Assembly (NCBI RefSeq): GCF_003626975.1 | Contig: NZ_CP032616.1 | Location: 4,874,001-4,938,000 of the forward strand | Direction of reading: 5' to 3' | Origin: Pseudomonas sp. DY-1 | GTDB taxonomy: Bacteria > Pseudomonadota > Gammaproteobacteria > Pseudomonadales > Pseudomonadaceae | Length of the DNA: 64,000 nt | Shown here: positions 1 through 64,000 of the stretch, piece by piece | How positions within the stretch are numbered: position 1 is the stretch's first letter | Layout: each line of letters begins with the position of its first letter | Position numbers and translations under genes: made by a program | The notes under the pieces: model-generated | Told to the model about the DNA's origin: nothing | The model's input: only the letters and a program-made list of their open reading frames with translations | Database searches by the model: none

Positions 1-2
1 TG

Positions 3-965
3 GCCGACCCGCGCGATGACCACCTCTATGCAGCCCTGCACCTTGGGCACTTCGGCCCCAAGTTGTGGCGCTCGGCTGATGACGGGCAGAACTGGGAGGA
101 GATCGCCGCCCCGGCCTTCGCCCAGGTAGACGGGGGCGAGGATGGCCCCTCGGTCGAGATGATCTGGTGCCTTGAGCCGGGAGGGGCGGACCAGCCCGGA
201 ACCCTCTGGGCCGGAACCATTCCCGGGGGACTGTTCAGGTCGCGTGACCATGGTGCGTCCTGGAGCCTGGTGGACAGCCTCTGGGAACGCCCGGAGCGGG
301 CCAACTGGTTCGGCGGAGGCTATGACCAGCCGGGCATCCACTCCATTTGCGTCGACCCGCGCAACAGTCGGCACCTGACCCTGGCAGTGTCTTGTGGCGG
401 CGTCTGGCACAGCGAGGACGAAGGCGTCAGCTGGAGCTATCGCACCCGAGGCATGCGCGCCGCCTACATGCCGCCGGAGCGTGCCGAGGAGCCTGACATC
501 CAGGACCCACACCGCATGGTGGCCTGCCCTGCGGACCCGGAGCGGCTCTGGGTGCAGCACCACAACGGTATCTTCGTCAGCGCCGATCGCGGATTGAACT
601 GGCGGGAAGTGCAGCAAGCCGGGCCATCCACCTTCGGTTTCGCCGTGGCGGTGCATCCGTCCGATCCGGATTGCGCCTGGTTCGTGCCGGCGGTGAAGGA
701 CGAATGCCGCGTTCCCGCCGACCAACGCCTGCGGGTTACCCGTACGCGCGATGGCGGCAAGCGTTTCGATGTGCTCGAGCGGGGCCTGCCACAACAGCTC
801 TGTTACGACCTGGTGTACCGGCACGGGCTGGATGTGGATGGCAGCGGGCAGCGCCTGGTGATGGGCTCCACCACCGGGCATCTGTGGGTATCCGAGGACC
901 AGGGAGACAGCTGGAACCTTGTGGCGGGGCACCTTCCGCCGATCTTTGCGGTGAGGTTTGGGTAG
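3..965 (+). CDS. BNR/sialidase-like beta-propeller repeat protein (5' truncated by window edge)
   Basis: The frame is open from the first bases of the window, so the true start lies upstream. The visible 320 residues carry repeated Asp-box-like motifs (SADDGQNW, SRDHGASW, SEDEGVSW, SADRGLNW, SEDQGDSW) spaced by one blade, the signature of BNR/WD40-YVTN-like beta-propellers in sialidase-like glycosidases and photosystem-stability-factor-like proteins. No signal peptide can be judged because the N-terminus is missing. It converges with retS, and a short repeat element lies between them. The substrate cannot be inferred; the Asp boxes are structural and do not prove sialidase activity. Confidence 0.75.
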   Translation, partial: ADPRDDHLYAALHLGHFGPKLWRSADDGQNWEEIAAPAFAQVDGGEDGPSVEMIWCLEPGGADQPGTLWAGTIPGGLFRSRDHGASWSLVDSLWERPERANWFGGGYDQPGIHSICVDPRNSRHLTLAVSCGGVWHSEDEGVSWSYRTRGMRAAYMPPERAEEPDIQDPHRMVACPADPERLWVQHHNGIFVSADRGLNWREVQQAGPSTFGFAVAVHPSDPDCAWFVPAVKDECRVPADQRLRVTRTRDGGKRFDVLERGLPQQLCYDLVYRHGLDVDGSGQRLVMGSTTGHLWVSEDQGDSWNLVAGHLPPIFAVRFG

Positions 966-1010
966 GGCCTGCGGGCAGCCAGAAAACAGTCAGCAATGGC
1001 GCTGAAAACC

Positions 1011-1069
1011 CCCTCTCCCTCTGGGAGAGGGTTGGGGCCGCTGCGCGGCCCTTGGCGAATGAGTTCGCC
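1011..1069. repeat. Intergenic dispersed repeat, copy 1
   Basis: Two small inverted repeats: CCCTCTCCC/GGGAGAGGG with a 3-nt loop (1011-1031) and GGCGAA/TTCGCC with a 4-nt loop (1054-1069). Both modules recur in the same order at 57982-58072. It lies between the convergent BNR gene and retS. Confidence 0.6.
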
Positions 1070-1089
1070 CCCATAGGTCGTTCGCCCGA

Positions 1090-3915
1090 TCAGCTATGCA
1101 TCGCATGCCGTTCGCGCAGTTCCTTCTCGGCTACCCAGTATTCGATCAGCTCGCGCAGTTGCGACAGTTCAACCGGCTTGGCCATGTGGCCGTCCATGCC
1201 GGAGAGGCGGGCGCGTTCCTTGTGTTCGCTGAGGATATGGGCGGTCAGTGCGACCACCGGCGTGCGCGGGCGCTGCTCCAGGTTTTCCCAGTTGCGCAGC
1301 ATCTCGGTGGCGGTAAAGCCATCGAGCACCGGCATCTCGCAATCCATCAGTACCAGGTCGTAGTGCTGGTTCTTCATTGCGCTCAGGGCTTCCTCGCCGT
1401 TGCTGGCCGTGTCCGGTTCGAGGTTCAGCTTGCTCAGCATGCCGCGAATGACCTTCGTGGAAATGCTGTTGTCTTCTGCCACCAGGATGCGGAAGTCGGT
1501 GGGCACATGCAGTGGTTCGCTGACCTGGGAGCCCGGCAGGGAGATCGAGCCGCCGTTCTTGCGCTGGTTGAGTTCGTCGGCCAGCGTGGTCTTCAGGGTG
1601 TACCCCGCCACTGGCTTGGCGAGGATGCGCTTGATGCCGGCGTTGCGCGCGATGATCTTGCTCGGTGCGTTGCTGATGCCGGTAAGCATGATGATCAGGA
1701 TGTCGTGGTTGAGGCTGGGGTCTTCCTTGATCTTGGCGGCCAACTGCATGCCGGTCATGCCGGGCATGTCCTGGTCCAGCAGGACCACGTCGAAATACTC
1801 GCGCAAGTGCGCCTTGGTTCGCAGCAGGGCCAGGGCTTCCTTCCCGGACGGCACGGCGCTGACCTGCAAGCCCCAGGCGCCGCATTGCTGGACCAGTACC
1901 TTGCGGCAGGTGTCGTTGTCGTCCACCACGAGCAGGCGCGCGCCTTCCAGCGGGCTGTCGAGGTCGGCGGCCGGGCGCTCGAGGTGCTGGGCGTCGAGCG
2001 GCAGCGTCAACCACAGCGTGCTGCCTTGCCCTGCGCCACTCTGGATGCCGAACTCGCCCTCCATCAGGCGTACCAACTGGCGGGCGATGACCAGGCCCAG
2101 GCGGCCGCCGAGTTTGGAGGAGGCGAGGAAGTCGCTGCTCTGTACTTCGGCGTTGAGCAGGGCGGAGCGCTCGCCGGCTTCCAGGGGGCGACCGCTGTCC
2201 TGCACGGCGATGCGCAGGCGGGGCTGGGTGCTGCTGTTGTCCAGGGCCACCACCAGCAGGATTTCGCCTTCGTCGGTCTGCTTGAAGGCGTTGTCGAGCA
2301 GGCTCAGGAGAATCTGACGCAGCCGCGTGGGGTCGCCGCTGACCACGCGGGGTACCTGGGGTTGCATGAAGCTGATGAGTTCGACCCGCTGCTGCTCGGC
2401 CTTGGCGCGGAAGATGTCGAGACAGTCGTCGATCAGGGCGTTGAGATCGAACTGCACGTCGTCCAGTTCGATCTGCCCGGATTCCAGCTTGGAGATGTCG
2501 AGGATTTCGTTGATCAGGGTGAGCAGTTCGTTACCCGAGCTGTGGATGGTTTGTACGTAGTCGCGCTGCTTGGCCGACAGCGGTGTGCCGAGGAGCAGCT
2601 CGGTCATGCCCAGTACGCCGTTCATCGGCGTGCGAATTTCGTGGCTGATCTTGGCGAGGAACTCGCCCTTGGCCTTGAGCTCGGCGGAGCTGGCGGCCAG
2701 GGCACGGCTGGCGCTGAAGACCTCGTTCTGGATGCGTCGCTGGCGTTCACTCAGGGCCATGCTGAGGAATACGCCGCTGATCGTGGAGATTGCCAGCAGG
2801 GTGTAGGCCAGCCAGTCGGACTGCAGCTGCCAGTAGCCGAACAGGGCGGGCAGGGCGCCGAGAATGGCAATGCAGAACACACCCAGGGCCAGACTGAACA
2901 GCCGTGCCGGGCGGTAGCCTTGGCGCCAGTGGAGGATGGCGAACACGAACATGCTCAGGCTGGCGATGGCGGCCATCACATAGACCAGCTGGTTGAATTG
3001 CAACTCGGTGACGATCAGCAACAGGGCGGCGGTGAGGCTGATCAGCACGATCTCGCCCAGAAGCAGGCCGGTCAGCGGCGTGCTCGGGCAGACCTTGTGG
3101 AAGAAGCTGACGGTGAAGGCCAGGGCACAGACCATGGCCATCAGCATGGAGAGATTGGCGATCTGTGGTTGCGCGCTCTGCCAGTCACCCAGCCAGGGCG
3201 AACTGATGCCCAGCAGGCTGACGCCGGTGACCATCAGGCAACCCTGCGCGGCGGCGAGCCAGAGGCTGACAGCTGCGCGGGAATACGCGTAGCGCACCAG
3301 GTTGTAGTACACCAGCATGCCCAGGCCGCCGAGCATCAGGCCAAAAAGCAGCGGGCGGGTGTCGTCCGCTGCCATCAGCGCCGAGGAACGCAGTTCCACG
3401 GTCGGACGCAGGGCATGTTCCGAGGCCATGCGCAGGTAGATGTCCAGCGGTTCCTGCTGTACCGGAAGCGGCAGGAGGAAGTCGCGGCTGGGCAATGGGC
3501 GCTCGCTGAAGGGCAGGCGGCTGCCGGTGCGGGTGTGGGCGACCAGTTCATCGCCCCTGAGGACGTAGAGGTCGAGATAGGCCAGGTAGGGGGCGAAGAC
3601 CCGCAGCAGCTGTTCCTGCTGGCTGGGGGGGAGGCGGTAATGCAGCCAGAGCGCGCTGCTGCCGCCGGGAGTGTAAAGCTGGTCGAGGTCGACCGGGGTG
3701 AACTGGGAAAGGGCCTGCTGGGTGCGGATTTCCTGCAGCTGCAGGTTGGCGCTCGGATCGAGCAGCATGCTCCACTGCCGCTCCCCGGCCGCCTGGGCGG
3801 GCAGCAGATAAAACAGGGCCAGAAGCAGGCTGGCGATCAATGCTGTGGCAATCCTGAGCCGGGGCACGTTCGAGGTCCCTTCGTGGGTGAGTGGCCGGAT
3901 TATAGTCAAGGCCAT
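1090..3915 (-). CDS. retS: Hybrid sensor histidine kinase RetS
   Basis: A 941-residue membrane hybrid sensor. In order: signal peptide, 7TMR-DISM periplasmic domain (about 45-185), seven-helix 7TMR-DISM region (about 185-390), HisKA with H425 in SHEIRTPMNG, an HATPase domain (about 530-650), and two receiver domains with D714 (LLDQDMPG) and D858 (LMDCEMP). These sit within one residue of PAO1 RetS H424, D713 and D858. In P. aeruginosa RetS binds and inhibits GacS, so it controls RsmY/RsmZ and the switch between type III secretion and biofilm, exopolysaccharide and T6SS. The ATG at 3915 matches PAO1 numbering. A GTG at 3867 is a real alternative: it opens directly on a classic signal peptide, follows an AAGGGA, and lies downstream of a TATAAT at 3898-3903. 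The neighbour purD is as in PAO1. Confidence 0.93.
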   Translation of the reverse strand: MALTIIRPLTHEGTSNVPRLRIATALIASLLLALFYLLPAQAAGERQWSMLLDPSANLQLQEIRTQQALSQFTPVDLDQLYTPGGSSALWLHYRLPPSQQEQLLRVFAPYLAYLDLYVLRGDELVAHTRTGSRLPFSERPLPSRDFLLPLPVQQEPLDIYLRMASEHALRPTVELRSSALMAADDTRPLLFGLMLGGLGMLVYYNLVRYAYSRAAVSLWLAAAQGCLMVTGVSLLGISSPWLGDWQSAQPQIANLSMLMAMVCALAFTVSFFHKVCPSTPLTGLLLGEIVLISLTAALLLIVTELQFNQLVYVMAAIASLSMFVFAILHWRQGYRPARLFSLALGVFCIAILGALPALFGYWQLQSDWLAYTLLAISTISGVFLSMALSERQRRIQNEVFSASRALAASSAELKAKGEFLAKISHEIRTPMNGVLGMTELLLGTPLSAKQRDYVQTIHSSGNELLTLINEILDISKLESGQIELDDVQFDLNALIDDCLDIFRAKAEQQRVELISFMQPQVPRVVSGDPTRLRQILLSLLDNAFKQTDEGEILLVVALDNSSTQPRLRIAVQDSGRPLEAGERSALLNAEVQSSDFLASSKLGGRLGLVIARQLVRLMEGEFGIQSGAGQGSTLWLTLPLDAQHLERPAADLDSPLEGARLLVVDDNDTCRKVLVQQCGAWGLQVSAVPSGKEALALLRTKAHLREYFDVVLLDQDMPGMTGMQLAAKIKEDPSLNHDILIIMLTGISNAPSKIIARNAGIKRILAKPVAGYTLKTTLADELNQRKNGGSISLPGSQVSEPLHVPTDFRILVAEDNSISTKVIRGMLSKLNLEPDTASNGEEALSAMKNQHYDLVLMDCEMPVLDGFTATEMLRNWENLEQRPRTPVVALTAHILSEHKERARLSGMDGHMAKPVELSQLRELIEYWVAEKELRERHAMHS
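3898..3903 (-). promoter_or_regulatory. Possible -10 box for retS
   Basis: The minus strand reads TATAAT here, a perfect sigma70 -10 hexamer, but the hexamer 17 nt upstream (TTCCGC) is a poor -35. Transcription from it would start downstream of the ATG at 3915 and fit only the GTG start at 3867. Confidence 0.3.
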
Positions 3916-3930
3916 CTCGTGCGGAATATG

Positions 3931-3958
3931 ACCAAGGCGGCCATCGGGCCGCCTTGGT
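3931..3958 (-). terminator. Hairpin between purD and retS
   Basis: A perfect 12-bp stem (ACCAAGGCGGCC with its complement) and a 4-nt loop, 20 nt after the purD stop. The U-tract on the minus strand is weak, so termination may be partial. Confidence 0.6.
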
Positions 3959-3978
3959 GAGCACTATCTATTGACTTC

Positions 3979-5268
3979 TTACCCTTCGCCGCGTTCCCGG
4001 GCAATGGCCCTGTAGCCGATATCCTTGCGATAGAAGCAGCCGTTCCAACGGATCTTCTCCGCCAGGCGATAGGCCTGCTGCTGGGCGTCGGAGACGCTGG
4101 CGCCGATGGCGGTGGCGCAAAGCACGCGACCGCCGGCGGTGACGATGTTGCCGTCCTTCAGCGCGGTGCCGGCATGGAACACCTTGCCGTCCAGGGCTGC
4201 GGCATCGGCCAGGCCTTCGATGACGTCACCCTTGGCATAGTCGCCCGGGTAGCCGCCTGCGGCCAGTACCACGCCAACGGTGGGGCGCGGGTCCCAGGTG
4301 GCTTCGACCTTGTCCAGGGCCTTGGCCAGGGCGGCCTCCACCAGCAGGACCAGGGACGATTCCAGGCGCACCATAATGGGCTGGGTTTCCGGATCGCCGA
4401 AGCGGCAGTTGAATTCGATGACCTTGGGCGCGCCGCTCTTGTCGATCATCAGACCGGCATAGAGGAAGCCGGTGTAGACGTTGCCCTCCTCGGCCATGCC
4501 GCGCACGGTCGGGTAGATGACTTCGTCCATCACGCGCTGGTGCACTTGGGCAGTGACCACCGGAGCGGGGGAATAGGCGCCCATGCCGCCGGTGTTCGGG
4601 CCGCTGTCGCCGTCGCCCACGCGCTTGTGGTCCTGGCTGGTGGCCATGGGCAGCACATTCTGGCCGTCGACCATGACGATGAAGCTGGCTTCTTCGCCAT
4701 CGAGGAACTCCTCGATCACCACGCGCGAGCCGGCGTCACCGAAGGCATTGCCGGCGAGCATGTCGCGTACGGCGGCTTCGGCCTCTTCCAGGGTCATCGC
4801 GACGATCACGCCCTTGCCAGCGGCCAGGCCGTCGGCCTTGATGACGATGGGGGCGCCTTTCTCACGCAGGTAGGCCAGGGCCGGTTCTACCTCGGTGAAG
4901 TTCTGGTAGTCGGCGGTGGGGATCTTGTGGCGGGCCAGGAAGTCCTTGGTGAAGGCCTTGGAGCCTTCCAGCTGGGCAGCACCGGCGGTGGGGCCGAAGA
5001 TGTCCAGGCCGCGCGAGCGGAACAGGTCGACCACGCCTTTCACCAGCGGCGCTTCCGGGCCGACGATGGTCAACTGGACGTTCTGGGCCGCGAAATCGGC
5101 CAGTTGTTCCAGGGCCAGCACGTCGATAGCGACGTTTTCGCACTTGGCTTCGGTCGCGGTGCCGGCGTTGCCCGGGGCGACGAAGACCTTCTCGACGCGC
5201 GGGTCCTGGGCCACTTTCCAGGCCAGGGCGTGTTCACGACCGCCGCTGCCGATAATGAGTACGTTCAT
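3979..5268 (-). CDS. purD: Phosphoribosylamine-glycine ligase
   Basis: GAR synthetase: ATP-dependent joining of glycine to 5-phosphoribosylamine, step 2 of de novo purine synthesis, cytosolic. The 429-residue protein begins [18 protein letters not shown] (N-domain nucleotide-binding loop), has an ATP-grasp core (about 100-330, with [11 protein letters not shown] and [10 protein letters not shown] motifs) and the C-terminal domain. I chose the ATG at 5268 because AAGGAG lies 7 nt upstream and the sequence starts on the family N-terminus; 12 further in-frame codons upstream do not belong. It follows purH on the same strand after a 226-nt gap containing a REP-like repeat, so it may have its own promoter or be read through. 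Confidence 0.97.
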
Positions 5269-5305
5269 TGAATTCTCCTTCAGGAGGCGGGCCTGGGGCC
5301 CCAAC

Positions 5306-5331
5306 GGTGGATGAGAAGAGCGTCATCCACC
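5306..5331. repeat. REP-like inverted repeat
   Basis: GGTGGATGA and its complement flank an 8-nt loop in the purH-purD gap. It resembles the short palindromic repeats scattered through Pseudomonas intergenic regions. Confidence 0.45.
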
Positions 5332-5494
5332 CTACAAAAGCTACGAATCTTCTACGACGGACTGTAGGGGGCGCGATGGAGCGGGTAGATGCAAGGCGTC
5401 CGGTCCTTCACCCAGCGGAGTTGCCTTCTGGCAATGAGCATTGGGGAAGGGCCGGACAACGCAGCAGATGCCCGCTTCAGTGCGTCCCTGTCAC

Positions 5495-7102
5495 TCAGTG
5501 GCGGAAGTGGCGCATGCCGGTGAACACCATCGCGATGCCGGCTTCGTCGGCGGCGGCGATGACTTCGTTGTCACGCATGGAGCCGCCCGGCTGGATCACG
5601 GCGGTGATGCCGGCCTTGGCCGCATTGTCGATGCCGTCGCGGAACGGGAAGAAAGCGTCGGAAGCCATGACCGCACCCTTCACCTCAAGACCGGCATGCT
5701 CGGCCTTGATGGCGGCGATGCGGGCGGAGTTGACGCGGCTCATCTGGCCGGCGCCGACGCCGACGGTCTGACGGTTCTTGGCGTAGACGATGGCGTTGGA
5801 CTTGACGAACTTGGCCACTTTCCAGGCGAAGATCAGGTCGTGGATTTCCTGCTCGCTCGGGGCGCGCTGGGTGACGATCTTCAGGTCTTCTGCCTTGATC
5901 ATGCCGATGTCGCGGCTCTGTACCAGCAGGCCGCCGTTGACGCGCTTGAAGTCCCAGCCTGCGGCACGCTCAGCCGGCCATTCACCGCATTCCAGCAGGC
6001 GCACGTTGGCCTTGGCAGCGACCACTTCACGAGCGGCGGCGGAGATTTTCGGCGCGATGATGACTTCGACGAACTGGCGCTCGACGATGGCCTTGGCGGT
6101 ATCAAAGTCCAGTTCGCGGTTGAAGGCGATGATGCCGCCGAAAGCGGATTCGGTGTCGGTGGCGTAGGCCAGGTCGTAGGCCTTGCGAATGCCGCCTTCG
6201 TTTTCCGGTACGACGGCCACGCCGCACGGGTTGGCGTGCTTGACGATGACGCAGGCCGGCTTGACGAAGCTCTTCACGCACTCCAGCGCAGCGTCGGTAT
6301 CAGCCACGTTGTTGAAGGAGAGTTCCTTGCCCTGCAGCTGCACGGCGGTGGAGACGCTGGCCTCGCCCTTTTTCGCTTCTACATAGAACGCCGCGCTCTG
6401 GTGCGGGTTCTCGCCGTAGCGCATTTCCTGGGCCTTGACGAACTGGCTGTTGAAGGTGCGCGGGAAGGCGCTACGGCCTTCGGTGGACAGGGTGTCGCGT
6501 GCCTGGTCGATGGTGCCCAGGTAGTTGGCGATCATGCCGTCGTAGGCGGAGGTGTGCTCGAACGCCTTGAGGGCCAGGTCGAAACGCTGCGCGTAGGTCA
6601 GGCCACCAGCCTTCAGGCCTTCGAGGACGCTGGCATAGTCGCTGGCGTTGACCACGATGGCGACGTCCTTGTGGTTCTTCGCGGCGCTGCGGACCATGGT
6701 CGGACCGCCGATGTCGATGTTCTCGATGGCTGTCGGCAGGTCGCAGTCAGGCTTGGCGACAGTGGCTTCGAAGGGGTACAGGTTGACCGCGACCAGGTCG
6801 ATCGGCTTGATGCCGTGCTGTTCCATCACCGCGCCATCGAGGTCGCGACGGCCAAGGATGCCGCCGTGGATCTTCGGGTGCAGGGTCTTCACGCGGCCGT
6901 CCATCATTTCCGGGAAACCGGTGTAGTCGGCGACTTCCACGGCGGCGATGCCGTTGTCCTTGAGCAGCTTGTAGGTACCGCCGGTGGAGAGGATCTCTAC
7001 GCCGAGGGCAGCCAGTTCACGGGCGAACTCGACGATGCCGGTCTTGTCGGAAACGCTGATCAGGGCGCGGCGAACGGGAAGGCGGGTGGTCTGGTCGGTC
7101 AT
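5495..7102 (-). CDS. purH: Bifunctional AICAR transformylase / IMP cyclohydrolase
   Basis: Catalyses the last two steps of IMP synthesis. It is 535 residues, the usual length. The N-terminal MGS-like IMP cyclohydrolase domain (about 10-150, [16 protein letters not shown] and STGGTYKLL) is followed by the AICAR transformylase domain (about 150-535), with [10 protein letters not shown], the [10 protein letters not shown] segment holding the catalytic Lys-His pair, and [11 protein letters not shown]. It lies downstream of dusB-fis and upstream of purD. The 115-nt gap from fis contains a long imperfect inverted repeat that could act as terminator or attenuator. Confidence 0.98.
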
Positions 7103-7141
7103 TTCGGAACCATTCGAGTGGGAGAAGATTTAGCGGTTGGG

Positions 7142-7207
7142 CCTGAAACCGGAAGCCGGAAGGCTGAGCGTCGGGTCTGGTTCCCGCTTCAGGCTTCCGG
7201 CTTCAGG
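7142..7207. repeat. Inverted repeat between fis and purH
   Basis: Arms 7142-7157 and 7192-7207 are complementary over 16 bp with one mismatch (CCTGAAACCGGAAGCC against GGCTTCCGGCTTCAGG). The loop is 34 nt. It starts about 10 nt past the fis stop. No U-run follows. Confidence 0.5.
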
Positions 7208-7217
7208 TTCCCGCCTT

Positions 7218-7538
7218 TCAGAGCAGGTCGTATTGCTTGAGCTTCTTTCGCAGCGTGCCCCGGTTGAGGCCGAGCATCTCGGAAGCCTTGGTCTGGTTAC
7301 CCTTGACGTAATTCATCACGGATTCCAGCAGCGGCGCTTCCACTTCGGAAAGCACCAGGTTGTACACGTCCGTGACGGCGGCGCCCTCAAGATGGGCGAA
7401 ATAATTGTGCAGCGCCTTTTCGACGCTGCCGCGCAGGGTCTGGCCCTCAGCGGTAGGTGCCGTCAGGTGCTGTTTAAGGTTGGCGGTGTCGCTCACGGGT
7501 GTTGCCCCATCAAAAAAATTCTCGGTCATCGTCGTCAT
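7218..7538 (-). CDS. fis: DNA-binding protein Fis
   Basis: Nucleoid-associated homodimer that bends DNA and stimulates rRNA and other promoters. The 106-residue protein ends in the invariant helix-turn-helix ([26 protein letters not shown]). The start at 7538 is fixed by the ATGA overlap with the dusB stop and by similarity to Pseudomonas Fis N-termini. The dusB-fis pair is the standard gammaproteobacterial operon, implying translational coupling. Confidence 0.97.
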
Positions 7539-8530
7539 GCGGCCTTTTCCCCTTCGTTGTGACGCTCGGCGAAGAACTCCCGAACGTTGGCGCACTGCGC
7601 GTCCGTGGACTCCAAACGATTGAACTTGGCGCGAAACTCCCTGGCGCCCGGCAGGGTTGCCAGATACCAGCCGACATGCTTGCGGGCGATGCGAACGCCC
7701 ATCTCGTCGCCGTAGAAGGCGTGCAGTGCGGCCAGGTGCTCCAGCAGTATCTGTTCCACTTCGATCAAGCCCGGCGCCGGCAGAAGTTCACCGGTCGTCA
7801 GGTAATGCGCGATCTCGCGGAATATCCAGGGTCGCCCCTGGGCCGCTCGACCGATCAGCAGGGCATCGGCACCGGTGGCGTCGAGGACCTGCCTGGCTTT
7901 CTGTGGCGAATCGATATCGCCGTTGGCAAAGACCGGAATGGACACCGCCTGCTTGATCGCAGCGATGGTCTCGTACTCGGCTTCGCCCGTGTACAGGTCT
8001 GCGCGGGTCCGGCCGTGGACGGCCAGGGCCCGGATGCCAGCCTGTTCGGCGATTTTCGCCACGTTGATGCCGTTCCTGTTCGATCGGTCCCAACCGGTGC
8101 GGATCTTCAGGGTGACGGGCACATCGACGGCCTTGACCACGGCGTTGAGGATATCGGCCACCAGGGCTTCGTCCTTCATCAGCGCCGAGCCGGCGGCCTT
8201 GTTGCAGACCTTCTTCGCCGGGCAGCCCATGTTGATATCGATGATCTGGGCACCGAGATCAACATTAGCCCTGGCCGCTTCGGCCAGCATCTCCGGATCA
8301 CCGCCGGCTATCTGGACGGAACGGGGCTCCGGGTCGCCCTCGTGGAGCAGGCGCAGCCGCGACTTGCGGCTGTTCCACAGGCGCACGTCGCTGGTGACCA
8401 TTTCCGATACCACCATGCCGGCGCCAAGACGGCGGCACAGCAGACGGAACGGCCGGTCGGTCACACCCGCCATGGGGGCGAGAATCACTGGATTGGGCAA
8501 GGCATAAGGGCCAATGCTAACCGCCGACAT
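7535..8530 (-). CDS. dusB: tRNA-dihydrouridine synthase B
   Basis: FMN-dependent enzyme that reduces uridines in the tRNA D-loop using NADPH. The 331-residue TIM barrel has [13 protein letters not shown] at the N-terminus (FMN phosphate side), the catalytic-cysteine motif [19 protein letters not shown], and VHGRTR and NGDI barrel-end motifs. It is first gene of the dusB-fis operon with a 4-nt overlap. The 178-nt upstream gap holds the terminator of the preceding minus-strand gene and presumably the operon promoter. Confidence 0.96.
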
Positions 8531-8671
8531 AGGTCTTCCCTGTTTGGGGCCTGCTCAGTTGAGTGCTGGGGGAGTTCGAAAAAGGGTGGGCATGATACCC
8601 GCTCTCGGTGACTGGATAAAGGCTGTTTTGAACAAATTCTGAACAGCCCTGTGCTTATCGCCGGGAGTTAG

Positions 8672-8707
8672 AAAACGCCTGGAGACTCCGGAATCCGGCG
8701 TCTCCAG
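8672..8707 (-). terminator. Rho-independent terminator after the DUF3426 gene
   Basis: Stem CTGGAGAC/GTCTCCAG with an inner CCGG/CCGG pair, then CGTTTTCT on the minus strand, immediately after the stop codon at 8709. Confidence 0.7.
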
Positions 8708-8708
8708 C

Positions 8709-10076
8709 TTATTCGGGGGAGTGGAAGCTGAGGCTGTAGTTCACAGCCTTGGTGCCTGGGTCGAGGATGTCCAGGCTGATGTGGATAGGGGTTTGCGGAG
8801 GCATTTCCGCCTGTCCGGCCAGTTCGCCGGAAAGGTATTCGCCTGGCTTGAAGCGACGGCTGGCCAGTAATTGGCCATTGATGTCGGCAAAGCGCAGCTC
8901 CAGCAGTGGGAACGGCTGGGCGAAGGCGGCGCGGTTGTAGAGGATGGCGTCGACCACGAGGGCGCCGGAGAACTCGGGGTGGCTGCGCACCACGAGGTTG
9001 CTGCTCTTGATCAGGTCGATATCCACCTTGGAGGGCAGCTGGCAGCCGATTTCCGGGCAGATTTGCTGGAACCAGGGGCGGTACTGGTCCTGCCGGGCCA
9101 GTTCATCGAAGTGGTACCAGATGTACTGGGTGGACAGTGCGCCGATTGCGATCAGGTTCAGCAGGAACCAGCCGATCCAGCGGCCCCAGGGGCGTCTGCT
9201 TTCCTGCCAGTCCAGCTGCAGCGGCTCGTCATTCAGGTCGAGGAGGCCGTCGTCGCGGAGGGCAGGTTCGTTGCGCGAGTGTTGCAGGCGCACGGGCTCG
9301 GTAGCAGGCGGCTCGTCCAGCTCGTCGTCATCGTCGCGCAGGTCTTCGGGTTCGTCGTCGCGGGCTGAACCCAGGCTGAAGTCCGGGCCGGGCTCGTCCT
9401 CTACCAGGTCCATGGACAGGCTGGGTTCGGTGCGCTCTGCCGGAGCAGGCTTGGGCGGCTCCACTGGCGTGCGACTCACCGGCTCGGCAACTGGCTCGGC
9501 GCGCAGTTCGAAGTCAGGCCCAGCTTCGGGTTCGTGCTCGTCGTCCCGCTCGGCGGCCAGTTCCGCAGACGGCTCCTCGGCCTCCAGCAGAGCTTCGGCC
9601 CAACCTTCATCGTGACGCGGCGTCGGTTGCGCTTCGGTCCGCACGGGTGCGGCGGGGCCCAGCAGGTCACGGGACAGGCGCTGCTCTTCCTGCTCCAGCT
9701 TGGCCAGTTCTTCGTCCAGGTCGAGGCTGTCGAGGTCCAGGTCGTCGTGAATCCACAGGGTGTCGCTACTGGCTGGCTTGACCGGCGTCGTCTGCGGTGC
9801 AACCGGCGGCTTGAGCACGGTGGCGACGCTGGGCACTGGCGCGGCCGGTGCCTGGGGTGTTGCCGGCCTGGGTGGCGCTGTCGGTGCCGCGGGCTTGGGC
9901 TTCGGGGTCGCCGGCGCTATCGCCTGGCCCTTGGCCGCCAACAGCTGCTGAGCCGCATTGAACACATGCAGACAAGCGCCACAGCGCACGGCGCCATGGG
10001 CTACGGCCAGCTGTGCGCGGCTGACGCGGAAACTGGTCTGGCAATGCGGGCACTGGGTGACGAAGCTGTCGGTCAT
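8709..10076 (-). CDS. Zinc-ribbon and DUF3426 membrane protein
   Basis: 455 residues of unknown function. Residues 5-45 form an MJ0042-type zinc ribbon (CPHCQTSFRVS then VRCGACLHVF, four cysteines in two CxxC pairs). A long proline-rich then acidic, Asp/Glu-rich low-complexity linker follows (about 60-290). One membrane helix comes next (about 297-317, WIGWFLLNLIAIGALSTQYI). The C-terminal DUF3426 domain (about 320-455) should be periplasmic. It sits between prmA and dusB as in PAO1, where the equivalent gene is also uncharacterised. A role in cell-envelope sensing is only a guess. Confidence 0.88.
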   Translation of the reverse strand: MTDSFVTQCPHCQTSFRVSRAQLAVAHGAVRCGACLHVFNAAQQLLAAKGQAIAPATPKPKPAAPTAPPRPATPQAPAAPVPSVATVLKPPVAPQTTPVKPASSDTLWIHDDLDLDSLDLDEELAKLEQEEQRLSRDLLGPAAPVRTEAQPTPRHDEGWAEALLEAEEPSAELAAERDDEHEPEAGPDFELRAEPVAEPVSRTPVEPPKPAPAERTEPSLSMDLVEDEPGPDFSLGSARDDEPEDLRDDDDELDEPPATEPVRLQHSRNEPALRDDGLLDLNDEPLQLDWQESRRPWGRWIGWFLLNLIAIGALSTQYIWYHFDELARQDQYRPWFQQICPEIGCQLPSKVDIDLIKSSNLVVRSHPEFSGALVVDAILYNRAAFAQPFPLLELRFADINGQLLASRRFKPGEYLSGELAGQAEMPPQTPIHISLDILDPGTKAVNYSLSFHSPE

Positions 10077-10125
10077 GCGGCGATCCGGTCGAAACGAAAG
10101 GCTATTTTACTCGATCTGCTGGCTT

Positions 10126-11004
10126 TCAGCGGCGCACGCCACTGATGCGTACCCAGCCGTCCTTCTCTGCAGTAGGGTCGAGGTCGAAGGCGCCGGCATA
10201 GGCCGTGCGCACTTCCTCGGCCTGCTCGGCGAGGATGCCGGACAGCGCCAGGCGTCCGCCGGCTGCCACGAGGCTGGTGATCTGCGGCGCCAGCGAGACC
10301 AGCGGGCCGGCAAGGATATTCGCCACTACCACTTCGGCGGGTTTGGCTGGAAGGTCGGCCGGCAGGTAGACCGGGAAGCGCGCCGGGTCGATGCCGTTGC
10401 GCGAGGCATTGTCGCGGGAGGCTTCCAGGGCTTGCGGGTCGATGTCGGTGCCGACTGCCTGGCGCGCACCCAGGAGCAGCGCGGCGATGGCGAGGATGCC
10501 CGAGCCGCAGCCGAAATCCAGTACTTCGCAGCCGTCGAGGTCCTGGCCATCGAGCCATTCCAGGCAGAGGGCGGTGGTTGGATGCGTGCCAGTGCCGAAC
10601 GCCAGGCCCGGGTCCAGCAGGAGGTTCACCGCGCCCGGCTCGGGGGCGTCGTGCCAGCTCGGTACGATCCACAGGCGGCGGCCGAAGCGCATGGGCTGGA
10701 AGTTGTCCATCCAGCTGCGTTCCCAGTCCTGGTCTTCGATGCGCTCGATCTGGTGCTCCGGTAGCGCGCCGCCGGTCAGCAGTTCCAGGTGCGCCACCAG
10801 GTTGGCTTCGTCGGTATCGGCCTCGAACAGGGCGAGCAGATGGGTATTGGACCAGAGTGGGGTGGTCCCCAGGTCCGGTTCGAAGATCGGTTGATCTTCG
10901 GCGTCCATGAAGGTTACCGAGACAGCGCCCACTTCCAGCAGGGCGTCCTCGTAGGTTTCCGCCTGTTCCGGGGTGATGGCGAGTCGAACTTGTAACCAGG
11001 GCAT
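10126..11004 (-). CDS. prmA: Ribosomal protein L11 methyltransferase
   Basis: SAM-dependent trimethylation of L11 (N-terminal amine and Lys side chains), cytosolic. It has 292 residues: an N-terminal L11-recognition domain ([11 protein letters not shown]...), a linker, and a Rossmann methyltransferase domain with motif [19 protein letters not shown] and NILAGPL. The start at 11004 matches the family N-terminus; 26 in-frame codons upstream are excluded because they would overlap the accC terminator. It lies 49 nt upstream of the DUF3426 gene on the same strand. Confidence 0.96.
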
Positions 11005-11071
11005 GACGGGACCTCTTGAAAATTCAGCGTGCACATGCGGCAGGCGCGCAAGCTTACTTGAGCACAGGCCG

Positions 11072-11107
11072 GAAAAACACAAGGGCCGCCATATGGCAGC
11101 CCCTGTG
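11072..11107 (-). terminator. Rho-independent terminator of the aroQ-accB-accC operon
   Basis: Near-perfect 30-nt hairpin (CACAGGGG arm against CCCTTGTG, centred on GCCATATGGC) followed by GTTTTTCC on the minus strand, 22 nt after the accC stop. Confidence 0.85.
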
Positions 11108-11129
11108 ATCGTGGATCAGGCACCCTGAA

Positions 11130-12479
11130 TCAGTGCTTGTCCATGCCGAGTTTCTTTTCCAGGTAGTGGATGTTGATGCCACCCTTGCAGAAACCCTTGT
11201 CGCGAGTGAGGTTGCGGTGCAGCGGGATGTTGGTCTTGATGCCGTCAACGACAATCTCGTCCAGCGCATTGCGCATGCGCGCCATGGCTTCGTCGCGGTC
11301 CTTGCCGTAGGTAATCAGCTTGCCGATTAGCGAGTCGTAGTTCGGCGGAACCGCGTAGCCGCTGTACAGGTGCGAATCGACGCGAACGCCGTTGCCGCCT
11401 GGGGCGTGGAAGTAGGTCACCTTGCCAGGGCTCGGCATGAAGTTGTCCGGGTCTTCGGCGTTGATCCGGCATTCCAGCGCATGGCCACGGATGACGACGT
11501 CGTCCTGCTTGATCGACAGCTTGTTGCCAGCGGCGATGCTGAGCATTTCCTTGACGATGTCGATGCCGGTGACCATTTCGGTGACCGGGTGCTCCACCTG
11601 CACGCGAGTGTTCATCTCGATGAAGTAGAAGCGACCGTTCTCGTAGAGGAACTCAAAGGTGCCAGCGCCGCGGTAGCCGATTTCGATGCAGGCCTGGACG
11701 CAGCGGTCCAGTACTTCGGCGCGGGCCTTCTCGTCGATACCCGGGGCTGGGGCTTCTTCCAGCACCTTCTGGTGGCGGCGCTGCAGGGAGCAGTCGCGGT
11801 CACCCAGGTGGATGGCATTGCCCTGGCCGTCGGACAGGACCTGGACTTCGACGTGGCGCGGGTTGGTGAGGAACTTCTCCAGGTAGACCATGGAGTTGCC
11901 GAACGCGGCACCGGCTTCGGTGCGGGTCAGCTTGGCCGACTTGATCAGTTCTTCTTCCTCGTACACCACGCGCATGCCGCGACCACCACCGCCACCGGCG
12001 GCCTTGATGATCACCGGGTAGCCCACTTCACGGGCGATGGCCAGCGCGGTTTCCTCGTCTTCCGGCAGCGGGCCGTCGGAGCCCGGCACGGTCGGTACGC
12101 CGGCGCGCTTCATGGCGTCCTTGGCCGATACCTTGTCGCCCATCAGGCGAATGGTGTCGGCTTTCGGGCCGATGAAGGCGAAACCGGAGTTCTCCACCTG
12201 CTCGGCGAAGTCGGCGTTCTCGGCCAGGAAGCCGTAACCCGGGTGGATAGCAGTGGCGCCGGTTACTTCGGCGGCGCTGATGATCGCCGGGATGTTCAGG
12301 TAGGACTGGGCTGCCGAAGCCGGGCCGATGCAAACGGTCTCGTCGGCCAGGGACAGGTGCATCAGCTCACGGTCGGCCGTGGAATGCACCGCCACCGTCT
12401 TGATGCCCAGTTCCTTGCAGGCGCGCAGGATGCGCAGGGCGATCTCGCCACGGTTGGCGATCAGGACTTTTTCCAACAT
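11130..12479 (-). CDS. accC: Biotin carboxylase subunit of acetyl-CoA carboxylase
   Basis: ATP- and bicarbonate-dependent carboxylation of biotin on AccB, the first half-reaction of malonyl-CoA formation. The 449-residue ATP-grasp protein has [17 protein letters not shown] at the start, the Gly-rich loop [12 protein letters not shown], the [14 protein letters not shown] active-site motif, and the C-terminal biotin carboxylase domain. Full family length. It is the last gene of aroQ-accB-accC, 17 nt after accB, with a strong terminator downstream. Confidence 0.98.
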
Positions 12480-12496
12480 CGCAGGCTCTCCGCGGT

Positions 12497-12961
12497 TCAG
12501 ACGATGGTGAACAGCGGCTGGTCGTACTCAACCGGCTGACCGTTTTCCACGAGGATGGACTCGATCACGCCACTGGCTTCGGCTTCGATGTGGTTCATCA
12601 TCTTCATGGCTTCGACGATGCAGAGGATGTCGCCTTTCTTCACGCTCTGGCCGACTTCGACGAAGTTGCCCGAGGTCGGGGAGGCGGCACGGTAGAAAGT
12701 GCCGACCATCGGAGAGCGCACGACGTTGCCGTTCAGCTTCGGTGCTGCCGGTGCAGCGGCTTCAGCTGCGGCGACCGGAGCGGCAGCGGCAACAGGTGCT
12801 GCTACCGGTGCCGGGGCGGCGGCGTAAACCGGCTGGGCCGCGAAGGCCTTGTTGCTGTGACGGCTGATGCGCACGGACTCTTCGCCCTCGCGGATCTCCA
12901 GTTCGTCGATACCGGACTCTTCCAGCAGTTCGATCAGTTTCTTGACTTTACGGATATCCAT
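12497..12961 (-). CDS. accB: Biotin carboxyl carrier protein of acetyl-CoA carboxylase
   Basis: Carries biotin between AccC and the carboxyltransferase AccAD. It has 154 residues: an N-terminal helical region ([17 protein letters not shown]), an Ala/Pro-rich flexible linker (about 45-78), and the C-terminal biotinyl domain with the EAMKM biotinylation motif (K120). Between aroQ (26 nt upstream) and accC, as in most gammaproteobacteria. Confidence 0.98.
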
Positions 12962-12987
12962 TAATCATCAACTCCCAAGGGGTGAGG

Positions 12988-13431
12988 TCAGGGGCGTTCA
13001 AGGTGTTCTAGCGCCGCGTCCAGGGCCAGGCGGTAGCCGGTGGCACCCAGACCGCAGATCACTCCTACTGCAACGTCGGAGAAGTAGGAGTGGTGGCGGA
13101 AAGGTTCCCGTTTGTGCACGTTGGACAGGTGCACTTCGATGAATGGGATGCTCACTGCGAGCAATGCGTCACGTAGGGCGACACTTGTATGCGTGAAAGC
13201 AGCAGGATTGATGATGATGAAGTCCACTCCTTCACCGCGGGCCGCATGAATCCGGTCGATGAGTTCGTACTCGGCATTGCTCTGCAGGTACATCAGGTGA
13301 TGGCCGGCCTCGCGAGCGCGGCGCTCCAGGCCCTGGTTGATCTCGGCCAGGGTCGTGGCCCCGTACTTATCGGGTTCGCGGGTGCCCAGCAGGTTGAGGT
13401 TGGGGCCGTGCAGGACGAGCAGGGTGGCCAT
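12988..13431 (-). CDS. aroQ: Type II 3-dehydroquinate dehydratase
   Basis: Dehydration of 3-dehydroquinate to 3-dehydroshikimate in the shikimate pathway; a cytosolic dodecamer in this family. The 147-residue protein shows [14 protein letters not shown] with the catalytic-loop Arg, the Tyr in [24 protein letters not shown] with the general-acid His, and FIEVHLSN. First gene of the operon with accB and accC. PAO1 has a second aroQ, so this copy corresponds to aroQ1. Confidence 0.97.
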
Positions 13432-13553
13432 GCTGTTTGTTCCTTATTGGAGGCCAGGCGGCACTATGCCGGACAGCGGAAAAGGCTGTCCAGTTGCCGA
13501 CAGTAATCGACAAGATGCCCGGTGTTTGCGGCAAATATATGACGTTGCATGCG

Positions 13554-15332
13554 TCAGCGCGACGCATTCGCCTGTTGCAGACGGGCGGCGAAGGCCTTGG
13601 CATCGACTTCACCTACGACACGCAGATCGGCCAATTCGTCACCCTTGCCGTTGAAGAACAGGATGGCCGGCGGCCCGAACAGCTTGTAGCGATCGAGCAG
13701 GGCGCGTTGTTCCGGATTGCTCTCGGTCATGTCGAAGCGGATAAGGCGGTAGCCGCCCAGCTGCGAGGTAACCTCCATGGCGGTAAGGACTTCACGCTCG
13801 ATCACCTTGCAACTAATGCACCAGTCGGCATACCAGTCCAGCAGCAGCGGCTGGCCAGAGCCTTTGGCCTCTGCGAGGACCCCGGTGAGTTCCACCGGAG
13901 TCTTGATCGTTTGCCATGCTCCGCTGGCCGGGGCGACGGACGGCGCACCAACCAGGTGCGCACGGCCGAGCGGACGCAACGGATCGGATTCTCCCTTGAG
14001 GGCGCCCGACCAGGCAGCCACTGCGTAGACCAGCAGGACCAGTCCTGCCAGTTGACCCAGGCGCTCGCGCGGAGCCTTGGGGGTGAATTCCAGGGCGCCG
14101 AGGAACAGCGCAACGCCGCCGGCAAGCAGGCCCCAGAGGCCCAATGCCAGGGGGCCGGGCAGGACGCGTTCGAGCATCCATACCGCTACCGCCAGCAGCA
14201 GCACGCCGAAGGCATTGCGTACGCTGACCATCCACTGGCCTGCCTTGGGCAGCAGGGCACCGCCGCCGGTGGCGAACAATACCAGCGGGGCGCCCATGCC
14301 CAGGCCGAGGGCGAAGAGCTTGAGGCCGCCTCCCAGGGCGTCGCCGCTTGCACTGATATAGAGCAGGGCTCCGGCCAGCGGCGCAGAGACGCAGGGCGAG
14401 ACCAGCAGGCTGGAGACCACGCCGAGCAGCGCGGCGCTCCAGATCGAGCCACCCTTGGTGCTGCCCGCCAGCGAATCCAGCGGGCCGCTGATGAAGCGCG
14501 GCAGGCGTAGTTCATAAAGGCCGAACATGGCCAACGCGAAGAGGGTGAAGAAGCCGGCGAAGGGCACCAGTACCCAGGGCGACTGCAAGCGTGCCTGCAG
14601 GTTGAGTTCGGCGCCGAACAACCCCATCAGCGCACCCAGCAGGGCAAAGCAGGCGGCCATCGGTAGGATGTAGGCCAACGAAAGCGTCAGGCCGCGTCCG
14701 CCGCCTGCCTTTCCGCGCAGTACCACGCCGGAAAGAATCGGCAGCATTGGCAGCACGCAGGGCGTGAAGGTCAGACCGAGGCCCGCGAGGAAGAACAGGG
14801 CCAGTTCGTGCCAGCCCCAGCCTGTGCCGGCGGTGCTGCTGCCCAAGGAGTCAATGCCGCTGCTGGCGCCACCCTCAGCCAGTTTGATGACCTCGGTCTC
14901 TGGCGGATAGCACAGGCCCTTGTCGGCGCACCCCTGGTAAGTCACTCGCAACTCGGTGGGGGCCTTGCGTGACGGGTCCACCGGCAGGTTGACGTCGGTG
15001 ACGCCGTAGTACACCTCGACGTCGCCGAAGTACTCGTCGGTCTTGTGCTTGCCGGCCGGCAGCACGGGCTGGCCCAGGCCGCTGTCGGCGGGCTCTGCGC
15101 GGAACTGGAAGCGGTGACGATAAAGGTAATAACCCTCGGCATTGGTGAAGCGCAGCTTCACCGAGGTGGGGCTGCTTTCCACGAGGCTGAGGCGGAAGGC
15201 CTCGCGAACCGGCAGGAAGTCTCCGCTGTTATTGAGGGAGGCACCCAGGGTCGGGCTCGGGCGGTTGTCCAGCAACCCTGCGGCGGCGGGCAGGGCCACC
15301 AGCAGAAAGATCAGGCTCAGCAGACGGCGCAT
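13554..15332 (-). CDS. dsbD: Thiol:disulfide interchange protein DsbD
   Basis: Moves electrons from cytoplasmic thioredoxin across the inner membrane to reduce periplasmic DsbC/DsbG and cytochrome-maturation partners. It has 592 residues: signal peptide (MRRLLSLIFLLVALPAAAG), N-terminal immunoglobulin-like DsbD-alpha domain with cysteines in GCADKGLCYPPE, eight-helix DsbD-beta domain with FTPCVLPM and SPCVSAPLAG cysteines, and C-terminal thioredoxin-like DsbD-gamma with DWYADWCISCKV. Named dipZ in some Pseudomonas annotations. It is separated from aroQ by 122 nt, so probably its own transcription unit. Confidence 0.96.
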   Translation of the reverse strand: MRRLLSLIFLLVALPAAAGLLDNRPSPTLGASLNNSGDFLPVREAFRLSLVESSPTSVKLRFTNAEGYYLYRHRFQFRAEPADSGLGQPVLPAGKHKTDEYFGDVEVYYGVTDVNLPVDPSRKAPTELRVTYQGCADKGLCYPPETEVIKLAEGGASSGIDSLGSSTAGTGWGWHELALFFLAGLGLTFTPCVLPMLPILSGVVLRGKAGGGRGLTLSLAYILPMAACFALLGALMGLFGAELNLQARLQSPWVLVPFAGFFTLFALAMFGLYELRLPRFISGPLDSLAGSTKGGSIWSAALLGVVSSLLVSPCVSAPLAGALLYISASGDALGGGLKLFALGLGMGAPLVLFATGGGALLPKAGQWMVSVRNAFGVLLLAVAVWMLERVLPGPLALGLWGLLAGGVALFLGALEFTPKAPRERLGQLAGLVLLVYAVAAWSGALKGESDPLRPLGRAHLVGAPSVAPASGAWQTIKTPVELTGVLAEAKGSGQPLLLDWYADWCISCKVIEREVLTAMEVTSQLGGYRLIRFDMTESNPEQRALLDRYKLFGPPAILFFNGKGDELADLRVVGEVDAKAFAARLQQANASR

Positions 15333-15526
15333 GGAGGTCTCTTGGGGCGGAAAACGCTCGCATCATAACGGACCTCGACGGCTTCCTGCAGGCTCCGGGC
15401 TGTAAGCGGTTTTGTCCTCAGAGCGAAAGGTCGTGCGGACGGTGCCTATAGGCATGATGGACTTCCGTACGCCACGCGGAATCGTCGGGCGATTGAATGG
15501 GCGCGACAATAGTTCGCGCCGTTTCG

Positions 15527-17491
15527 TCAGACGCGGAAGGCCTGCACGGCCGTGTGCAATTCACCCCCCAGGCGCAGCAGGCGTTCGCCTTGGCTGCGGC
15601 TTTCGTCAATGCGCGCGAGGTTGCTGCCGCCGAGCTGGTGGATCTGTTCGCTGTGGTCGCGGATTTCGCTGACTGCGCCGCTCTGCTGGGCAGTGGCGTC
15701 GGCAATCCGTTCGGCCATGCTGGCGATCGTGCGAATCGCACTGACCACTTCCACCAGTGCGCCGTCGGCGGCGGCGGCCTGTTCGGCGCTGGCTTCGGCA
15801 TGTTCGACCTGGATACGCATGGCGTCGACCGATTGCCGTGCAGCCTGCTGGAGGCGAGCGATCAGCTGCTGGATTTCAGCCGTGGCCCCCGCAGTGCGCT
15901 GGGAAAGGGAGCGCACTTCCTCGGCGACCACTGCGAAGCCGCGGCCCATTTCACCCGCCCGAGCGGCCTCGATGGCGGCGTTGAGCGCCAGCAGGTTGGT
16001 CTGCTCGGCGATGCCACGGATCACCGTCAGCACCTTGTCGATGGTTTCGGTCTCTTCCGCCAGGCGCTCCACGGCCTGGGCGTTGTTCTGCACTTCGCCC
16101 ACCAGTTGGTGAAGTCCGGCCAGGCTCTGGTCGATCACGCTCTGGCCCTGTTCCACGGCCAGACCGGCATCGCGGCTGGCATCGGCGGCCAGGCTGGCAT
16201 CGCCGGCCACCTGTTGGATGGTGTTTTCCAGTTCGCCCAGGGCATCGCGGATCTGTGCGGTGCCGCCCGCCTGGTCCTCGGCGCCGGCGTGGAGTCCGTT
16301 GTTCAGCTCGGCCAGGGTGCTGCTGCTGCCGGCGACTTTCTCGGCGTGCTGGCGAATGGTGCCCACCAGTTCGCCGAGATAGTCGCGCAGGCGATTGAGC
16401 GAGTCTTCGATGCGACGCAGGTCGAGCGTGCGGGAGCCCAGGGCTATGGGGCGGCTGAAATCGCCGGCGGCCCAGGCTCCCAGGGCGCTGACCAGACGCC
16501 CGAGCACCTGGGTCAGGCGGCGCTGGATGCGGTCGATGCACAGGGCGATGAGCAGAATCAGGCCGATCATCAGGCCTTGCATGACCCGCACTTCAGCCTG
16601 GATGCGACCGTGTTCGGCACGCACTTCGGGCTCCAGGGCGGCCAGCGCGGTTTGCAGGGCATCCACGCGCTGGGTGGTGGCGGCGGCGAGTTCGCTGCGC
16701 CGCTGGATCAGGTCGCGGGTGCGCGCCAGTTCGCCCGGATAACGCTTGAGCAGACCGGCCAGTTCACGCTTGAGGGCGATGCCGCGATCTTCGGTCTGGC
16801 TGGTTTCATTGCTGCTTTCCAGGCCCATCATCGCGGCGAAGTCATCGGCGGCCGAATTGCTGCTGTCGGCCACGCCGAGCAGGGGCAGTTGGTCCAGCCG
16901 GGCGCTGTCACGACCGAGTGCCTCCAGTTCGCGCTCGACGTCGGCGGCCAGTTCGTCGCGCCCGCTGGCCACCAGCTTCGCGCGGGCCTGGCTGAGGCGG
17001 TTGAGGTGCTGGGCGGCGGCGAACAAGGGGGCTCGATAATCGCTGGCAGGCGGCGAGCTGGCGGAGTCGGCGTACTGGGCGAGCTGGTCGAGGGAGCCGG
17101 CGATTTCCCGCTCGGCCTGGATCAGCAGGCCCTGGGGATCACCTGCCAGCTTGCCGGCTGCGAGCAGTTCGTCGCGCGTGAATTCGCGCAGCTCAACAAA
17201 GCTGGGGAGCAGGTCCTGGGTCAGTTCGCTCGGGAGCTGGGCGAGGCGTTGCTCCAGGCTGTCGATGCCCTGGGCGGCGGCACTGTGACGCAACGCATCG
17301 CCGCTGTTGAGGTAGGCCTGAACGTTGTCCACCACCTCACCCTGGAAACGCTGGGCCAGGTCCAGGTACTGCTCCATGAGTTGATAGGGGCGTTCAAGTG
17401 CCCGCTGCGACCACCAGAGCGTGGCTCCCAATGCCAGGCACACGGTGACCAGCAGCAAGGTAATGAGGTTGGTGAGCAGTTTCAGGCGCAT
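15527..17491 (-). CDS. ctpL: Methyl-accepting chemotaxis protein, CtpL-like
   Basis: 654-residue transducer: N-terminal membrane helix (about 7-29), a large all-helical periplasmic ligand domain (about 30-305, resembling the helical bimodular type), second membrane helix (about 306-325, [16 protein letters not shown]), HAMP, and the cytoplasmic MCP signalling domain with the conserved hairpin tip ([32 protein letters not shown]). By synteny (between dsbD and gcbA) it corresponds to PAO1 CtpL (PA4844), a receptor for chemotaxis to low phosphate. The name rests on position and architecture, not a direct alignment. Confidence 0.85.
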
Positions 17492-17565
17492 CGCGTCCTC
17501 GACAGACAGCTGAGGGGATGGCCAGATGATATTGCTGTTTGGTGACAGTCCCGTGACGACGGTTC

Positions 17566-19182
17566 TCAGTCGCGGTGCAGCTCAACCCGATTACGACCGC
17601 CGTGCTTGGCGCAATAGAGCGCTTCGTCCGCCTGCTTGGACAGCTGGTTGATATCGAGGTCGTCATGCAGTTGGGCAATACCGCAGCTGAAAGTGCAGGA
17701 CAGGTCGTGGGGCTGGGCCGGGTAGCGGATCTCCGCGAAGCGCCGGCGGATTTCCTCCAGCACGCGATGGGCCGCGTCGAGATCGGTATCCGGCAGGACC
17801 ACCGCGAATTCCTCGCCACCGTAGCGGCCGATATGGTCGGTCTTGCGCAGGCGCTGCTTGAGGAACAGCGCAAGGCTCTTGATCACCCGGTCGCCCATGG
17901 GATGGCCATAGGTGTCGTTGACCTTCTTGAAGTGATCGATATCGAGCATGGCGAAGCACAGCGGCTTGCCTTCCCGGCGGGCGCGGGAGCAGGCGTCCTC
18001 CAGCAGTTGCAGCGTATGGGTGTGATTGAACAGCCCGGTGAGGCTGTCGCGCACCATGCGTGCCTTCAGGCTGCGAGCCCGCTTGGCGCGAGTACGGACC
18101 GTCGCGATCAGGTGGCGCGGCTTGATCGGCTTGGTCAGAAAGTCGTCGCCGCCTTCGCTCATCGCATCCAGCTGTTTGTTGAGGTCATCCTCCGCCGACA
18201 GGTAGATGATCGGCACGCTTACATAGCGCTCGTGCTGGCGAATCACCTTGGCCAGCTCGGTACCCAGGCATTCGGGCATGTACATGTCGAGGATGATCAG
18301 GTCCGGCTGGAATTCGGCCAGGGCCAGCAGGGTCTTCACCGGCTCGGTGATGACGCGGGTGACGATGCCGGCGGAGTTGAGGATCAGCTCGGTGTGGGTG
18401 GCCTGGGCGCGGGAGTCGTCCACCACCAGCACCTTGAAGGGATCGTAGTGGGCGGTGCGGGTCAGGGTTTCCAGTTTTTCCAGCAGGCTGGAGGCATCCA
18501 GGGCGCCGGTGAAAAATTCCTGGCCGCCGGCACGCACTGCTGCCAGGCGCGTTGGTGCATCCGCTTCTTCATGGCTGAAGAAAATGATCGGCAGCTTCTG
18601 CTCCAGCCCTTGCTGGGCTTCGCGTGCCAGATCCAGGCCCTTGCCGGGGCCGGAAAAGTCTACTTCCAGCACGATCGCAGCCGGATGCCGTTCGGCCATG
18701 GCCGAGCGGAAGGCGTTGGCGCTCTCGCAGAGCTGGGCGTTGAGGCCGAAGAACTCCAGTTGCTGGGTCAGGCGTTCGGCACGGTCCTCGCTTTGCAGAG
18801 CCAGGTACACCGGCTTGCGCAAGGGCGGAAGGAAGGTCTGCTCGAACTGGTCGCCATGCCGCAACCCGGTGCGCGACAGGCGCTGCATCAACAGGCTGAG
18901 TTCGGTGATCAGGTCGCTGGACAGCCGGCCGCGATTCTCTTCCACGCCACGCAAGCATCTGCCAATGGCCACGGCCAGGCGCGTGTGCTCCGGCTGTTCG
19001 AAGCGTTCGGCGTAGCGCTGCAGGTTGAGGCTGGCCTCGGCCAGCTCGGTCATGCAGGCCGTGCTCCACTCGCTGCGTTGCAGGCGCTGCCAGATCTCCA
19101 GAACATGCCGCGCCTGGTTGATTACTCGCTGGGCGAAGTGGTTCTTGAGTCGGTCGCGGCTGGGATCTTCGTGCTCGGTCAT
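17566..19182 (-). CDS. gcbA: Response regulator diguanylate cyclase GcbA
   Basis: 538 residues. An N-terminal helical region (1-120) precedes a degenerate receiver-like domain, a second receiver with the phospho-acceptor in [10 protein letters not shown] (about residue 300), and a C-terminal GGDEF domain with the intact active site [10 protein letters not shown] and an RKTD inhibitory I-site. It should make cyclic di-GMP from two GTP. The matching PAO1 gene PA4843 (gcbA) affects attachment, motility and dispersal. The start at 19182 gives the expected length; an in-frame upstream start at 19233 would add 17 residues. It diverges from the DUF2333 gene. Confidence 0.92.
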
Positions 19183-19464
19183 GGCCGGGGATGTCGCCTG
19201 GAGACGATCTAGATGATGGCGCCATGCTATCACCTTGTAGGCGGTACGCCAGTGCCATCTGTCCCGATTTTGCGGGGTACGTCAGGTAAATACCGTCAGC
19301 AAGTCGCCAAGGCCCCGGAAACACCGCGTGCACCGGCGGTTGGTTTGGTTCGCGGGCACTGCGCCGCGCCTGCGCATCACTTATAGTGCAGGACTTGGCC
19401 GCAACGCTCCGGGCGTAACGCGGTCGAACCTATCCGTGCTGATCGAAATTCGAAGGACACTGCC

Positions 19465-20535
19465 ATGCTGGACTGGAAGAAGCGTATGGGCGATGCGCGT
19501 GAGCGCGTCGATGATTCGGTTGACGATGTACGCAGCTACCTCGGTGGCATCTGGCTGAGTCGTGCCCTTGGCAGCCTGCTGGCGATCTACCTGCTCGCCT
19601 GTGTCGTGGTGGGTTGGTACTGGAGCAGCGAGCCCGATCTCTTCCCAGTGCAGCAGAACGCCCAGGCAGCCGCCGAGCGTGCCGGCCGGCAGATGGTCAG
19701 TGGCTACACCACCGTGGAAACCCTGAAGACCGTGGGGCAGACCCTGCTCGACAAGAGCGGCGGTTACCTCTCCAACGACCTCGCCCCACCCGGTCTCTGG
19801 CTGGACAATATGCCCAGCTGGGAATACGGCGTACTGGTGCAGGTGCGCGACCTGTCCCGCGCCCTGCGTAAGGACTTCGCTCGCTCCCAGTCGCAGTCCA
19901 CCGAGGATCCGGACCTGGCCAAGGCCGAGCCGCGCTTCAACTTCGACAACAAGAGCTGGGCGCTGCCCGCGTCCGAGTCCGAGTACAAGGAAGGCATCCG
20001 TTCGCTGGACCGCTACCTGGCGCGCCTGTCCGATCCCAAGCAACCCAGCGCACAGTTCTATACCCGTGCCGACAACCTGAACAACTGGTTGGGCGACGTC
20101 GCCACTCGCCTCGGTTCGCTGTCCCAGCGCCTGTCCGCCAGCGTTGGCCGGGTGCGCTTGAACACCGACATCAGCCCGGAAGCCGCCGCCGCCACCGGCA
20201 AGGTGCCGGAGGTGAGCGAGGAGATCGTCGAGACGCCCTGGCTGCAGATCGACAACGTCTTCTATGAAGCCCGCGGCCAGGCCTGGGCGCTGTCCCACAT
20301 CCTGCGCGCCATCGAAGTCGACTTCGCCGACGTGCTGGCGAAGAAGAACGCCACCATCAGCGTGCGCCAGATCATCCGTGAACTGGAGGCCGCCCAGGAG
20401 CCCCTGTGGAGCCCGATGGTGCTCAACGGCAGCGGCTATGGCGTGCTGGCCAACCACTCGCTGGTGATGGCCAACTACATCTCCCGTGCCAACGCCGCTG
20501 TAATCGACCTCCGTCAGTTGCTGGAGCAGGGCTGA
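19465..20535 (+). CDS. DUF2333 family membrane-anchored protein
   Basis: 356 residues of unknown function. One N-terminal membrane helix (about 32-52, ALGSLLAIYLLACVVVGWYW) follows a short charged cytoplasmic segment; the remainder should be periplasmic and largely helical. The ATG at 19465 follows a GAAGGA Shine-Dalgarno. The stop codon overlaps the NUDIX start (TGATG), so the two are translationally coupled. PAO1 has the same pair at this position (PA4842-PA4841). A possible -10 (TATAGT) lies near 19382. Confidence 0.88.
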   Translation: MLDWKKRMGDARERVDDSVDDVRSYLGGIWLSRALGSLLAIYLLACVVVGWYWSSEPDLFPVQQNAQAAAERAGRQMVSGYTTVETLKTVGQTLLDKSGGYLSNDLAPPGLWLDNMPSWEYGVLVQVRDLSRALRKDFARSQSQSTEDPDLAKAEPRFNFDNKSWALPASESEYKEGIRSLDRYLARLSDPKQPSAQFYTRADNLNNWLGDVATRLGSLSQRLSASVGRVRLNTDISPEAAAATGKVPEVSEEIVETPWLQIDNVFYEARGQAWALSHILRAIEVDFADVLAKKNATISVRQIIRELEAAQEPLWSPMVLNGSGYGVLANHSLVMANYISRANAAVIDLRQLLEQG

Positions 20536-21062
20536 TGGCCATGGACGATCGCGAGGCGGCCCATCGCGCCGCCTCCGACGCCGAGCAAGTGGCCTGGGTC
20601 GATGAGCAGGATCGCCCCCTCGGCGGCCTGCCCCGCGCCCAGCTGAGAGAGCGCGGATTGATTTCCCGAGGCACGTTCATTCTCCTGTTCAACTCCGCCG
20701 GCCAGCTCTGCGTGCATCGCCGCACGCTGAGCAAGGCGCTTTATCCGGGCTATTGGGATGTGGCTGCCGGCGGCATGGTGCAGGAAGGTGAGGGCTACGC
20801 CGAATCGGCGGCCCGTGAGCTGGAAGAAGAGCTCGGCGTTGGCGGGGTTTCGCTGCGCGAGCATGGCCGCTTCTATTTCGACGAGCCGGGCAATCGTCTC
20901 TGGGGCGCGGTGTTCTCCGTCGTCTCCGATGCACCGCTGAAGTTGCAGCCGGAAGAGGTGATGGAGGCACGCTTCATGTCGGTGGATGAGGCGCTTTCCC
21001 TGACTCCTTGCTGCCCGGACTCCCTCAAGGCGTTACAGCTTTACCTGGCATCACATACGTGA
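20535..21062 (+). CDS. NUDIX hydrolase
   Basis: 175 residues with a complete Nudix box, GMVQEGEGYAESAAR then ELEEELGV, matching GX5EX7REUXEEXGU, so the Mg-binding glutamates are present. The N-terminal AWVDEQDRPLGGLPRAQLRERGLISR resembles the YfcD/isopentenyl-isomerase-like branch. It hydrolyses a nucleoside diphosphate linked to some moiety; the substrate is unknown. The start at 20535 overlaps the DUF2333 stop by one base. Confidence 0.92.
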   Translation: MAMDDREAAHRAASDAEQVAWVDEQDRPLGGLPRAQLRERGLISRGTFILLFNSAGQLCVHRRTLSKALYPGYWDVAAGGMVQEGEGYAESAARELEEELGVGGVSLREHGRFYFDEPGNRLWGAVFSVVSDAPLKLQPEEVMEARFMSVDEALSLTPCCPDSLKALQLYLASHT

Positions 21063-21070
21063 ATGCTCCG

Positions 21071-21119
21071 GTAGGAGCCCGCTTGCTGGCGACCCCTTCG
21101 CGAGCAAGCTCGCTCCTAC
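21071..21119. repeat. REP-like palindromic repeat
   Basis: Starts GTAGGAGC and ends GCTCCTAC with GAGCAAGCTCGC inside: the typical Pseudomonas REP arrangement. Immediately 3' of the NUDIX gene. Confidence 0.65.
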
Positions 21120-21262
21120 CAGGGGGGGTAGTCGTTCCCGCTTGGCCAAAGGCCCGCCCCAAACCCGCGTCAGGCGTGGGTTTGTGCAGAATCTCGGACC
21201 CTTTCGTGCGGGATGCTGCACGAGGTCGCCAATCTGTCGATCAATGGCGCATTTTCGTACTT

Positions 21263-21281
21263 AGCATTCGCTGCGAATGCT
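21263..21281. promoter_or_regulatory. Perfect 19-bp palindrome, candidate operator
   Basis: AGCATTCGCTGCGAATGCT is a 9+1+9 perfect inverted repeat ending just before TGATAAATTT. It lies about 120 nt upstream of the SUI1 start, a position and symmetry suited to a dimeric repressor site overlapping a promoter. No regulator is identified. Confidence 0.4.
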
Positions 21282-21402
21282 GATAAATTTCGCCGCCTTT
21301 CAAGCCCGGCCACATACCGGGTGCGCTGCCCCTGCCAGAGTGGGGCTTCGCGGTCGGCTCCCCGCCGACCAGTCGCTATCCTGACCCCTACGAGGAAAGC
21401 CG

Positions 21403-21774
21403 GTGGTCAAGAAAGCTTCGTCCTTTGCCGCCCTGGGCGGCCTGGTGTACTCCACCGACAGCGGCCGGCATTGTCCGGATTGCCGCCAACCCATCGATGC
21501 GTGCATCTGCAAGCAAGCCGTCGTGCCTGCTGGCGATGGCATTGCCCGCGTGCGCCGTGAAACCAAGGGTCGTGGCGGCAAGACCGTCACCTCCGTCAGC
21601 GGCGTGCCGCTGGCCGAGGACGCCCTGAAGGAGTTGGCTACCGCGCTCAAGCGTCGCTGCGGGACGGGTGGAGCCTTGAAGGACGGCGTGATCGAGATCC
21701 AGGGCGACCACGTGGACCTGTTGCTTGAAGAACTCGCCAAGCGCGGCTTCAAGGCCAAGAAATCCGGCGGCTGA
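21403..21774 (+). CDS. SUI1/YciH-family translation initiation factor
   Basis: 123 residues. The C-terminal SUI1/eIF1 domain (about 45-120, GRGGKTVTSVSGVPL, KRRCGTGGALKDGVIEIQGDHVDLL) is intact. The N-terminus contains a zinc-finger-like CPDCRQPIDACIC. GTG start at 21403 preceded by GAGGAAA. E. coli YciH influences initiation fidelity on the ribosome, but the cellular role in bacteria is not settled. It precedes speA by 130 nt, as in PAO1. Confidence 0.93.
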   Translation: MVKKASSFAALGGLVYSTDSGRHCPDCRQPIDACICKQAVVPAGDGIARVRRETKGRGGKTVTSVSGVPLAEDALKELATALKRRCGTGGALKDGVIEIQGDHVDLLLEELAKRGFKAKKSGG

Positions 21775-21904
21775 GCCACGGCTTTCTAAACTGACCGTCA
21801 GAGCAGCGGTCAACACTCCAACGTCACACGACCGAATTAACCTGTCCAAGCCCCCGGCATGATCCGGCGGGCATGGCGCTTTTCTATCCCATAGGGGGAA
21901 ACCG

Positions 21905-23818
21905 ATGTCTGCACGACGCACGCGCAAGGACGATGGCACCAGCTGGACCGTGGCCGACAGCCGCAGTGTCTATGGTATTCGCCATTGGGGGGCCGGCTAT
22001 TTCGCAATCAACGAAGCGGGCCGCGTCGAAGTGCGCCCGCGTGGAGCCGGCAGCGAGCCGGTGGACTTCTACGACATCGTCGGCGACCTGCGCGAAGCGG
22101 GCCTGTCCCTGCCGCTGCTGGTGCGTTTCCCGGATATCCTGCAGGACCGCGTGCGCCAACTGACCGGAGCGTTCGATGCCAACATCGAGCGCCTGGAATA
22201 TCAGAGCCGCTACACCGCCCTGTACCCGATCAAGGTCAACCAGCAGGAAGCGGTGGTGGAAAACATCATCGCTACCCAGAACGTTTCCATCGGCCTTGAG
22301 GCAGGCTCCAAGCCCGAGCTGCTGGCCGTACTGGCACTGGCGCCCAAGGGCGGCACCATCGTCTGCAACGGCTACAAGGACCGAGAGTTCATTCGTCTCG
22401 CGTTGATGGGCCAGAAGCTCGGCCACAACGTCTTCATCGTCATCGAGAAGGAAGCCGAGGTGGAGTACGTCATCGACGTCGCCGCCGAGCTCAAGGTCGC
22501 GCCTCAGGTGGGCCTGCGCGTGCGGCTGTCGTCCCTGGCCTCGTCCAAGTGGGCCGACACCGGTGGCGAGAAATCCAAGTTCGGTCTTTCCGCCGCGCAG
22601 ATCCTTTCGGTGGTGGAACGCTTCCGCAAGGCCGGCCTGGACCAGGGCGTGCGCCTGCTGCACTTCCACATGGGCTCGCAGATCGCCAACCTCGCCGACT
22701 ACCAGCACGGTTTCAAGGAAGCCATCCGTTACTACGCGGAGCTGCGCAACCTCGGCCTGCCGGTCGACCACATCGACGTCGGCGGTGGCCTCGGCGTGGA
22801 CTACGACGGCACCCACTCGCGCAACGCCAGCTCCATCAACTACGACATGGACGATTACGCCGGCGTGGTGGTGGGCATGCTCAAGGAGTTCTGCGACGCC
22901 CAGGGCCTGCCGCACCCGCATATCTTCTCCGAGAGCGGCCGCGCCATGACTGCGCACCACGCCGTGCTGGTGATGCAGGTGACCGACGTCGAGCGCCACA
23001 ATGACGCCGTGCCGCAAATCGACAACGCTGCCGAACAGCCGGAGATCGTGCGCTGGCTGATGGACATGCTCGGCCCAACCGATGCCGAGATGGTCACCGA
23101 GACCTACTGGCGTGCCACTCACTACATGGGGGATGCTGCTACTCAGTACGCCGAGGGCAAACTGACCCTCGCCGAGAAGGCCCTCGCCGAGCAGACCTAC
23201 TTCGCCATCTGCCGTCGCCTGCACAATCAGCTCAAGGCGCGCCAGCGTTCCCATCGCCAGGTGCTCGACGAGCTGAACGACAAGCTCGCGGAGAAGTACA
23301 TCTGCAACTTCTCGGTGTTCCAGAGCCTGCCGGACACCTGGGCTATCGGCCAGGTACTGCCGATCATCCCGCTGCATCGCCTTGACGAGGAACCGCTGCG
23401 CCGCGCTGTGCTGCAGGACCTGACCTGCGACTCCGACGGCAAGATCAACCAGTACGTCGACGAGCAGAGCATCGAGACCAGCATGCCGGTGCATGACGTG
23501 CGCGAAGGCGAGGACTACCTGCTGGGCGTATTCCTGGTGGGCGCCTACCAGGAAATCCTCGGCGACATGCACAACCTGTTCGGCGACACCGACTCGGTGA
23601 ACGTCTACCAGCACGACGACGGCAGCGTTTACCACGCCGGTATCGAAACCCATGACACCATCGAAGACATGTTGCGCTACGTGCACCTGTCGCCCGAGGA
23701 GTTGATGGCCCTGTATCGCGACAAGGTATCCAGCGCCAAGCTGAGCCCACGCGAGCGTACCCAGTACGTTGACGCCCTGCGTCTGGGGCTGACCCGCTCC
23801 TCCTATCTGTCTTCCTGA
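21905..23818 (+). CDS. speA: Biosynthetic arginine decarboxylase
   Basis: PLP-dependent decarboxylation of arginine to agmatine, entry to putrescine and spermidine synthesis. The 637-residue fold-III enzyme has the PLP Schiff-base lysine K110 in [13 protein letters not shown], the Gly-rich phosphate-binding stretch [27 protein letters not shown], and a C-terminal domain with catalytic Cys in [10 protein letters not shown]. Full family length. ATG at 21905 preceded by AGGGGGAAACCG. A strong terminator follows at 23907. Confidence 0.97.
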
Positions 23819-23906
23819 TAGGTGTGAAGCGACCCGTAGGTTGGTGCAGGGCGAAGCGAAGCCCAACATCTCCGCTGCGCGTCGTGAACAGGCTCACTGA
23901 TGAATG

Positions 23907-23936
23907 AAAAAGCCCGGCTATGTGCCGGGCTTTTTC
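23907..23936 (+). terminator. Rho-independent terminator of speA
   Basis: AAAAAGCCCGGC, loop TATGT, then GCCGGGCTTTTT: a perfect stem with U-run, 88 nt after the speA stop. A REP-like segment containing GGGCGAAGCGAAGCCC lies between. Confidence 0.9.
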
Positions 23937-24038
23937 ATGGACGCCAATCTGCGCACACCCGACAAAACCCCTGGCAAAATTCCCGATCCGGCGCTTTCAT
24001 CCTTGCGAGCATTTCTCAACTTGTCGGGAGCTTTGCCA

Positions 24039-24662
24039 ATGCCACGCGTCCTTCTGCTCGAATGCAGCCCCAATGACCAGGCCTCGCCCGGCGGCCAACT
24101 GGCCCGGGAAATGGCCCGGCGCATCCATCCAAAGGCCGAGGTGATCGTCCGTAACCTGGTGAGTGAACCGCTGCCGCCCCTTTGTGCGGGTTACGCCGAA
24201 GCGGTGGTGGGCAAGTCGGATTGCGCGGACGAGCACTTCGCCATTTCCGAGCAGTTGATCGGCGAGCTGGAGCGCAGCCATTACCTGCTGATCTCCACAC
24301 CGATGCACAACTACATGGTGCCGGCGGCGCTGAAACTCTGGCTGGATTACGTCGTGCGCATCCGTCGCACCTTCGAGATCCATAACGGCCAGCGCGAGGG
24401 TTTGCTGGAGGACCGGCCAACTTTCGTGGTGTTGAGTTCCGGCGGGCACTACCTGGGCGCCAAGGCCAAGCAGATGGATTTCCTCTCGCCCTACCTGCGC
24501 CATGTGCTGGGCATCATCGGCCTGCACCATGTGGAGTACATCCACCTGCAGGGCCTGGCCGACGGCGACGAAGCGGTGGCCGCTGCCCTGCAGCAAGCGC
24601 GGGAGCGCCTTTCGTTCAATCCGGTCTTCGCCCCCGAACCCTTCCCGGATGTGGTGCTGTAG
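24039..24662 (+). CDS. Flavodoxin-fold NAD(P)H:quinone/azo oxidoreductase (AcpD-like)
   Basis: 207 residues of the FMN-dependent NADH-azoreductase/NAD(P)H-quinone reductase superfamily. The N-terminal MPRVLLLECSPN carries the FMN phosphate-binding loop; PMHNYMVPAALKLWLDYVVRI is the typical active-site segment; VVLSSGGHY and the C-terminal HHVEYIHLQGLA fit the family. It likely performs two-electron reduction of quinones or xenobiotics. The start at 24039 avoids running back through the speA terminator. It ends 59 nt before the convergent DUF2214 gene. Confidence 0.87.
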   Translation: MPRVLLLECSPNDQASPGGQLAREMARRIHPKAEVIVRNLVSEPLPPLCAGYAEAVVGKSDCADEHFAISEQLIGELERSHYLLISTPMHNYMVPAALKLWLDYVVRIRRTFEIHNGQREGLLEDRPTFVVLSSGGHYLGAKAKQMDFLSPYLRHVLGIIGLHHVEYIHLQGLADGDEAVAAALQQARERLSFNPVFAPEPFPDVVL

Positions 24663-24721
24663 GGGCGGAGACGCCACTCACCTCCAGCGCACCCTGCGGG
24701 GAGCCAGGCGCCGCATCAGCC

Positions 24722-25180
24722 TCAGTTGCCGATCACGCCATAGCCGCGCGCCATCAGCACCGCGAACAGCGGCATCAGCAGCGCCAGCAACAGCTCCAGG
24801 CGGATAACCATGATCACCGCCTTGGCCTTGCCGGGGCTGACCTCAGGTACCTGGCCGGCTTTCAGTGCATTGCGCCAGTTGAGGAAAACGAAAGTGGGGA
24901 AGCCTGAAAGCAGGGCGATCAGTGCGAACAGGCCCATCTTCGCGTGAAACATCGAGTTGTTCAGGTAGTAGTCCACGCCCTTGTCGTACCAGAAAACCCG
25001 CGCCAGGCCGGTGACCAGCACTGCGCCGGCGGCCACGCCATAGGTCATGTCGACGCGCACCAGGCTGCGGGCGCGCTCCAGGTCGAGCGGCAACTTGAAC
25101 AGACGGTGCTCCAGGGTGAGCAGGGCGAACAGCACGAAAATCGACAGGAAATGCAGGTAAGCGGCGACAGCTTGTCCCAT
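24722..25180 (-). CDS. DUF2214 family membrane protein
   Basis: 152 residues with four predicted membrane helices (about 5-23, 45-65, 82-104, 124-147). VTGLARVFWYDKGVDYYLNNSMFHAKMGLFAL carries a conserved histidine and charged residues between helices, as in the DUF2214/CopD-like family. Function unknown; a redox or copper link is a guess. It follows the GGDEF gene by 38 nt on the same strand, so may be the last gene of a MATE-GGDEF-DUF2214 unit. Confidence 0.85.
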   Translation of the reverse strand: MGQAVAAYLHFLSIFVLFALLTLEHRLFKLPLDLERARSLVRVDMTYGVAAGAVLVTGLARVFWYDKGVDYYLNNSMFHAKMGLFALIALLSGFPTFVFLNWRNALKAGQVPEVSPGKAKAVIMVIRLELLLALLMPLFAVLMARGYGVIGN

Positions 25181-25218
25181 GGTTACTCCTCAGGTCATCA
25201 GGTCAGTTGTGGTTATGG

Positions 25219-26256
25219 TCATCCTTGCCGGGCGAGGTACTCCACCCGGTTGCGGCCATTCTGCTTGGCCAGGTACAGCCCGCGGTCGGCCCGATCCAGC
25301 ACGTTGGCCTGGGTGTCACCGGCCTGCACCAGGGTTGCGCCGAAGCTGGCGGTCTGCGCCAGGGCTAATCCTTCCAGGGCGATGGGGTCCTGCTCGATGG
25401 CGCGGCGGAGGCGCTCGGCCACCTGCATCAGTTCCGCCTCTTCGTGCACGGCCACCAGGGCGACGAACTCTTCGCCTCCCAGGCGTGCCAGTAGGTCCTG
25501 GGGGCGCAGCGCCGCGCTCATGCGTCGGGCGCTTTCCCATAGCACCTGGTCGCCAGCGGCGTGGCCATGCTGGTCATTTACCTTCTTGAAGTGGTCCAGG
25601 TCGCAGTAGATCACGCCCAGACGCAGATCGCTGCCCAGCAGTTTGGCCTGTTCCAGCGGGAAGAGCTGATTGAAGCCGCTGCGGTTCCACAGCTGGGTCA
25701 GCGGGTCCACCTGGGCCTTGCGCTGCTCACGGTTCACCGCTTCGCGCAGGTGAAGGGTCTGCTGGCTGAGCATGCGCATTTGCAGATAGCCCTGGGCGAG
25801 GGTGGCCAGGTCGTGCAGGCGGGTACGGTCGAAACGGCTGAACGGGCGGGGCGTCGGGTCCAGCAGGCAAAGCGTGCCGATGGGCTGGCCGTCGCTGGAG
25901 TAAATCGGCTGTCCGGCATAGAAACGCAGGTAAGGCGGGCCAAGCACCAGCGGATTGTCCGCAAAGCGGGGGTCGCGCCGGGCATCTTCCACCAGTAGCA
26001 GGTCGTCCTGGAGAATCGCGTGGCCGCAGAAGGAAATGTTCCGCGGCGTTTCGCTTGCGTCCAGACCAATGCGGGCCTTGAACCACTGGCGGTCGCGGTC
26101 GATCAGGCTGATCAGCACAGTGGCCACGTTGAACAGGTCGCGGGTCAGGCGTACCAAGGTGTCCAGGTAGTGTTCGGCGGGCGTGTCGAGCACTTCCAGG
26201 TTCTGCAGGGCCAGCAAACGGCGTTTTTCGTCGGGGTGGCATGGGGCGGCCAGCAT
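25219..26256 (-). CDS. GAF-GGDEF diguanylate cyclase
   Basis: 345 residues. An N-terminal GAF domain (about 10-165; LDRDRQWFKARIGLD, FCGHAI, YAGQPI are the usual GAF features of this subfamily) is joined by a helix (QQTLHLREAVNREQRK) to a GGDEF domain with RLGGEEFVALV and an RPQD I-site. It is predicted to be active and feedback-inhibited, soluble, with a small-molecule or redox input through GAF. It starts 12 nt after the MATE gene, consistent with one operon. Confidence 0.93.
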   Translation of the reverse strand: MLAAPCHPDEKRRLLALQNLEVLDTPAEHYLDTLVRLTRDLFNVATVLISLIDRDRQWFKARIGLDASETPRNISFCGHAILQDDLLLVEDARRDPRFADNPLVLGPPYLRFYAGQPIYSSDGQPIGTLCLLDPTPRPFSRFDRTRLHDLATLAQGYLQMRMLSQQTLHLREAVNREQRKAQVDPLTQLWNRSGFNQLFPLEQAKLLGSDLRLGVIYCDLDHFKKVNDQHGHAAGDQVLWESARRMSAALRPQDLLARLGGEEFVALVAVHEEAELMQVAERLRRAIEQDPIALEGLALAQTASFGATLVQAGDTQANVLDRADRGLYLAKQNGRNRVEYLARQG

Positions 26257-26268
26257 GTCTTCTTCTCC

Positions 26269-27618
26269 TTATCCATGAGGGCGGGCGAACCAAGCGTCGT
26301 GCTTCTGCAGACGCCAGGCAGCGGCGCCGAGGCTGACCCCGCGTAACGCCATGAAGGCGAGGAAGGCCAGCCAGAGTCCGTGGTTGCCGAGAAACTGTAG
26401 CCCCCAACCCAACGGCAGGCTAAGGGTGACTGCCAGCAGCATGGCGTCGCGCATTTCGCGAGCTCGCGTGGCACCGATGAAAAGACCGTCCAGCAGGTAG
26501 CTCCAGACCGCGATCAGCGGCAACAGCGCCAGGTAGGGCAGGTAGGTGTGCGCGACTTCCCGTACTGCCGCGATATCGCTCTGCATGTCGATGAACAACC
26601 CGCCAGCGACGGCGAAGAACAGCACGAAGGCCAGGCTTGCCAGCAGCGACCAGCCGCCGGCCACCAGCAACGAACGGCGCAATGCCGGGCGATCACCGGC
26701 GCCGATGGCGTGGCCGCACAGGGCCTCGACCGCGTGAGCCAGGCCATCCAGGGCGTAAGCGGTGACCAGCAGGCCGTTGAGCAGCAGGGCGTTTGCCGCC
26801 ACCGTGGCATCGCCCATCCGCGTGCCCTGCACGGTCAGCAGGAAGAACACCAGCTGCAGCGCCAGGGAGCGGATGAAAATGTCGCGGTTCACCGCCAGCA
26901 GTGGCCGCCAGTTGCGCCACAGCTTCAGCGCAGGCCAGCCGATGCGTCCGGGATAACGCAGCAGGGCGCCGCGAGTAAGCGCAAGCCCGATCAGCGCGCC
27001 GCTCCATTCGGCGATCACTGCCGCCCGTGCCGCGCCGGCTACACCCCAGTCCAGACCGAGGACGAACCACAGCGCCAGGGCGATGTTGGCGAGGTTGGTT
27101 CCCAGCAGGATGGCCAGCGGCGCGCGGGCGTTCTGGGTGCCGAGGAACCAGCCGACCAGGGCATAGTTGGCCAGCGCCGCCGGAAGACCGAGCAGGCGCA
27201 GGTGGAAGAACTCGCGGGTCAGCGTGTCCAGCTCGGTGGATGGGTTCATCAACTTCAGGGCCAGGTCGCTGAAGGGCACCGCCAGCAGGCCCAGCAGCAG
27301 CGCCAGCCCTAGCGCCAGGCCCAGCCCCTGCAGCAACACCTGGCGCAAGGTGCCACCGTCCGCACGGCCGGCGGCCTGGGCGGCGAACCCGGTGGTGCCC
27401 ATGCGCAGGAAGCCCAGCACGCCGAGCAGCAGCATGTACAACGTGCTGCCCACTGCCACTGCGGCCAACTGGTGGGCGTGGGGCAGGTGGCCAACCACTG
27501 TGCTGTCCACCAGGGCGACCAGGGGCACAGAAATGTTCGAGAGGATCATCGGGGCAGCCAGTGCCCAGACTTTTCGATGGGTCGGGGTGTGCCGCCAGGC
27601 GTCGAGGAACAGGCTCAT
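26269..27618 (-). CDS. MATE-family efflux transporter (DinF-like)
   Basis: 449 residues with about twelve hydrophobic helices in two pseudo-symmetric halves (MatE domains about 18-175 and 235-395). The N-terminal KVWALAAPMILSNISVPLVALVDSTVVGHL is the characteristic helix 1-2 signature of the DinF branch of MATE cation-coupled exporters. Substrate unknown. First gene of the likely operon with the GAF-GGDEF protein; diverges from the alpha-2-macroglobulin gene over 141 nt. Confidence 0.93.
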   Translation of the reverse strand: MSLFLDAWRHTPTHRKVWALAAPMILSNISVPLVALVDSTVVGHLPHAHQLAAVAVGSTLYMLLLGVLGFLRMGTTGFAAQAAGRADGGTLRQVLLQGLGLALGLALLLGLLAVPFSDLALKLMNPSTELDTLTREFFHLRLLGLPAALANYALVGWFLGTQNARAPLAILLGTNLANIALALWFVLGLDWGVAGAARAAVIAEWSGALIGLALTRGALLRYPGRIGWPALKLWRNWRPLLAVNRDIFIRSLALQLVFFLLTVQGTRMGDATVAANALLLNGLLVTAYALDGLAHAVEALCGHAIGAGDRPALRRSLLVAGGWSLLASLAFVLFFAVAGGLFIDMQSDIAAVREVAHTYLPYLALLPLIAVWSYLLDGLFIGATRAREMRDAMLLAVTLSLPLGWGLQFLGNHGLWLAFLAFMALRGVSLGAAAWRLQKHDAWFARPHG

Positions 27619-27759
27619 GCAGGGCTCCAGTCAGGCCGCGCAGTATAGCGGCGCGACGTTTCGTGAGGCGCATCGCTCCTGCCGTCATCCGGATGCCACC
27701 GGAGCGCCGGGCTGGTCTATAGTTCGCCGCCTATACGCACTCCCCATCGAGAGCCTGCC

Positions 27760-30700
27760 ATGCCGAAGAAAGGACTACTTCTGGCCGTGGTGCTGAGCCT
27801 GCTCAGCGCCTGCGATTCCTCCACCCCCGAGCAAGCGGCGAGCAAGTCGCCACCTGCCGAAATCGAGCAGGCAGCGCGCCCGGCCGTCGACACCGCGGCC
27901 CTGGCCAAGCGCTACGCCGGCCGTGAGCTGAAAGTGATCGATGTGTCCGAAGTGCAGCTCGACGGCGCCAGTGCGCTGTCGGTGACCTTCTCTGTGCCGC
28001 TGGACCCGGAGCAGACGTTCGCCGAGCGCCTGCACCTGGTGGACAGCAAGGACGGCAAGGTGGACGGCGCCTGGGAGCTCTCCGACAACCTGATGGAGCT
28101 GCGCCTGCGTCACCTGGAGCCCAAGCGCAAGCTGGTGCTGACCATCGACCCCGGCCTGCGTGCGGTGAACGACGCGCGTCTCGCCGACGAACACATCACC
28201 CGCCTGGAAACCCGCGACCTGCAAGCGACCGTCGGCTTCGCCAGCCGTGGTTCGCTGCTGCCCACGCGCCTCGCCGAAGGCCTGCCGGTGATCGCGCTGA
28301 ACGTCGACAAGGTGGATGTGGACTTCTTCCGCGTGAAGTCCGAATCCCTGCCGGGCTTCCTCGCCCGCTGGGGCAAGCGCGGCGCCCTGGACGTGTGGGA
28401 GGCTCGCGAGCTGCTGAAGATGGCCGACCTGGTCTACTCCGGTCGCTTCGATCTCAAGCCCGCGCGCAATACACGCGAGACCCTGCTGCTACCCATCGCC
28501 AACCTCGAGCCGATGAAGCAACCGGGTGTCTACCTGGCGGTGATGAAAGAGTCAGGCAGCTACGCCTATTCCAACCCGGCGACGCTTTTCACCCTGAGTG
28601 ACATCGGCCTTTCCGCCCACCGCTACAGCGACCGCCTGGATGTTTTCACCCAGGCCCTGGAAGGTGGCGCCGCGCAAGCCGATATCGCCCTGGAGCTGCT
28701 GGACGGCGAGGGGCGCGTGCTGGCCGAAGGCAAGACCGACGGCAAGGGTCACGCCGAAATCCCCCTGGCGCCCAAGGCCGAGGTACTGATCGCCCGCAAG
28801 GACGAGCAGACCAGCTTGTTGCGCCTGTCCGCACCCGCGCTGGATCTGGCCGAGTTCGACATCGCCGGTCCGGCCAGCCACGCCCTGCAGTTCTTCGTCT
28901 TCGGCCCGCGCGACCTCTATCGTCCGGGTGAGACCGTGCTGCTCAATGCGCTGCTGCGCGATGCCGATGGCCGGGCGGTGAAGGACCAGCCCGTCACCGT
29001 CGAAGTACGCCGCCCCGATGAACAGGTCAGCCGCCGCTTCGTCTGGGAAGCCGGAGAGGGCGGTTTCTACCAGTACCAGTTGCCGCTCGCCGCCGAGGCG
29101 CCTACCGGTCGCTGGCAACTGTTGTTCGACCTGGGCGATGGCAAGCCGCAGCTCTACGAATTCCTCGTGGAAGACTTCCTGCCTGAGCGCATGGCGCTGG
29201 AACTCAAGGGCAGCGACCAGCCCTTCGCGCCCACTGATAATGCCCGCTTCCAGGTCAGTGGCCGCTACCTCTATGGCGCGCCGGCCTCGGGCAACCGCCT
29301 GACTGGCCAGCTCTATGTGCGACCGCTGCGCGAAGCGGTGAAGGCGCTGCCCGGCTACCAGTTCGGATCGGTGACCGAGGGCGAACTGGCGCAGGACATC
29401 GAGGTGGACGAAACCCAGCTCGATGCCGACGGCAAGACCGAACTGAGCATCGACACCCGCTGGGCCGAGGCCAAATCGCCCTTGCAACTGATCCTCCAGG
29501 CCAGCCTGCAGGAATCCGGCGGCCGCCCGATCACCCGTCGCCTGGTGCAGCCTGTGTGGCCGGCCGATCGCCTGCCGGGCGTGCGTGCATTGTTCGATGG
29601 TGAGGAGACCGATGCCGACAGCGTGGCCGAGTTCGAGCTACTGGTCGCCGACCCCGAAGGCAACAAACTGGCCGCCGACAACGTCAAGGTGCGCCTGGTG
29701 CGCGAGCGTCGCGACTACTACTGGAACTACTCCGAGAGCGACGGCTGGACCTACCACTACAACGAGAAGTACCTGAACCTCTCCGAAGAGCAGGTGCAGG
29801 TAGCGGCCGGCGGTACTGCGAAGGTCAGCTTCCCGGTGGAGTGGGGCCCCTATCGCGTGGAGGTGGAAGACCCGGCCACCGGTATCACCAGCAGCCTGCG
29901 CTTCTGGGCCGGCTACCGCTGGCAGGACAACGCCGAAGGCGGCGCGGTACGGCCCGACCAGGTGAAACTGGCGCTGGACAAGCCGGGCTATGCCGCTGGA
30001 GACACCGCCAAGGTCACTGTTACGCCGCCCAGCGCGGGTAGCGGTTACCTGTTGGTGGAATCCGCCGAGGGCCCGCTGTGGTGGCAACCCATCGACGTGC
30101 CCGCCGAAGGCAAGAGCTTCGACATTCCGGTCGCCAAGGAGTGGGCGCGCCACGACCTCTATGTCAGCGCCCTGGTGATCCGCCCCGGCGAGCGCAAGGC
30201 CAGTGTCACGCCCAAGCGCGCCGTGGGCCTGCTGCACCTGCCGCTGGAACGGGCACCGCGCAAGCTGGCGCTGACGCTCAGCGCGCCGGAGAAGATGCGG
30301 CCCAAGCAGCCACTGAAGATCCAGGTGCAGGCGAAGAACGCCGATGGCAGCGTGCCGAAGTCGGTGAACGTTCTGGTGGCCGCGGTGGACGTGGGCATCC
30401 TCAATATCACCAGCTATGCCACGCCCGATCCCTTCGCCAGCCTGTTCGGCCGCAAGGCCTACGGCGCCGACCAGCTCGACGTCTACGGCCAACTGATCGA
30501 AGCCGGACAGGGCCGCCTGGCGAGCATGGCCTTCGGTGGCGACGCGGCGCTGGCCGGTGGCGGTAAGCGCCCGCAGACCAGCGTCACCATAGTCGCCCTG
30601 CAGAGTGCGCCGGTCACCCTGGATGATCAGGGGCAGGGCGAAATCAGCGTCGACATTCCCGACTTCAATGGTGAGCTGCGCCTGATGGCCCAGGCCTGGA

Positions 30701-32664
30701 CCGACGAGCGCTACGGCATGGCCGAGGCGAAGACGGTGGTGGCTGCGCCGCTGGTGGCGGAACTCGCTGCGCCGCGTTTCCTCGCCGGTGGCGACCAGAC
30801 CACCCTGGCGCTGGACCTCACCAACCTCTCCGGCAAACCCCAGCGGCTGGACATCGAGCTGGAAAGTGCCGGCCAACTGGACCTCACCCAGAGCGGCGGT
30901 ACCCAGGCCGTGCCGGTGCAGCTCGCCGACGGCCAGCGCACCACCCTGCGTATCCCCGTGCGTGCCGTAGGTGGCTATGGCCAGGGTCAGTTCAAGGTGA
31001 CAGTGAATGGCCTGGAGCTTCCTGGCGAGAACCTGCCGCCGTTCAGCCGTGAATGGACGCTCGGCGTGCGACCGGCCTATCCGGCCCAGCTCAGGCAGTT
31101 CCGTGCGGTGCTCAAGGGCGATAGCTGGAGCCTGCCGGCTGGAACCCTGGATGCCTACGAGCCCGATGGCCGCGAGGCCCTGCTGCAGCTTTCCAGTCGC
31201 CCGCCGCTGAACCTCGGTGAACAGGTCCGCGCGCTCAAGGCCTATCCCTACGGTTGTGCCGAACAGACCACCAGCGGACTGTACCCGTCGCTGTACGCCG
31301 ACGCCGCGTCCCTCAAGCGGCTCGGCCTGGAGGGCGAGCCGGACGACGCGCGCCGAAAATCCATCGACTTGGGAATCGAGCGCCTGCTGGGCATGCAGCG
31401 CTATAACGGCAGCTTCGGCCTGTGGAGCGCCGACAGCGAAGAGGAATACTGGCTGACCGCTTACGTCACGGACTTCCTCCTGCGCGCCCGCGACCAGGGC
31501 TTCGCCGTGCCACCGGAAGCCCTGAAAAAAGCCAGCGAACGCCTGCTGCGTTACCTGCAGGAGCGCAGCCTGATCGAGGTCAGCTACAGCCAGAATGCCG
31601 ACCACACCCGGTTCGCCGTACAGGCTTATGCCGGCTATGTCCTGGCGCGCAGCCAGCAGGCGCCGCTGGGCGCACTGCGCAGCCTCTGGGAACGCCGTGC
31701 CGATGCCCGCTCCGGTCTGCCGCTGGTGCAACTGGCGGTAGCCTTCCAGCTGATGGGCGACGCACCACGCGCCGATCAGGCCCTTGAACTGGGACTGCGG
31801 ATTCAGCGTGACAGCCACGACTGGCTGGCCGACTACGGCAGCCCTCTGCGCGACCAGGCGCTGATCCTGGCCCTGCTGGAAGAGCACGACCTCGCTGCAG
31901 GCGTACGCGAGCAACGCCTGTTCGACTTGGCCGACCTGGTAGCCGGCGAGCGCTGGCTGTCCACCCAGGAGCGCAACGCACTCTATCTGGCGGGACGTGG
32001 CCTGCTGGGCAAACCCGAACCGAACTGGAGCGCACAGCTCAGCGCGGGCGGTCAGCAGCGCGAGCTGAGCAACCAGATGCCGGGAATCAAGCTGGATGGC
32101 GCCCTGCTGGTCGAGCCGCTGAACATCGCTTCCACCGGTGCCGAACCGCTGTACCAGCAACTCACCCTCTCCGGGTATCCGCTGGCCGCTCCGGCCGCAG
32201 GCGGCGAAAACCTGTCGATCCGCCGTGAGTTCCTCGGCGCGAATGGCGAGCGCCTCGACCTCAACGCCCTGGACAGCGGTGAACTGGTGCTGGTGCACCT
32301 GACCATCGAAGCGAAAGAACGGGTGCCTGATGCCCTGGTAGTGGACCTGCTGCCCGCCGGCCTGGAGCTGGAAAACCAGAACCTCGCCCAGAGCGCCGCC
32401 AGCCTCGATGACGCCAGCGGTGCGGTGAAGGAGTGGCAGAAGTCCATGCAGAACGCCGCCATCAAGCACCAGGAGTTCCGTGACGACCGCTATGTAGCGG
32501 CCCTGGATGTCGGCGAATACGGCACCACCCACCTGCTGTACCTGGCCCGCGCGGTCACCCCGGGCAAGTACCGCGTTCCGCCGCCCACGGTGGAATCCAT
32601 GTACCGCCCGAACTGGCAGGCCCTCGGGGATGCGCCGGAGCAACTGGTGGTAAGAGGCAAGTAA
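27760..32664 (+). CDS. yfhM: Bacterial alpha-2-macroglobulin lipoprotein (YfhM type)
   Basis: 1634-residue periplasmic lipoprotein that traps foreign proteases by a bait region and reactive thioester, often partnered with PBP1C. Lipobox LLSAC with C18 and Asp at +2 (inner-membrane retention rule in E. coli). MG domains fill the N-terminal half; the MG2 PGETVLLNALLRDADG and the bait/ANA region around 900-970 are visible. The thioester motif is YPYGCAEQTT with C1166. The alpha-alpha toroid thioester domain (about 1150-1450) and the C-terminal DALVVDLLPAGLELEN receptor-like region close the protein. Similar end to end to E. coli YfhM (1653 residues) as recalled, which has CLEQ rather than CAEQ. 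pbpC is the next plus-strand gene, 4.2 kb on. Confidence 0.95.
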   Translation: MPKKGLLLAVVLSLLSACDSSTPEQAASKSPPAEIEQAARPAVDTAALAKRYAGRELKVIDVSEVQLDGASALSVTFSVPLDPEQTFAERLHLVDSKDGKVDGAWELSDNLMELRLRHLEPKRKLVLTIDPGLRAVNDARLADEHITRLETRDLQATVGFASRGSLLPTRLAEGLPVIALNVDKVDVDFFRVKSESLPGFLARWGKRGALDVWEARELLKMADLVYSGRFDLKPARNTRETLLLPIANLEPMKQPGVYLAVMKESGSYAYSNPATLFTLSDIGLSAHRYSDRLDVFTQALEGGAAQADIALELLDGEGRVLAEGKTDGKGHAEIPLAPKAEVLIARKDEQTSLLRLSAPALDLAEFDIAGPASHALQFFVFGPRDLYRPGETVLLNALLRDADGRAVKDQPVTVEVRRPDEQVSRRFVWEAGEGGFYQYQLPLAAEAPTGRWQLLFDLGDGKPQLYEFLVEDFLPERMALELKGSDQPFAPTDNARFQVSGRYLYGAPASGNRLTGQLYVRPLREAVKALPGYQFGSVTEGELAQDIEVDETQLDADGKTELSIDTRWAEAKSPLQLILQASLQESGGRPITRRLVQPVWPADRLPGVRALFDGEETDADSVAEFELLVADPEGNKLAADNVKVRLVRERRDYYWNYSESDGWTYHYNEKYLNLSEEQVQVAAGGTAKVSFPVEWGPYRVEVEDPATGITSSLRFWAGYRWQDNAEGGAVRPDQVKLALDKPGYAAGDTAKVTVTPPSAGSGYLLVESAEGPLWWQPIDVPAEGKSFDIPVAKEWARHDLYVSALVIRPGERKASVTPKRAVGLLHLPLERAPRKLALTLSAPEKMRPKQPLKIQVQAKNADGSVPKSVNVLVAAVDVGILNITSYATPDPFASLFGRKAYGADQLDVYGQLIEAGQGRLASMAFGGDAALAGGGKRPQTSVTIVALQSAPVTLDDQGQGEISVDIPDFNGELRLMAQAWTDERYGMAEAKTVVAAPLVAELAAPRFLAGGDQTTLALDLTNLSGKPQRLDIELESAGQLDLTQSGGTQAVPVQLADGQRTTLRIPVRAVGGYGQGQFKVTVNGLELPGENLPPFSREWTLGVRPAYPAQLRQFRAVLKGDSWSLPAGTLDAYEPDGREALLQLSSRPPLNLGEQVRALKAYPYGCAEQTTSGLYPSLYADAASLKRLGLEGEPDDARRKSIDLGIERLLGMQRYNGSFGLWSADSEEEYWLTAYVTDFLLRARDQGFAVPPEALKKASERLLRYLQERSLIEVSYSQNADHTRFAVQAYAGYVLARSQQAPLGALRSLWERRADARSGLPLVQLAVAFQLMGDAPRADQALELGLRIQRDSHDWLADYGSPLRDQALILALLEEHDLAAGVREQRLFDLADLVAGERWLSTQERNALYLAGRGLLGKPEPNWSAQLSAGGQQRELSNQMPGIKLDGALLVEPLNIASTGAEPLYQQLTLSGYPLAAPAAGGENLSIRREFLGANGERLDLNALDSGELVLVHLTIEAKERVPDALVVDLLPAGLELENQNLAQSAASLDDASGAVKEWQKSMQNAAIKHQEFRDDRYVAALDVGEYGTTHLLYLARAVTPGKYRVPPPTVESMYRPNWQALGDAPEQLVVRGK

Positions 32665-32693
32665 GGGCAGAGGGATACCCTGCCCAGACGTGA

Positions 32694-32724
32694 TTCCCCC
32701 TTTCCCAGTCGGGGAGAGGGGGAA
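32694..32724. terminator. Convergent hairpin between alpha-2-macroglobulin and adhesin genes
   Basis: TTCCCCCTTTCCC, loop AGTC, then GGGGAGAGGGGGAA: a 13-bp near-perfect stem in the 65-nt convergent gap. No clean U-run; bidirectional termination or RNA-end protection is possible. Confidence 0.5.
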
Positions 32725-32729
32725 GACCC

Positions 32730-35700
32730 TCAGCTCGGAATGATGTGGTCGCCGCCCCCGAAGGTCGCCGTTACCTGTTGGACCCCGGTAATGGTGACCA
32801 CCTCAACGAACGTCGCCCCTGCGCCATTGCCGTCGACATCCACCTGCACGGAGATGTCGCTGCCTACCTGCACCGCCTTGACGTAATTGGCGATCGCTTG
32901 CGGCAGCAAGCTGGTGCCGAGCAGTCCCGAGAAATCGAGCTTGTCTCCCTGGGCCGCGCTGTAGTCGGAGATGCGGTCCTCAGCCTCGCTGAGGCTATTG
33001 AACCTGAACAGGTCAGTACCGCCGCCGCCAATCAGCACGTCCGCGCCCAGGCCACCGTACAGCACATCATTGCCAGTTCCGCCATCGAGCGTGTCGTTGC
33101 CGGCACCGCCACGCAGTTCGTCGGCGCCGCCACTGCCGGTCAGGCTGTCATTGAATGCCGAACCGATCAGGCCTTCCATGTTCTTGTAGGTGTCGGACCC
33201 CAGGCCAACAGCGGACAAATCGACGACGGTGTTGCTGTTGCTCTGCACCAGCGTGAAGTTGAGGGCTGCGGTGGCGTCCGACAGATCGAGCAGGTCGCTG
33301 CCGGCACCGCCATCCAGGGCATCGTTTCCGCTGCCGCCCCTGAGAATGTCGTTGCCGCTGCTGCCGGTCAGGTTGTCGTTGTTGCGCGAACCGATCACGC
33401 CTTCCATGTTCTTGTAGGTGTCTGTGCCGATTCCGGCCAGGGCTCCCGTGTTCCAGAAACCGTTGGTGCCAGCAGCCGGATTGCTGCCCTGATTCAGGGT
33501 GAAGGTGACTGAGCCGGTGGCATCGGAGAAATCGAGCATATCGATGCCGTCACCGCCATCCAGCGTGTCGTTGTCTTCACCCCCGCGCAGGCGATCTTCG
33601 CCACTACCGCCGATGAGCGTGTCCGCACCATTCCCACCGACAAACAGATCACTCGCGGCCGCTCCGGTCAGGGCGTCCACGTTGCTGCCGCCGTCGAGAA
33701 ACGCTGCCTGGTAACTGTTGCCGGAAAGGTTGACGCTCGAGCCGCCGTTGGTGGAGACGAGATTTACCGTTACCGATCCGGTGGCCGTTCCGCCGGCATT
33801 GTCCGAAAGGGTGTAGGTGAACGTACCAAAGGGGGCGGCCGGGTTATTGCCGCTGGCGAAGGTAATCAGGCTGTTGTTCGAGCCTTCGATGAACTTCACA
33901 TCGGAAATCGCGCCTGTTCCCTGACCAAGACCGATGAGGGACAGGAACGACCCGTCGACATCAACGTCGTTGCCCAGCAAGGCGGCGACCGAGAAGACGA
34001 TGCCAGTGCCATTGGCCGGATTGAAGGCAGCGGTGTTGTTGGATACGTAGAGCACATCGTTGGTCGCAACCGGCGCGGCGTTCACCTGCGTAGCTGTGAC
34101 CGTGATCCCCAGGTTGTCGACGTCGCTGGCAGCGCCATCGCTGGTGGTCATGGTCAGCGTGTCTTCGCCGCTGAAGTTGGCAGCGGAGAGGTAGCTGATG
34201 TTCGCGGCCAGTGTCGCGTTGATCTGGGTGAGCGTTCCGTTGAGGGTAAGTGTCGAGGTATTGAGGCCGGTAATCGATGCGCCGCCCAAGAAGGACTGGG
34301 CGGACAGGCTGCCGTGGGCGACCTGGAAGGTCACAGTCAGGTTGCTTGAGGCGGCGTCCACATCAGCAATGCTCAGGCCGCTGATGCTCTTCGGAGTTCC
34401 TGCCGGGGTGGTCTGGGCACCGGGCAGGGTATTGACCGGGGCGTCGTTGACGGGGGTGATATCCAGCGTGGCGCTGCCGGCGGTGCTGAGTAGGCCGTCG
34501 GTCACCGAGTAGCTGAAGCTCACGGCAGTGTCGTCGTTCAGTGCTGGCGTATAGCTCCAGGTACCGTCGCCGTTATCAACCAGGCTGCCGCTCCCGGCGC
34601 TGATTTGCAGATTGGTGGCGGTCAGGGCAGGGCCGTCGACGTCCCCTGCGTTGAGCAGCAACTGGGCCTGGGTGATCAGGCGCGAACCACTGTCTTCGGC
34701 GATGGCTTCCAGGGTCACTTCGCTGGTGGTGGGCGCATCGTTGACGGGGGTGATATCCAGCGTGGCGCTGCCGGCGGTGCTGAGTAGGCCGTCCGTCACC
34801 GAGTAGCTGAAGCTCACTGCGGTGTCGTCGTTCAGTGCTGGCGTATGGCTCCAGGTACCGTCGCCGTTATCAACCAGGCTGCCGCTCCCGACACTGATTT
34901 GCAGATTGGTGGCGGTCAGGGCAGGGCCGTCGACGTCCGCTGCGTTGAGCAGCAATTGGGCCTGGGTGATCAGGCGCGAACCACTGTCTTCGGCGATGGC
35001 TTCCAGGGTCACTTCGCTGGTGGTGGGCGCATCGTTGACGGGGGTGATATCCAGCGTGGCGCTGCCGGCGGTGCTGAGTAGGCCGTCCGTCACCGAGTAG
35101 CTGAAGCTCACTGCGGTGTCGTCGTTCAGTGCTGGCGTATAGCTCCAGGTACCGTCGCCGTTATCGACGAGGCTGCCGCTACCGGAGCTGATTTGCAGAT
35201 TGGTGGCGGTCAGGGCAGGGCCGTCGACGTCCGCTGCGTTGAGCAGCAATTGGGCCTGGGTGATCAGGCGCGAACCACTGTCTTCGGCGATGGCTTCCAG
35301 GGTCACTTCGCTGGTGGTGGGCGCATCGTTGACCGGGGTGATATCCAGCGTGGCGCTGCCGGCGGCGGTGAGGTCGCCGTCGCTGATCGTGTAGCTGAAG
35401 CTCACCTCGGTATCGTCGTTTTCATCCGGGGTGTAGCTCCAGGTGCCATCGCCATTGTTGGCAAGGGTGCCACCGCCGCTGCTGATCGTCAGGTCGCTGA
35501 CGGTGAGTTCGTCGCCCTCGATGTCGGTGGCATTGGCGAGTAGTTCGGCCTGAGTGATGGTGCGCGCGCCACTGTCTTCGGCGATGGCCGTCAGGATCAC
35601 CGGGGTAGTGGTGGGGGCGTCATTGACCGGGGTGATGTCGAGGCTGGCGCTGCCGGAAACACTGAGCGAACCGTCGCTGACGGTGTAGGTGAAAGACACT

Positions 35701-36365
35701 TGAGTGTCGTCGTTCAGCGCCGGGGTGTAAGTCCAGGTGCCGTCGCCATTGCTGACCAGGCTGCCATTGCCTGAACTGATCTGCAGGTTGCTGGCGGTGA
35801 GCCCATCACCGTCGATATCGGAGGCATTAGCCAGCAGTTCGGCCTGAGTGATGAGGCGTGCATCACTGTCCTCGGTGATGGCCGCAAGGGTTACCGGGCC
35901 GCTGACCGCCGGGGCGTCGTTGACGCCGGCGATTCGCACCGATGCTGTGGCCCAACTGAGGGTGCCGTTCCCCAGGCGGATGGCGTAGGTGAAGCTGTCG
36001 GTCAGGTACTCGCCGGCCGAAAGGCTCCGGTATTCCTCGCTCTGGAGGAGCGCGCTGGCGTCGTAGAGAACCTTGACCCTCCCATCCAGCGGGTCCTGGC
36101 CGATCCAGATGTGGGCGCCATAGGCGCTGAGGCAATCCTGGTCATGGGCCAGCAGGTCCGCTTGTATCTGCGTCCGGGTCTCCGTGCTGCCATCTGCCGT
36201 AACCCCATCGTCCAGGGAGTAGAGCGTCTTGGCCTTGCCGCCCAGGTCGTTCGCCATGACATCCAGACAGATGTAGTCGAGGCCGTCCCGCACCAGATTC
36301 TCGTAGAGGAAGCTGTCGCCGCTCGCTTGGGGGGTATTACTGAATGAGACGGTGGAGATGGCCAT
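32730..36365 (-). CDS. Large repeat adhesin with cadherin/VCBS-like domains and C-terminal RTX, type I secretion target
   Basis: 1211 residues, no Sec signal peptide. Residues 1-145 are a unique N-terminal domain. Five tandem units of about 98 residues follow (about 152-642), each with ITQAELLANA..DG....NLQISSG.GSL..NGDGTW.YTP..NDDT.VSF.Y...DG......ATLDITPVNDAP, typical of VCBS/cadherin-like tandem repeats. Two more Ig-like segments span about 640-880. Then RTX nonapeptides (GGNGADTLIGGSGEDRLRGG; DGGTGNDVLYGG) bind Ca2+, and a C-terminal region (about 1100-1211, LFRFNSLSEAEDRISDYSAAQGDKLDFSGLL) fits the type I secretion C-terminal target family. It should be exported by an ABC/MFP/OMP system; none lies in this window. 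It is opposite in direction to its neighbours. Start 36365 has AAGGAA upstream. Confidence 0.88.
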   Translation of the reverse strand: MAISTVSFSNTPQASGDSFLYENLVRDGLDYICLDVMANDLGGKAKTLYSLDDGVTADGSTETRTQIQADLLAHDQDCLSAYGAHIWIGQDPLDGRVKVLYDASALLQSEEYRSLSAGEYLTDSFTYAIRLGNGTLSWATASVRIAGVNDAPAVSGPVTLAAITEDSDARLITQAELLANASDIDGDGLTASNLQISSGNGSLVSNGDGTWTYTPALNDDTQVSFTYTVSDGSLSVSGSASLDITPVNDAPTTTPVILTAIAEDSGARTITQAELLANATDIEGDELTVSDLTISSGGGTLANNGDGTWSYTPDENDDTEVSFSYTISDGDLTAAGSATLDITPVNDAPTTSEVTLEAIAEDSGSRLITQAQLLLNAADVDGPALTATNLQISSGSGSLVDNGDGTWSYTPALNDDTAVSFSYSVTDGLLSTAGSATLDITPVNDAPTTSEVTLEAIAEDSGSRLITQAQLLLNAADVDGPALTATNLQISVGSGSLVDNGDGTWSHTPALNDDTAVSFSYSVTDGLLSTAGSATLDITPVNDAPTTSEVTLEAIAEDSGSRLITQAQLLLNAGDVDGPALTATNLQISAGSGSLVDNGDGTWSYTPALNDDTAVSFSYSVTDGLLSTAGSATLDITPVNDAPVNTLPGAQTTPAGTPKSISGLSIADVDAASSNLTVTFQVAHGSLSAQSFLGGASITGLNTSTLTLNGTLTQINATLAANISYLSAANFSGEDTLTMTTSDGAASDVDNLGITVTATQVNAAPVATNDVLYVSNNTAAFNPANGTGIVFSVAALLGNDVDVDGSFLSLIGLGQGTGAISDVKFIEGSNNSLITFASGNNPAAPFGTFTYTLSDNAGGTATGSVTVNLVSTNGGSSVNLSGNSYQAAFLDGGSNVDALTGAAASDLFVGGNGADTLIGGSGEDRLRGGEDNDTLDGGDGIDMLDFSDATGSVTFTLNQGSNPAAGTNGFWNTGALAGIGTDTYKNMEGVIGSRNNDNLTGSSGNDILRGGSGNDALDGGAGSDLLDLSDATAALNFTLVQSNSNTVVDLSAVGLGSDTYKNMEGLIGSAFNDSLTGSGGADELRGGAGNDTLDGGTGNDVLYGGLGADVLIGGGGTDLFRFNSLSEAEDRISDYSAAQGDKLDFSGLLGTSLLPQAIANYVKAVQVGSDISVQVDVDGNGAGATFVEVVTITGVQQVTATFGGGDHIIPS
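34441..35913 (-). repeat. Tandem 294-bp coding repeats in the adhesin gene
   Basis: Unit boundaries recur at 34441, 34735, 35029, 35323 and 35617 (294-bp period, 98 codons; the last unit is one codon longer). The three units from 34441 to 35322 are nearly identical at the DNA level; the two N-terminal units (35323-35913) are clearly diverged. Confidence 0.9.
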
Positions 36366-36818
36366 GCTGAATTCCTTGCGTTGAATTTATTGGTCTTGTG
36401 GGCTCTACCAGGGTGAGTCAGTGGTACCAGGCGGGGCCTGGGCCGCCTGCTCAACGGGCTCCAACCGCGGTGGCCGGGACGCGCGAAGCCCGAAGGCGGC
36501 GCGCAGGAATCTGCGAGCACCCATGTAATGGACTCCTGAAGTGAGCAAGGGACCGTGGGGATGAGAGGCACCGACTACAGCGACGGCCAAAGCACTGTAA
36601 TGTCAGTTTGATATTCGTTTAGGAGGAGCCCGAGCCGCTGTAAAGGTGCGCCTTGGGGTGAAGAGTACTGGCGGTCAAAATCACGACGAACGGCAAGATA
36701 GAGTCGGAAATTTGACTGGCGATGTGATGACACTCAGCTCGCGGAACGGGGTGGCTTGTGGTGAAGGCCGGATGGGACGACCATCTGCTCCCTGCTGCGG
36801 ACTTGCCCTGGAGACGAC
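36366..36818. other. 453-nt divergent intergenic region (adhesin / pbpC)
   Basis: Divergent upstream regions of the minus-strand adhesin and plus-strand pbpC. It is less GC-rich than its surroundings around 36590-36720, where promoters are likely (AATGTCAGTTTGATATTCG near 36599). One possible small minus-strand gene is listed separately. No other structure recognised. Confidence 0.5.
36405..36524 (-). CDS. Possible 39-residue leader/small protein upstream of the adhesin
   Basis: An ATG at 36524 has AGGAG 8 nt upstream on the minus strand and opens a 39-codon frame beginning MGARRFLRAAFGLRAS, ending 39 nt before the adhesin start. Basic N-terminal half, Pro/Glu-rich C-terminal half, no similarity recognised. 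Good ribosome site and placement are the only support; it may be non-coding. Confidence 0.25.
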   Translation of the reverse strand: MGARRFLRAAFGLRASRPPRLEPVEQAAQAPPGTTDSPW

Positions 36819-39209
36819 ATGGCCCGGTACCTTCAGGTTGACCCGGAATCCGCCAGGATGGCGTGGATGAGGTCAGGCCGACTCCGGCAACTCTTGCGCC
36901 GGCCCTTGTTACTGATAGCGCTGCTGATGTTGGCGTTGCCCTGGTCCGCCGATCGCCTGTTCCCGTTGCCCCTGCCCGGGGACGACCTGGCGCGTGTGGT
37001 GCTGGCTGAGGACGGCACGCCGCTATGGCGCTTCGCCGATGCAGACGGTGTGTGGCGCTACCCGGTGGGCCAGGGGGAAGTTTCGCCCTACTATCTGGAG
37101 GCCCTGCTCACCTACGAGGACCGCTGGTTCTACCAGCACCCTGGGGTGAACCCGCTGGCCCTGGTCCGTGCCGCCTGGCTCAACCTCACCGGCGGGCGCG
37201 TGCTGTCGGGTGGCAGCACCCTGTCGATGCAGGTGGCGCGGCTGCTCGATCCGCACTCCCGGACCTTCGCCGGCAAACTGCGTCAGCTCTGGCGCACTGC
37301 GCAGCTGGAGTGGCATCTGTCCAAGGACGAAATCCTCGCGCTCTACCTCAACCGCGCCCCCTTCGGCGGAACCTTGCAAGGTGTGGCGGCGGCCAGTTGG
37401 GCCTACCTCGGCAAACCTCCGTCGCAGCTGACGCGGGCCGAGGCGGCGCTATTGGCTGTGCTGCCCCAGGCACCGAGCCGGCTGCGGCCCGACCGCCATC
37501 CCGAGCGCGCCCAGGCCGCGCGTGACAAGGTGCTGCGGCGCCTCGCGCTGTTCCAGGTGTGGCCGGAAGGTGCGGTGCAGGAAGCCATGGAAGAACCGGT
37601 GCTGCTGGCGCCACGGCAGGAGCCCAGTCTGGCGCCGTTGCTGGCAAGAAGGCTGAACACGGCCGGTAGTCCGCCCCTGATCCGCACCACGCTCGATGCC
37701 GCCCTGCAGCGACGGCTGGAAGACCTGTTGCTGGGTTGGCGAGCGCGACTTCCAGAGCGCACCTCGGCGGCCATCCTGGTGGTGGAGCACCAGAGCATGG
37801 CTGTGCGGGCCTACCTGGGCTCGGTCGATATCGCCGACGAGCGCCGCTACGGCCATGTGGACATGGTTCAGTCGGTGCGCTCCCCCGGATCCACCCTCAA
37901 ACCGTTCCTCTATGGCATGGCCCTGGACGCCGGGCTGATTCATTCCGAATCCCTGCTGCAGGATGTGCCTCGACGCTACGGCGACTACCGCCCCGGCAAT
38001 TTCGCTGCAGGCTTCATCGGCCCGGTGTCCGCCAGCGAAGCACTGGGCATGTCGCTCAATCTGCCTGCGGTGCAGTTGCTGGAAGCATTTGGCCCGAAGC
38101 GTTTTGCCGGTGAGTTGCGCAATGTCGGCGTGCCTCTGGCGCTACCGGCAGCCAGCGAGCCCAACCTCGCACTGATCCTCGGTGGTGCTGGCAGCAAGCT
38201 GGAGGAATTGGTCAGTGGTTACAGCGCCTTCGCCCGACAGGGCCGCGTCGCCCCCCTGCGGTTGCAACCCCAGGATGCGCTGCAGGAGCGGCGCCTGCTG
38301 TCTCCCGGTGCCGCCTGGATAATCCGCCGTATCCTGGCTGGCCAGGCGCGGCCGGACCGTGACCCACGTGCGCGGCTGACCCAGCGGCCGGTGCTGGCCT
38401 GGAAGACCGGCACCAGCTACGGCTTTCGAGATGCCTGGGCGATTGGCGTCGGCCCGCGCTACCTGATCGGCATCTGGATCGGCCGCCCCGACGGCACACC
38501 GGTTCCCGGCCAGTTCGGCCTGGCGTCAGCCGCACCGCTGCTATTGCAGGTGCACGACCTGCTGGTGAATCGCGACACCCAGCGCGGCATTGCCCAACCG
38601 GAGGACCCGCAGCCGTCTGAAGTCGGCGTGGCCGCCATTTGCTGGCCCCTGGGGCAGCCCATGGCCAAGGGGGATCTGAACTGCCGTCGCCAGCGCTTTG
38701 CCTGGACCCTGGAAGGTACCACCCCTCCAACGCTGCTGGCGGCCGATCAGCCGCTCGGCCTGGGGCTGCGCCAGCCCCTCTGGGTGGACGCCGCGGGTCG
38801 CCAGGTAGCCGCCGGTTGCAGCGGCGCCAAGGCCCGCGAGCTCGTGCTCTGGCCGGCGCCCCTGGAACCCTGGCTGCCGCGCCGTGAACGTCGGGCAGCG
38901 CGCCTGCCGATCATGGACCCGGCCTGCCCGCCAGAATTGCCGCCACCTGCCGCCCCGTTGTCCATCGTCGGGGTGCGTGATGGTGACCAGCTGCGCCGTC
39001 CATCGGGCAGTGCCGGACCCTTGCGCCTCACGCTCTCTACCCTCGGTGGCAGTGGCAGACGCTGGTGGTTCCTCGACGGCGCGCCGCTCACCGCCACGGC
39101 GGCGGAGGAGGGTTTCAACCAGGAGTTCCAGCGCAGCGGCCGGCACCAGCTGAGCGTGCTGGATGAAGCTGGACAAACCGCTCGTCTGGAGTTCGCCGTC
39201 ACGGACTGA
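36819..39209 (+). CDS. pbpC: Penicillin-binding protein 1C
   Basis: 796-residue bifunctional class A PBP. N-terminal membrane anchor (about 27-46), glycosyltransferase domain with catalytic E100 (LLTYEDRWFYQHPGVNP) and the GGSTLSMQVARLL motif, transpeptidase domain with active-site S358 in SPGSTLKP (SxxK), SLN near 407-409, and the KTG triad K529 (WKTGTS), then a C-terminal BiPBP_C domain (about 700-795). PBP1C proteins commonly sit beside alpha-2-macroglobulin genes and are proposed to repair peptidoglycan after attack. Here the macroglobulin gene is upstream on the same strand but separated by the adhesin. A later ATG (36864, MAWMRSG) is possible. Confidence 0.94.
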   Translation: MARYLQVDPESARMAWMRSGRLRQLLRRPLLLIALLMLALPWSADRLFPLPLPGDDLARVVLAEDGTPLWRFADADGVWRYPVGQGEVSPYYLEALLTYEDRWFYQHPGVNPLALVRAAWLNLTGGRVLSGGSTLSMQVARLLDPHSRTFAGKLRQLWRTAQLEWHLSKDEILALYLNRAPFGGTLQGVAAASWAYLGKPPSQLTRAEAALLAVLPQAPSRLRPDRHPERAQAARDKVLRRLALFQVWPEGAVQEAMEEPVLLAPRQEPSLAPLLARRLNTAGSPPLIRTTLDAALQRRLEDLLLGWRARLPERTSAAILVVEHQSMAVRAYLGSVDIADERRYGHVDMVQSVRSPGSTLKPFLYGMALDAGLIHSESLLQDVPRRYGDYRPGNFAAGFIGPVSASEALGMSLNLPAVQLLEAFGPKRFAGELRNVGVPLALPAASEPNLALILGGAGSKLEELVSGYSAFARQGRVAPLRLQPQDALQERRLLSPGAAWIIRRILAGQARPDRDPRARLTQRPVLAWKTGTSYGFRDAWAIGVGPRYLIGIWIGRPDGTPVPGQFGLASAAPLLLQVHDLLVNRDTQRGIAQPEDPQPSEVGVAAICWPLGQPMAKGDLNCRRQRFAWTLEGTTPPTLLAADQPLGLGLRQPLWVDAAGRQVAAGCSGAKARELVLWPAPLEPWLPRRERRAARLPIMDPACPPELPPPAAPLSIVGVRDGDQLRRPSGSAGPLRLTLSTLGGSGRRWWFLDGAPLTATAAEEGFNQEFQRSGRHQLSVLDEAGQTARLEFAVTD

Positions 39210-39339
39210 CCAGTCGTTCAAGTTTTCGCTGGCGCGCCGATAAGTCTTGTTGGCAAAGAACGGGATTATTGTCGAACAATTTGTATACAATCTCCCGCCC
39301 TCGTCTCGCCCCAAACAAGACCTCCAAGGAGACAACTCC

Positions 39340-41271
39340 ATGCGCCTCTGGCAACGCAGTATTCAGTGGCAGCTGATATTCAGCATGGGCGCGGCCCTGC
39401 TCGCCGGCATCCTCATCGTCATTGGCATCTATTCGGTGCTGATGAACCGCCTGACCGAACGTTACCTGCTGGATGAAGCCTTGCCCGCCCGCGTCCAGGC
39501 GATCGGCAACTCCCTGGAGCGCACCCTTGCGGCCCCGATTACCGCCAACGCCGGCATCGCGGAGAACGCGCTGGTGCAGGACTGGCTGGCCGAAGGCGAA
39601 GAGGCGGCCCGCGCCGAAGCATTCACCCGCTACCTGGAAGGTGTGCGCGCCCAACAGAACGCCACTACCACCTCCATCGCCGTGCTGGAAAGCGGCCACT
39701 ACTACACGGGGCAGGGGCTGGCACGCACCATCGACCGCAGCCAGCCGGAGAACCAGTGGTTCTACAAGCTGGTGGACAGCGACCGGAACCGGGTGCTGGA
39801 AATCGACATCGACAAGGGCACCCGCCTGCCGACCCTGTTCATCAACCAGCGCATCAGCCGCAACGGCAAGACGCTCGGTGTTTCCGGCCTGGGCTACAGC
39901 CTGCAGTCCATGTCCGAGATGATCCGCGACTTCCGCTTCGGCGAGCGAGGGCGTGTCTTCCTGATGGACAGCGAAGGCAACATCAAGGTGCATCCTGACG
40001 CCGCCCTGAACGGCAGTGCCCGCCTGGCCGACGTCTTCGGTGCCGATTCGGCTGCCCAGCTGTTGGCCGCCGGGGGCAGGGCAATTCACTTCACCCGCGA
40101 TGGCGAGGATTACCTGGCACTGGCCCGCCCCTTGGAAAGCCTTGGCTGGCAGTTGGTGAGCGAAGTGCCCGAAGCGGAAATCTACGCCGAGGCGCGCAAG
40201 GCCATGTGGACCAGCAGCTTCGCCGGCTTCGGTGTGCTTGCCCTCTGCCTGTTGCTGGTAGTGGTGCTGGCGCGCGGGTTGGTGCGACCTATTCGCCAGG
40301 TCACTGCGGCACTGGTTGAGATCGGCGGTGGCGGTGGCGATCTCACCCGTCGCCTGGACGAGTCCCGTGCCGATGAGCTGGGCGATCTCGCCCGTGGCTT
40401 CAACCGCTTCCTGGAAAGCCAGCGCAGCCTGATCGGCGAAGTGCTGGATACCAGCCAGCGCCTGCACAAGGTGGTCGGCCAGGTGGCGCAAGTGGTGGAC
40501 AACACAGCCAGCCGCTCCAGCCAGCAACAGGAAATGACCGACATGGTGGCCACCGCGGTGCACGAGATGGGGCTCACCGTGCAGGAGATCGCCCGCAATG
40601 CCGGCACTGCCGCGCAAGCTTCGCAGCAGGCTCGCGACGAGTCGTTGCAGGCGCGCCAGGTAGTCGGCGAGTCGGTTGGGCATATCGAGAAGATGTCCAA
40701 CGAGATCGGCGTCGCCGCTTCTGCGGTGAGCGAGCTCGCCAGCCAGGTCGCTTCCATCGACCAGGTGCTGGCAGTGATCCGTGGCATTTCCGAACAGACC
40801 AACCTGCTGGCGTTGAACGCCGCCATCGAGGCTGCGCGCGCCGGCGAGATGGGGCGAGGCTTCGCCGTGGTGGCGGATGAGGTGCGGACCCTGGCCAGCC
40901 GCACCCAGGCTTCCACCGATGAAATCCAGCAGATGATCCAGCGCCTCAAGCACGGCGCCGAAACCGCGGTGCACTCCATGCACGCCGGCCAGGCTGCCAC
41001 CGGCACCGGTGTCGAAGCCAGCCAGCGCACCGGCACCTCCCTGGGCGCCATTACCGATCAGGTGGAACGCATCAGTGACATGAACCACCAGGTTGCGGCG
41101 GCCACCGAGGAGCAGTCGTCGGTGACCGAGGAGATCAACCGTAACGTGCAGGGCATCGCCGACCTGGCCCACGCTACGGCCAGCGAAGTGCGCGGTTGCC
41201 GGGAGGAATGCCAGACCCTCAGTCGCCTGGCTGGCGACCTGGCGCAACAGGTGGGCAAGTTCAGGTTGTGA
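39340..41271 (+). CDS. Methyl-accepting chemotaxis protein with Cache-type sensor
   Basis: 643 residues: membrane helix about 10-34, periplasmic double-Cache-like ligand domain (about 38-285; [23 protein letters not shown] and [17 protein letters not shown] are typical PDC features), second helix about 288-312, HAMP, and MCP signalling domain with the hairpin [32 protein letters not shown]. The start at 39340 has AAGGAG 8 nt upstream and puts the membrane helix at the N-terminus. Ligand unknown; Cache receptors often sense amino or organic acids. No other chemotaxis gene is adjacent. Confidence 0.93.
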
Positions 41272-41340
41272 TGACGAGGCAGGACTGCGTCCTGCCCGGC
41301 GATTGAAATCGCCCTCACAAGGTGCCTCTGCTTAACGTGC

Positions 41341-41407
41341 AGGGTGCGCCATGCGCACCGAGTCCGAGCTCATCCTCGGTAATCAATCGGTGCGAACGGC
41401 GCACCCT
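41341..41407. repeat. Long inverted repeat downstream of the chemoreceptor gene
   Basis: Arms 41341-41361 and 41387-41407 match at 19 of 21 positions (AGGGTGCGCC...GCACCGA against TCGGTGC...GGCGCACCCT) with a 25-nt loop. This is a familiar Pseudomonas intergenic repeat type. A separate small GGCAGGAC/GTCCTGCC hairpin lies at 41278-41296 just past the stop. Confidence 0.6.
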
Positions 41408-41440
41408 AAAGGGAATAACGCTCCCACAAGGTCAACTTTC

Positions 41441-42074
41441 GGCCCAGACCGTGTAAAAACGTGGCTCGTGCCCTTGCTATGCTGCCGGCGGGTTTCGTAG
41501 CGGGGGCAGTCCATGAAGCGTTTCATCCCGGGCGAGTGTCGAGGCCAAAGCACGCTGTTGCCCGAGAGCCTGAATGATTACGTGGCGTACACCAACCCGG
41601 TGCGGGTCGGCGATGTGTTCGACGATGAACTCGACCTTGGCCGACTGGGTTTCGAAGGTATCGTCCCCGCGGAAACCGGTCGGCCTGCTTACCATCCTGC
41701 TGTTCTGTTGAAGATCTACATCTCGGCTACCTTAATCGCATCCAGTCCAGTCGCCGCCCCGAACGCGAGGCACAGCGCAACGTTGAGCTGATGTGGCTGA
41801 CCGGACGCCTGATGCCGGACTTCAAGACTATCGCCAACTTCCGAAAGGCCAAGACCTCGGCCGCGGCCGCAGCGGGTCGCTTTGGCAGCGATGAAGGCCT
41901 GAAACCCCATTGGCGGCCAGCTGAACGCGTCGCACAGCATCGCGGAAGCCGCACGTGCCCGAATCAGTGAATGACCCGGATCGACACGCCAGGCGCCCAA
42001 AGGGCCTCTGGGCGCTGCTAAAACCATCCAGCATCCAGCTATCCATCACCCGCTGTGTTTTTACACGGCCTGGG
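41441..42074 (+). mobile_element. Decayed IS1182-like insertion sequence with terminal inverted repeats
   Basis: A 634-bp segment bounded by GGCCCAGACCGTGTAAAAAC (41441-41460) and its inverted copy (42055-42074, one mismatch in 20). It holds the N-terminal part of an IS1182-type transposase, broken by a frameshift. Intact members of the family are roughly 1.6 kb, so most of the interior is missing. No target duplication is obvious. The right repeat encodes the last residues and stop of the neighbouring diguanylate cyclase. IS1182 assignment rests on recalled transposase sequence. Confidence 0.7.
41513..41860 (+). pseudogene. IS1182-family transposase fragment, frameshifted and truncated
   Basis: The frame from 41513 begins MKRFIPGECRGQSTLLPESL and continues through GRPAYHPAVLLKIYI, the conserved N-terminus of IS1182-family DDE transposases. 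Around 41723 one base appears lost; homology then continues in another frame as GYLNRIQSSRR..EREAQRNVELMWLTGRLMPDFKTIANFRK to about 41860, where it stops. The DDE catalytic region is absent, so it cannot be active. Confidence 0.82.
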
Positions 42075-43191
42075 CCATCTCCAACCTGTCCCGCCCCAGC
42101 GCCTTCGCGCGGTAAAGCGCATCGTCAACACGCTTGAAGAAGGCTTCGGCGCTGCCAGCGTCGCGCTCGTCGAGGCAACCGAGACCCAGACTCGTGGTTA
42201 CCGGCAAATGCTGGTCGCCAAGCTGGAAGCCCCGATTGGCCAGGTCCTCGCGGAACTGTTCGGCCAGGTGGCGGGCCTGTTCCATGCTGGTATCGGGCAT
42301 CAATACGCCGAACTCCTCGCCCCCCAGGCGCAGCAGTGCGTCGCTGTCGCGGCGGAAGAATTCGCGCATGCGCTCGCCGAACGCCTGCAGACAGGCATCG
42401 CCCATGCTATGGCCGTGCTCGTCGTTGATCCGCTTGAAGAAGTCGATGTCCATCAGCAGCAACGACAGCTCGCTCCCGTGGCGCTGGGCGGCGGCGCACA
42501 TGGCCGGGAACAGGTTGTTGAACTGGTAGCGGTTGCCCAGTTGGGTCAGGCCATCGGTGCGGCTCAGGGTGTCCAGGCGCTGGCGCTGCTCCAGCAACTG
42601 CAGCTCCAGGGCGAGCATGGTGCCGTACTCGCGGTGGCTGCGATTCAGCGCCAGCAGCAGGTAGCTGAGGTAGAAGGTGAGGGTGACCAGCTCGGCACGC
42701 GAACCGTCCGCGGAAACACCCAGAACGACCAGGCCCGGCAGGTACAACAGCAGGATGGCGATGATTGCGCGACTTCGGCGCATGGCAAAGTTGAAGGCCA
42801 TCGCGGTACTGAAGGCGATGGTCGCCAGGGTGCCGATAAGGCTGGAAGAGTGGAAGTCGGGCGCCAGCAGTACCCAGGCGTGGGCCAGGCCCCAGCCGAT
42901 GGACGACACTAGGATCACGCCCCAATGCCGGTCCAGCCAGTGCTGCAGTTCGGCTTCGCTTCCTTCTGCCGGTGGATGGTGCAGCAGGCGCGCTGCCAGC
43001 ATCAGGGCGAAGAATCCGCTACCGAGCAGCCCCACGGCCAGGTGTCCCATGGGGGCTGCGCTGAACAGCCAGCAGAGCAGCCAGGCCAGGAGGTAATAGA
43101 CGCCGCCGAGTCTTGTGCGTGTGCGGGTGTCCTGCACTTCGCGCCAGAGGCTGAACCGCTCTGGGGAATGGGGTAAATCGGCATCGGTCAT
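42061..43191 (-). CDS. Membrane-bound GGDEF diguanylate cyclase
   Basis: 376 residues. Six hydrophobic helices in the first 200 residues (starting about 33-50, YYLLAWLLCWLFSAAP) form an integral-membrane sensor; a coiled-coil (LALELQLLEQRQRLDTLSR) leads to a GGDEF domain (about 210-370) with LRLGGEEFGVL active site and RDSD I-site, so it should make c-di-GMP. The final residues (EMAQAV) and TAA lie inside the inverted repeat of the adjacent IS remnant, so the native C-terminus was replaced; the catalytic domain is complete. Confidence 0.92.
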   Translation of the reverse strand: MTDADLPHSPERFSLWREVQDTRTRTRLGGVYYLLAWLLCWLFSAAPMGHLAVGLLGSGFFALMLAARLLHHPPAEGSEAELQHWLDRHWGVILVSSIGWGLAHAWVLLAPDFHSSSLIGTLATIAFSTAMAFNFAMRRSRAIIAILLLYLPGLVVLGVSADGSRAELVTLTFYLSYLLLALNRSHREYGTMLALELQLLEQRQRLDTLSRTDGLTQLGNRYQFNNLFPAMCAAAQRHGSELSLLLMDIDFFKRINDEHGHSMGDACLQAFGERMREFFRRDSDALLRLGGEEFGVLMPDTSMEQARHLAEQFREDLANRGFQLGDQHLPVTTSLGLGCLDERDAGSAEAFFKRVDDALYRAKALGRDRLEMAQAV

Positions 43192-43276
43192 CTTTTTGTG
43201 ATCACAGATACAGCAGAGGTCGGCTGAGCTTAGCCGTTCTCTCTCAGCATTGACATCAGATTGATATCGCTGCCGT

Positions 43277-43723
43277 TTATCCCCGACGAATGAGCCAGAC
43301 GCCTCCGACGATCAGCGCCAGGCCGGCCAGTTTGCCGATGCTGATGGGGGCCTCGCGGAAGCCGGCCCAGCCGAAGTGATCCAGCGTCAGCGCCATGCTC
43401 AGTTGGCCAGCCAGCACCAGCGTCATGAACAGCAGCGCGCCAATTCGCGGACCTGCGAATGCAGCGGTGGCGATGAATACGGCGCCCAGCAGGCCACCGC
43501 TCCACTGCCACCAGCTCACCCCCTTGAGCGCATCGAGGGTCGGCAGCTCGCGCTGTATCAGCACTACGGTGAGCAAGGCCAGGGTGCCGACCACGAAGGA
43601 CACCAGGGCAGCGCTCATGACGCTGGAAATCTGCTTGGCCAGTTGGCCATTGATGCCGGCCTGCAGGGGCAGGAAGGCACCGGCGACGAAGGGCAGGGCG
43701 AGCAGCCACCAGGCCTTGGGCAT
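43277..43723 (-). CDS. DMT-superfamily transporter, YdcZ/DUF606 type
   Basis: 148 residues with five hydrophobic helices, the half-size form of drug/metabolite transporters. MPKAWWLLALPFVAGAFLPLQAGINGQLAK and SWWQWSGGLLGAVFI match the DUF606 (YdcZ) family. Probably works as a dimer; substrate unknown. It precedes the GGDEF gene on the same strand by 85 nt. Confidence 0.88.
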   Translation of the reverse strand: MPKAWWLLALPFVAGAFLPLQAGINGQLAKQISSVMSAALVSFVVGTLALLTVVLIQRELPTLDALKGVSWWQWSGGLLGAVFIATAAFAGPRIGALLFMTLVLAGQLSMALTLDHFGWAGFREAPISIGKLAGLALIVGGVWLIRRG

Positions 43724-43815
43724 GGCGATCTCCGGGGGAATTCGAGGGGGGCATAGTATGCCCGACGTCGTTCACGGATAGCGCTTTGATCGCCGGACGA
43801 GGGGCTGTCTTTTCG

Positions 43816-43844
43816 CTGCAGCCCACGCCGCTCGTGGGCTGCAG
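43816..43844. promoter_or_regulatory. Perfect inverted repeat in the divergent DMT / glycine-rich lipoprotein region
   Basis: CTGCAGCCCAC, 7-nt loop, GTGGGCTGCAG: an 11-bp perfect stem upstream of both divergent genes, without a U-run. It could be an operator or REP remnant. Confidence 0.35.
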
Positions 43845-43862
43845 GGCGCCTTATACAAACTG

Positions 43863-43872
43863 TTAATACCAA
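43863..43872 (+). promoter_or_regulatory. Motif TTAATACCAA upstream of the glycine-rich lipoprotein
   Basis: The same 10-mer occurs at 48505-48514 in the flp/rcpC region; in both places AACTGT lies just upstream and a TCGA just downstream, at different spacings. Candidate shared regulator site. Confidence 0.3.
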
Positions 43873-43970
43873 GTCGAAGATTGTCGATGGCTGCTTCGTG
43901 AACTGTCATGGCTCCAGGAGTACGGGGCTGAGGGGCCCCTGCGAATAGGCATGACGAGGTAGGGAAGCAA

Positions 43971-45953
43971 ATGGACAACAAGACGAGTTGGATCAATCTG
44001 GGCACTGCCCTGACCCTGGCAATGGTGTTTTCCCTTACCGGGTGCAGCAGCGGCGGCGGTGGCTCGAAGAGCTTCGTGGACAGCGCGAGCAGCGATACGC
44101 CAGCGGATGCTTCGACTGGCACTGATAGCGGAACGGGTGTCGATGGCGGCGCTGGCGGTGGAGTGGTGGATGGTGGCGTCGGAGGAGGGAGTGGCGGCGG
44201 CGTGGTGGGTGGCGGAACCGGTGGCGGTACGGGCGGTGGCGTGGTGGATGGCGGCACAGGCGGCGGCACCGGTGGTGGAACTGGAGGCGGAACCGGTGGT
44301 GGTACTGGAGGCGGTACCGGTGGCGGCACGGGCGGTGGCGTGGTGGATGGCGGCACAGGCGGCGGTACCGGTGGTGGAACTGGAGGCGGAACCGGTGGCG
44401 GTACGGGCGGTGGCGTGGTGGATGGCGGCACAGGCGGCACCGGTGGTGGTACTGGAGGCGGTACCGGTGGCGGCACGGGCGGTGGCGTGGTGGATGGCGG
44501 TACCGGCGGAGGCTCAGGTGGCGGAACTGGAGGCGGCTCGGGTGGCGGTAGTGGCGGCGGAACCACTGTTCCCAGCCTGGTGACTGCCGAAGTGCTGCAG
44601 GACGCCGGGGGCATCGTCTCGGGTGCTGGCAACGCGGCCGAGCAACTGGGCCAGGTAGTCGGCAACATCCCGCTCGCCGGTAACGAGGACCTCACGGGGG
44701 GCGCGGGTGATCTGTTGTCTTCCGTTGGCCAGGCCACTGATAGCCTGGGCGATGGCATCAAGAATGGCGTTGGTCAGTTGGGTTCTGACGGCAATGCGCT
44801 GGGCACCACCGTTGCTTCGGTGGGTGAAGCGGTGAACGATCTGGGCGAAGGCGTTTCGGCTCTGGGCGATGGTGTGAAGGCCTTCTCCGACTCATCCGCC
44901 GTGCAGCATCTGCCGGTACTAGGCGACGCCGTCGGTGGCGTGACCGACAGGGTGGGCACGTTGGTGGATGGCGTTGGCGAAAAGGTCTCCATGCTCGGCA
45001 ACACACTGGACACCGCCGCGACTTCCGGCCCGCTGGGTGAGGTCACCGGTGCCGTCGGCGCCAGGCTGGTGCCCGTGGTCAGCCTGGCGGAAGGCGTCAC
45101 CGGCAAACTCGGTACCGCGACCGGGCTTAACGAGCCGGTGGGCGGCCTGCTGGACAAGGTCGGGGACACCCTCGGCACGGTAGGTGACACAGTTGCCGAT
45201 GGCGTCGATAACCCCGTGGGGCAAGCTGTCGGCGACACCCTGGGTAAGACCGGCGATGCCCTGTCCACCAGTGGCGGCTTGCTCGACCAGCAGGAAGGCA
45301 GCAACACGCCGCAGGCGAGCCTGGATGCCGTGGTCAGTAATGTGACTGATGCCACCAGCCAGCTCGGCCAGCAGACCGGCATCGCCACCCCCGTGGACAA
45401 CCTGCTGGAAACCGCTGGTGGCGTGATAGCCGGGGCTGGTGGCGGCCTGGACGCCGGCAGCAACAACGGCCTGGTCAGCGCAGCGGGCGGCGCCGTGTTG
45501 GAAACCGGGCAGACGGTGGCATCCCTCGGCACCCTCGTGGGCGGTGACGGCATCACCAATAGCCCTGTCGGCGTACCGGTGGCTGCGGTCACCAGCAATG
45601 TCGGCGCCGCACTGACTCCAGTGGTTCAGGGCGTTGATGGCGCTACGCAGCAACTGGGTGCGAGCACCGGACTGGGCGACCCTGCCGGCAATCTGGTGCA
45701 GCAGGTAGGGGGCGCCGTAGCCGGCCTTGGCCAGCAAGTCGACACCTCCAGCAGCAACCCGGTAGTCGGTCAGGTTGGGCAAACGGTCGATGGTGCCGGC
45801 CAGGTCGTCGAACAGGTCGGTGACCTGCTCCAGGGTGGTAGCAGCGCGCCGGGCGGCGCACTCGGCGGCCTTGGCGCCACGCTGCAAGGCAGCGTCACCG
45901 GTAGCGTGAGCGGCAGTCTCGGCACCGGCCTGCTGGGTGGCCAGCGGAACTGA
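43971..45953 (+). CDS. Glycine-rich (collagen-like repeat) surface lipoprotein
   Basis: 660 residues. Lipoprotein signal with lipobox LTGC (C25). Residues about 55-200 are almost pure Gly with Thr/Ser in GGGTGG/GGVVDGG modules. The rest (about 200-660) is a slowly varying repeat of hydrophobic-Gly segments (VGGLLDKVGDTLGTVGDTVADGV; TSQLGQQTGIATPVDNLLETAGG) that looks like extended helical or solenoid packing. Such proteins are often auto-annotated as collagen-like triple-helix repeat proteins, but Pro is nearly absent, so a true collagen helix is doubtful. It is followed after 75 nt by a TpsB-type transporter on the same strand, suggesting it is that transporter's substrate or partner. No TPS secretion domain is recognisable. 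Confidence 0.85.
   Translation: MDNKTSWINLGTALTLAMVFSLTGCSSGGGGSKSFVDSASSDTPADASTGTDSGTGVDGGAGGGVVDGGVGGGSGGGVVGGGTGGGTGGGVVDGGTGGGTGGGTGGGTGGGTGGGTGGGTGGGVVDGGTGGGTGGGTGGGTGGGTGGGVVDGGTGGTGGGTGGGTGGGTGGGVVDGGTGGGSGGGTGGGSGGGSGGGTTVPSLVTAEVLQDAGGIVSGAGNAAEQLGQVVGNIPLAGNEDLTGGAGDLLSSVGQATDSLGDGIKNGVGQLGSDGNALGTTVASVGEAVNDLGEGVSALGDGVKAFSDSSAVQHLPVLGDAVGGVTDRVGTLVDGVGEKVSMLGNTLDTAATSGPLGEVTGAVGARLVPVVSLAEGVTGKLGTATGLNEPVGGLLDKVGDTLGTVGDTVADGVDNPVGQAVGDTLGKTGDALSTSGGLLDQQEGSNTPQASLDAVVSNVTDATSQLGQQTGIATPVDNLLETAGGVIAGAGGGLDAGSNNGLVSAAGGAVLETGQTVASLGTLVGGDGITNSPVGVPVAAVTSNVGAALTPVVQGVDGATQQLGASTGLGDPAGNLVQQVGGAVAGLGQQVDTSSSNPVVGQVGQTVDGAGQVVEQVGDLLQGGSSAPGGALGGLGATLQGSVTGSVSGSLGTGLLGGQRN
44155..44570 (+). 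repeat. Short tandem GGN repeats coding the polyglycine tract
   Basis: About 410 bp of near-perfect 12-bp modules (variants of GGCGGAACCGGT) organised into larger blocks each ending in GGVVDGG. Because units are multiples of three, slippage would change tract length without frameshift. Confidence 0.85.
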
Positions 45954-46028
45954 CCCGCCTCCGTCGGGCTCCCGAGCGGAGCCCGGCGCTCTCCTGCCCT
46001 ATCCGGCGACGCGCTCAGGGAGTGACCC

Positions 46029-47699
46029 ATGCGTGCTTCAGCAGTACTGCTCGCACTTGGCTGCGTGGTGCTCAACCATGCCCAGGCACAACAGAGTCCG
46101 GTCTATCTCAACAGCAACGAAATCGAACGTCAGCTACCCGCCCCCAACCTGCCGACCGATGCCTATCGGCCCAAGGCGCCTTCGCTCAAATTGCCGGAGG
46201 CGACTAAACCGCAGCCGCTGATGATGAGTACCCGCGTGAGGGTTCGTGAGGTGAGGATCGAGGGCGGCAGTATCTACCCCTCGGCCCAGTTGAATGCGAT
46301 CTACCAGCCCTTTGTGGGTCGCGAGGTGAGCCTGGGCGAACTGATCGAAGCCACCCGTGGACTGACCCGGCGCTACCAGGGCGATGGCTACCTGTTGTCC
46401 TACGCGTTCCTCCCGGTGCAAGGCTTCGAGCAGGGGAGGGTGCGGGTGGTATTGGTGGAGGGGTATGTAAAGGACTACCAGGTCGAGGGCGACATCGGCG
46501 CCGTGCGCGCCCACGTCGACAAACTCGTCGCGAGGTTGCAGGCCGAGCGACCGCTGACCCGCAAGACCTTCGAGCGTTACACCAGCCTGATGGCGCGCGT
46601 TCCCGGCGTCACCCTGATCGCACGGGTGCCGCCGCCGGCCACTACCGATGGCGCCAGCCGCCTGCAGATACAGGCATCGCGCAAACCCTGGACCAGCAGC
46701 CTCAATTTCAGCGAAGACAATCGTGGTAGTGCGCAGGCGGTGCTGGGGCTCTCCAGCAACGCCCAGACCGCCATGGCCGAGCAGGTCAGCTTCAGCGTGC
46801 TGGCACCGCCCGGTAAAGACGACGAGCGCTACTACCGGCTCGACTACAGCCAGTACCTGGGTAGCGATGGCACGCGCCTGAACCTCTATGGCTCGCATTA
46901 CCGCAGCCAGCCCGAAGACAACCTGCGCCTGGCCAACGGTCTGGAGCTGGAGCGTCACCTGAACAACGACCGTCTCTCGATTGGCGTAAGCCATCCGGTC
47001 ATCGCCGCACAGAAGGAATGGCTGAGCCTCGGCGCGCGCCTCTATGGCGTGAACGACCGGGTACGCTACGAGGTGGTCGGCTTCCCCCTCGGCATCGATG
47101 CTGATACCGACCTGCGCGCCATCGCGTTCGAGGGCGACTGGAGCCGCTCCGATGATCGCCGTCTGCGCATTCTCAGCGCCGGTCTCTATCGGGGAATGGA
47201 TGCTTTGGGCGCACGCACCGACAGTGACCTGTTCGATCTGGAGTTCACCCGCTTGCGCCTGTCCGGTGTGCAGAGCGAACGTTTCGGCAAGAACTGGCAA
47301 GGCGTGCTGTCCGCCGCGCTGTACTGGAGCGAAGACAGCCTGCCGGATGCGGAGCAGGCGGTGTTCGGTGGCCAGAACTTCGGTCGTGGCTACCCGAGCG
47401 ACCAGGCATCAGGCGACAAGGGGTGGGGTGCGGCCGTTGAGCTGAACTACAGCCATCGACGAGAGGGCCGCTGGGTTCGCCTGCTTCAGCCCTACGTGGT
47501 GGTCGATACCGCGCAGGCCTGGTTCAACGAGCAGCCTCTGCCCCGCTCGCATCTCTCGTCCCTGGCAACGGGTGTGAGGATGGGGGACGCGCACTACTAC
47601 AACGTCGCGTTGGAGGTAGCCAGGCCGATGTCGGACGAAGCCCTCGACAGCCGCAACCGCAGCCCGCGTGTGACCCTGAGTTTCAGCTACCAGTTGTAG
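46029..47699 (+). CDS. TpsB/ShlB-family outer-membrane transporter
   Basis: 556 residues. Signal peptide (MRASAVLLALGCVVLNHAQAQ), a linker, a POTRA_2 domain (about 70-150, VREVRIEGGSIYPSAQLNAIYQPFVG), second POTRA-like segment (about 150-200), then a 16-strand-type beta-barrel ending in SFSYQL, with an L6-type motif in FGGQNFGRGYPSD. This is the two-partner secretion transporter family (FhaC/ShlB), which exports TpsA exoproteins through the barrel. The only adjacent candidate cargo is the upstream glycine-rich lipoprotein. ATG 46029 preceded by GGGAGTG. Confidence 0.9.
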   Translation: MRASAVLLALGCVVLNHAQAQQSPVYLNSNEIERQLPAPNLPTDAYRPKAPSLKLPEATKPQPLMMSTRVRVREVRIEGGSIYPSAQLNAIYQPFVGREVSLGELIEATRGLTRRYQGDGYLLSYAFLPVQGFEQGRVRVVLVEGYVKDYQVEGDIGAVRAHVDKLVARLQAERPLTRKTFERYTSLMARVPGVTLIARVPPPATTDGASRLQIQASRKPWTSSLNFSEDNRGSAQAVLGLSSNAQTAMAEQVSFSVLAPPGKDDERYYRLDYSQYLGSDGTRLNLYGSHYRSQPEDNLRLANGLELERHLNNDRLSIGVSHPVIAAQKEWLSLGARLYGVNDRVRYEVVGFPLGIDADTDLRAIAFEGDWSRSDDRRLRILSAGLYRGMDALGARTDSDLFDLEFTRLRLSGVQSERFGKNWQGVLSAALYWSEDSLPDAEQAVFGGQNFGRGYPSDQASGDKGWGAAVELNYSHRREGRWVRLLQPYVVVDTAQAWFNEQPLPRSHLSSLATGVRMGDAHYYNVALEVARPMSDEALDSRNRSPRVTLSFSYQL

Positions 47700-47703
47700 C
47701 AAC

Positions 47704-47733
47704 AAAAAGGCCGCCATCCCGGGCGGCCTTTTT
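47704..47733. terminator. Bidirectional terminator between tpsB-like gene and response regulator
   Basis: AAAAAGGCCGCC, loop ATCCCG, then GGCGGCCTTTTT: perfect stem with A-run and U-run, serving both convergent genes. Confidence 0.92.
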
Positions 47734-47750
47734 CTTTCGATTCGCTTGTA

Positions 47751-48164
47751 TCAGTTGCTGACCAGTTTCAACTGGGGCTGAGGGAACTGGTCCTTGATGA
47801 CTTCCACCAGACGTTCCAGGTAGATGGGCTTGCGGAAGAAGTCGATGACATGCAGGCGCAGCACATCGATCACGTCGTCCATGTCGGCATGGCCTGAGGT
47901 CACGATCACTGGCAGGTGTTGCTTGTTGGTATGGGCACGTAGTCGCTGGATCAGTCGCATACCACTTTCCTCGGGCATGCGCAGATCGGTGACGACCAGG
48001 GAAATGTTGGGGTGGAGCAGCAAAAGGTCTATCGCGCTCCTGACCGAAGTGGCGGTGTGGCAGTAGAAGCCTTCGCCTTCGAGCATCTCTGCCAGTTCCT
48101 GCAGGATGTCTTCTTCGTCGTCGACCAGGAGCAACTGCTGTCGCAGCATTGGGGACTGGCTCAT
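47751..48164 (-). CDS. Single-domain response regulator (CheY-like)
   Basis: 137 residues, one receiver domain and no output domain. Acid pocket LLVDDEEDI, phospho-acceptor Asp in LVVTDLRMPEESG, Thr/Ser VIVTSGHAD and Lys FFRKPI are all present, so it should be phosphorylatable. ATG preceded by GCAGGAGG. It lies 76 nt downstream of flp on the same strand and could be cotranscribed. I recall no such gene next to PAO1 flp. Candidate kinases include PprA at the other end of the locus. Confidence 0.92.
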   Translation of the reverse strand: MSQSPMLRQQLLLVDDEEDILQELAEMLEGEGFYCHTATSVRSAIDLLLLHPNISLVVTDLRMPEESGMRLIQRLRAHTNKQHLPVIVTSGHADMDDVIDVLRLHVIDFFRKPIYLERLVEVIKDQFPQPQLKLVSN

Positions 48165-48240
48165 GGGAGGGCCTCCTGCCTGCGTTTATTCCTTGATGGT
48201 TCTGAGGTTTTTTGAGTTATTTGTTTTTTTGACTAAACGA

Positions 48241-48417
48241 TCAGAGATTTGTGGTGATGGTTGTGAAAGTAGTATTGACCCAGGTCGATATGGTGTCGCT
48301 GAAAGTCACGATTACCGCGGCGACCATGGCGGCGACAATTGCATATTCAAGTCCGGATGCACCCTCTTCTTCCTTTGAGAACTTCACCAACTTCTTGAGC
48401 AGAGACTTCAGGGACAT
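48241..48417 (-). CDS. flp: Flp type IVb pilin
   Basis: 58-residue prepilin, the major subunit of Tad pili. Leader MSLKSLLKKLVKFSKEEEG is basic then acidic; predicted cleavage after G19 gives mature ASGLEYAIVAAMVAAVIVTF with Glu at +5 and Tyr at +6, the Flp signature, then a short Thr-rich tail. An AAGGAG Shine-Dalgarno lies upstream of the ATG at 48417. FppA (59041-59505) should process it. Transcribed divergently from the rcpC operon, as in PAO1. Confidence 0.95.
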   Translation of the reverse strand: MSLKSLLKKLVKFSKEEEGASGLEYAIVAAMVAAVIVTFSDTISTWVNTTFTTITTNL

Positions 48418-48504
48418 GGTTGTAAGCTCCTTGCCAGGTGGTTTGTTGCCTGAGGCAAGCTGAGCGTTGTCGACAGTTTTCGGTGATGCAACTGTAAGAA
48501 AGCA

Positions 48505-48514
48505 TTAATACCAA
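48505..48514 (+). promoter_or_regulatory. Motif TTAATACCAA in the flp/rcpC region
   Basis: Second copy of the 10-mer found upstream of the glycine-rich lipoprotein (43863-43872). 88 nt from the flp start codon, in reverse orientation to flp. Confidence 0.3.
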
Positions 48515-48540
48515 AGGTATAGGTTTCGACGACTGTGGCT

Positions 48541-48582
48541 TTTCACCCGGAAGTGGGTGAAATATCCCCCGGAATTGGGGGG
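48541..48582. promoter_or_regulatory. Tandem hairpins upstream of flp and rcpC
   Basis: TTTCACCC-GGAAGT-GGGTGAAA (48541-48562) is followed at once by CCCCC-GGAATT-GGGGG (48566-48581). Both loops are GGA(A/G)(T/G)T-like, and together they look like paired operator or RNA elements. Confidence 0.4.
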
Positions 48583-48809
48583 TGAGTCATCTGTAGAGAC
48601 GAAGTTTGTATATATGCATGCGCAATTTTAGTGCGCCTGAAAATGACTATCAGGAGCCCGAAATAATTTTCCTTGCGTCGTGAAAACTTCTGCTAAACAG
48701 AGTTTCAGGGCAATAGACGAAGAGTGGATTGGCGGTTGCTGGCAGACCGCCTGGTGAAGATGCCCCCATACGCAGGGGCCTGTAGTTCTCACGGCAGAGG
48801 GAGTGCCAG

Positions 48810-49742
48810 ATGAATAGCCGGATGACCATGGCTTTGGCCGCGGTGCTGTTGCTGGGCGCCTTGCTGGCCGGATATTGGGGGATAGTGCTCAGCCGCGCGC
48901 CGCAGGCAGCTCAAATGGCTTCGCCGACCGCTCCTGGCGAATCTTCCAACCAGTCCAACGATCCCGCCGACAAGCTGCGTACACCTGTCGTGGTCGCCGC
49001 CCGCCTTCTTGATCCGTTTACGGCTGTCACGGCCGAAGACCTGCGCGTCGAACAACTGCGCATCGCCCCGCCGGGTAGCTTCAGCAAGGTCGAAGACGTG
49101 ATCGGTCGCCGGCCCTGGACACCTGTTCCGGCCGGCAGTTGGCTCAACCCGGCGAGTTTCGAGGCCGGTGGGCCGCTGGCCCGCATGATCCGCGCGGACG
49201 AGCGCGCCGTGGCGGTGCCTGTGGATGAAGTCGTGGGCGGCGGTGGCCACCTGCGCCCGGGGGACTATGTCGACGTGCTGCTGTTCCTGCGCGGCGAAGG
49301 CGGCAGTGGTCAGCAAAGCGCCCAGGTGGCGGTGCCAGCCTTGCGCCTGCTGAGCTTCGGCGAGGACCTGGGGCCGGATTCCGAAGGGCGCGCCAGCCAA
49401 CCTGCGAAAGACGAAGAGAAAGCCCAGCGCCGGTCCCCCGCGACTGCTGTGCTGGCGGTCCCGGAGCAACAGGTGACACGGCTGATGTTGGCCAGCCAGG
49501 CCGGCTCCCTGCGCCTGGCGGTACGCAGCGCCGACGAACGCCTGCTGGAGCGCTACCAGGCTGGTGAACCTGGCGCCGCCCCCCTAGACGGTGCCAGCCG
49601 CCACCTCATTCCCCTCGAACAACTGGCCGCCTCGCCGGCGCCCCGCCGCGCCCCAACGCCCGCGCCGAAAGTCGTCTCCGCCGGCAAAGGACCGGGAGTC
49701 GCCATTTACCGCGGTGCTGATCTGACACGCCAGATCCCCTGA
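48810..49742 (+). CDS. rcpC: Tad pilus assembly protein RcpC/CpaB
   Basis: 310 residues. N-terminal membrane helix (about 5-27), SAF domain (about 58-125; TPVVVAARLLDPFTAVTAEDLRVEQL) and RcpC domain (about 130-260; AVAVPVDEVVGGGGHLRPGDYVDVLLF). CpaB proteins sit in the periplasm and are thought to connect or stabilise the RcpA secretin. First gene of the long Tad operon, 20 nt upstream of rcpA. Confidence 0.94.
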   Translation: MNSRMTMALAAVLLLGALLAGYWGIVLSRAPQAAQMASPTAPGESSNQSNDPADKLRTPVVVAARLLDPFTAVTAEDLRVEQLRIAPPGSFSKVEDVIGRRPWTPVPAGSWLNPASFEAGGPLARMIRADERAVAVPVDEVVGGGGHLRPGDYVDVLLFLRGEGGSGQQSAQVAVPALRLLSFGEDLGPDSEGRASQPAKDEEKAQRRSPATAVLAVPEQQVTRLMLASQAGSLRLAVRSADERLLERYQAGEPGAAPLDGASRHLIPLEQLAASPAPRRAPTPAPKVVSAGKGPGVAIYRGADLTRQIP

Positions 49743-49762
49743 CCCTGCAAGGAACGCCTGAA

Positions 49763-50986
49763 ATGAAGCGTTGGATCGTATCCATGATCTTTCCCCTGCT
49801 TGGCTGTGCGCCCTTGGGCGTGTGGGCTGCGCCGGGTTGCGACGCGCTGGGCCAGGCCCCCGGCGTGGTGGAAGTGGGGCAGGGTCGCCAGGAGCTCATG
49901 AGCTACCCGCTGGCCATTACCCGCATTGCGGTGGGTGACCCCGCTGTGGCGGATGTCCAACTCGCCGACAAGCAATCCTTTCTGATCACGGGCAAGAAAG
50001 GCGGCGCCACCAGCCTGATGGTCTGGACCGGCTGCAGCCGTGAGCCGCGCCGCAGCCTGCTCTATGTTGGCGGCGCGGCCAGCAAGGCATTGGAGGCATC
50101 CTTGGCCGAGCCCATGGCGGAGGACGCCGTGACGAGCCAGGTGCAGACCGATATCCGCTTCGTCGAGGTCAGCCGGGGCAAGCTCAAACAGGCCAGTACC
50201 TCGCTGGTGCGCCAGGGCTCCAACCTCTTCGTGCTGGGTGCGCCGGGCAGTCTCAACAACATCACCGTCACGCCGGGCGGCGTTCTCGACGGCACTTTCG
50301 GTAGCCCCACTGGTGGCTTCGACATCATCTGGGGGGGCGGCAGCAGCAAGGTGCTGGGTTTCATCAATGCCCTGGAGAACAGCGGCTTCGCCTACACGCT
50401 GGCCAAACCGAGTCTCGTGGCGTTGAGCGGGCAGAGTGCGAGCTTCCTGGCCGGTGGAGAGTTTCCCGTTCCCGTACCTAACGGCGATGGTGACGACATC
50501 ACCATCGAGTACAAAGAGTTCGGCGTGCGGCTGACCCTCACCCCTACCGTGGTCGGGCGCCAGCGGATTTCCCTGAAGGTGGCGCCGGAGGTCAGTGAAC
50601 TGGACTTCAGTTCCGGTATCAGCATTGCCGGTACCCAGGTGCCGGCACTCAAGGTGCGGCGCACCGACACCAGCATTTCCCTGGCCGACGGTGAGAGCTT
50701 CGTCATCAGCGGCCTGATCAGCAGCCAGAACGTTGCCAACATCGACAAGTTTCCCGGCCTCGGCGACCTGCCAGTGATCGGCGCATTGTTCCGCTCTTCG
50801 CGGATCGACCGTGAGGATCGCGAATTGCTGATGATCGTCACCCCGCGCCTGGTGAAACCGCTGGCGGTGGACGCACAGCTGCCTGAGCTGCCGGGCGAGC
50901 GCTTGCGTCGCTACGACCCGGGTTTCTTCGACTTCTACCTCAACGAGCGTGGCGATTTCGACCGCCGTGCCGGGTTGTCGGAGTAA
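49763..50986 (+). CDS. rcpA: Tad secretin RcpA/CpaC
   Basis: 407-residue outer-membrane secretin through which the Flp pilus exits. Signal peptide (MKRWIVSMIFPLLGCAPLGVWA), N-terminal pilus-formation domain (about 35-105; ITRIAVGDPAVADVQLADKQSFLITGKKGG), and secretin core (about 215-375) with PSLVALSGQSASFLAGGEFPVPVP, the VPALKVRRTDTSISLADGESFVISGL motif and the LGDLPVIGALFRSS lip. Between rcpC and tadZ. Confidence 0.96.
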   Translation: MKRWIVSMIFPLLGCAPLGVWAAPGCDALGQAPGVVEVGQGRQELMSYPLAITRIAVGDPAVADVQLADKQSFLITGKKGGATSLMVWTGCSREPRRSLLYVGGAASKALEASLAEPMAEDAVTSQVQTDIRFVEVSRGKLKQASTSLVRQGSNLFVLGAPGSLNNITVTPGGVLDGTFGSPTGGFDIIWGGGSSKVLGFINALENSGFAYTLAKPSLVALSGQSASFLAGGEFPVPVPNGDGDDITIEYKEFGVRLTLTPTVVGRQRISLKVAPEVSELDFSSGISIAGTQVPALKVRRTDTSISLADGESFVISGLISSQNVANIDKFPGLGDLPVIGALFRSSRIDREDRELLMIVTPRLVKPLAVDAQLPELPGERLRRYDPGFFDFYLNERGDFDRRAGLSE

Positions 50987-50992
50987 GGCACC

Positions 50993-52162
50993 ATGAGCCA
51001 GACCTTCCTCGCGTTCACCCGCAACAGTGCCGACCTGGAATGGTTACAGGGTGCCCTGATGCCGCTAGGCCAGGTACTCAGCGCCGGCCGTGGTGCCCTT
51101 GACGAATTGCTCGGGCTGATCGAGGTCACTGGCGCCAGCCTGCTGTTCATCGGCCTGGACCGTGACAACCTGGTTGCCCAGACCTCCCTGATCGAAGGCG
51201 CCCTGAGCGCACGGCCGATGCTGGCGGTGGTGGCCATGGGCGATGGCCTGGACAACCAGTTGGTGCTCAACGCCATGCGAGCGGGCGCTCGCGACTTCGT
51301 GGCCTACGGGGCGCGTACCAGTGAAGTCGCCGGATTGGTGCGGCGCCTGGTGCAGCGGCTGCCGAGCGTCATGCCGACCCACAACGCCGGGCGCCTCACC
51401 GCCCTGTTCAGCCGCCAGCAGGATGCCGACGCGGCACTGCTTTCGGCGCATCTGGCGTTGGCCATCAATCAATGTGGCCAGCGCACCCTGTTGCTTGACC
51501 TTGGCCAACCCCAGGGCGACAGCCTGACTCTGCTGGGGCTGGAGGCGTCCTTCCACTTTGCCGATGCGCTGCGCAACTTGCGTCGCCTGGACACCGCGCT
51601 CATCGACAGCGCCTTCGGCAGCCACTCCGATGGTCTGCGGCTGCTGGTGCAGGAGGCGGGTGGCGAGACACTGGAGCGGATCAACGCCGCTGAGCTCTAC
51701 CTGCTGCTCGGAACCTTGCGCCAGCACTTCCAGCACATCGTGGTGAACCTGGTCGGGCAACCTGACAGCGAGGCCCTGCGCATTCTCGTCGGAAACGCTG
51801 ACCGGTTGCTCTGGTGCACCGACCAGAGCGTGCCGGATTGCCGCCGCAACATTGAATTGCTTGGCCGCTGGCGCGACGCCGGAGTGAAGTTGGAGCATGC
51901 GCAATTACTGGTAGACCGCCACCTGCGTGGCGTGGCGCCTGAATCCGAAGTGCTGGCCCGCTCCTTCAACCTACCGGTGGCGGAGGTCCTGCCCAACAGC
52001 CCCGAATTGCGAATGAACGCCAAGAACCAGGGACGCAGCCTGTTCGAACTGGCGCCCCGCGAGCGCCTCAGCCAACGCCTGCGCGAGCTGGGCGAGCGGC
52101 TGGCCTGCATCGAGCAACCCAGGACTCGGTCCTGGCAACGGCTGTGGAGCGTCCGGACATGA
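50993..52162 (+). CDS. tadZ: Tad localisation protein TadZ
   Basis: 389 residues of the CpaE/TadZ family: atypical receiver-like N-terminal domain (1-125) and ParA/MinD-like ATPase domain (about 135-370). The position of the Walker A is occupied by ALFSRQQDADAALLSAHLA, which lacks the canonical GKGGVGKT, so ATP hydrolysis is unlikely; degenerate Walker boxes occur in other TadZ proteins. TadZ localises the machine at the pole. Stop overlaps the tadA start (ATGA). Confidence 0.9.
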   Translation: MSQTFLAFTRNSADLEWLQGALMPLGQVLSAGRGALDELLGLIEVTGASLLFIGLDRDNLVAQTSLIEGALSARPMLAVVAMGDGLDNQLVLNAMRAGARDFVAYGARTSEVAGLVRRLVQRLPSVMPTHNAGRLTALFSRQQDADAALLSAHLALAINQCGQRTLLLDLGQPQGDSLTLLGLEASFHFADALRNLRRLDTALIDSAFGSHSDGLRLLVQEAGGETLERINAAELYLLLGTLRQHFQHIVVNLVGQPDSEALRILVGNADRLLWCTDQSVPDCRRNIELLGRWRDAGVKLEHAQLLVDRHLRGVAPESEVLARSFNLPVAEVLPNSPELRMNAKNQGRSLFELAPRERLSQRLRELGERLACIEQPRTRSWQRLWSVRT

Positions 52163-53430
52163 GCGGCGAAAGTGTCTTCGGCGGCGCTGTCCGCTATACC
52201 CAGCTAGGCCATAACGACCCGCAGGGCCTGAAGCTGGTGCTGCACCGCTACATCATCGACGCCATTGATGACGATGGCGTGAACGTCCTGGAAGGGGCAC
52301 GCGGAGCCGTGTCCCAGTACGTCATCGACAAGGTGGTGGAGTTTGTCGGCCGCCATCACCTGGCGGTGTCGCGCTACGAAATGGAGCGCCTGGCCGAAGA
52401 GTTGGTGGATGAACTGACCGGCTTCGGACCGCTGGAGGTGCTGCTACGCGACCCCGGCGTCACCGAGATTCTGGTCAACGGCCCGTGCCGCATCTTCATC
52501 GAGCGTGAGGGCGTGCTGCACCAGAGCGATCTGCGCTTCATCGACGACCAGCACGTGCTGCGGGTGATCCAGCGCATCCTCGCGCCGCTCGGCCGGCGCC
52601 TCGACGAATCCAGCCCTATGGTCGACGCACGTCTGCCGGATGGCAGCCGGGTCAACGCCATCATCCCGCCCATCGCCTTGGACGGCCCCTGCATCTCGGT
52701 GCGCAAATTCCGCAAGGACCTGCTGCAAAGCTCCGACCTGCTGGCCTACCAGTCCCTGGATGAAGCCATGCTGCAATTCATCCGTCGCGCCGTGGGCGAG
52801 CGCTGCAACATCCTGGTCAGCGGCGGCACCGGAACCGGCAAGACCACGTTGCTCAATGTCATGAGCCTGTTGATCGACAGTCACGAGCGTCTGGTCACCA
52901 TCGAAGACACTGCCGAACTACAACTCAACCACCCCCACGTGGTCCGCCTGGAAACCCGCCCGCCGAATGCCGAGGGGCGTGGCGAGGTGGGGGCCAGCGA
53001 CCTGATTCGCAACGCCCTGCGCATGCGCCCGGACCGCATCATCCTCGGCGAAATCCGGGGTGTCGAAGTGCTCGACGTGCTGCAGGCGATGAACACCGGC
53101 CACGACGGCTCCATGAGTACTGTGCACGCCAACTCTGCGCTGGATTCGCTGCTGCGCCTGGAAACCCTGGTGGGACTCACAGGTCGCCAGGTGGCCGAGC
53201 GCACCTTGCGGCAGATGATCTGCGCTGCCCTCGACCTGGTGATCCAGCTTACCCGCCTGCCCAATGGCCGCCGCTGCGTCAGCGAAGTGGTAGAGGTGGT
53301 GGGCGTGCGTGACGACGTCTACGTGACCAACTGCCTGTTCCGTCTTGACCGCGCCAGTGGCCGCTTCATCAGCGAGGCGGTCAATCCTGCCGGGGAGAAG
53401 CTGCGCCAGGCCGTGGGAGGTGGACGATGA
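52159..53430 (+). CDS. tadA: Tad pilus secretion ATPase TadA/CpaF
   Basis: 423-residue hexameric ATPase powering Flp pilus assembly and probably retraction. Walker [14 protein letters not shown] with K228, Asp box [10 protein letters not shown], Walker [16 protein letters not shown], and His box [13 protein letters not shown] are all intact. ATG at 52159 is set by the 4-nt overlap with tadZ; a GTG 15 nt upstream is less likely. Overlaps tadB by 4 nt. Confidence 0.97.
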
Positions 53431-54311
53431 GCGGGCCGCTGTTGCTAGGGCTGCTCGGCGGCCTGCTGCTGGTCCTCGGGTTGGCGCTGGCGCGTCGGGG
53501 CTGGCGACAGTCCGGCGAAGAGCGCGTGTTGCAACGCCTGGGGCAGGACCTGGCAATGCCGGCCCCGGCCGTTGCGCGACCGGGCTGGCTGGAGCGTGCC
53601 TTCCTGCGCGCGGGCCTTGGCCTGCCGCGTGAACGCATCGGCCTGTTGCTTTCAACCTGGCTGGCGGCCCAGATGCTGGCGGCTCTGCTTGCAGGCTGGG
53701 TTGCCGCTCTCGCAGTGGCGCTGCTGCTGCCGCTCGGTTTGCGCGGCTGGCTGAGCTGGCGCTATGGGCGGCGAGTGCGGCGCATGGTGGAGCAGTTGCC
53801 GCAGATGCTCGACCAGGTGGTACGTAGCCTGCACGCGGGGCGCACGCTGGGTGATGCCGTGGTACGGGCCATCGATGCCTCTCCCGAGCCGCTGCACGGT
53901 GCGCTGTCACGGGTCTCAAGGGATGTGAAGCTGGGTGTCAGCCTGCCCGACGCCCTGAAGGATGCGGGCGACCTGTTCGAACAGGAGGAACTGCGTATCC
54001 TCGCCCTCGGCGTACGGGTGAATCACCGCTACGGCGGTAGCTCCAGTGAACTGCTGGGCAACCTGATCAAGGTCATCCACGAGCGGGAGCAGATCGCCCG
54101 GCAACTTCATGCCATGACTGGCGAAACCCGCTTCACCGCCCTGGTGCTGGCGCTGCTGCCGGTGTCCGTGGCCGGCTACATCCTCTCGGCCAATCCAGGC
54201 TACCTGATGGGGCTCTGGCTGGACGCCAGTGGCCAGCGCATGTTGCTGGCGGCCTTCGGCATGCAGGTCCTGGGGTGTTTCATCCTCTGGCGCATGTTGA
54301 GGAGCGTGTGA
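53427..54311 (+). CDS. tadB: Tad platform protein TadB
   Basis: 294-residue inner-membrane protein with a T2SSF domain (about 125-250; EQLPQMLDQVVRSLHAGRTLGDAVVRA) flanked by an N-terminal helix, a central pair (about 75-110) and a C-terminal pair (about 232-290). With TadC it forms the platform contacting TadA. ATGA overlap with tadA. Confidence 0.95.
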   Translation: MSGPLLLGLLGGLLLVLGLALARRGWRQSGEERVLQRLGQDLAMPAPAVARPGWLERAFLRAGLGLPRERIGLLLSTWLAAQMLAALLAGWVAALAVALLLPLGLRGWLSWRYGRRVRRMVEQLPQMLDQVVRSLHAGRTLGDAVVRAIDASPEPLHGALSRVSRDVKLGVSLPDALKDAGDLFEQEELRILALGVRVNHRYGGSSSELLGNLIKVIHEREQIARQLHAMTGETRFTALVLALLPVSVAGYILSANPGYLMGLWLDASGQRMLLAAFGMQVLGCFILWRMLRSV

Positions 54312-54312
54312 C

Positions 54313-55215
54313 ATGGCGCTTTTGTTGTTCGCCCTCCTGACGGGCCTGGCCGCAGTCACCCTGGCACTGGGCCTTGTAGGTGAACGGCAACGCAAGCAGC
54401 GGGTTTACCAGCGGCTGCTGGGCAGCGAGGCTGCCGGACAACTGCCCGACAAACGCTGGCAACGCATGCTCCGGGCCGTGGGGGGCAGCCGCCTGGCACG
54501 TCGTTACCTCAGCCTGGACAGCGAGACTCAGGTGCTGCTCAACCGTGTTGGCTGGCGCCGCGCCAGCCGACGCACCCTGTTCCTCGCGTGCCAGTTACTT
54601 GCACCGCTGCTGCTGCTGGGCCTCGCGCTGATGTGGCAGTCGCTGCTGGCCAAGCCGCCTGCGCATCCTTGGCTCGCACCTTTCATTGCCGCCGGCTGCG
54701 GCGTGCTGCTACCCAAGCGCGTGTTGGCGATGGTCGCGCTGCGCCGCCAGAGCGCCCTGCAACAGGAACTGTCGGTATTCATCCCCATGGTCCGCATTCT
54801 CTTCGAGGCAGGTCTCACAGTGGAGCAGGCGCTGCGGGTGCTGAGCCAGGACGGTCGCGACCTGATGCCCCTGCTGACCGCCGAGCTGCGCGGCGTGCTG
54901 CAGCATGTGGACTCTGGACTGGAACTGAGCGAGGAACTCGACAAGCTGGCGCGCCTGCTGGAAGTGGACGAGCTGACTGACAGCTTCACCATCCTCGAAC
55001 AACTGGTGCGCCAGGGCGGGGGCGCGATGGCGTCGCTGCTGGCACTGAAAAGACTCTTGGACGACCGTCGCCTCACGCGGATGCAGGAGTACATCTCCAA
55101 GCTCTCCGGGAAGATGACGGTCGTGATGATGACGCTGCTGTTTCCGGCCTTGCTGCTCGTGCTGGGCGGCCCGGGAATGATGGCGATCAGCCGCGCAATG
55201 GGGGGAGCCGGATGA
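54313..55215 (+). CDS. tadC: Tad platform protein TadC
   Basis: 300-residue second platform protein: N-terminal helix, central helices (about 90-140), T2SSF domain (about 150-275; QQELSVFIPMVRILFEAGLTVEQALRVL) and C-terminal helix. One base separates it from tadB; it overlaps tadD by 4 nt (ATGA). Confidence 0.95.
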   Translation: MALLLFALLTGLAAVTLALGLVGERQRKQRVYQRLLGSEAAGQLPDKRWQRMLRAVGGSRLARRYLSLDSETQVLLNRVGWRRASRRTLFLACQLLAPLLLLGLALMWQSLLAKPPAHPWLAPFIAAGCGVLLPKRVLAMVALRRQSALQQELSVFIPMVRILFEAGLTVEQALRVLSQDGRDLMPLLTAELRGVLQHVDSGLELSEELDKLARLLEVDELTDSFTILEQLVRQGGGAMASLLALKRLLDDRRLTRMQEYISKLSGKMTVVMMTLLFPALLLVLGGPGMMAISRAMGGAG

Positions 55216-55961
55216 ACAGGATGCTTGTGCTGTGCGCGCTTGGGCTGCTGGGTGGCTGCGCCCATTCGCCCGTCCAGGTCGATTGGTTGGCGCAGGGCGG
55301 TTGTGGCAAGCCGACCCAGGACCAGGAGCTGGCGTTGAACCTGGCCAAGGACATGGCCGCCGAGGGTCGCGCCCATGCCGCCCTGGCGCACCTCCAGGCC
55401 TTGCCGTCCAGCCTGGCGGAGGTGCGTCTGCGCCAGGCCCGTATCTACCGCAGCCTGCGGCGCAGCGAAGCGGAGCCGCTCTATCGCAGTCTGTTGGACA
55501 CCTGTCTGGAGGCCGAGGGACACCATGGCCTGGGTCAGTTGGCGGCGGCCGGCGGCAACCAGCGCGAAGCCCTGGACCAGTTGCGCGAAGCCCTGCGTCT
55601 GTCGCCCACCGATCCCCGGGTCCGCAACGACCTGGGGCTGGTGCTGCTGCGGGACGGGCGGGTGGAGGATGCCCGATTCGAGTTCCTGACCGCCCTGGAA
55701 CTGAGCCAGGACGACCCACTGCCCGCGCAGAACCTGCTGTCACTGTTCTTCTATCAGGAGGAGTACCAGCAGGCGGCGGAACTGGTATCGCGCTTGCACT
55801 TGCCGGCCGATCTGGTGCGCCAGGCCGAAGAGCGTGCGCGGCAGATGAAGCAGCAGGGGCTGTCGGCTCCGCTGGCGACGCGACCAGCAGCGGCTGACGC
55901 ACCGCTGCTGGCCGAGGCAGACAAGTCCGGGCCTATTGCGGGCGAGGAGGTGGGGCAATGA
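55212..55961 (+). CDS. tadD: Tad lipoprotein TadD (TPR)
   Basis: 249 residues. Lipoprotein signal with LLGGC lipobox (C16); then TPR-type helices (about 40-190; GNQREALDQLREALRLSPTDPRVRNDLGLVLLRDGRVEDARFEFLTAL). Likely an outer-membrane pilotin or scaffold for RcpA, as proposed for TadD. ATGA overlap with the next gene. Confidence 0.93.
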   Translation: MNRMLVLCALGLLGGCAHSPVQVDWLAQGGCGKPTQDQELALNLAKDMAAEGRAHAALAHLQALPSSLAEVRLRQARIYRSLRRSEAEPLYRSLLDTCLEAEGHHGLGQLAAAGGNQREALDQLREALRLSPTDPRVRNDLGLVLLRDGRVEDARFEFLTALELSQDDPLPAQNLLSLFFYQEEYQQAAELVSRLHLPADLVRQAEERARQMKQQGLSAPLATRPAAADAPLLAEADKSGPIAGEEVGQ

Positions 55962-56233
55962 AAGTCTGGATCGCAATCCTGCTCATGGGGGCCGGCGCTG
56001 GCTTGCAGGCGGCGGAAGATGCCCGCCACGCGCGGCATGAACGCCAGCGGCTCAGCGATCAGTGGCTGAGTATCCAGCGTGAAGGTAGCCAGGCCTCGCG
56101 CCATGCGCAGGCGGCCAGCGCCACGGAGCGTGAACTGGCCAACCAGCGCTGGCTGGACAGCTTCAAATACGCCATTCCCGAGCGCTACTACGGCAGCGGC
56201 ATGACCGTGGAGAGCGGCTCGTCGAACCAGTGA
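55958..56233 (+). CDS. DUF3613 small periplasmic protein
   Basis: 91 residues with signal peptide (MKVWIAILLMGAGAGLQA), a charged helix (about 22-65), and a conserved-looking end NQRWLDSFKYAIPERYYG. Matches the DUF3613 gene that lies between tadD and tadG in PAO1 (PA4298). Function unknown; its place in the operon with 4-nt overlap implies a pilus assembly role. Confidence 0.85.
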   Translation: MKVWIAILLMGAGAGLQAAEDARHARHERQRLSDQWLSIQREGSQASRHAQAASATERELANQRWLDSFKYAIPERYYGSGMTVESGSSNQ

Positions 56234-56241
56234 GGCCAGGC

Positions 56242-57942
56242 ATGCGCAGCCTTCATCGACAGCGCGGCGCCATTGGCCTGATGGCGACTGCGACCTTGCT
56301 GATGGCAATGATGCTGCTGGCTCTCACCGTCGATGCCGGGCGGTTGTACTTCGAGACGCGCAAACTGCAGCGGGTGGCGGATATGGCCGCCATGGAGAGC
56401 GCCTCACGGTCCGGACTCTGCGGCACTACCGCGGCCTCCGACGTGCTGGCCCTGGCCAACACCGCTGCGGCGCGGCATGGCTACGCCGGCAATCTGGGGG
56501 CAGGTCAGAACAGCGTTGGCCTCGGCTACGTCACCCTCAATGGCACAGAGGAGCGCAGGGTGTTCACGGCGTCGGCATCCCGTGCCGAAGCCGTGCGTGT
56601 GCTCGCAACTGAAGATGTGCCGGCCAGCCTGGTGCTGGGTGGGCTCTGGGGGGAGCGCCTGATACTCCAGGCCGAGGCTGTCGCGCAGCGTCCGGCCCTG
56701 GCCGCCTTTTCGCTGGGCAGTGGTCTGGCTTCCCTCGACAGCCAGCAGTCATCGGTACTCAACTCGCTGCTGGGCGGAATGCTCGGCACTACCCTGAGCC
56801 TCGATGCCGTCGCCTATCAGGGCCTGGCCAATGCTCGCCTGAATCTGCTGGAACTCAACCGCAATCTGCCGTCGGCCGCGCAGGTGGACCTTTCCGCTGG
56901 CGATGTGGAGCAACTTCTGGACAGCCGTATGACCCTCGACCAGGTGCTGGACGCCACGGTCGCTGCCGCCAATGCCCGCGAAACCCTGGCGGTGGACGTG
57001 CGCAGCGGCCTGAACAGCCTGACGAATGTGACCCTCGGCGCCACCGAGGTGAAGCTGGCGGACATCCTCGATGTGGTGACACCCGTCAACGGTGGCCAGC
57101 AGGCGCTGCGTACCGATCTCAGCGTCCTCGATCTCGTCACGGCCCTGGCGTTTCTGGCCAACAAGGCGCATGCGGTGGATGTGGCGTTGGGGGTGAACCT
57201 GGGATTGGCCAATCTCGGCTTGAAGCTTTATGTCATTGAACCGCCAAAGCTGGCTGTGGGGCTGCCCGGCACCGACGCAAACGGGAACTGGCGCACGCAA
57301 GCGAAAACGGCACAGATAAGGTTGGAAGTGGGCGGGAAGGTGAATGTCGTGGCGGCAGAGGTGGACCTCGCCCTGAGCCTGACTGTGGCCCAGGGCTGGG
57401 CTGCGCTTCAGTCCATCGACTGCGGAAGCATCCTGCCCGGTAGCCGCCAGGTTTCCATCCTGGCGAAGCCGGGAGTCGCCGACTTGAGGCTCGGGCGCTA
57501 CAGCCAGATCAGCGGCGCGAATCCGACTGTGAATCCCGTGGGGGTGAATCTCAATATTCCACTTTTGCCCAGCACCCTGCTGTCCATCTCTGGAGCCGCC
57601 AACATAGCCCCCGGACAACAGACGCCCGTGGACTTCTCGGTGACGCCCAGCCAGCCGCTGCCTCAACTGCAGCGAGTAGCCTCACCGGCTGCAGGATCAC
57701 TCTCCCAAGGCGTTTCGCAGCTGAGCAGCAGCATGGATGTCGAACTGCTCAATGGATGTGGACTGCTTTGCTACCTGCTCACCCCGACGCTGAATGCCTT
57801 GATTCCGACGCTGACGCCGCTGATCGCTTCTCTCGGCCAGGTCGTACTGGAACCTGTCCTGAAGCTGCTCGGCATTGAGCTTGGCTATGTCGACGTGCGT
57901 CTGCTCGACCTGGATACCCCGGCGCCGCAGTTGATGCTCTGA
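56242..57942 (+). CDS. tadG: Tad pilus protein TadG
   Basis: 566 residues. N-terminal TadE/G-like membrane segment (QRGAIGLMATATLLMAMMLLALTVDAGRLYFETRKLQRVADMAA) with the usual DAGR...LQ.VADMAA motif, then a large periplasmic region. Members anchor or modify the pilus base or act as pseudopilin-like parts. ATG 56242 has GAGG 6 nt upstream; a GTG at 56230 overlapping the DUF3613 stop would add four residues. Last gene of the rcpC operon. Confidence 0.92.
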   Translation: MRSLHRQRGAIGLMATATLLMAMMLLALTVDAGRLYFETRKLQRVADMAAMESASRSGLCGTTAASDVLALANTAAARHGYAGNLGAGQNSVGLGYVTLNGTEERRVFTASASRAEAVRVLATEDVPASLVLGGLWGERLILQAEAVAQRPALAAFSLGSGLASLDSQQSSVLNSLLGGMLGTTLSLDAVAYQGLANARLNLLELNRNLPSAAQVDLSAGDVEQLLDSRMTLDQVLDATVAAANARETLAVDVRSGLNSLTNVTLGATEVKLADILDVVTPVNGGQQALRTDLSVLDLVTALAFLANKAHAVDVALGVNLGLANLGLKLYVIEPPKLAVGLPGTDANGNWRTQAKTAQIRLEVGGKVNVVAAEVDLALSLTVAQGWAALQSIDCGSILPGSRQVSILAKPGVADLRLGRYSQISGANPTVNPVGVNLNIPLLPSTLLSISGAANIAPGQQTPVDFSVTPSQPLPQLQRVASPAAGSLSQGVSQLSSSMDVELLNGCGLLCYLLTPTLNALIPTLTPLIASLGQVVLEPVLKLLGIELGYVDVRLLDLDTPAPQLML

Positions 57943-57981
57943 GTCGAGATGAGGGCAGGTCGCGGTCTACCACCGTCGGCC

Positions 57982-58072
57982 CCCTCTCTCTGCGAGAGGG
58001 TTGGGTTGAGGGCGCGGGGCGATGCCGGGGCGCGGGGGGAGACCTTCGGCTTCCTTGGCGAATGAATTCGCC
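57982..58072. repeat. Intergenic dispersed repeat, copy 2
   Basis: CCCTCTC/GAGAGGG hairpin (57982-58000) and GGCGAATGAATTCGCC (58057-58072), the same two modules as at 1011-1069 with a longer middle. Fills the tadG-pprB convergent gap. Confidence 0.6.
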
Positions 58073-58155
58073 CCTACAGGATCAGTGCCCGATTGGGATG
58101 GCCAGCCAACAGCCCTACCTTCCCGGGAGCTGACACGAAGTCTCCTCGCAAGCTC

Positions 58156-58908
58156 TCAATGCGCCATCTGCGGCCGCCGCGCTGGCGGCGCCATGGCCAG
58201 GGCGAGCTGGGTGCGGTTGTGCATATGGGTCAGCCGCAGGATCTGCGACACATAGAGTTTCACGGTGTTTTCCGTCAGCCCCAGTTCGCAGGCTGTCTGG
58301 TAGTTGGTCATGCCCTTGCCCACGAGCTTGGCCACTTCGAGCTGGCGCGGCGAGAGTTTGTCGAACGGAGGTTGTACGCCCTGGAACTCCAAGGGCTGCG
58401 GGCTGTGATCGACGGGGCCGCGGCGGCGTTTGTTGATGTCGTGGTACAGCTCGTCGATGGATTCTGCGAGGGTGCGCAGCTTGCTGTTCAGCAGGGCGAG
58501 TTCCATGTTGTCGTGGCGACGCTGTTGCAGGCGTTCTTCCAGACGGCGTACGGCGCGCAGTACGTGCTCCGGATCGATGGGCTTCTGGTAGTAGTCGGCG
58601 ACGCCGGCGCGCATCGCCTCTATCACATCTCGAGGCTCGGCCTGGCCGGTGAATATGATGGCTTCGAAGGCGCGGCTGGCGCTCTGACGCTCTATTTCCT
58701 GGACCAGGGCGATGCCATCCAGCTCCGGCATGTGCAGGTCGCAGAGCAGGATGCCGATGTCTAGATCTTCATGAAATCGCCGGAGGGCGTCGAGGCTGGA
58801 AGTGCAGCCGACACAGCGGTAACCGCAACTTTCGAGGAATTCCTGGAGTTCGACGACTATGGCTTCATCGTCGTCCACGACGAGCAGGGTGCAAGGTTGA
58901 GAATCCAT
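58156..58908 (-). CDS. pprB: Response regulator PprB
   Basis: 250 residues. N-terminal receiver (5-120) with LLVVDDDEA and phospho-acceptor in LLCDLHMPELDG, a linker helix, and a C-terminal LuxR-type helix-turn-helix (about 185-245; LSPRQLEVAKLVGKGMTNYQTACELGLTENTVKLYVSQIL). In P. aeruginosa PprB with kinase PprA activates the Tad, CupE and BapA surface structures. Start 58908 has GGAAGG about 8 nt upstream; an upstream start at 58941 would add 11 residues. Confidence 0.94.
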   Translation of the reverse strand: MDSQPCTLLVVDDDEAIVVELQEFLESCGYRCVGCTSSLDALRRFHEDLDIGILLCDLHMPELDGIALVQEIERQSASRAFEAIIFTGQAEPRDVIEAMRAGVADYYQKPIDPEHVLRAVRRLEERLQQRRHDNMELALLNSKLRTLAESIDELYHDINKRRRGPVDHSPQPLEFQGVQPPFDKLSPRQLEVAKLVGKGMTNYQTACELGLTENTVKLYVSQILRLTHMHNRTQLALAMAPPARRPQMAH

Positions 58909-58991
58909 GTTCAGCCTTCCAATGCGAGCGATACGGGCCATTGATGCCTGCGCTCCCCCAACCCGGCACGCGGGATTTGGAACGGTGGTGC

Positions 58992-59018
58992 AGCACTTTA
59001 CGAAAGATATAGCACTTT
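58992..59018 (-). promoter_or_regulatory. Direct repeats upstream of pprB
   Basis: AAAGTGCT occurs twice on the minus strand (59018-59011 and 58999-58992), 19 nt apart, 84-110 nt upstream of the pprB ATG. About two helical turns apart, as expected for tandem activator binding. Confidence 0.35.
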
Positions 59019-59040
59019 CATATCACCGCTGTGCTGTTTG

Positions 59041-59505
59041 TCAGACAAAAAATGCCATCAGGCTGCCGGCAAACAGGAAAGGGCCATACGGGTAGCGGTG
59101 GACGCGCTCCGGAGCGATCTGGGCGAGTGTCTGGCGAAAGCTCGTGGGCAGCGCTGGCCAGAGCGGGCGCGAGAGGGTGGCCCAGGATAGATAGGCAAGG
59201 CCGGCACCGACCAGGCAATACAGGGTGAACAGGCTGTTGCTGCACAATGCGATGCCCACCAGCAGTTTCACGTCGGCGGCCCCCAGCTTGCCAAGCCACC
59301 AGCCGGGCAGGGTCAGTAGCAGGGCAAGGCCGGCAGCAGCGAGGGCCTGGCTCGGTGTCGCGCCCAGCAGGGTCTCTCCGCGCAGCAGCAGGTAGAGCAG
59401 GGCGACAGCGCTGCCGCCGAAGGTGAGCCAGTTGGAAATGCGCCGCTGTCGGATGTCCTGCAAGGCGCAAAGGGCGATCCAGAAAAGCACGGGGAGGGCC
59501 GACAT
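59041..59505 (-). CDS. fppA: Flp prepilin peptidase FppA
   Basis: 154-residue inner-membrane aspartic protease (A24, CpaA/TadV type) that cleaves the Flp leader. Six hydrophobic helices. First catalytic Asp is in CALQDIRQRRISN; the second is in LGAADVKLL, where the usual GxGD reads GAAD. Start at 59505 (MSALPVLFW) places the first helix at the N-terminus; a GTG at 59547 would add 14 polar residues. Separated from pprB by 132 nt on the same strand; diverges from tadF. Confidence 0.92.
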   Translation of the reverse strand: MSALPVLFWIALCALQDIRQRRISNWLTFGGSAVALLYLLLRGETLLGATPSQALAAAGLALLLTLPGWWLGKLGAADVKLLVGIALCSNSLFTLYCLVGAGLAYLSWATLSRPLWPALPTSFRQTLAQIAPERVHRYPYGPFLFAGSLMAFFV

Positions 59506-59618
59506 GAAATTTCCGTTGCGTCCGAAAAGTCCTTCTATGCTGCTCACTGTGTAGCCGATTCTTTGGAAGGCAGCTGAGTATTTCTGCCGCAGTGCGGCCG
59601 CCAGTCAGGAAGGTTTCA

Positions 59619-60074
59619 ATGAGAAAAGGGGTTGCGCCGCGCTTCGCCAGGCAGCAGAAGGGTGCTGCCGCGATCGAGTTTTCCCTGGTTTTCGTCATCT
59701 TCTTCGCAATCTTCTACGGCGTGGTCAGCTATTGCCTGCCGCTGTTGATGCTGCAGTCCTTCAATGAAGCCTCGGCCGATGCCGTGCGCCGTGCTGTTTC
59801 GATCAACCCCGAGTCCACTAACTTCCTCACGCTGGCCACCGCCGAGGCCAATACCGCGGTCTCCCAGAAGCTCGCCTGGTTGCCGGCCAGCGTACGCGGC
59901 AACCTGCCAGCGCCGGCGGTCACCCTCAGCGGCGGTGTGCTTACCGTGCGCATTGCCTATCCCTATGAGACCCGGCCGGTCGTGCCTTTCCTGGTGCTGC
60001 CGGGGATCGGGCGGGTGCCGCGCCTGCCGGCCGAGCTGGCGGCACAGTCCAGCCTTCGGGTACAGAATCCGTGA
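59619..60074 (+). CDS. tadF: Tad pseudopilin TadF
   Basis: 151 residues of the TadE/TadF minor-pilin family. Basic leader then QQKGAAAIEFSLVFVIFFAIFYGVVSY, with cleavage likely after the Gly and Glu at +5 (G|AAAIEF), making it an FppA substrate. ATG 59619 has AGGAAGG 5 nt upstream. The pprA reading frame begins at or just after its stop, so tadF and pprA are likely coupled. Confidence 0.92.
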   Translation: MRKGVAPRFARQQKGAAAIEFSLVFVIFFAIFYGVVSYCLPLLMLQSFNEASADAVRRAVSINPESTNFLTLATAEANTAVSQKLAWLPASVRGNLPAPAVTLSGGVLTVRIAYPYETRPVVPFLVLPGIGRVPRLPAELAAQSSLRVQNP

Positions 60075-60082
60075 GGCTGGGC

Positions 60083-62854
60083 ATGGATACCGTGGCAGAA
60101 CAGTTGGGCTCATCGAGTCAGGCCTTGATCCAGGCGGCCCGCAGCACCCCATCCAGCCTGCTGCTGGCGCTGGACGCCCAGGGCCGAGTAATGGGCATAG
60201 CCGGGGCCCTGGGATTGCGTCTCGGCCGTTCGGCCAGCGGCCAGAGCCTACCGCTTTCGAGCTTCGTCAGTGGCCACTGCGCAGCGCTGTTGCAGGGGGC
60301 GCCGGACCAATGGGGCAGCGATTGCCTCGACCTGGATTTCATCTGCACTGACGGCCATTTGCTGCACGCTCGCGGCTGGCTTACCGCCACCCGTGACGGC
60401 TGGCTGCTGCAGGCCCTGGATATCAGCGACCTGATTCGGCACCAGCAATCGGGTGATCTGCGCCGACAGGCGCTGCTCCATGCCGGGCAAGCAGCGGAGC
60501 ACCTGCGCCTGGCCAGCCCGGCCATGCTGCCGCAGGTTGCCAACGAGCTGCTGGAAGCGATCGCCTTGCGCTGGCGGGTACCCTGCATGGCACTGGCGTT
60601 GTACCTGCCGGGCGGGCAAGGCTGGCAGGTTTACGCCCAATACCGCAGCCACGGGGCGCCCGGCCTCTGGCAGGAAGGGCAGCGTTTGGGGCAGGAACTT
60701 GCCGATCTGCATGGTCGTGCCCCGCAACGCTGGAACTGGTCCCAGCTGTCGCAGCATCCGCGGCTATTCGCGTTGCTGGGCGATGGTCCGGCCTATCTGG
60801 TGCCCTATGTGGAACTCACCGGTGTCAGCGCCTGGTTATTCTGTGCACCGTTCGAACCCGATCCCCATGCTGCCTTGGGCGACGCCGAATGGCAGCAGAT
60901 CTGTGCGCAGCTCGCCGGCTCCCTGCTGACGCGGCTGCGGGAGCAGAGCCAGCGTCACGAGGGGGGGCGTCTGGATGCATTGCAAGGGCTGCTGGGCGCG
61001 GGCTGGTGGGAGTACTTGCCCGCCTCCAGGGAGGTATTGCTGGCACCCGCGCTGGCGCGGGCCTGGCAGGCAGACGACCAGGACCGGCTGCCACTGGAAA
61101 ACTGGTTGCAGCGGGTCCACCCGGCCGACCGCGACGAGTTCCGCGCTCGGCTGCGCGCCAGCGAGCTGAATGGCCAGGGATTCACCCAATGCGTGCGCCT
61201 GTACATGCCGGGCGCGCAGGAGGGCGCGATCTGGCATCGGCTCCAGGCCCGGGTACAAGGTCCGGCGTCCCAGCCACGGGTGTTCGGATTCTTGCTCGAC
61301 ATCAGTGACATCAAGGCACAGGAAGCCAGCGCGGCGGCCGCCCATGCACGCCTGCGCAACCTGATCGCCAGTGCCCCAGCGGTTACCTACGTGCAGCGTT
61401 ACGACGACGGTGCACTGTTGCCGGAGTTCTGCAGCGACAGCCTGGGCCCAATGCTCGGCTGGTCCCTGGCGGAGCTGCAGCAGGGAGGGCTGGCCGAACG
61501 TGTCCACCCGGAAGATCACGAGATTTTCTTTACCCGCACCCGCAACCTGCTGCGCGAGGGTCAGGTCAGCTGCCGCTACCGCCTGCGTGACCGCCAGGGC
61601 AACTACCACTGGCTGCTGGACGAAGCCCGCCTGCTGCGCAACGAACTGGGCCAGCCCCTGGAGGCGGTAGGCATCTGGCTGGACGTGACGGAAGCCACCC
61701 TGGCCGCCGAGCGAGTGCGCGAGAGCGAGGAGCGCTATCGCATCCTGGTGGAGGATTCGCCAGCGATGATCTGTCGCTACACCCCCGACCTGGTGCTGCG
61801 CTTCGCCAACCGGCCGCTGGCGGACTACCTGGAATGTCGACCGGAGGATGTGGCTGGCACCAACCTCGGCGCCTGGCTCTCCGACGAGCAGCGCCAGACC
61901 TTCCAGGAGCGGCTGATCGGCCTCACGCCGGAGCAGCCGGTGAGCACCGCCGAAATCTGCCTGCAGTTGCCCGGCCGCGAGCACGCCTGGTGGATCTGGG
62001 CAGACCGTGGCGTATTCGACGAGCATGGCCGCCTTCTGGAAGTTCAGGCGGTTGGGCGCGACAACACCGAGGTGCGCAAGGCCCAGCAGCAGCTCTACCA
62101 GGGCGCCAAGATGGCCACTCTGGGCGAGATGGCTACCGGCCTTGCCCATGAGATGAACCAGCCCCTGAACGTGATGCGCATGGCGGTGGCCAATGTGCTC
62201 AAGCGTCTGGCCAGCGACGAGGTGCAGGTGGATTACCTGCGCGACAAGTTGCTGCGCATCGAGGCCCAGGTGCAGCGCGCGGCGCGCATCGTCGACCACA
62301 TGCGCGTCTTCGGCCGACGCTCGGACGTGGAGCAGCAGCTGTTCGATCCACGCCAGGCGGTCGAGGGAGCCTTGTCGCTGCTCTCCGACGGGCTACGTGG
62401 CAAGGGCGTGGACGTGCGTCTCGTCCTGGGCGAACAAAGCTTCGCCGTGCGCGGATTTGCCGACCAGCTTGAACAGGTCCTGATCAACCTCATGGTCAAT
62501 GCCCGCGACGCGATGCTGAGCAAGAAGGAAAAGGAGCCGGACTTCACTCCGGCCATCATCGTCGGGCTGGAGCCTCGCGGTGCCTGGGTGGAACTGCGCG
62601 TGGAGGACAATGGCGGGGGAATCGACCCGCGCTTGCTGGAGAAGATCTTCGAACCCTTCTTCACCACCAAGCCGGTGGGCAAGGGCACTGGCCTTGGGTT
62701 GTCGGTGAGCTACGGCATCGTCCAGCAGATGGGCGGACGCCTCAGCGTCGAGAATGCTGCCGAGGGGGCCTGTTTCCGTATCGCACTGCCGTTGCTCGAG
62801 GCATCAGCGGGGGATGCCCGCCTGGTCGAAGGCGGCACAGTGGTCGCCGGTTAG
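60083..62854 (+). CDS. pprA: Sensor histidine kinase PprA
   Basis: 923 residues, no clear membrane helix. N-terminal region with a PAS-like segment and a GAF-like segment (about 15-300), then three PAS domains (about 310-420, 425-545, 550-675) and a kinase core: HisKA with H689 in [15 protein letters not shown], HATPase with [19 protein letters not shown] and [15 protein letters not shown]. It should phosphorylate PprB. ATG 60083 has GAGG 6 nt upstream; a GTG at 60071 overlapping the tadF stop would add four residues. PAS content suggests an intracellular or redox signal. Confidence 0.93.
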
Positions 62855-62984
62855 CAACTGGCCTGGCCCGATGCGACATCCCGACCTGGTCGCCCCTGTG
62901 GCATTACCTCCGAACCTGACTACCCTTTCATTGGATATGCCTGGCGATTTAGCAGGCACCGTCTGCCTGATGAGGGAGAACACG

Positions 62985-64000
62985 ATGGACATGAATCGTC
63001 GTCAGTTCTTCAAGGTCTGTGCCGTGGGCCTTGGAGGATCGAGCCTGGCGGCTCTGGGGGTAGCGCCCCCGGAAGCTTTCGCCGACCAGGTGCGCCATTT
63101 CAAACTGGCGCGCACTGTCGAGACGCGCAACACCTGCCCATACTGCTCGGTCGGCTGCGGCCTGATCATGTACAGCCAGGGCGACGCGGCGAAAAACGTC
63201 GCGCAGAACATCATCCATATCGAAGGCGATGCGGATCACCCGGTGAACCGTGGAACCCTCTGCCCGAAGGGCGCCGGTCTGCTGGACTTCGTCCACAGCC
63301 CCAACCGACTCAAGTACCCGGAGATTCGCGAGCCCGGCTCCAGCGAGTGGAAGCGCATCGAGTGGGATGACGCCCTCGATCGCATCGCCAAGCTGATGAA
63401 GGCCGACCGCGACGCCAACTTCGTCGAGAAGAACGACCAGGGCCAGACGGTGAACCGCTGGCTGACCACGGGCTTCCTCGCGGCGTCGGCGTCCTCCAAC
63501 GAGGCCGGTTACATCACCCACAAGGTGGTGCGTTCCCTTGGCATGCTGGGGTTCGATAACCAAGCGCGTGTCTGACATGGCCCGACGGTGGCAGGTCTTG
63601 CCCCGACGTTTGGCCGTGGAGCCATGACGAACCACTGGACCGACATCAAGAATGCCGATCTGGTGCTGATCATGGGTGGCAACGCCGCCGAAGCCCACCC
63701 TTGTGGATTCAAGTGGGTCACCGAAGCCAAGGCGCACAACAACGCCCGGTTGATCGTGGTCGATCCGCGCTTCACCCGTTCGGCCTCCGTTGCCGACTAC
63801 TACGCGCCGATCCGCACTGGCACCGATATCGCCTTCCTCGGTGGACTGATCAACTACCTGATCAGCCAGGACAAGATCCAGCACGAGTACGTGCGCAACT
63901 ACACCGACGCGCCCTTCATCGTGAACGACGGCTTCACCTTCCAGGACGGCCTGTTCAGCGGCTACGACGAAGCCAAGCGCGCCTACCCCGACAAGTCCAC
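62985..64000 (+). CDS. fdnG: Formate dehydrogenase, selenocysteine catalytic subunit (3' truncated by window edge)
   Basis: Oxidises formate to CO2 in the periplasm and passes electrons to the FdnH/I subunits. Tat signal MNRRQFFKVCAVGLGGSSLAALG, then the [4Fe-4S] cysteines NTCPYCSVGCGLIMY and TLCPKG, and the molybdopterin domain. The frame meets UGA at 63573-63575 (codon 197) in NQARV-U-HGPTVAGLAPTFGRGAM, the position of selenocysteine in E. coli FdnG (Sec196); family sequence continues in frame after it to the window end. ATG 62985 has AGGGAG 6-7 nt upstream. It requires SelA-D and tRNA-Sec elsewhere. In PAO1 this gene is not next to the Tad locus. Confidence 0.95.
63586..63605 (+). promoter_or_regulatory. 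bSECIS element of fdnG
   Basis: Starting 10 nt after the UGA: stem CGG, bulged U (63589), stem GGC, then loop AGGUCU, closing to GCC and CCG. The bulged U and the loop GU (63595-63596) are six nucleotides apart, exactly as U17 and G23-U24 in the E. coli fdhF SECIS that SelB recognises. Confidence 0.88.

Follow-up and report, generated by a model that had tools for sequence, protein, structure and literature searches.

A glycine-rich lipoprotein gene beside a TpsB gene

The stretch of DNA analysed here (the window, 64,000 nucleotides from Pseudomonas sp. DY-1) carries two neighbouring open reading frames on the forward strand, separated by a gap of 75 bp: a 660-residue glycine-rich lipoprotein of the Collagen_mid family (43971-45953) and a 556-residue outer-membrane transporter of the TpsB/ShlB type (46029-47699). 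Coordinates, strand and adjacency are those given in a preliminary description of the locus, which had proposed that the two proteins form a two-partner-like system.

The lipoprotein begins with a signal ending in the lipobox LTGC (44034-44045, plus strand), whose cysteine, Cys25, is followed by serine and is the sole cysteine of the protein. Residues 54-206 (44130-44588, plus strand) form a poly-glycine tract of GGGTGG/GGVVDGG repeats with a glycine content of 63%, which is encoded by a tandem array at about 44150-44564 and which we propose to be a tether. It is followed by a domain of Gly/Val/Leu/Ala repeats (residues 215-660; 44613-45950, plus strand). The preliminary description had noted this domain as a hydrophobic-glycine repeat; it is indeed present, but is already catalogued in Pfam as the family Collagen_mid (PF15984; 190.4 bits against a cut-off of 31.1, E 4e-56), matched in three stretches with the best at residues 240-439 (44688-45287). 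Hydrophobic periodicity in the repeat domain peaks at 100 degrees (z 13.8; z -1.7 for beta periodicity), helical periodicity recurs in all nine proteins examined, and an AlphaFold2 (AF2) model built from 5 sequences is helical at low confidence (mean pLDDT 47.6); the lipoprotein is probably not a beta-helix. The TPS domain (PF05860), which is matched by the proteins upstream of the control TpsBs L146 and L148, is absent among its Pfam matches up to E 1, and its sequence lacks an NPNG/NPNL motif. Because TPS domain and NPNG motif are missing and a beta-helix is improbable, the usual means of TPS recognition and the usual folding drive would both be lacking. The window lipoprotein has no match to the collagen Gly-X-Y repeat family PF01391; the protein in the equivalent slot at locus L118 does match it (E 2e-12). 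Among solved structures there was no convincing relative, the best match (E 0.013) falling in the glycine tract, and homology searches with the lipoprotein as query returned one protein each, candidates probably being crowded out by low-complexity words.

The assignment of the second protein as a TpsB/ShlB barrel with POTRA domains is confirmed by a POTRA_2 domain at residues 71-145 (46239-46463, plus strand; PF08479, E 1.2e-18, 67.1 bits, cut-off 24), modelled by AF2 with a pLDDT of 83-90, and by a ShlB match to the barrel at residues 208-518 (46650-47582, plus strand; PF03865, E 9.6e-10, 38.9 bits, cut-off 22.7). In an alignment of 36 sequences R453, G454, Y455 and D493 are invariant, which we take to be the RG(Y/F) motif of TpsB loop 6 (residues 453-455; 47385-47393, plus strand) and its partner aspartate. 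The AF2 model of the transporter (mean pLDDT 65.6) shows two alpha/beta units at about residues 69-200 and many strands, with most of residues 418-506 below a pLDDT of 50. Its leading Foldseek matches in the PDB are CdiB (6wim, 3.2e-18) and FhaC (4ql0, 1.9e-16), at TM-scores of about 0.3-0.4. VIA-align does not single out TpsB, since Omp85 members and unrelated barrels reach similar Z for this model.

A PF03865 profile search of the Pseudomonas sp. DY-1 genome found this one TpsB alone at E<=0.001. A PF05860 profile search, positive in eight of the ten genomes searched (those without a match being G000 and G007), retrieved no TPS-domain (TpsA) protein from the whole genome, which extends the earlier statement that the transporter has no TpsA beyond the window and leads us to reject a TpsA hidden elsewhere. 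Downstream of tpsB lies a site resembling an intrinsic terminator (47704-47733, plus strand), which is weak because the region holds two such sites against a mean of 3.0 in shuffles. A response regulator on the minus strand (47751-48164; PF00072), present at 25 of the 28 paired g285 loci retrieved, separates tpsB from the start of a Tad locus (48810-54311, plus strand) comprising rcpC, rcpA, tadZ, tadA and tadB, where RcpC is identified by PF16976 and the other names are read from the open reading frames.

Pairing of the two genes across genomes

Among the matches listed for 398 Pseudomonadaceae, all 93 genomes with a Collagen_mid protein above the cut-off have, on the same strand, a member of the TpsB clade 556-850 bp downstream of the Collagen_mid match. 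The co-occurrence check suggested in the preliminary description thus turns out strongly positive, and we reject the idea of chance neighbours. The pairings were judged by coordinates, and in 39 of the 93 the genes themselves were examined (the window, L048, L054, L056, L131-L145 and L156-L175). As the family-wide scoring took the best 7 and the best 3 first-look candidates per genome and the counts cover the matches listed, absences are less sure than presences; in every count, moreover, genomes that are related to each other do not represent independent cases. Left out of the count were sub-cut-off Collagen_mid matches in G398, G742, G059, G156 and G888; in the last three the region retrieved held no TpsB match. 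G742 is itself a genome with an unpartnered TpsB, and G398 is not among the listed TpsB genomes. Six genomes of the TpsB clade without Collagen_mid carry a different glycine-rich protein in the slot, with a visible lipobox in five.

The pairing also occurs in an unrelated family in eight of eight cases (seven adjacent and one split at contig ends), in two further families and in Cupriavidus/Caballeronia replicons, cases that include G380, G1043 and the Burkholderiaceae replicons L151-L154. It spans five families and differing gene surroundings, with or without Tad genes nearby. Of 49 partner proteins from other loci, 45 have a lipobox that could be recognised; none of these 45 has a second cysteine, 44 have 0-3 aromatic residues, and 413-875 residues follow the lipobox cysteine. 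A locus search from a single TpsB sequence gave two loci. In a phylogenetic tree, 58 TpsBs of this kind form a single group separated by a fully supported branch from five other TpsBs, which are the whole outgroup and at two of which an upstream TpsA was looked for.

The neighbouring Tad genes, which the preliminary description had read as hinting at a matrix or attachment role, adjoin the pair in the window's group, in G1043 and in four Cupriavidus/Caballeronia records, and tadA lies near it at 26 of the 28 paired g285 loci retrieved. They are frequent companions, but not general ones: no Tad match was found in the retrieved flanks of any of the seven g280 loci, or of L050, L051, L204-L207 and L211. 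The Tad-free flanks at the g280 loci, L050 and L051 lead us to reject the whole Tad island as the unit, which is instead the lipoprotein-TpsB pair. The lack of Tad matches in all these flanks, those of L204-L207 and L211 included, makes it highly unlikely that both genes serve the Tad pilus, TpsB exporting or assembling a Tad component and the lipoprotein coating or anchoring the pilus, even though the proximity of Tad genes would fit and BCAL1523, BCAL1524 and the flp genes of B. cenocepacia are reported to be jointly upregulated when the bacteria contact vesicles of host membrane (PMC7970998).

Unpartnered transporters and inter-gene stem-loops

The partnership is not exclusive. Among the matches listed, 16 of 115 TpsB-clade genomes carry an open TpsB without an adjacent glycine-rich lipoprotein. 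The pairing put forward in the preliminary description gains much support from its recurrence in all 93 genomes and in other families and orders, but does not hold for every transporter. These orphan TpsBs sit behind pbpC, and a search of the 16 genomes for a lipoprotein relative elsewhere gave no clear one (a 17-bit match in one of them). Two orphan copies, L123 and L125, carry GHGY at the RGY motif. Median TpsB identity to the window is 53.2% for orphans (n=16) versus 62.1% for paired copies (n=28), with pbpC at 77.3 (n=16) versus 78.2 (n=5) and no difference for rcpC, tadZ and tadB; identity is also lower in orphan loci for rcpA (55.8 versus 59.2) and tadA (75.5 versus 78.5). The five closest orphan TpsB pairs give dN/dS values of 0.15-0.25, and the eight closest pairs from paired loci 0.05-0.11 in seven cases and 0.33 in the eighth, whereas the medians over all pairs with dS 0.05-1 point in the reverse direction (0.30 orphan, 0.35 paired). 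These mixed signals suggest relaxed constraint on the orphan TpsBs.

The retention of TpsB in these genomes would also fit a lipoprotein acting as a periplasmic TpsB accessory, be it anchor, chaperone or plug, for an exported cargo encoded elsewhere, and a lipoprotein accessory of a TPS system is on record in BcpO of Burkholderia (PMC5422565). We consider this improbable, as the search for TPS-domain proteins found none in Pseudomonas sp. DY-1 or in G007, the partner is large, repetitive and variable in length, and the B. cenocepacia homologue BCAL1524 is reported in outer membrane vesicles (OMVs) and in autoaggregation, its loss lowering aggregation (PMC10303873).

In the window, the lipoprotein gene and tpsB are separated by a GC-rich stem-loop with an 11 bp stem and no T-tract (45962-45988, plus strand; z 2.7). 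A 130-nt scan, which reaches into tpsB at short gaps, found stem-loops with z>3 at 43 of 52 partnered loci versus 1 of 16 orphan loci, measured against 60 shuffles per locus preserving base composition only; an earlier 75-nt scan, which cut many stems, gave z>3 at 21 of 46 paired loci. The structures are often terminator-like, and some may be full terminators. A stem-loop behind the lipoprotein gene is compatible with more cargo than transporter being made. Terminator-like stem-loops could also split transcription of the two genes, as would suit genes merely co-inherited in an attachment island and devoid of a molecular link; that is hardly probable at all, given an order, strand and short distance constant in 93 genomes, five families and different surroundings.

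A proposed lipidated branch of type Vb secretion

The two genes probably encode a cargo and a transporter dedicated to it. Such a pair would represent a lipidated branch of type Vb secretion, with TpsB putting a glycine-rich lipoprotein adhesin on display. In this model Sec would export the lipoprotein, which would receive its lipid at Cys25 and move on to the outer membrane. There the POTRA domains of TpsB would take up the unfolded, glycine-rich and aromatic-poor chain, and the barrel would let it pass. Once outside the cell, the amphipathic, helical repeats would be held on the lipid anchor by a poly-glycine tether of about 150 residues, and may promote adhesion or aggregation. The preliminary description had raised a new subclass of TPS or a route for surface lipoproteins, and this is still the best reading, transport itself being something we infer.

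TPS transporters are understood through cargo with a TPS domain, which folds as a beta-helix outside the cell. The pair resembles FhaB/FhaC and CdiA/CdiB (type Vb) in its POTRA_2 domain and ShlB barrel and in having a single cargo gene beside a single transporter gene; unlike theirs, the cargo here is a lipoprotein by its signal, lacks TPS domain and NPNG, and has helical periodicity. In autotransporters (type Va), the barrel lies within the same polypeptide as the cargo. The lipidated members NalP and SphB1 likewise have a lipobox protein reported to be exported via an outer-membrane barrel (PMC8151025), whereas the barrel here is a separate gene product with POTRA domains. The reported Slam route shares the principle of an outer-membrane protein dedicated to surface lipoproteins (PMC5449769); a Pfam scan of this TpsB up to E 1 reports only POTRA and ShlB families. 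Closest in cargo are the Bcc-CLPs of Burkholderia, BCAL1523 and BCAL1524, which share PF15984, a lipoprotein signal and a low-complexity tract, and whose genes have the flp locus and BCAL1522, a gene for an outer-membrane protein, as neighbours in a paper from which the words two-partner and ShlB are absent (PMC10224339). We infer that BCAL1522 corresponds to this TpsB, judging from its position, its length in table coordinates and the similar name borne by a Pseudomonas homologue (P0092). The literature searched showed no link between BCAL1524 and a transporter. As the description of three of the five Collagen_mid genes of B. cenocepacia mentions no neighbouring outer-membrane barrel (PMC10224339), other export routes may exist.

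Whether the reading extends to the whole branch, so that a TpsA-free TpsB clade exports N-terminally lipidated, glycine-rich, alpha-helical chains, with anchor and poly-glycine tether replacing TPS domain and beta-helix folding, is to our minds evenly balanced. A branch of TpsBs exporting such lipoproteins would mean that the barrel can work without a TPS domain and without a beta-helix cargo, so that neither would be required for TpsB function. Pseudomonas and Burkholderiaceae would also gain a pathway devoted to surface lipoproteins, and the 'collagen-like' Collagen_mid lipoproteins, including the reported aggregation factor of B. cenocepacia, now have a candidate exporter. The close association of the two genes, in this Pseudomonas and in various relatives, suggests that two-partner secretion has a little-known branch for bringing lipoproteins to the cell surface.

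A glycine-rich lipoprotein adjoining a TpsB transporter

The two ORFs, for a 660-aa lipoprotein (43971-45953) and a 556-aa transporter (46029-47699), lie where the preliminary description placed them, on the same strand; the gap between them is 75 bp. Coordinates, lipobox and poly-Gly tract bear out its Gly-repeat lipoprotein: the lipobox LTGC is at Cys25, followed by Ser, and residues 54-206 are 63% Gly and encoded by a tandem array. In a Pfam scan the long repeat domain matches Collagen_mid (PF15984, E 4e-56), and because Pfam assigns the domain to this family, the lipoprotein is a member of a known family. No true collagen repeat was found in the scan, and neither a TPS domain (PF05860) nor an NPNG motif was found by scan and motif search. 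The protein is unlike classical TPS cargo, which combines a TPS domain with a beta-helix according to the available part of a review (PMC5422565). In 9/9 proteins tried, hydrophobic periodicity of the repeat domain falls at 100-104 degrees (z between 6.3 and 13.8), and beta angles show no enrichment (z -3.6 to 0.7). The AlphaFold2 lipoprotein model, built from five sequences with a mean pLDDT of 47.6, is likewise helical. Given the helical periodicity in the members tested, 'Bacterial collagen, middle region' seems a misleading name for the family.

Of 49 partner proteins, 45 have a recognisable lipobox. None of the 45 has a second Cys, and 44 contain 0-3 aromatic residues (L051 has 20). Outside the pattern fall L050, whose SVGC was missed, L158 and L159, with a single Cys each and no pattern match, and L128, which lacks its start.

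The reading of the transporter as a TpsB/ShlB barrel with POTRA domains agrees with its Pfam matches (POTRA_2, E 1.2e-18; ShlB, E 9.6e-10). Its AlphaFold2 model (36 sequences, mean pLDDT 65.6, last third weak) shows a barrel together with a pair of POTRA-like units. The best Foldseek hits by E-value are CdiB and FhaC, both with low TM-scores, and all 36 aligned sequences share R453-G454-Y455 and D493. The own genome (G000) holds one ShlB match. A search over ten genomes found no TPS-domain protein in G000 or G007 and at least one match in each of the other eight; the proposed lack of a TpsA thus extends to the whole genome and, judging from sequence, a classical TpsA for this TpsB to serve is absent from G000.

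Co-occurrence of lipoprotein and transporter

Within the genus, Collagen_mid occurs in 4/18 genomes, and the same four carry a close TpsB (87-100% identity) beside it; other TpsBs of the genus are at most 28% identical among the matches listed. In the family, Collagen_mid exceeds the cut-off in 93/398 genomes (95 at E<=0.001). The TpsB clade, delimited at >=39% identity with the next among the matches listed at <=30%, occurs in 115/398. The co-occurrence check proposed in the preliminary description came out clearly: all 93 Collagen_mid genomes contain both, and in 93/93 the coordinates place the TpsB match 556-850 bp downstream of the Collagen_mid match and on its strand (Fisher p 5e-70, related genomes being non-independent). 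Counted as present among the 93 are G540, whose TpsB is split over two contigs, G572 (two pieces) and G676 (stop). All 93 were judged by coordinates, and for 39 the gene sequences were inspected as well.

A class-wide sample yielded 3/369 genomes above the Collagen_mid cut-off, the own genome, G177 and G380, the latter two with a TpsB 31-32% identical directly behind the lipoprotein. In the family of G177, Collagen_mid occurs in 8/57 genomes and TpsB in 9/57. Six of the eight have adjacent genes in fetched DNA, G817 shows adjacency by coordinates with a broken TpsB, and in G806 the two genes each lie at contig ends; the ninth TpsB (G782) starts near a contig end. An order-wide sample put 7/390 genomes above the cut-off; G1043, the sole new one, carries adjacent genes for the lipoprotein, TpsB and Tad. 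In a plasmid collection, 69 records match TpsB, five from Burkholderiaceae being outstanding (292-326 bits); in the four read (L155, a second C. metallidurans record, was left out), the gene directly before TpsB encodes a Gly-rich protein resembling the lipoprotein of the window (tblastn only), with Tad genes beyond the pair. Conservation of the lipoprotein-TpsB pair is well supported.

The Tad locus pointed out earlier is a frequent neighbour: in the window's group and most fetched loci of group g285 the pair has a response regulator and Tad genes as neighbours (of 28 paired g285 loci, 26 have tadA and 25 the regulator). No Tad match was found in the fetched flanks of 7/7 g280 loci, nor in those of L050, L051, L204-L207 and L211. 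The constant unit is the pair, not the Tad island.

Several further features were noted at these loci. In the window, a GGDEF diguanylate cyclase gene (42061-43191, minus strand, E 6.2e-40) lies two genes upstream of the pair, with a match at the same place in L054 and L056 and none in L055; between it and a chemoreceptor-like gene is a short ORF (41513-41791), which resembles the N-terminal piece of a transposase. The Cupriavidus loci L151, L153 and L154 have a second lipoprotein-like stretch (~4870-5810, minus strand) near the pair and Tad genes. Broken clade TpsBs (a stop, or two pieces or frames) occur in L153, L154, G817, G676 and G572. Directly behind TpsB in G177 and G806 is a 325-aa Gly-rich protein (L050 ~12583-13560, reversed orientation; L209:3815-4792) with an apparently ordinary Sec signal, the L209 copy having the C-terminus GPLLGGLL, as at the ends of several lipoproteins; it could be a second, non-lipidated client of TpsB.

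Transporters without Collagen_mid and the intergenic stem-loop

All 22 family genomes with clade TpsB and no Collagen_mid were fetched. In six (L117, L118, L122, L128-L130) a different Gly-rich protein occupies the lipoprotein slot, with a lipobox in five and L128 cut by the contig start; that of L118 matches Pfam Collagen, and the other five have no Pfam match. The remaining 16 are orphans (L109-L116, L119-L121, L123-L127), in which an open TpsB directly follows pbpC and has no adjacent Gly-rich lipoprotein. Elsewhere in these 16 genomes no clear lipoprotein relative was found, one giving a 17-bit match. In L123 and L125, GHGY replaces the RGY motif. It is chiefly these orphans that speak against an exclusive lipoprotein-TpsB partnership.

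A maximum-likelihood tree of 63 fetched TpsBs separates 58 clade members from five others (support 100/100), of which the two checked, L146 and L148, both follow a TPS-domain protein. The six TpsBs accompanied by a different Gly-rich protein group together (98/98). Orphans, all 16 of them, are interspersed among lipoprotein-linked TpsBs, requiring 2 changes. The deep order is unsure because the tree is rooted at its midpoint and long branches converge near the root. Rate comparisons of orphan and paired TpsBs gave a mixed outcome.

A stem-loop behind the lipoprotein stop reaches z>3 in 38/46 loci with a Collagen_mid-type partner and 5/6 with a different Gly-rich protein, and behind pbpC in 1/16 orphan loci. 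A T-rich tail follows it in 20/52 partner loci, and stem sequences vary from lineage to lineage; the window's own stem has z 2.7 and no T-tract. We infer attenuation, which would raise cargo dose above transporter dose; where the gap is long, termination may be full.

Related lipoproteins and reading of the pair

In the available part of PMC10224339, the Collagen_mid lipoproteins that B. cepacia complex bacteria encode are candidate adhesins. Two of them, BCAL1523/1524, adjoin the flp locus and BCAL1522, an outer-membrane protein labelled 'heme utilization-related'; the terms two-partner and ShlB are absent from that part. According to excerpts of PMC10303873, BCAL1524 occurs in outer-membrane vesicles, and its loss reduces autoaggregation and harm to Galleria larvae. 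The vesicle finding shows an outer-membrane location, short of strict surface exposure. BCAL1523/1524 and flp genes are reported to be induced by contact with host membrane vesicles (PMC7970998), and certain autotransporters are lipidated, the site of their anchor being undetermined in the text available (PMC8151025). The open literature searched yielded no report of a TpsB paired with Collagen_mid or other lipoprotein cargo. We infer transport, topology and function of the pair; in all likelihood it is a form of two-partner secretion with lipidated cargo, displaying a Gly-rich helical adhesin.
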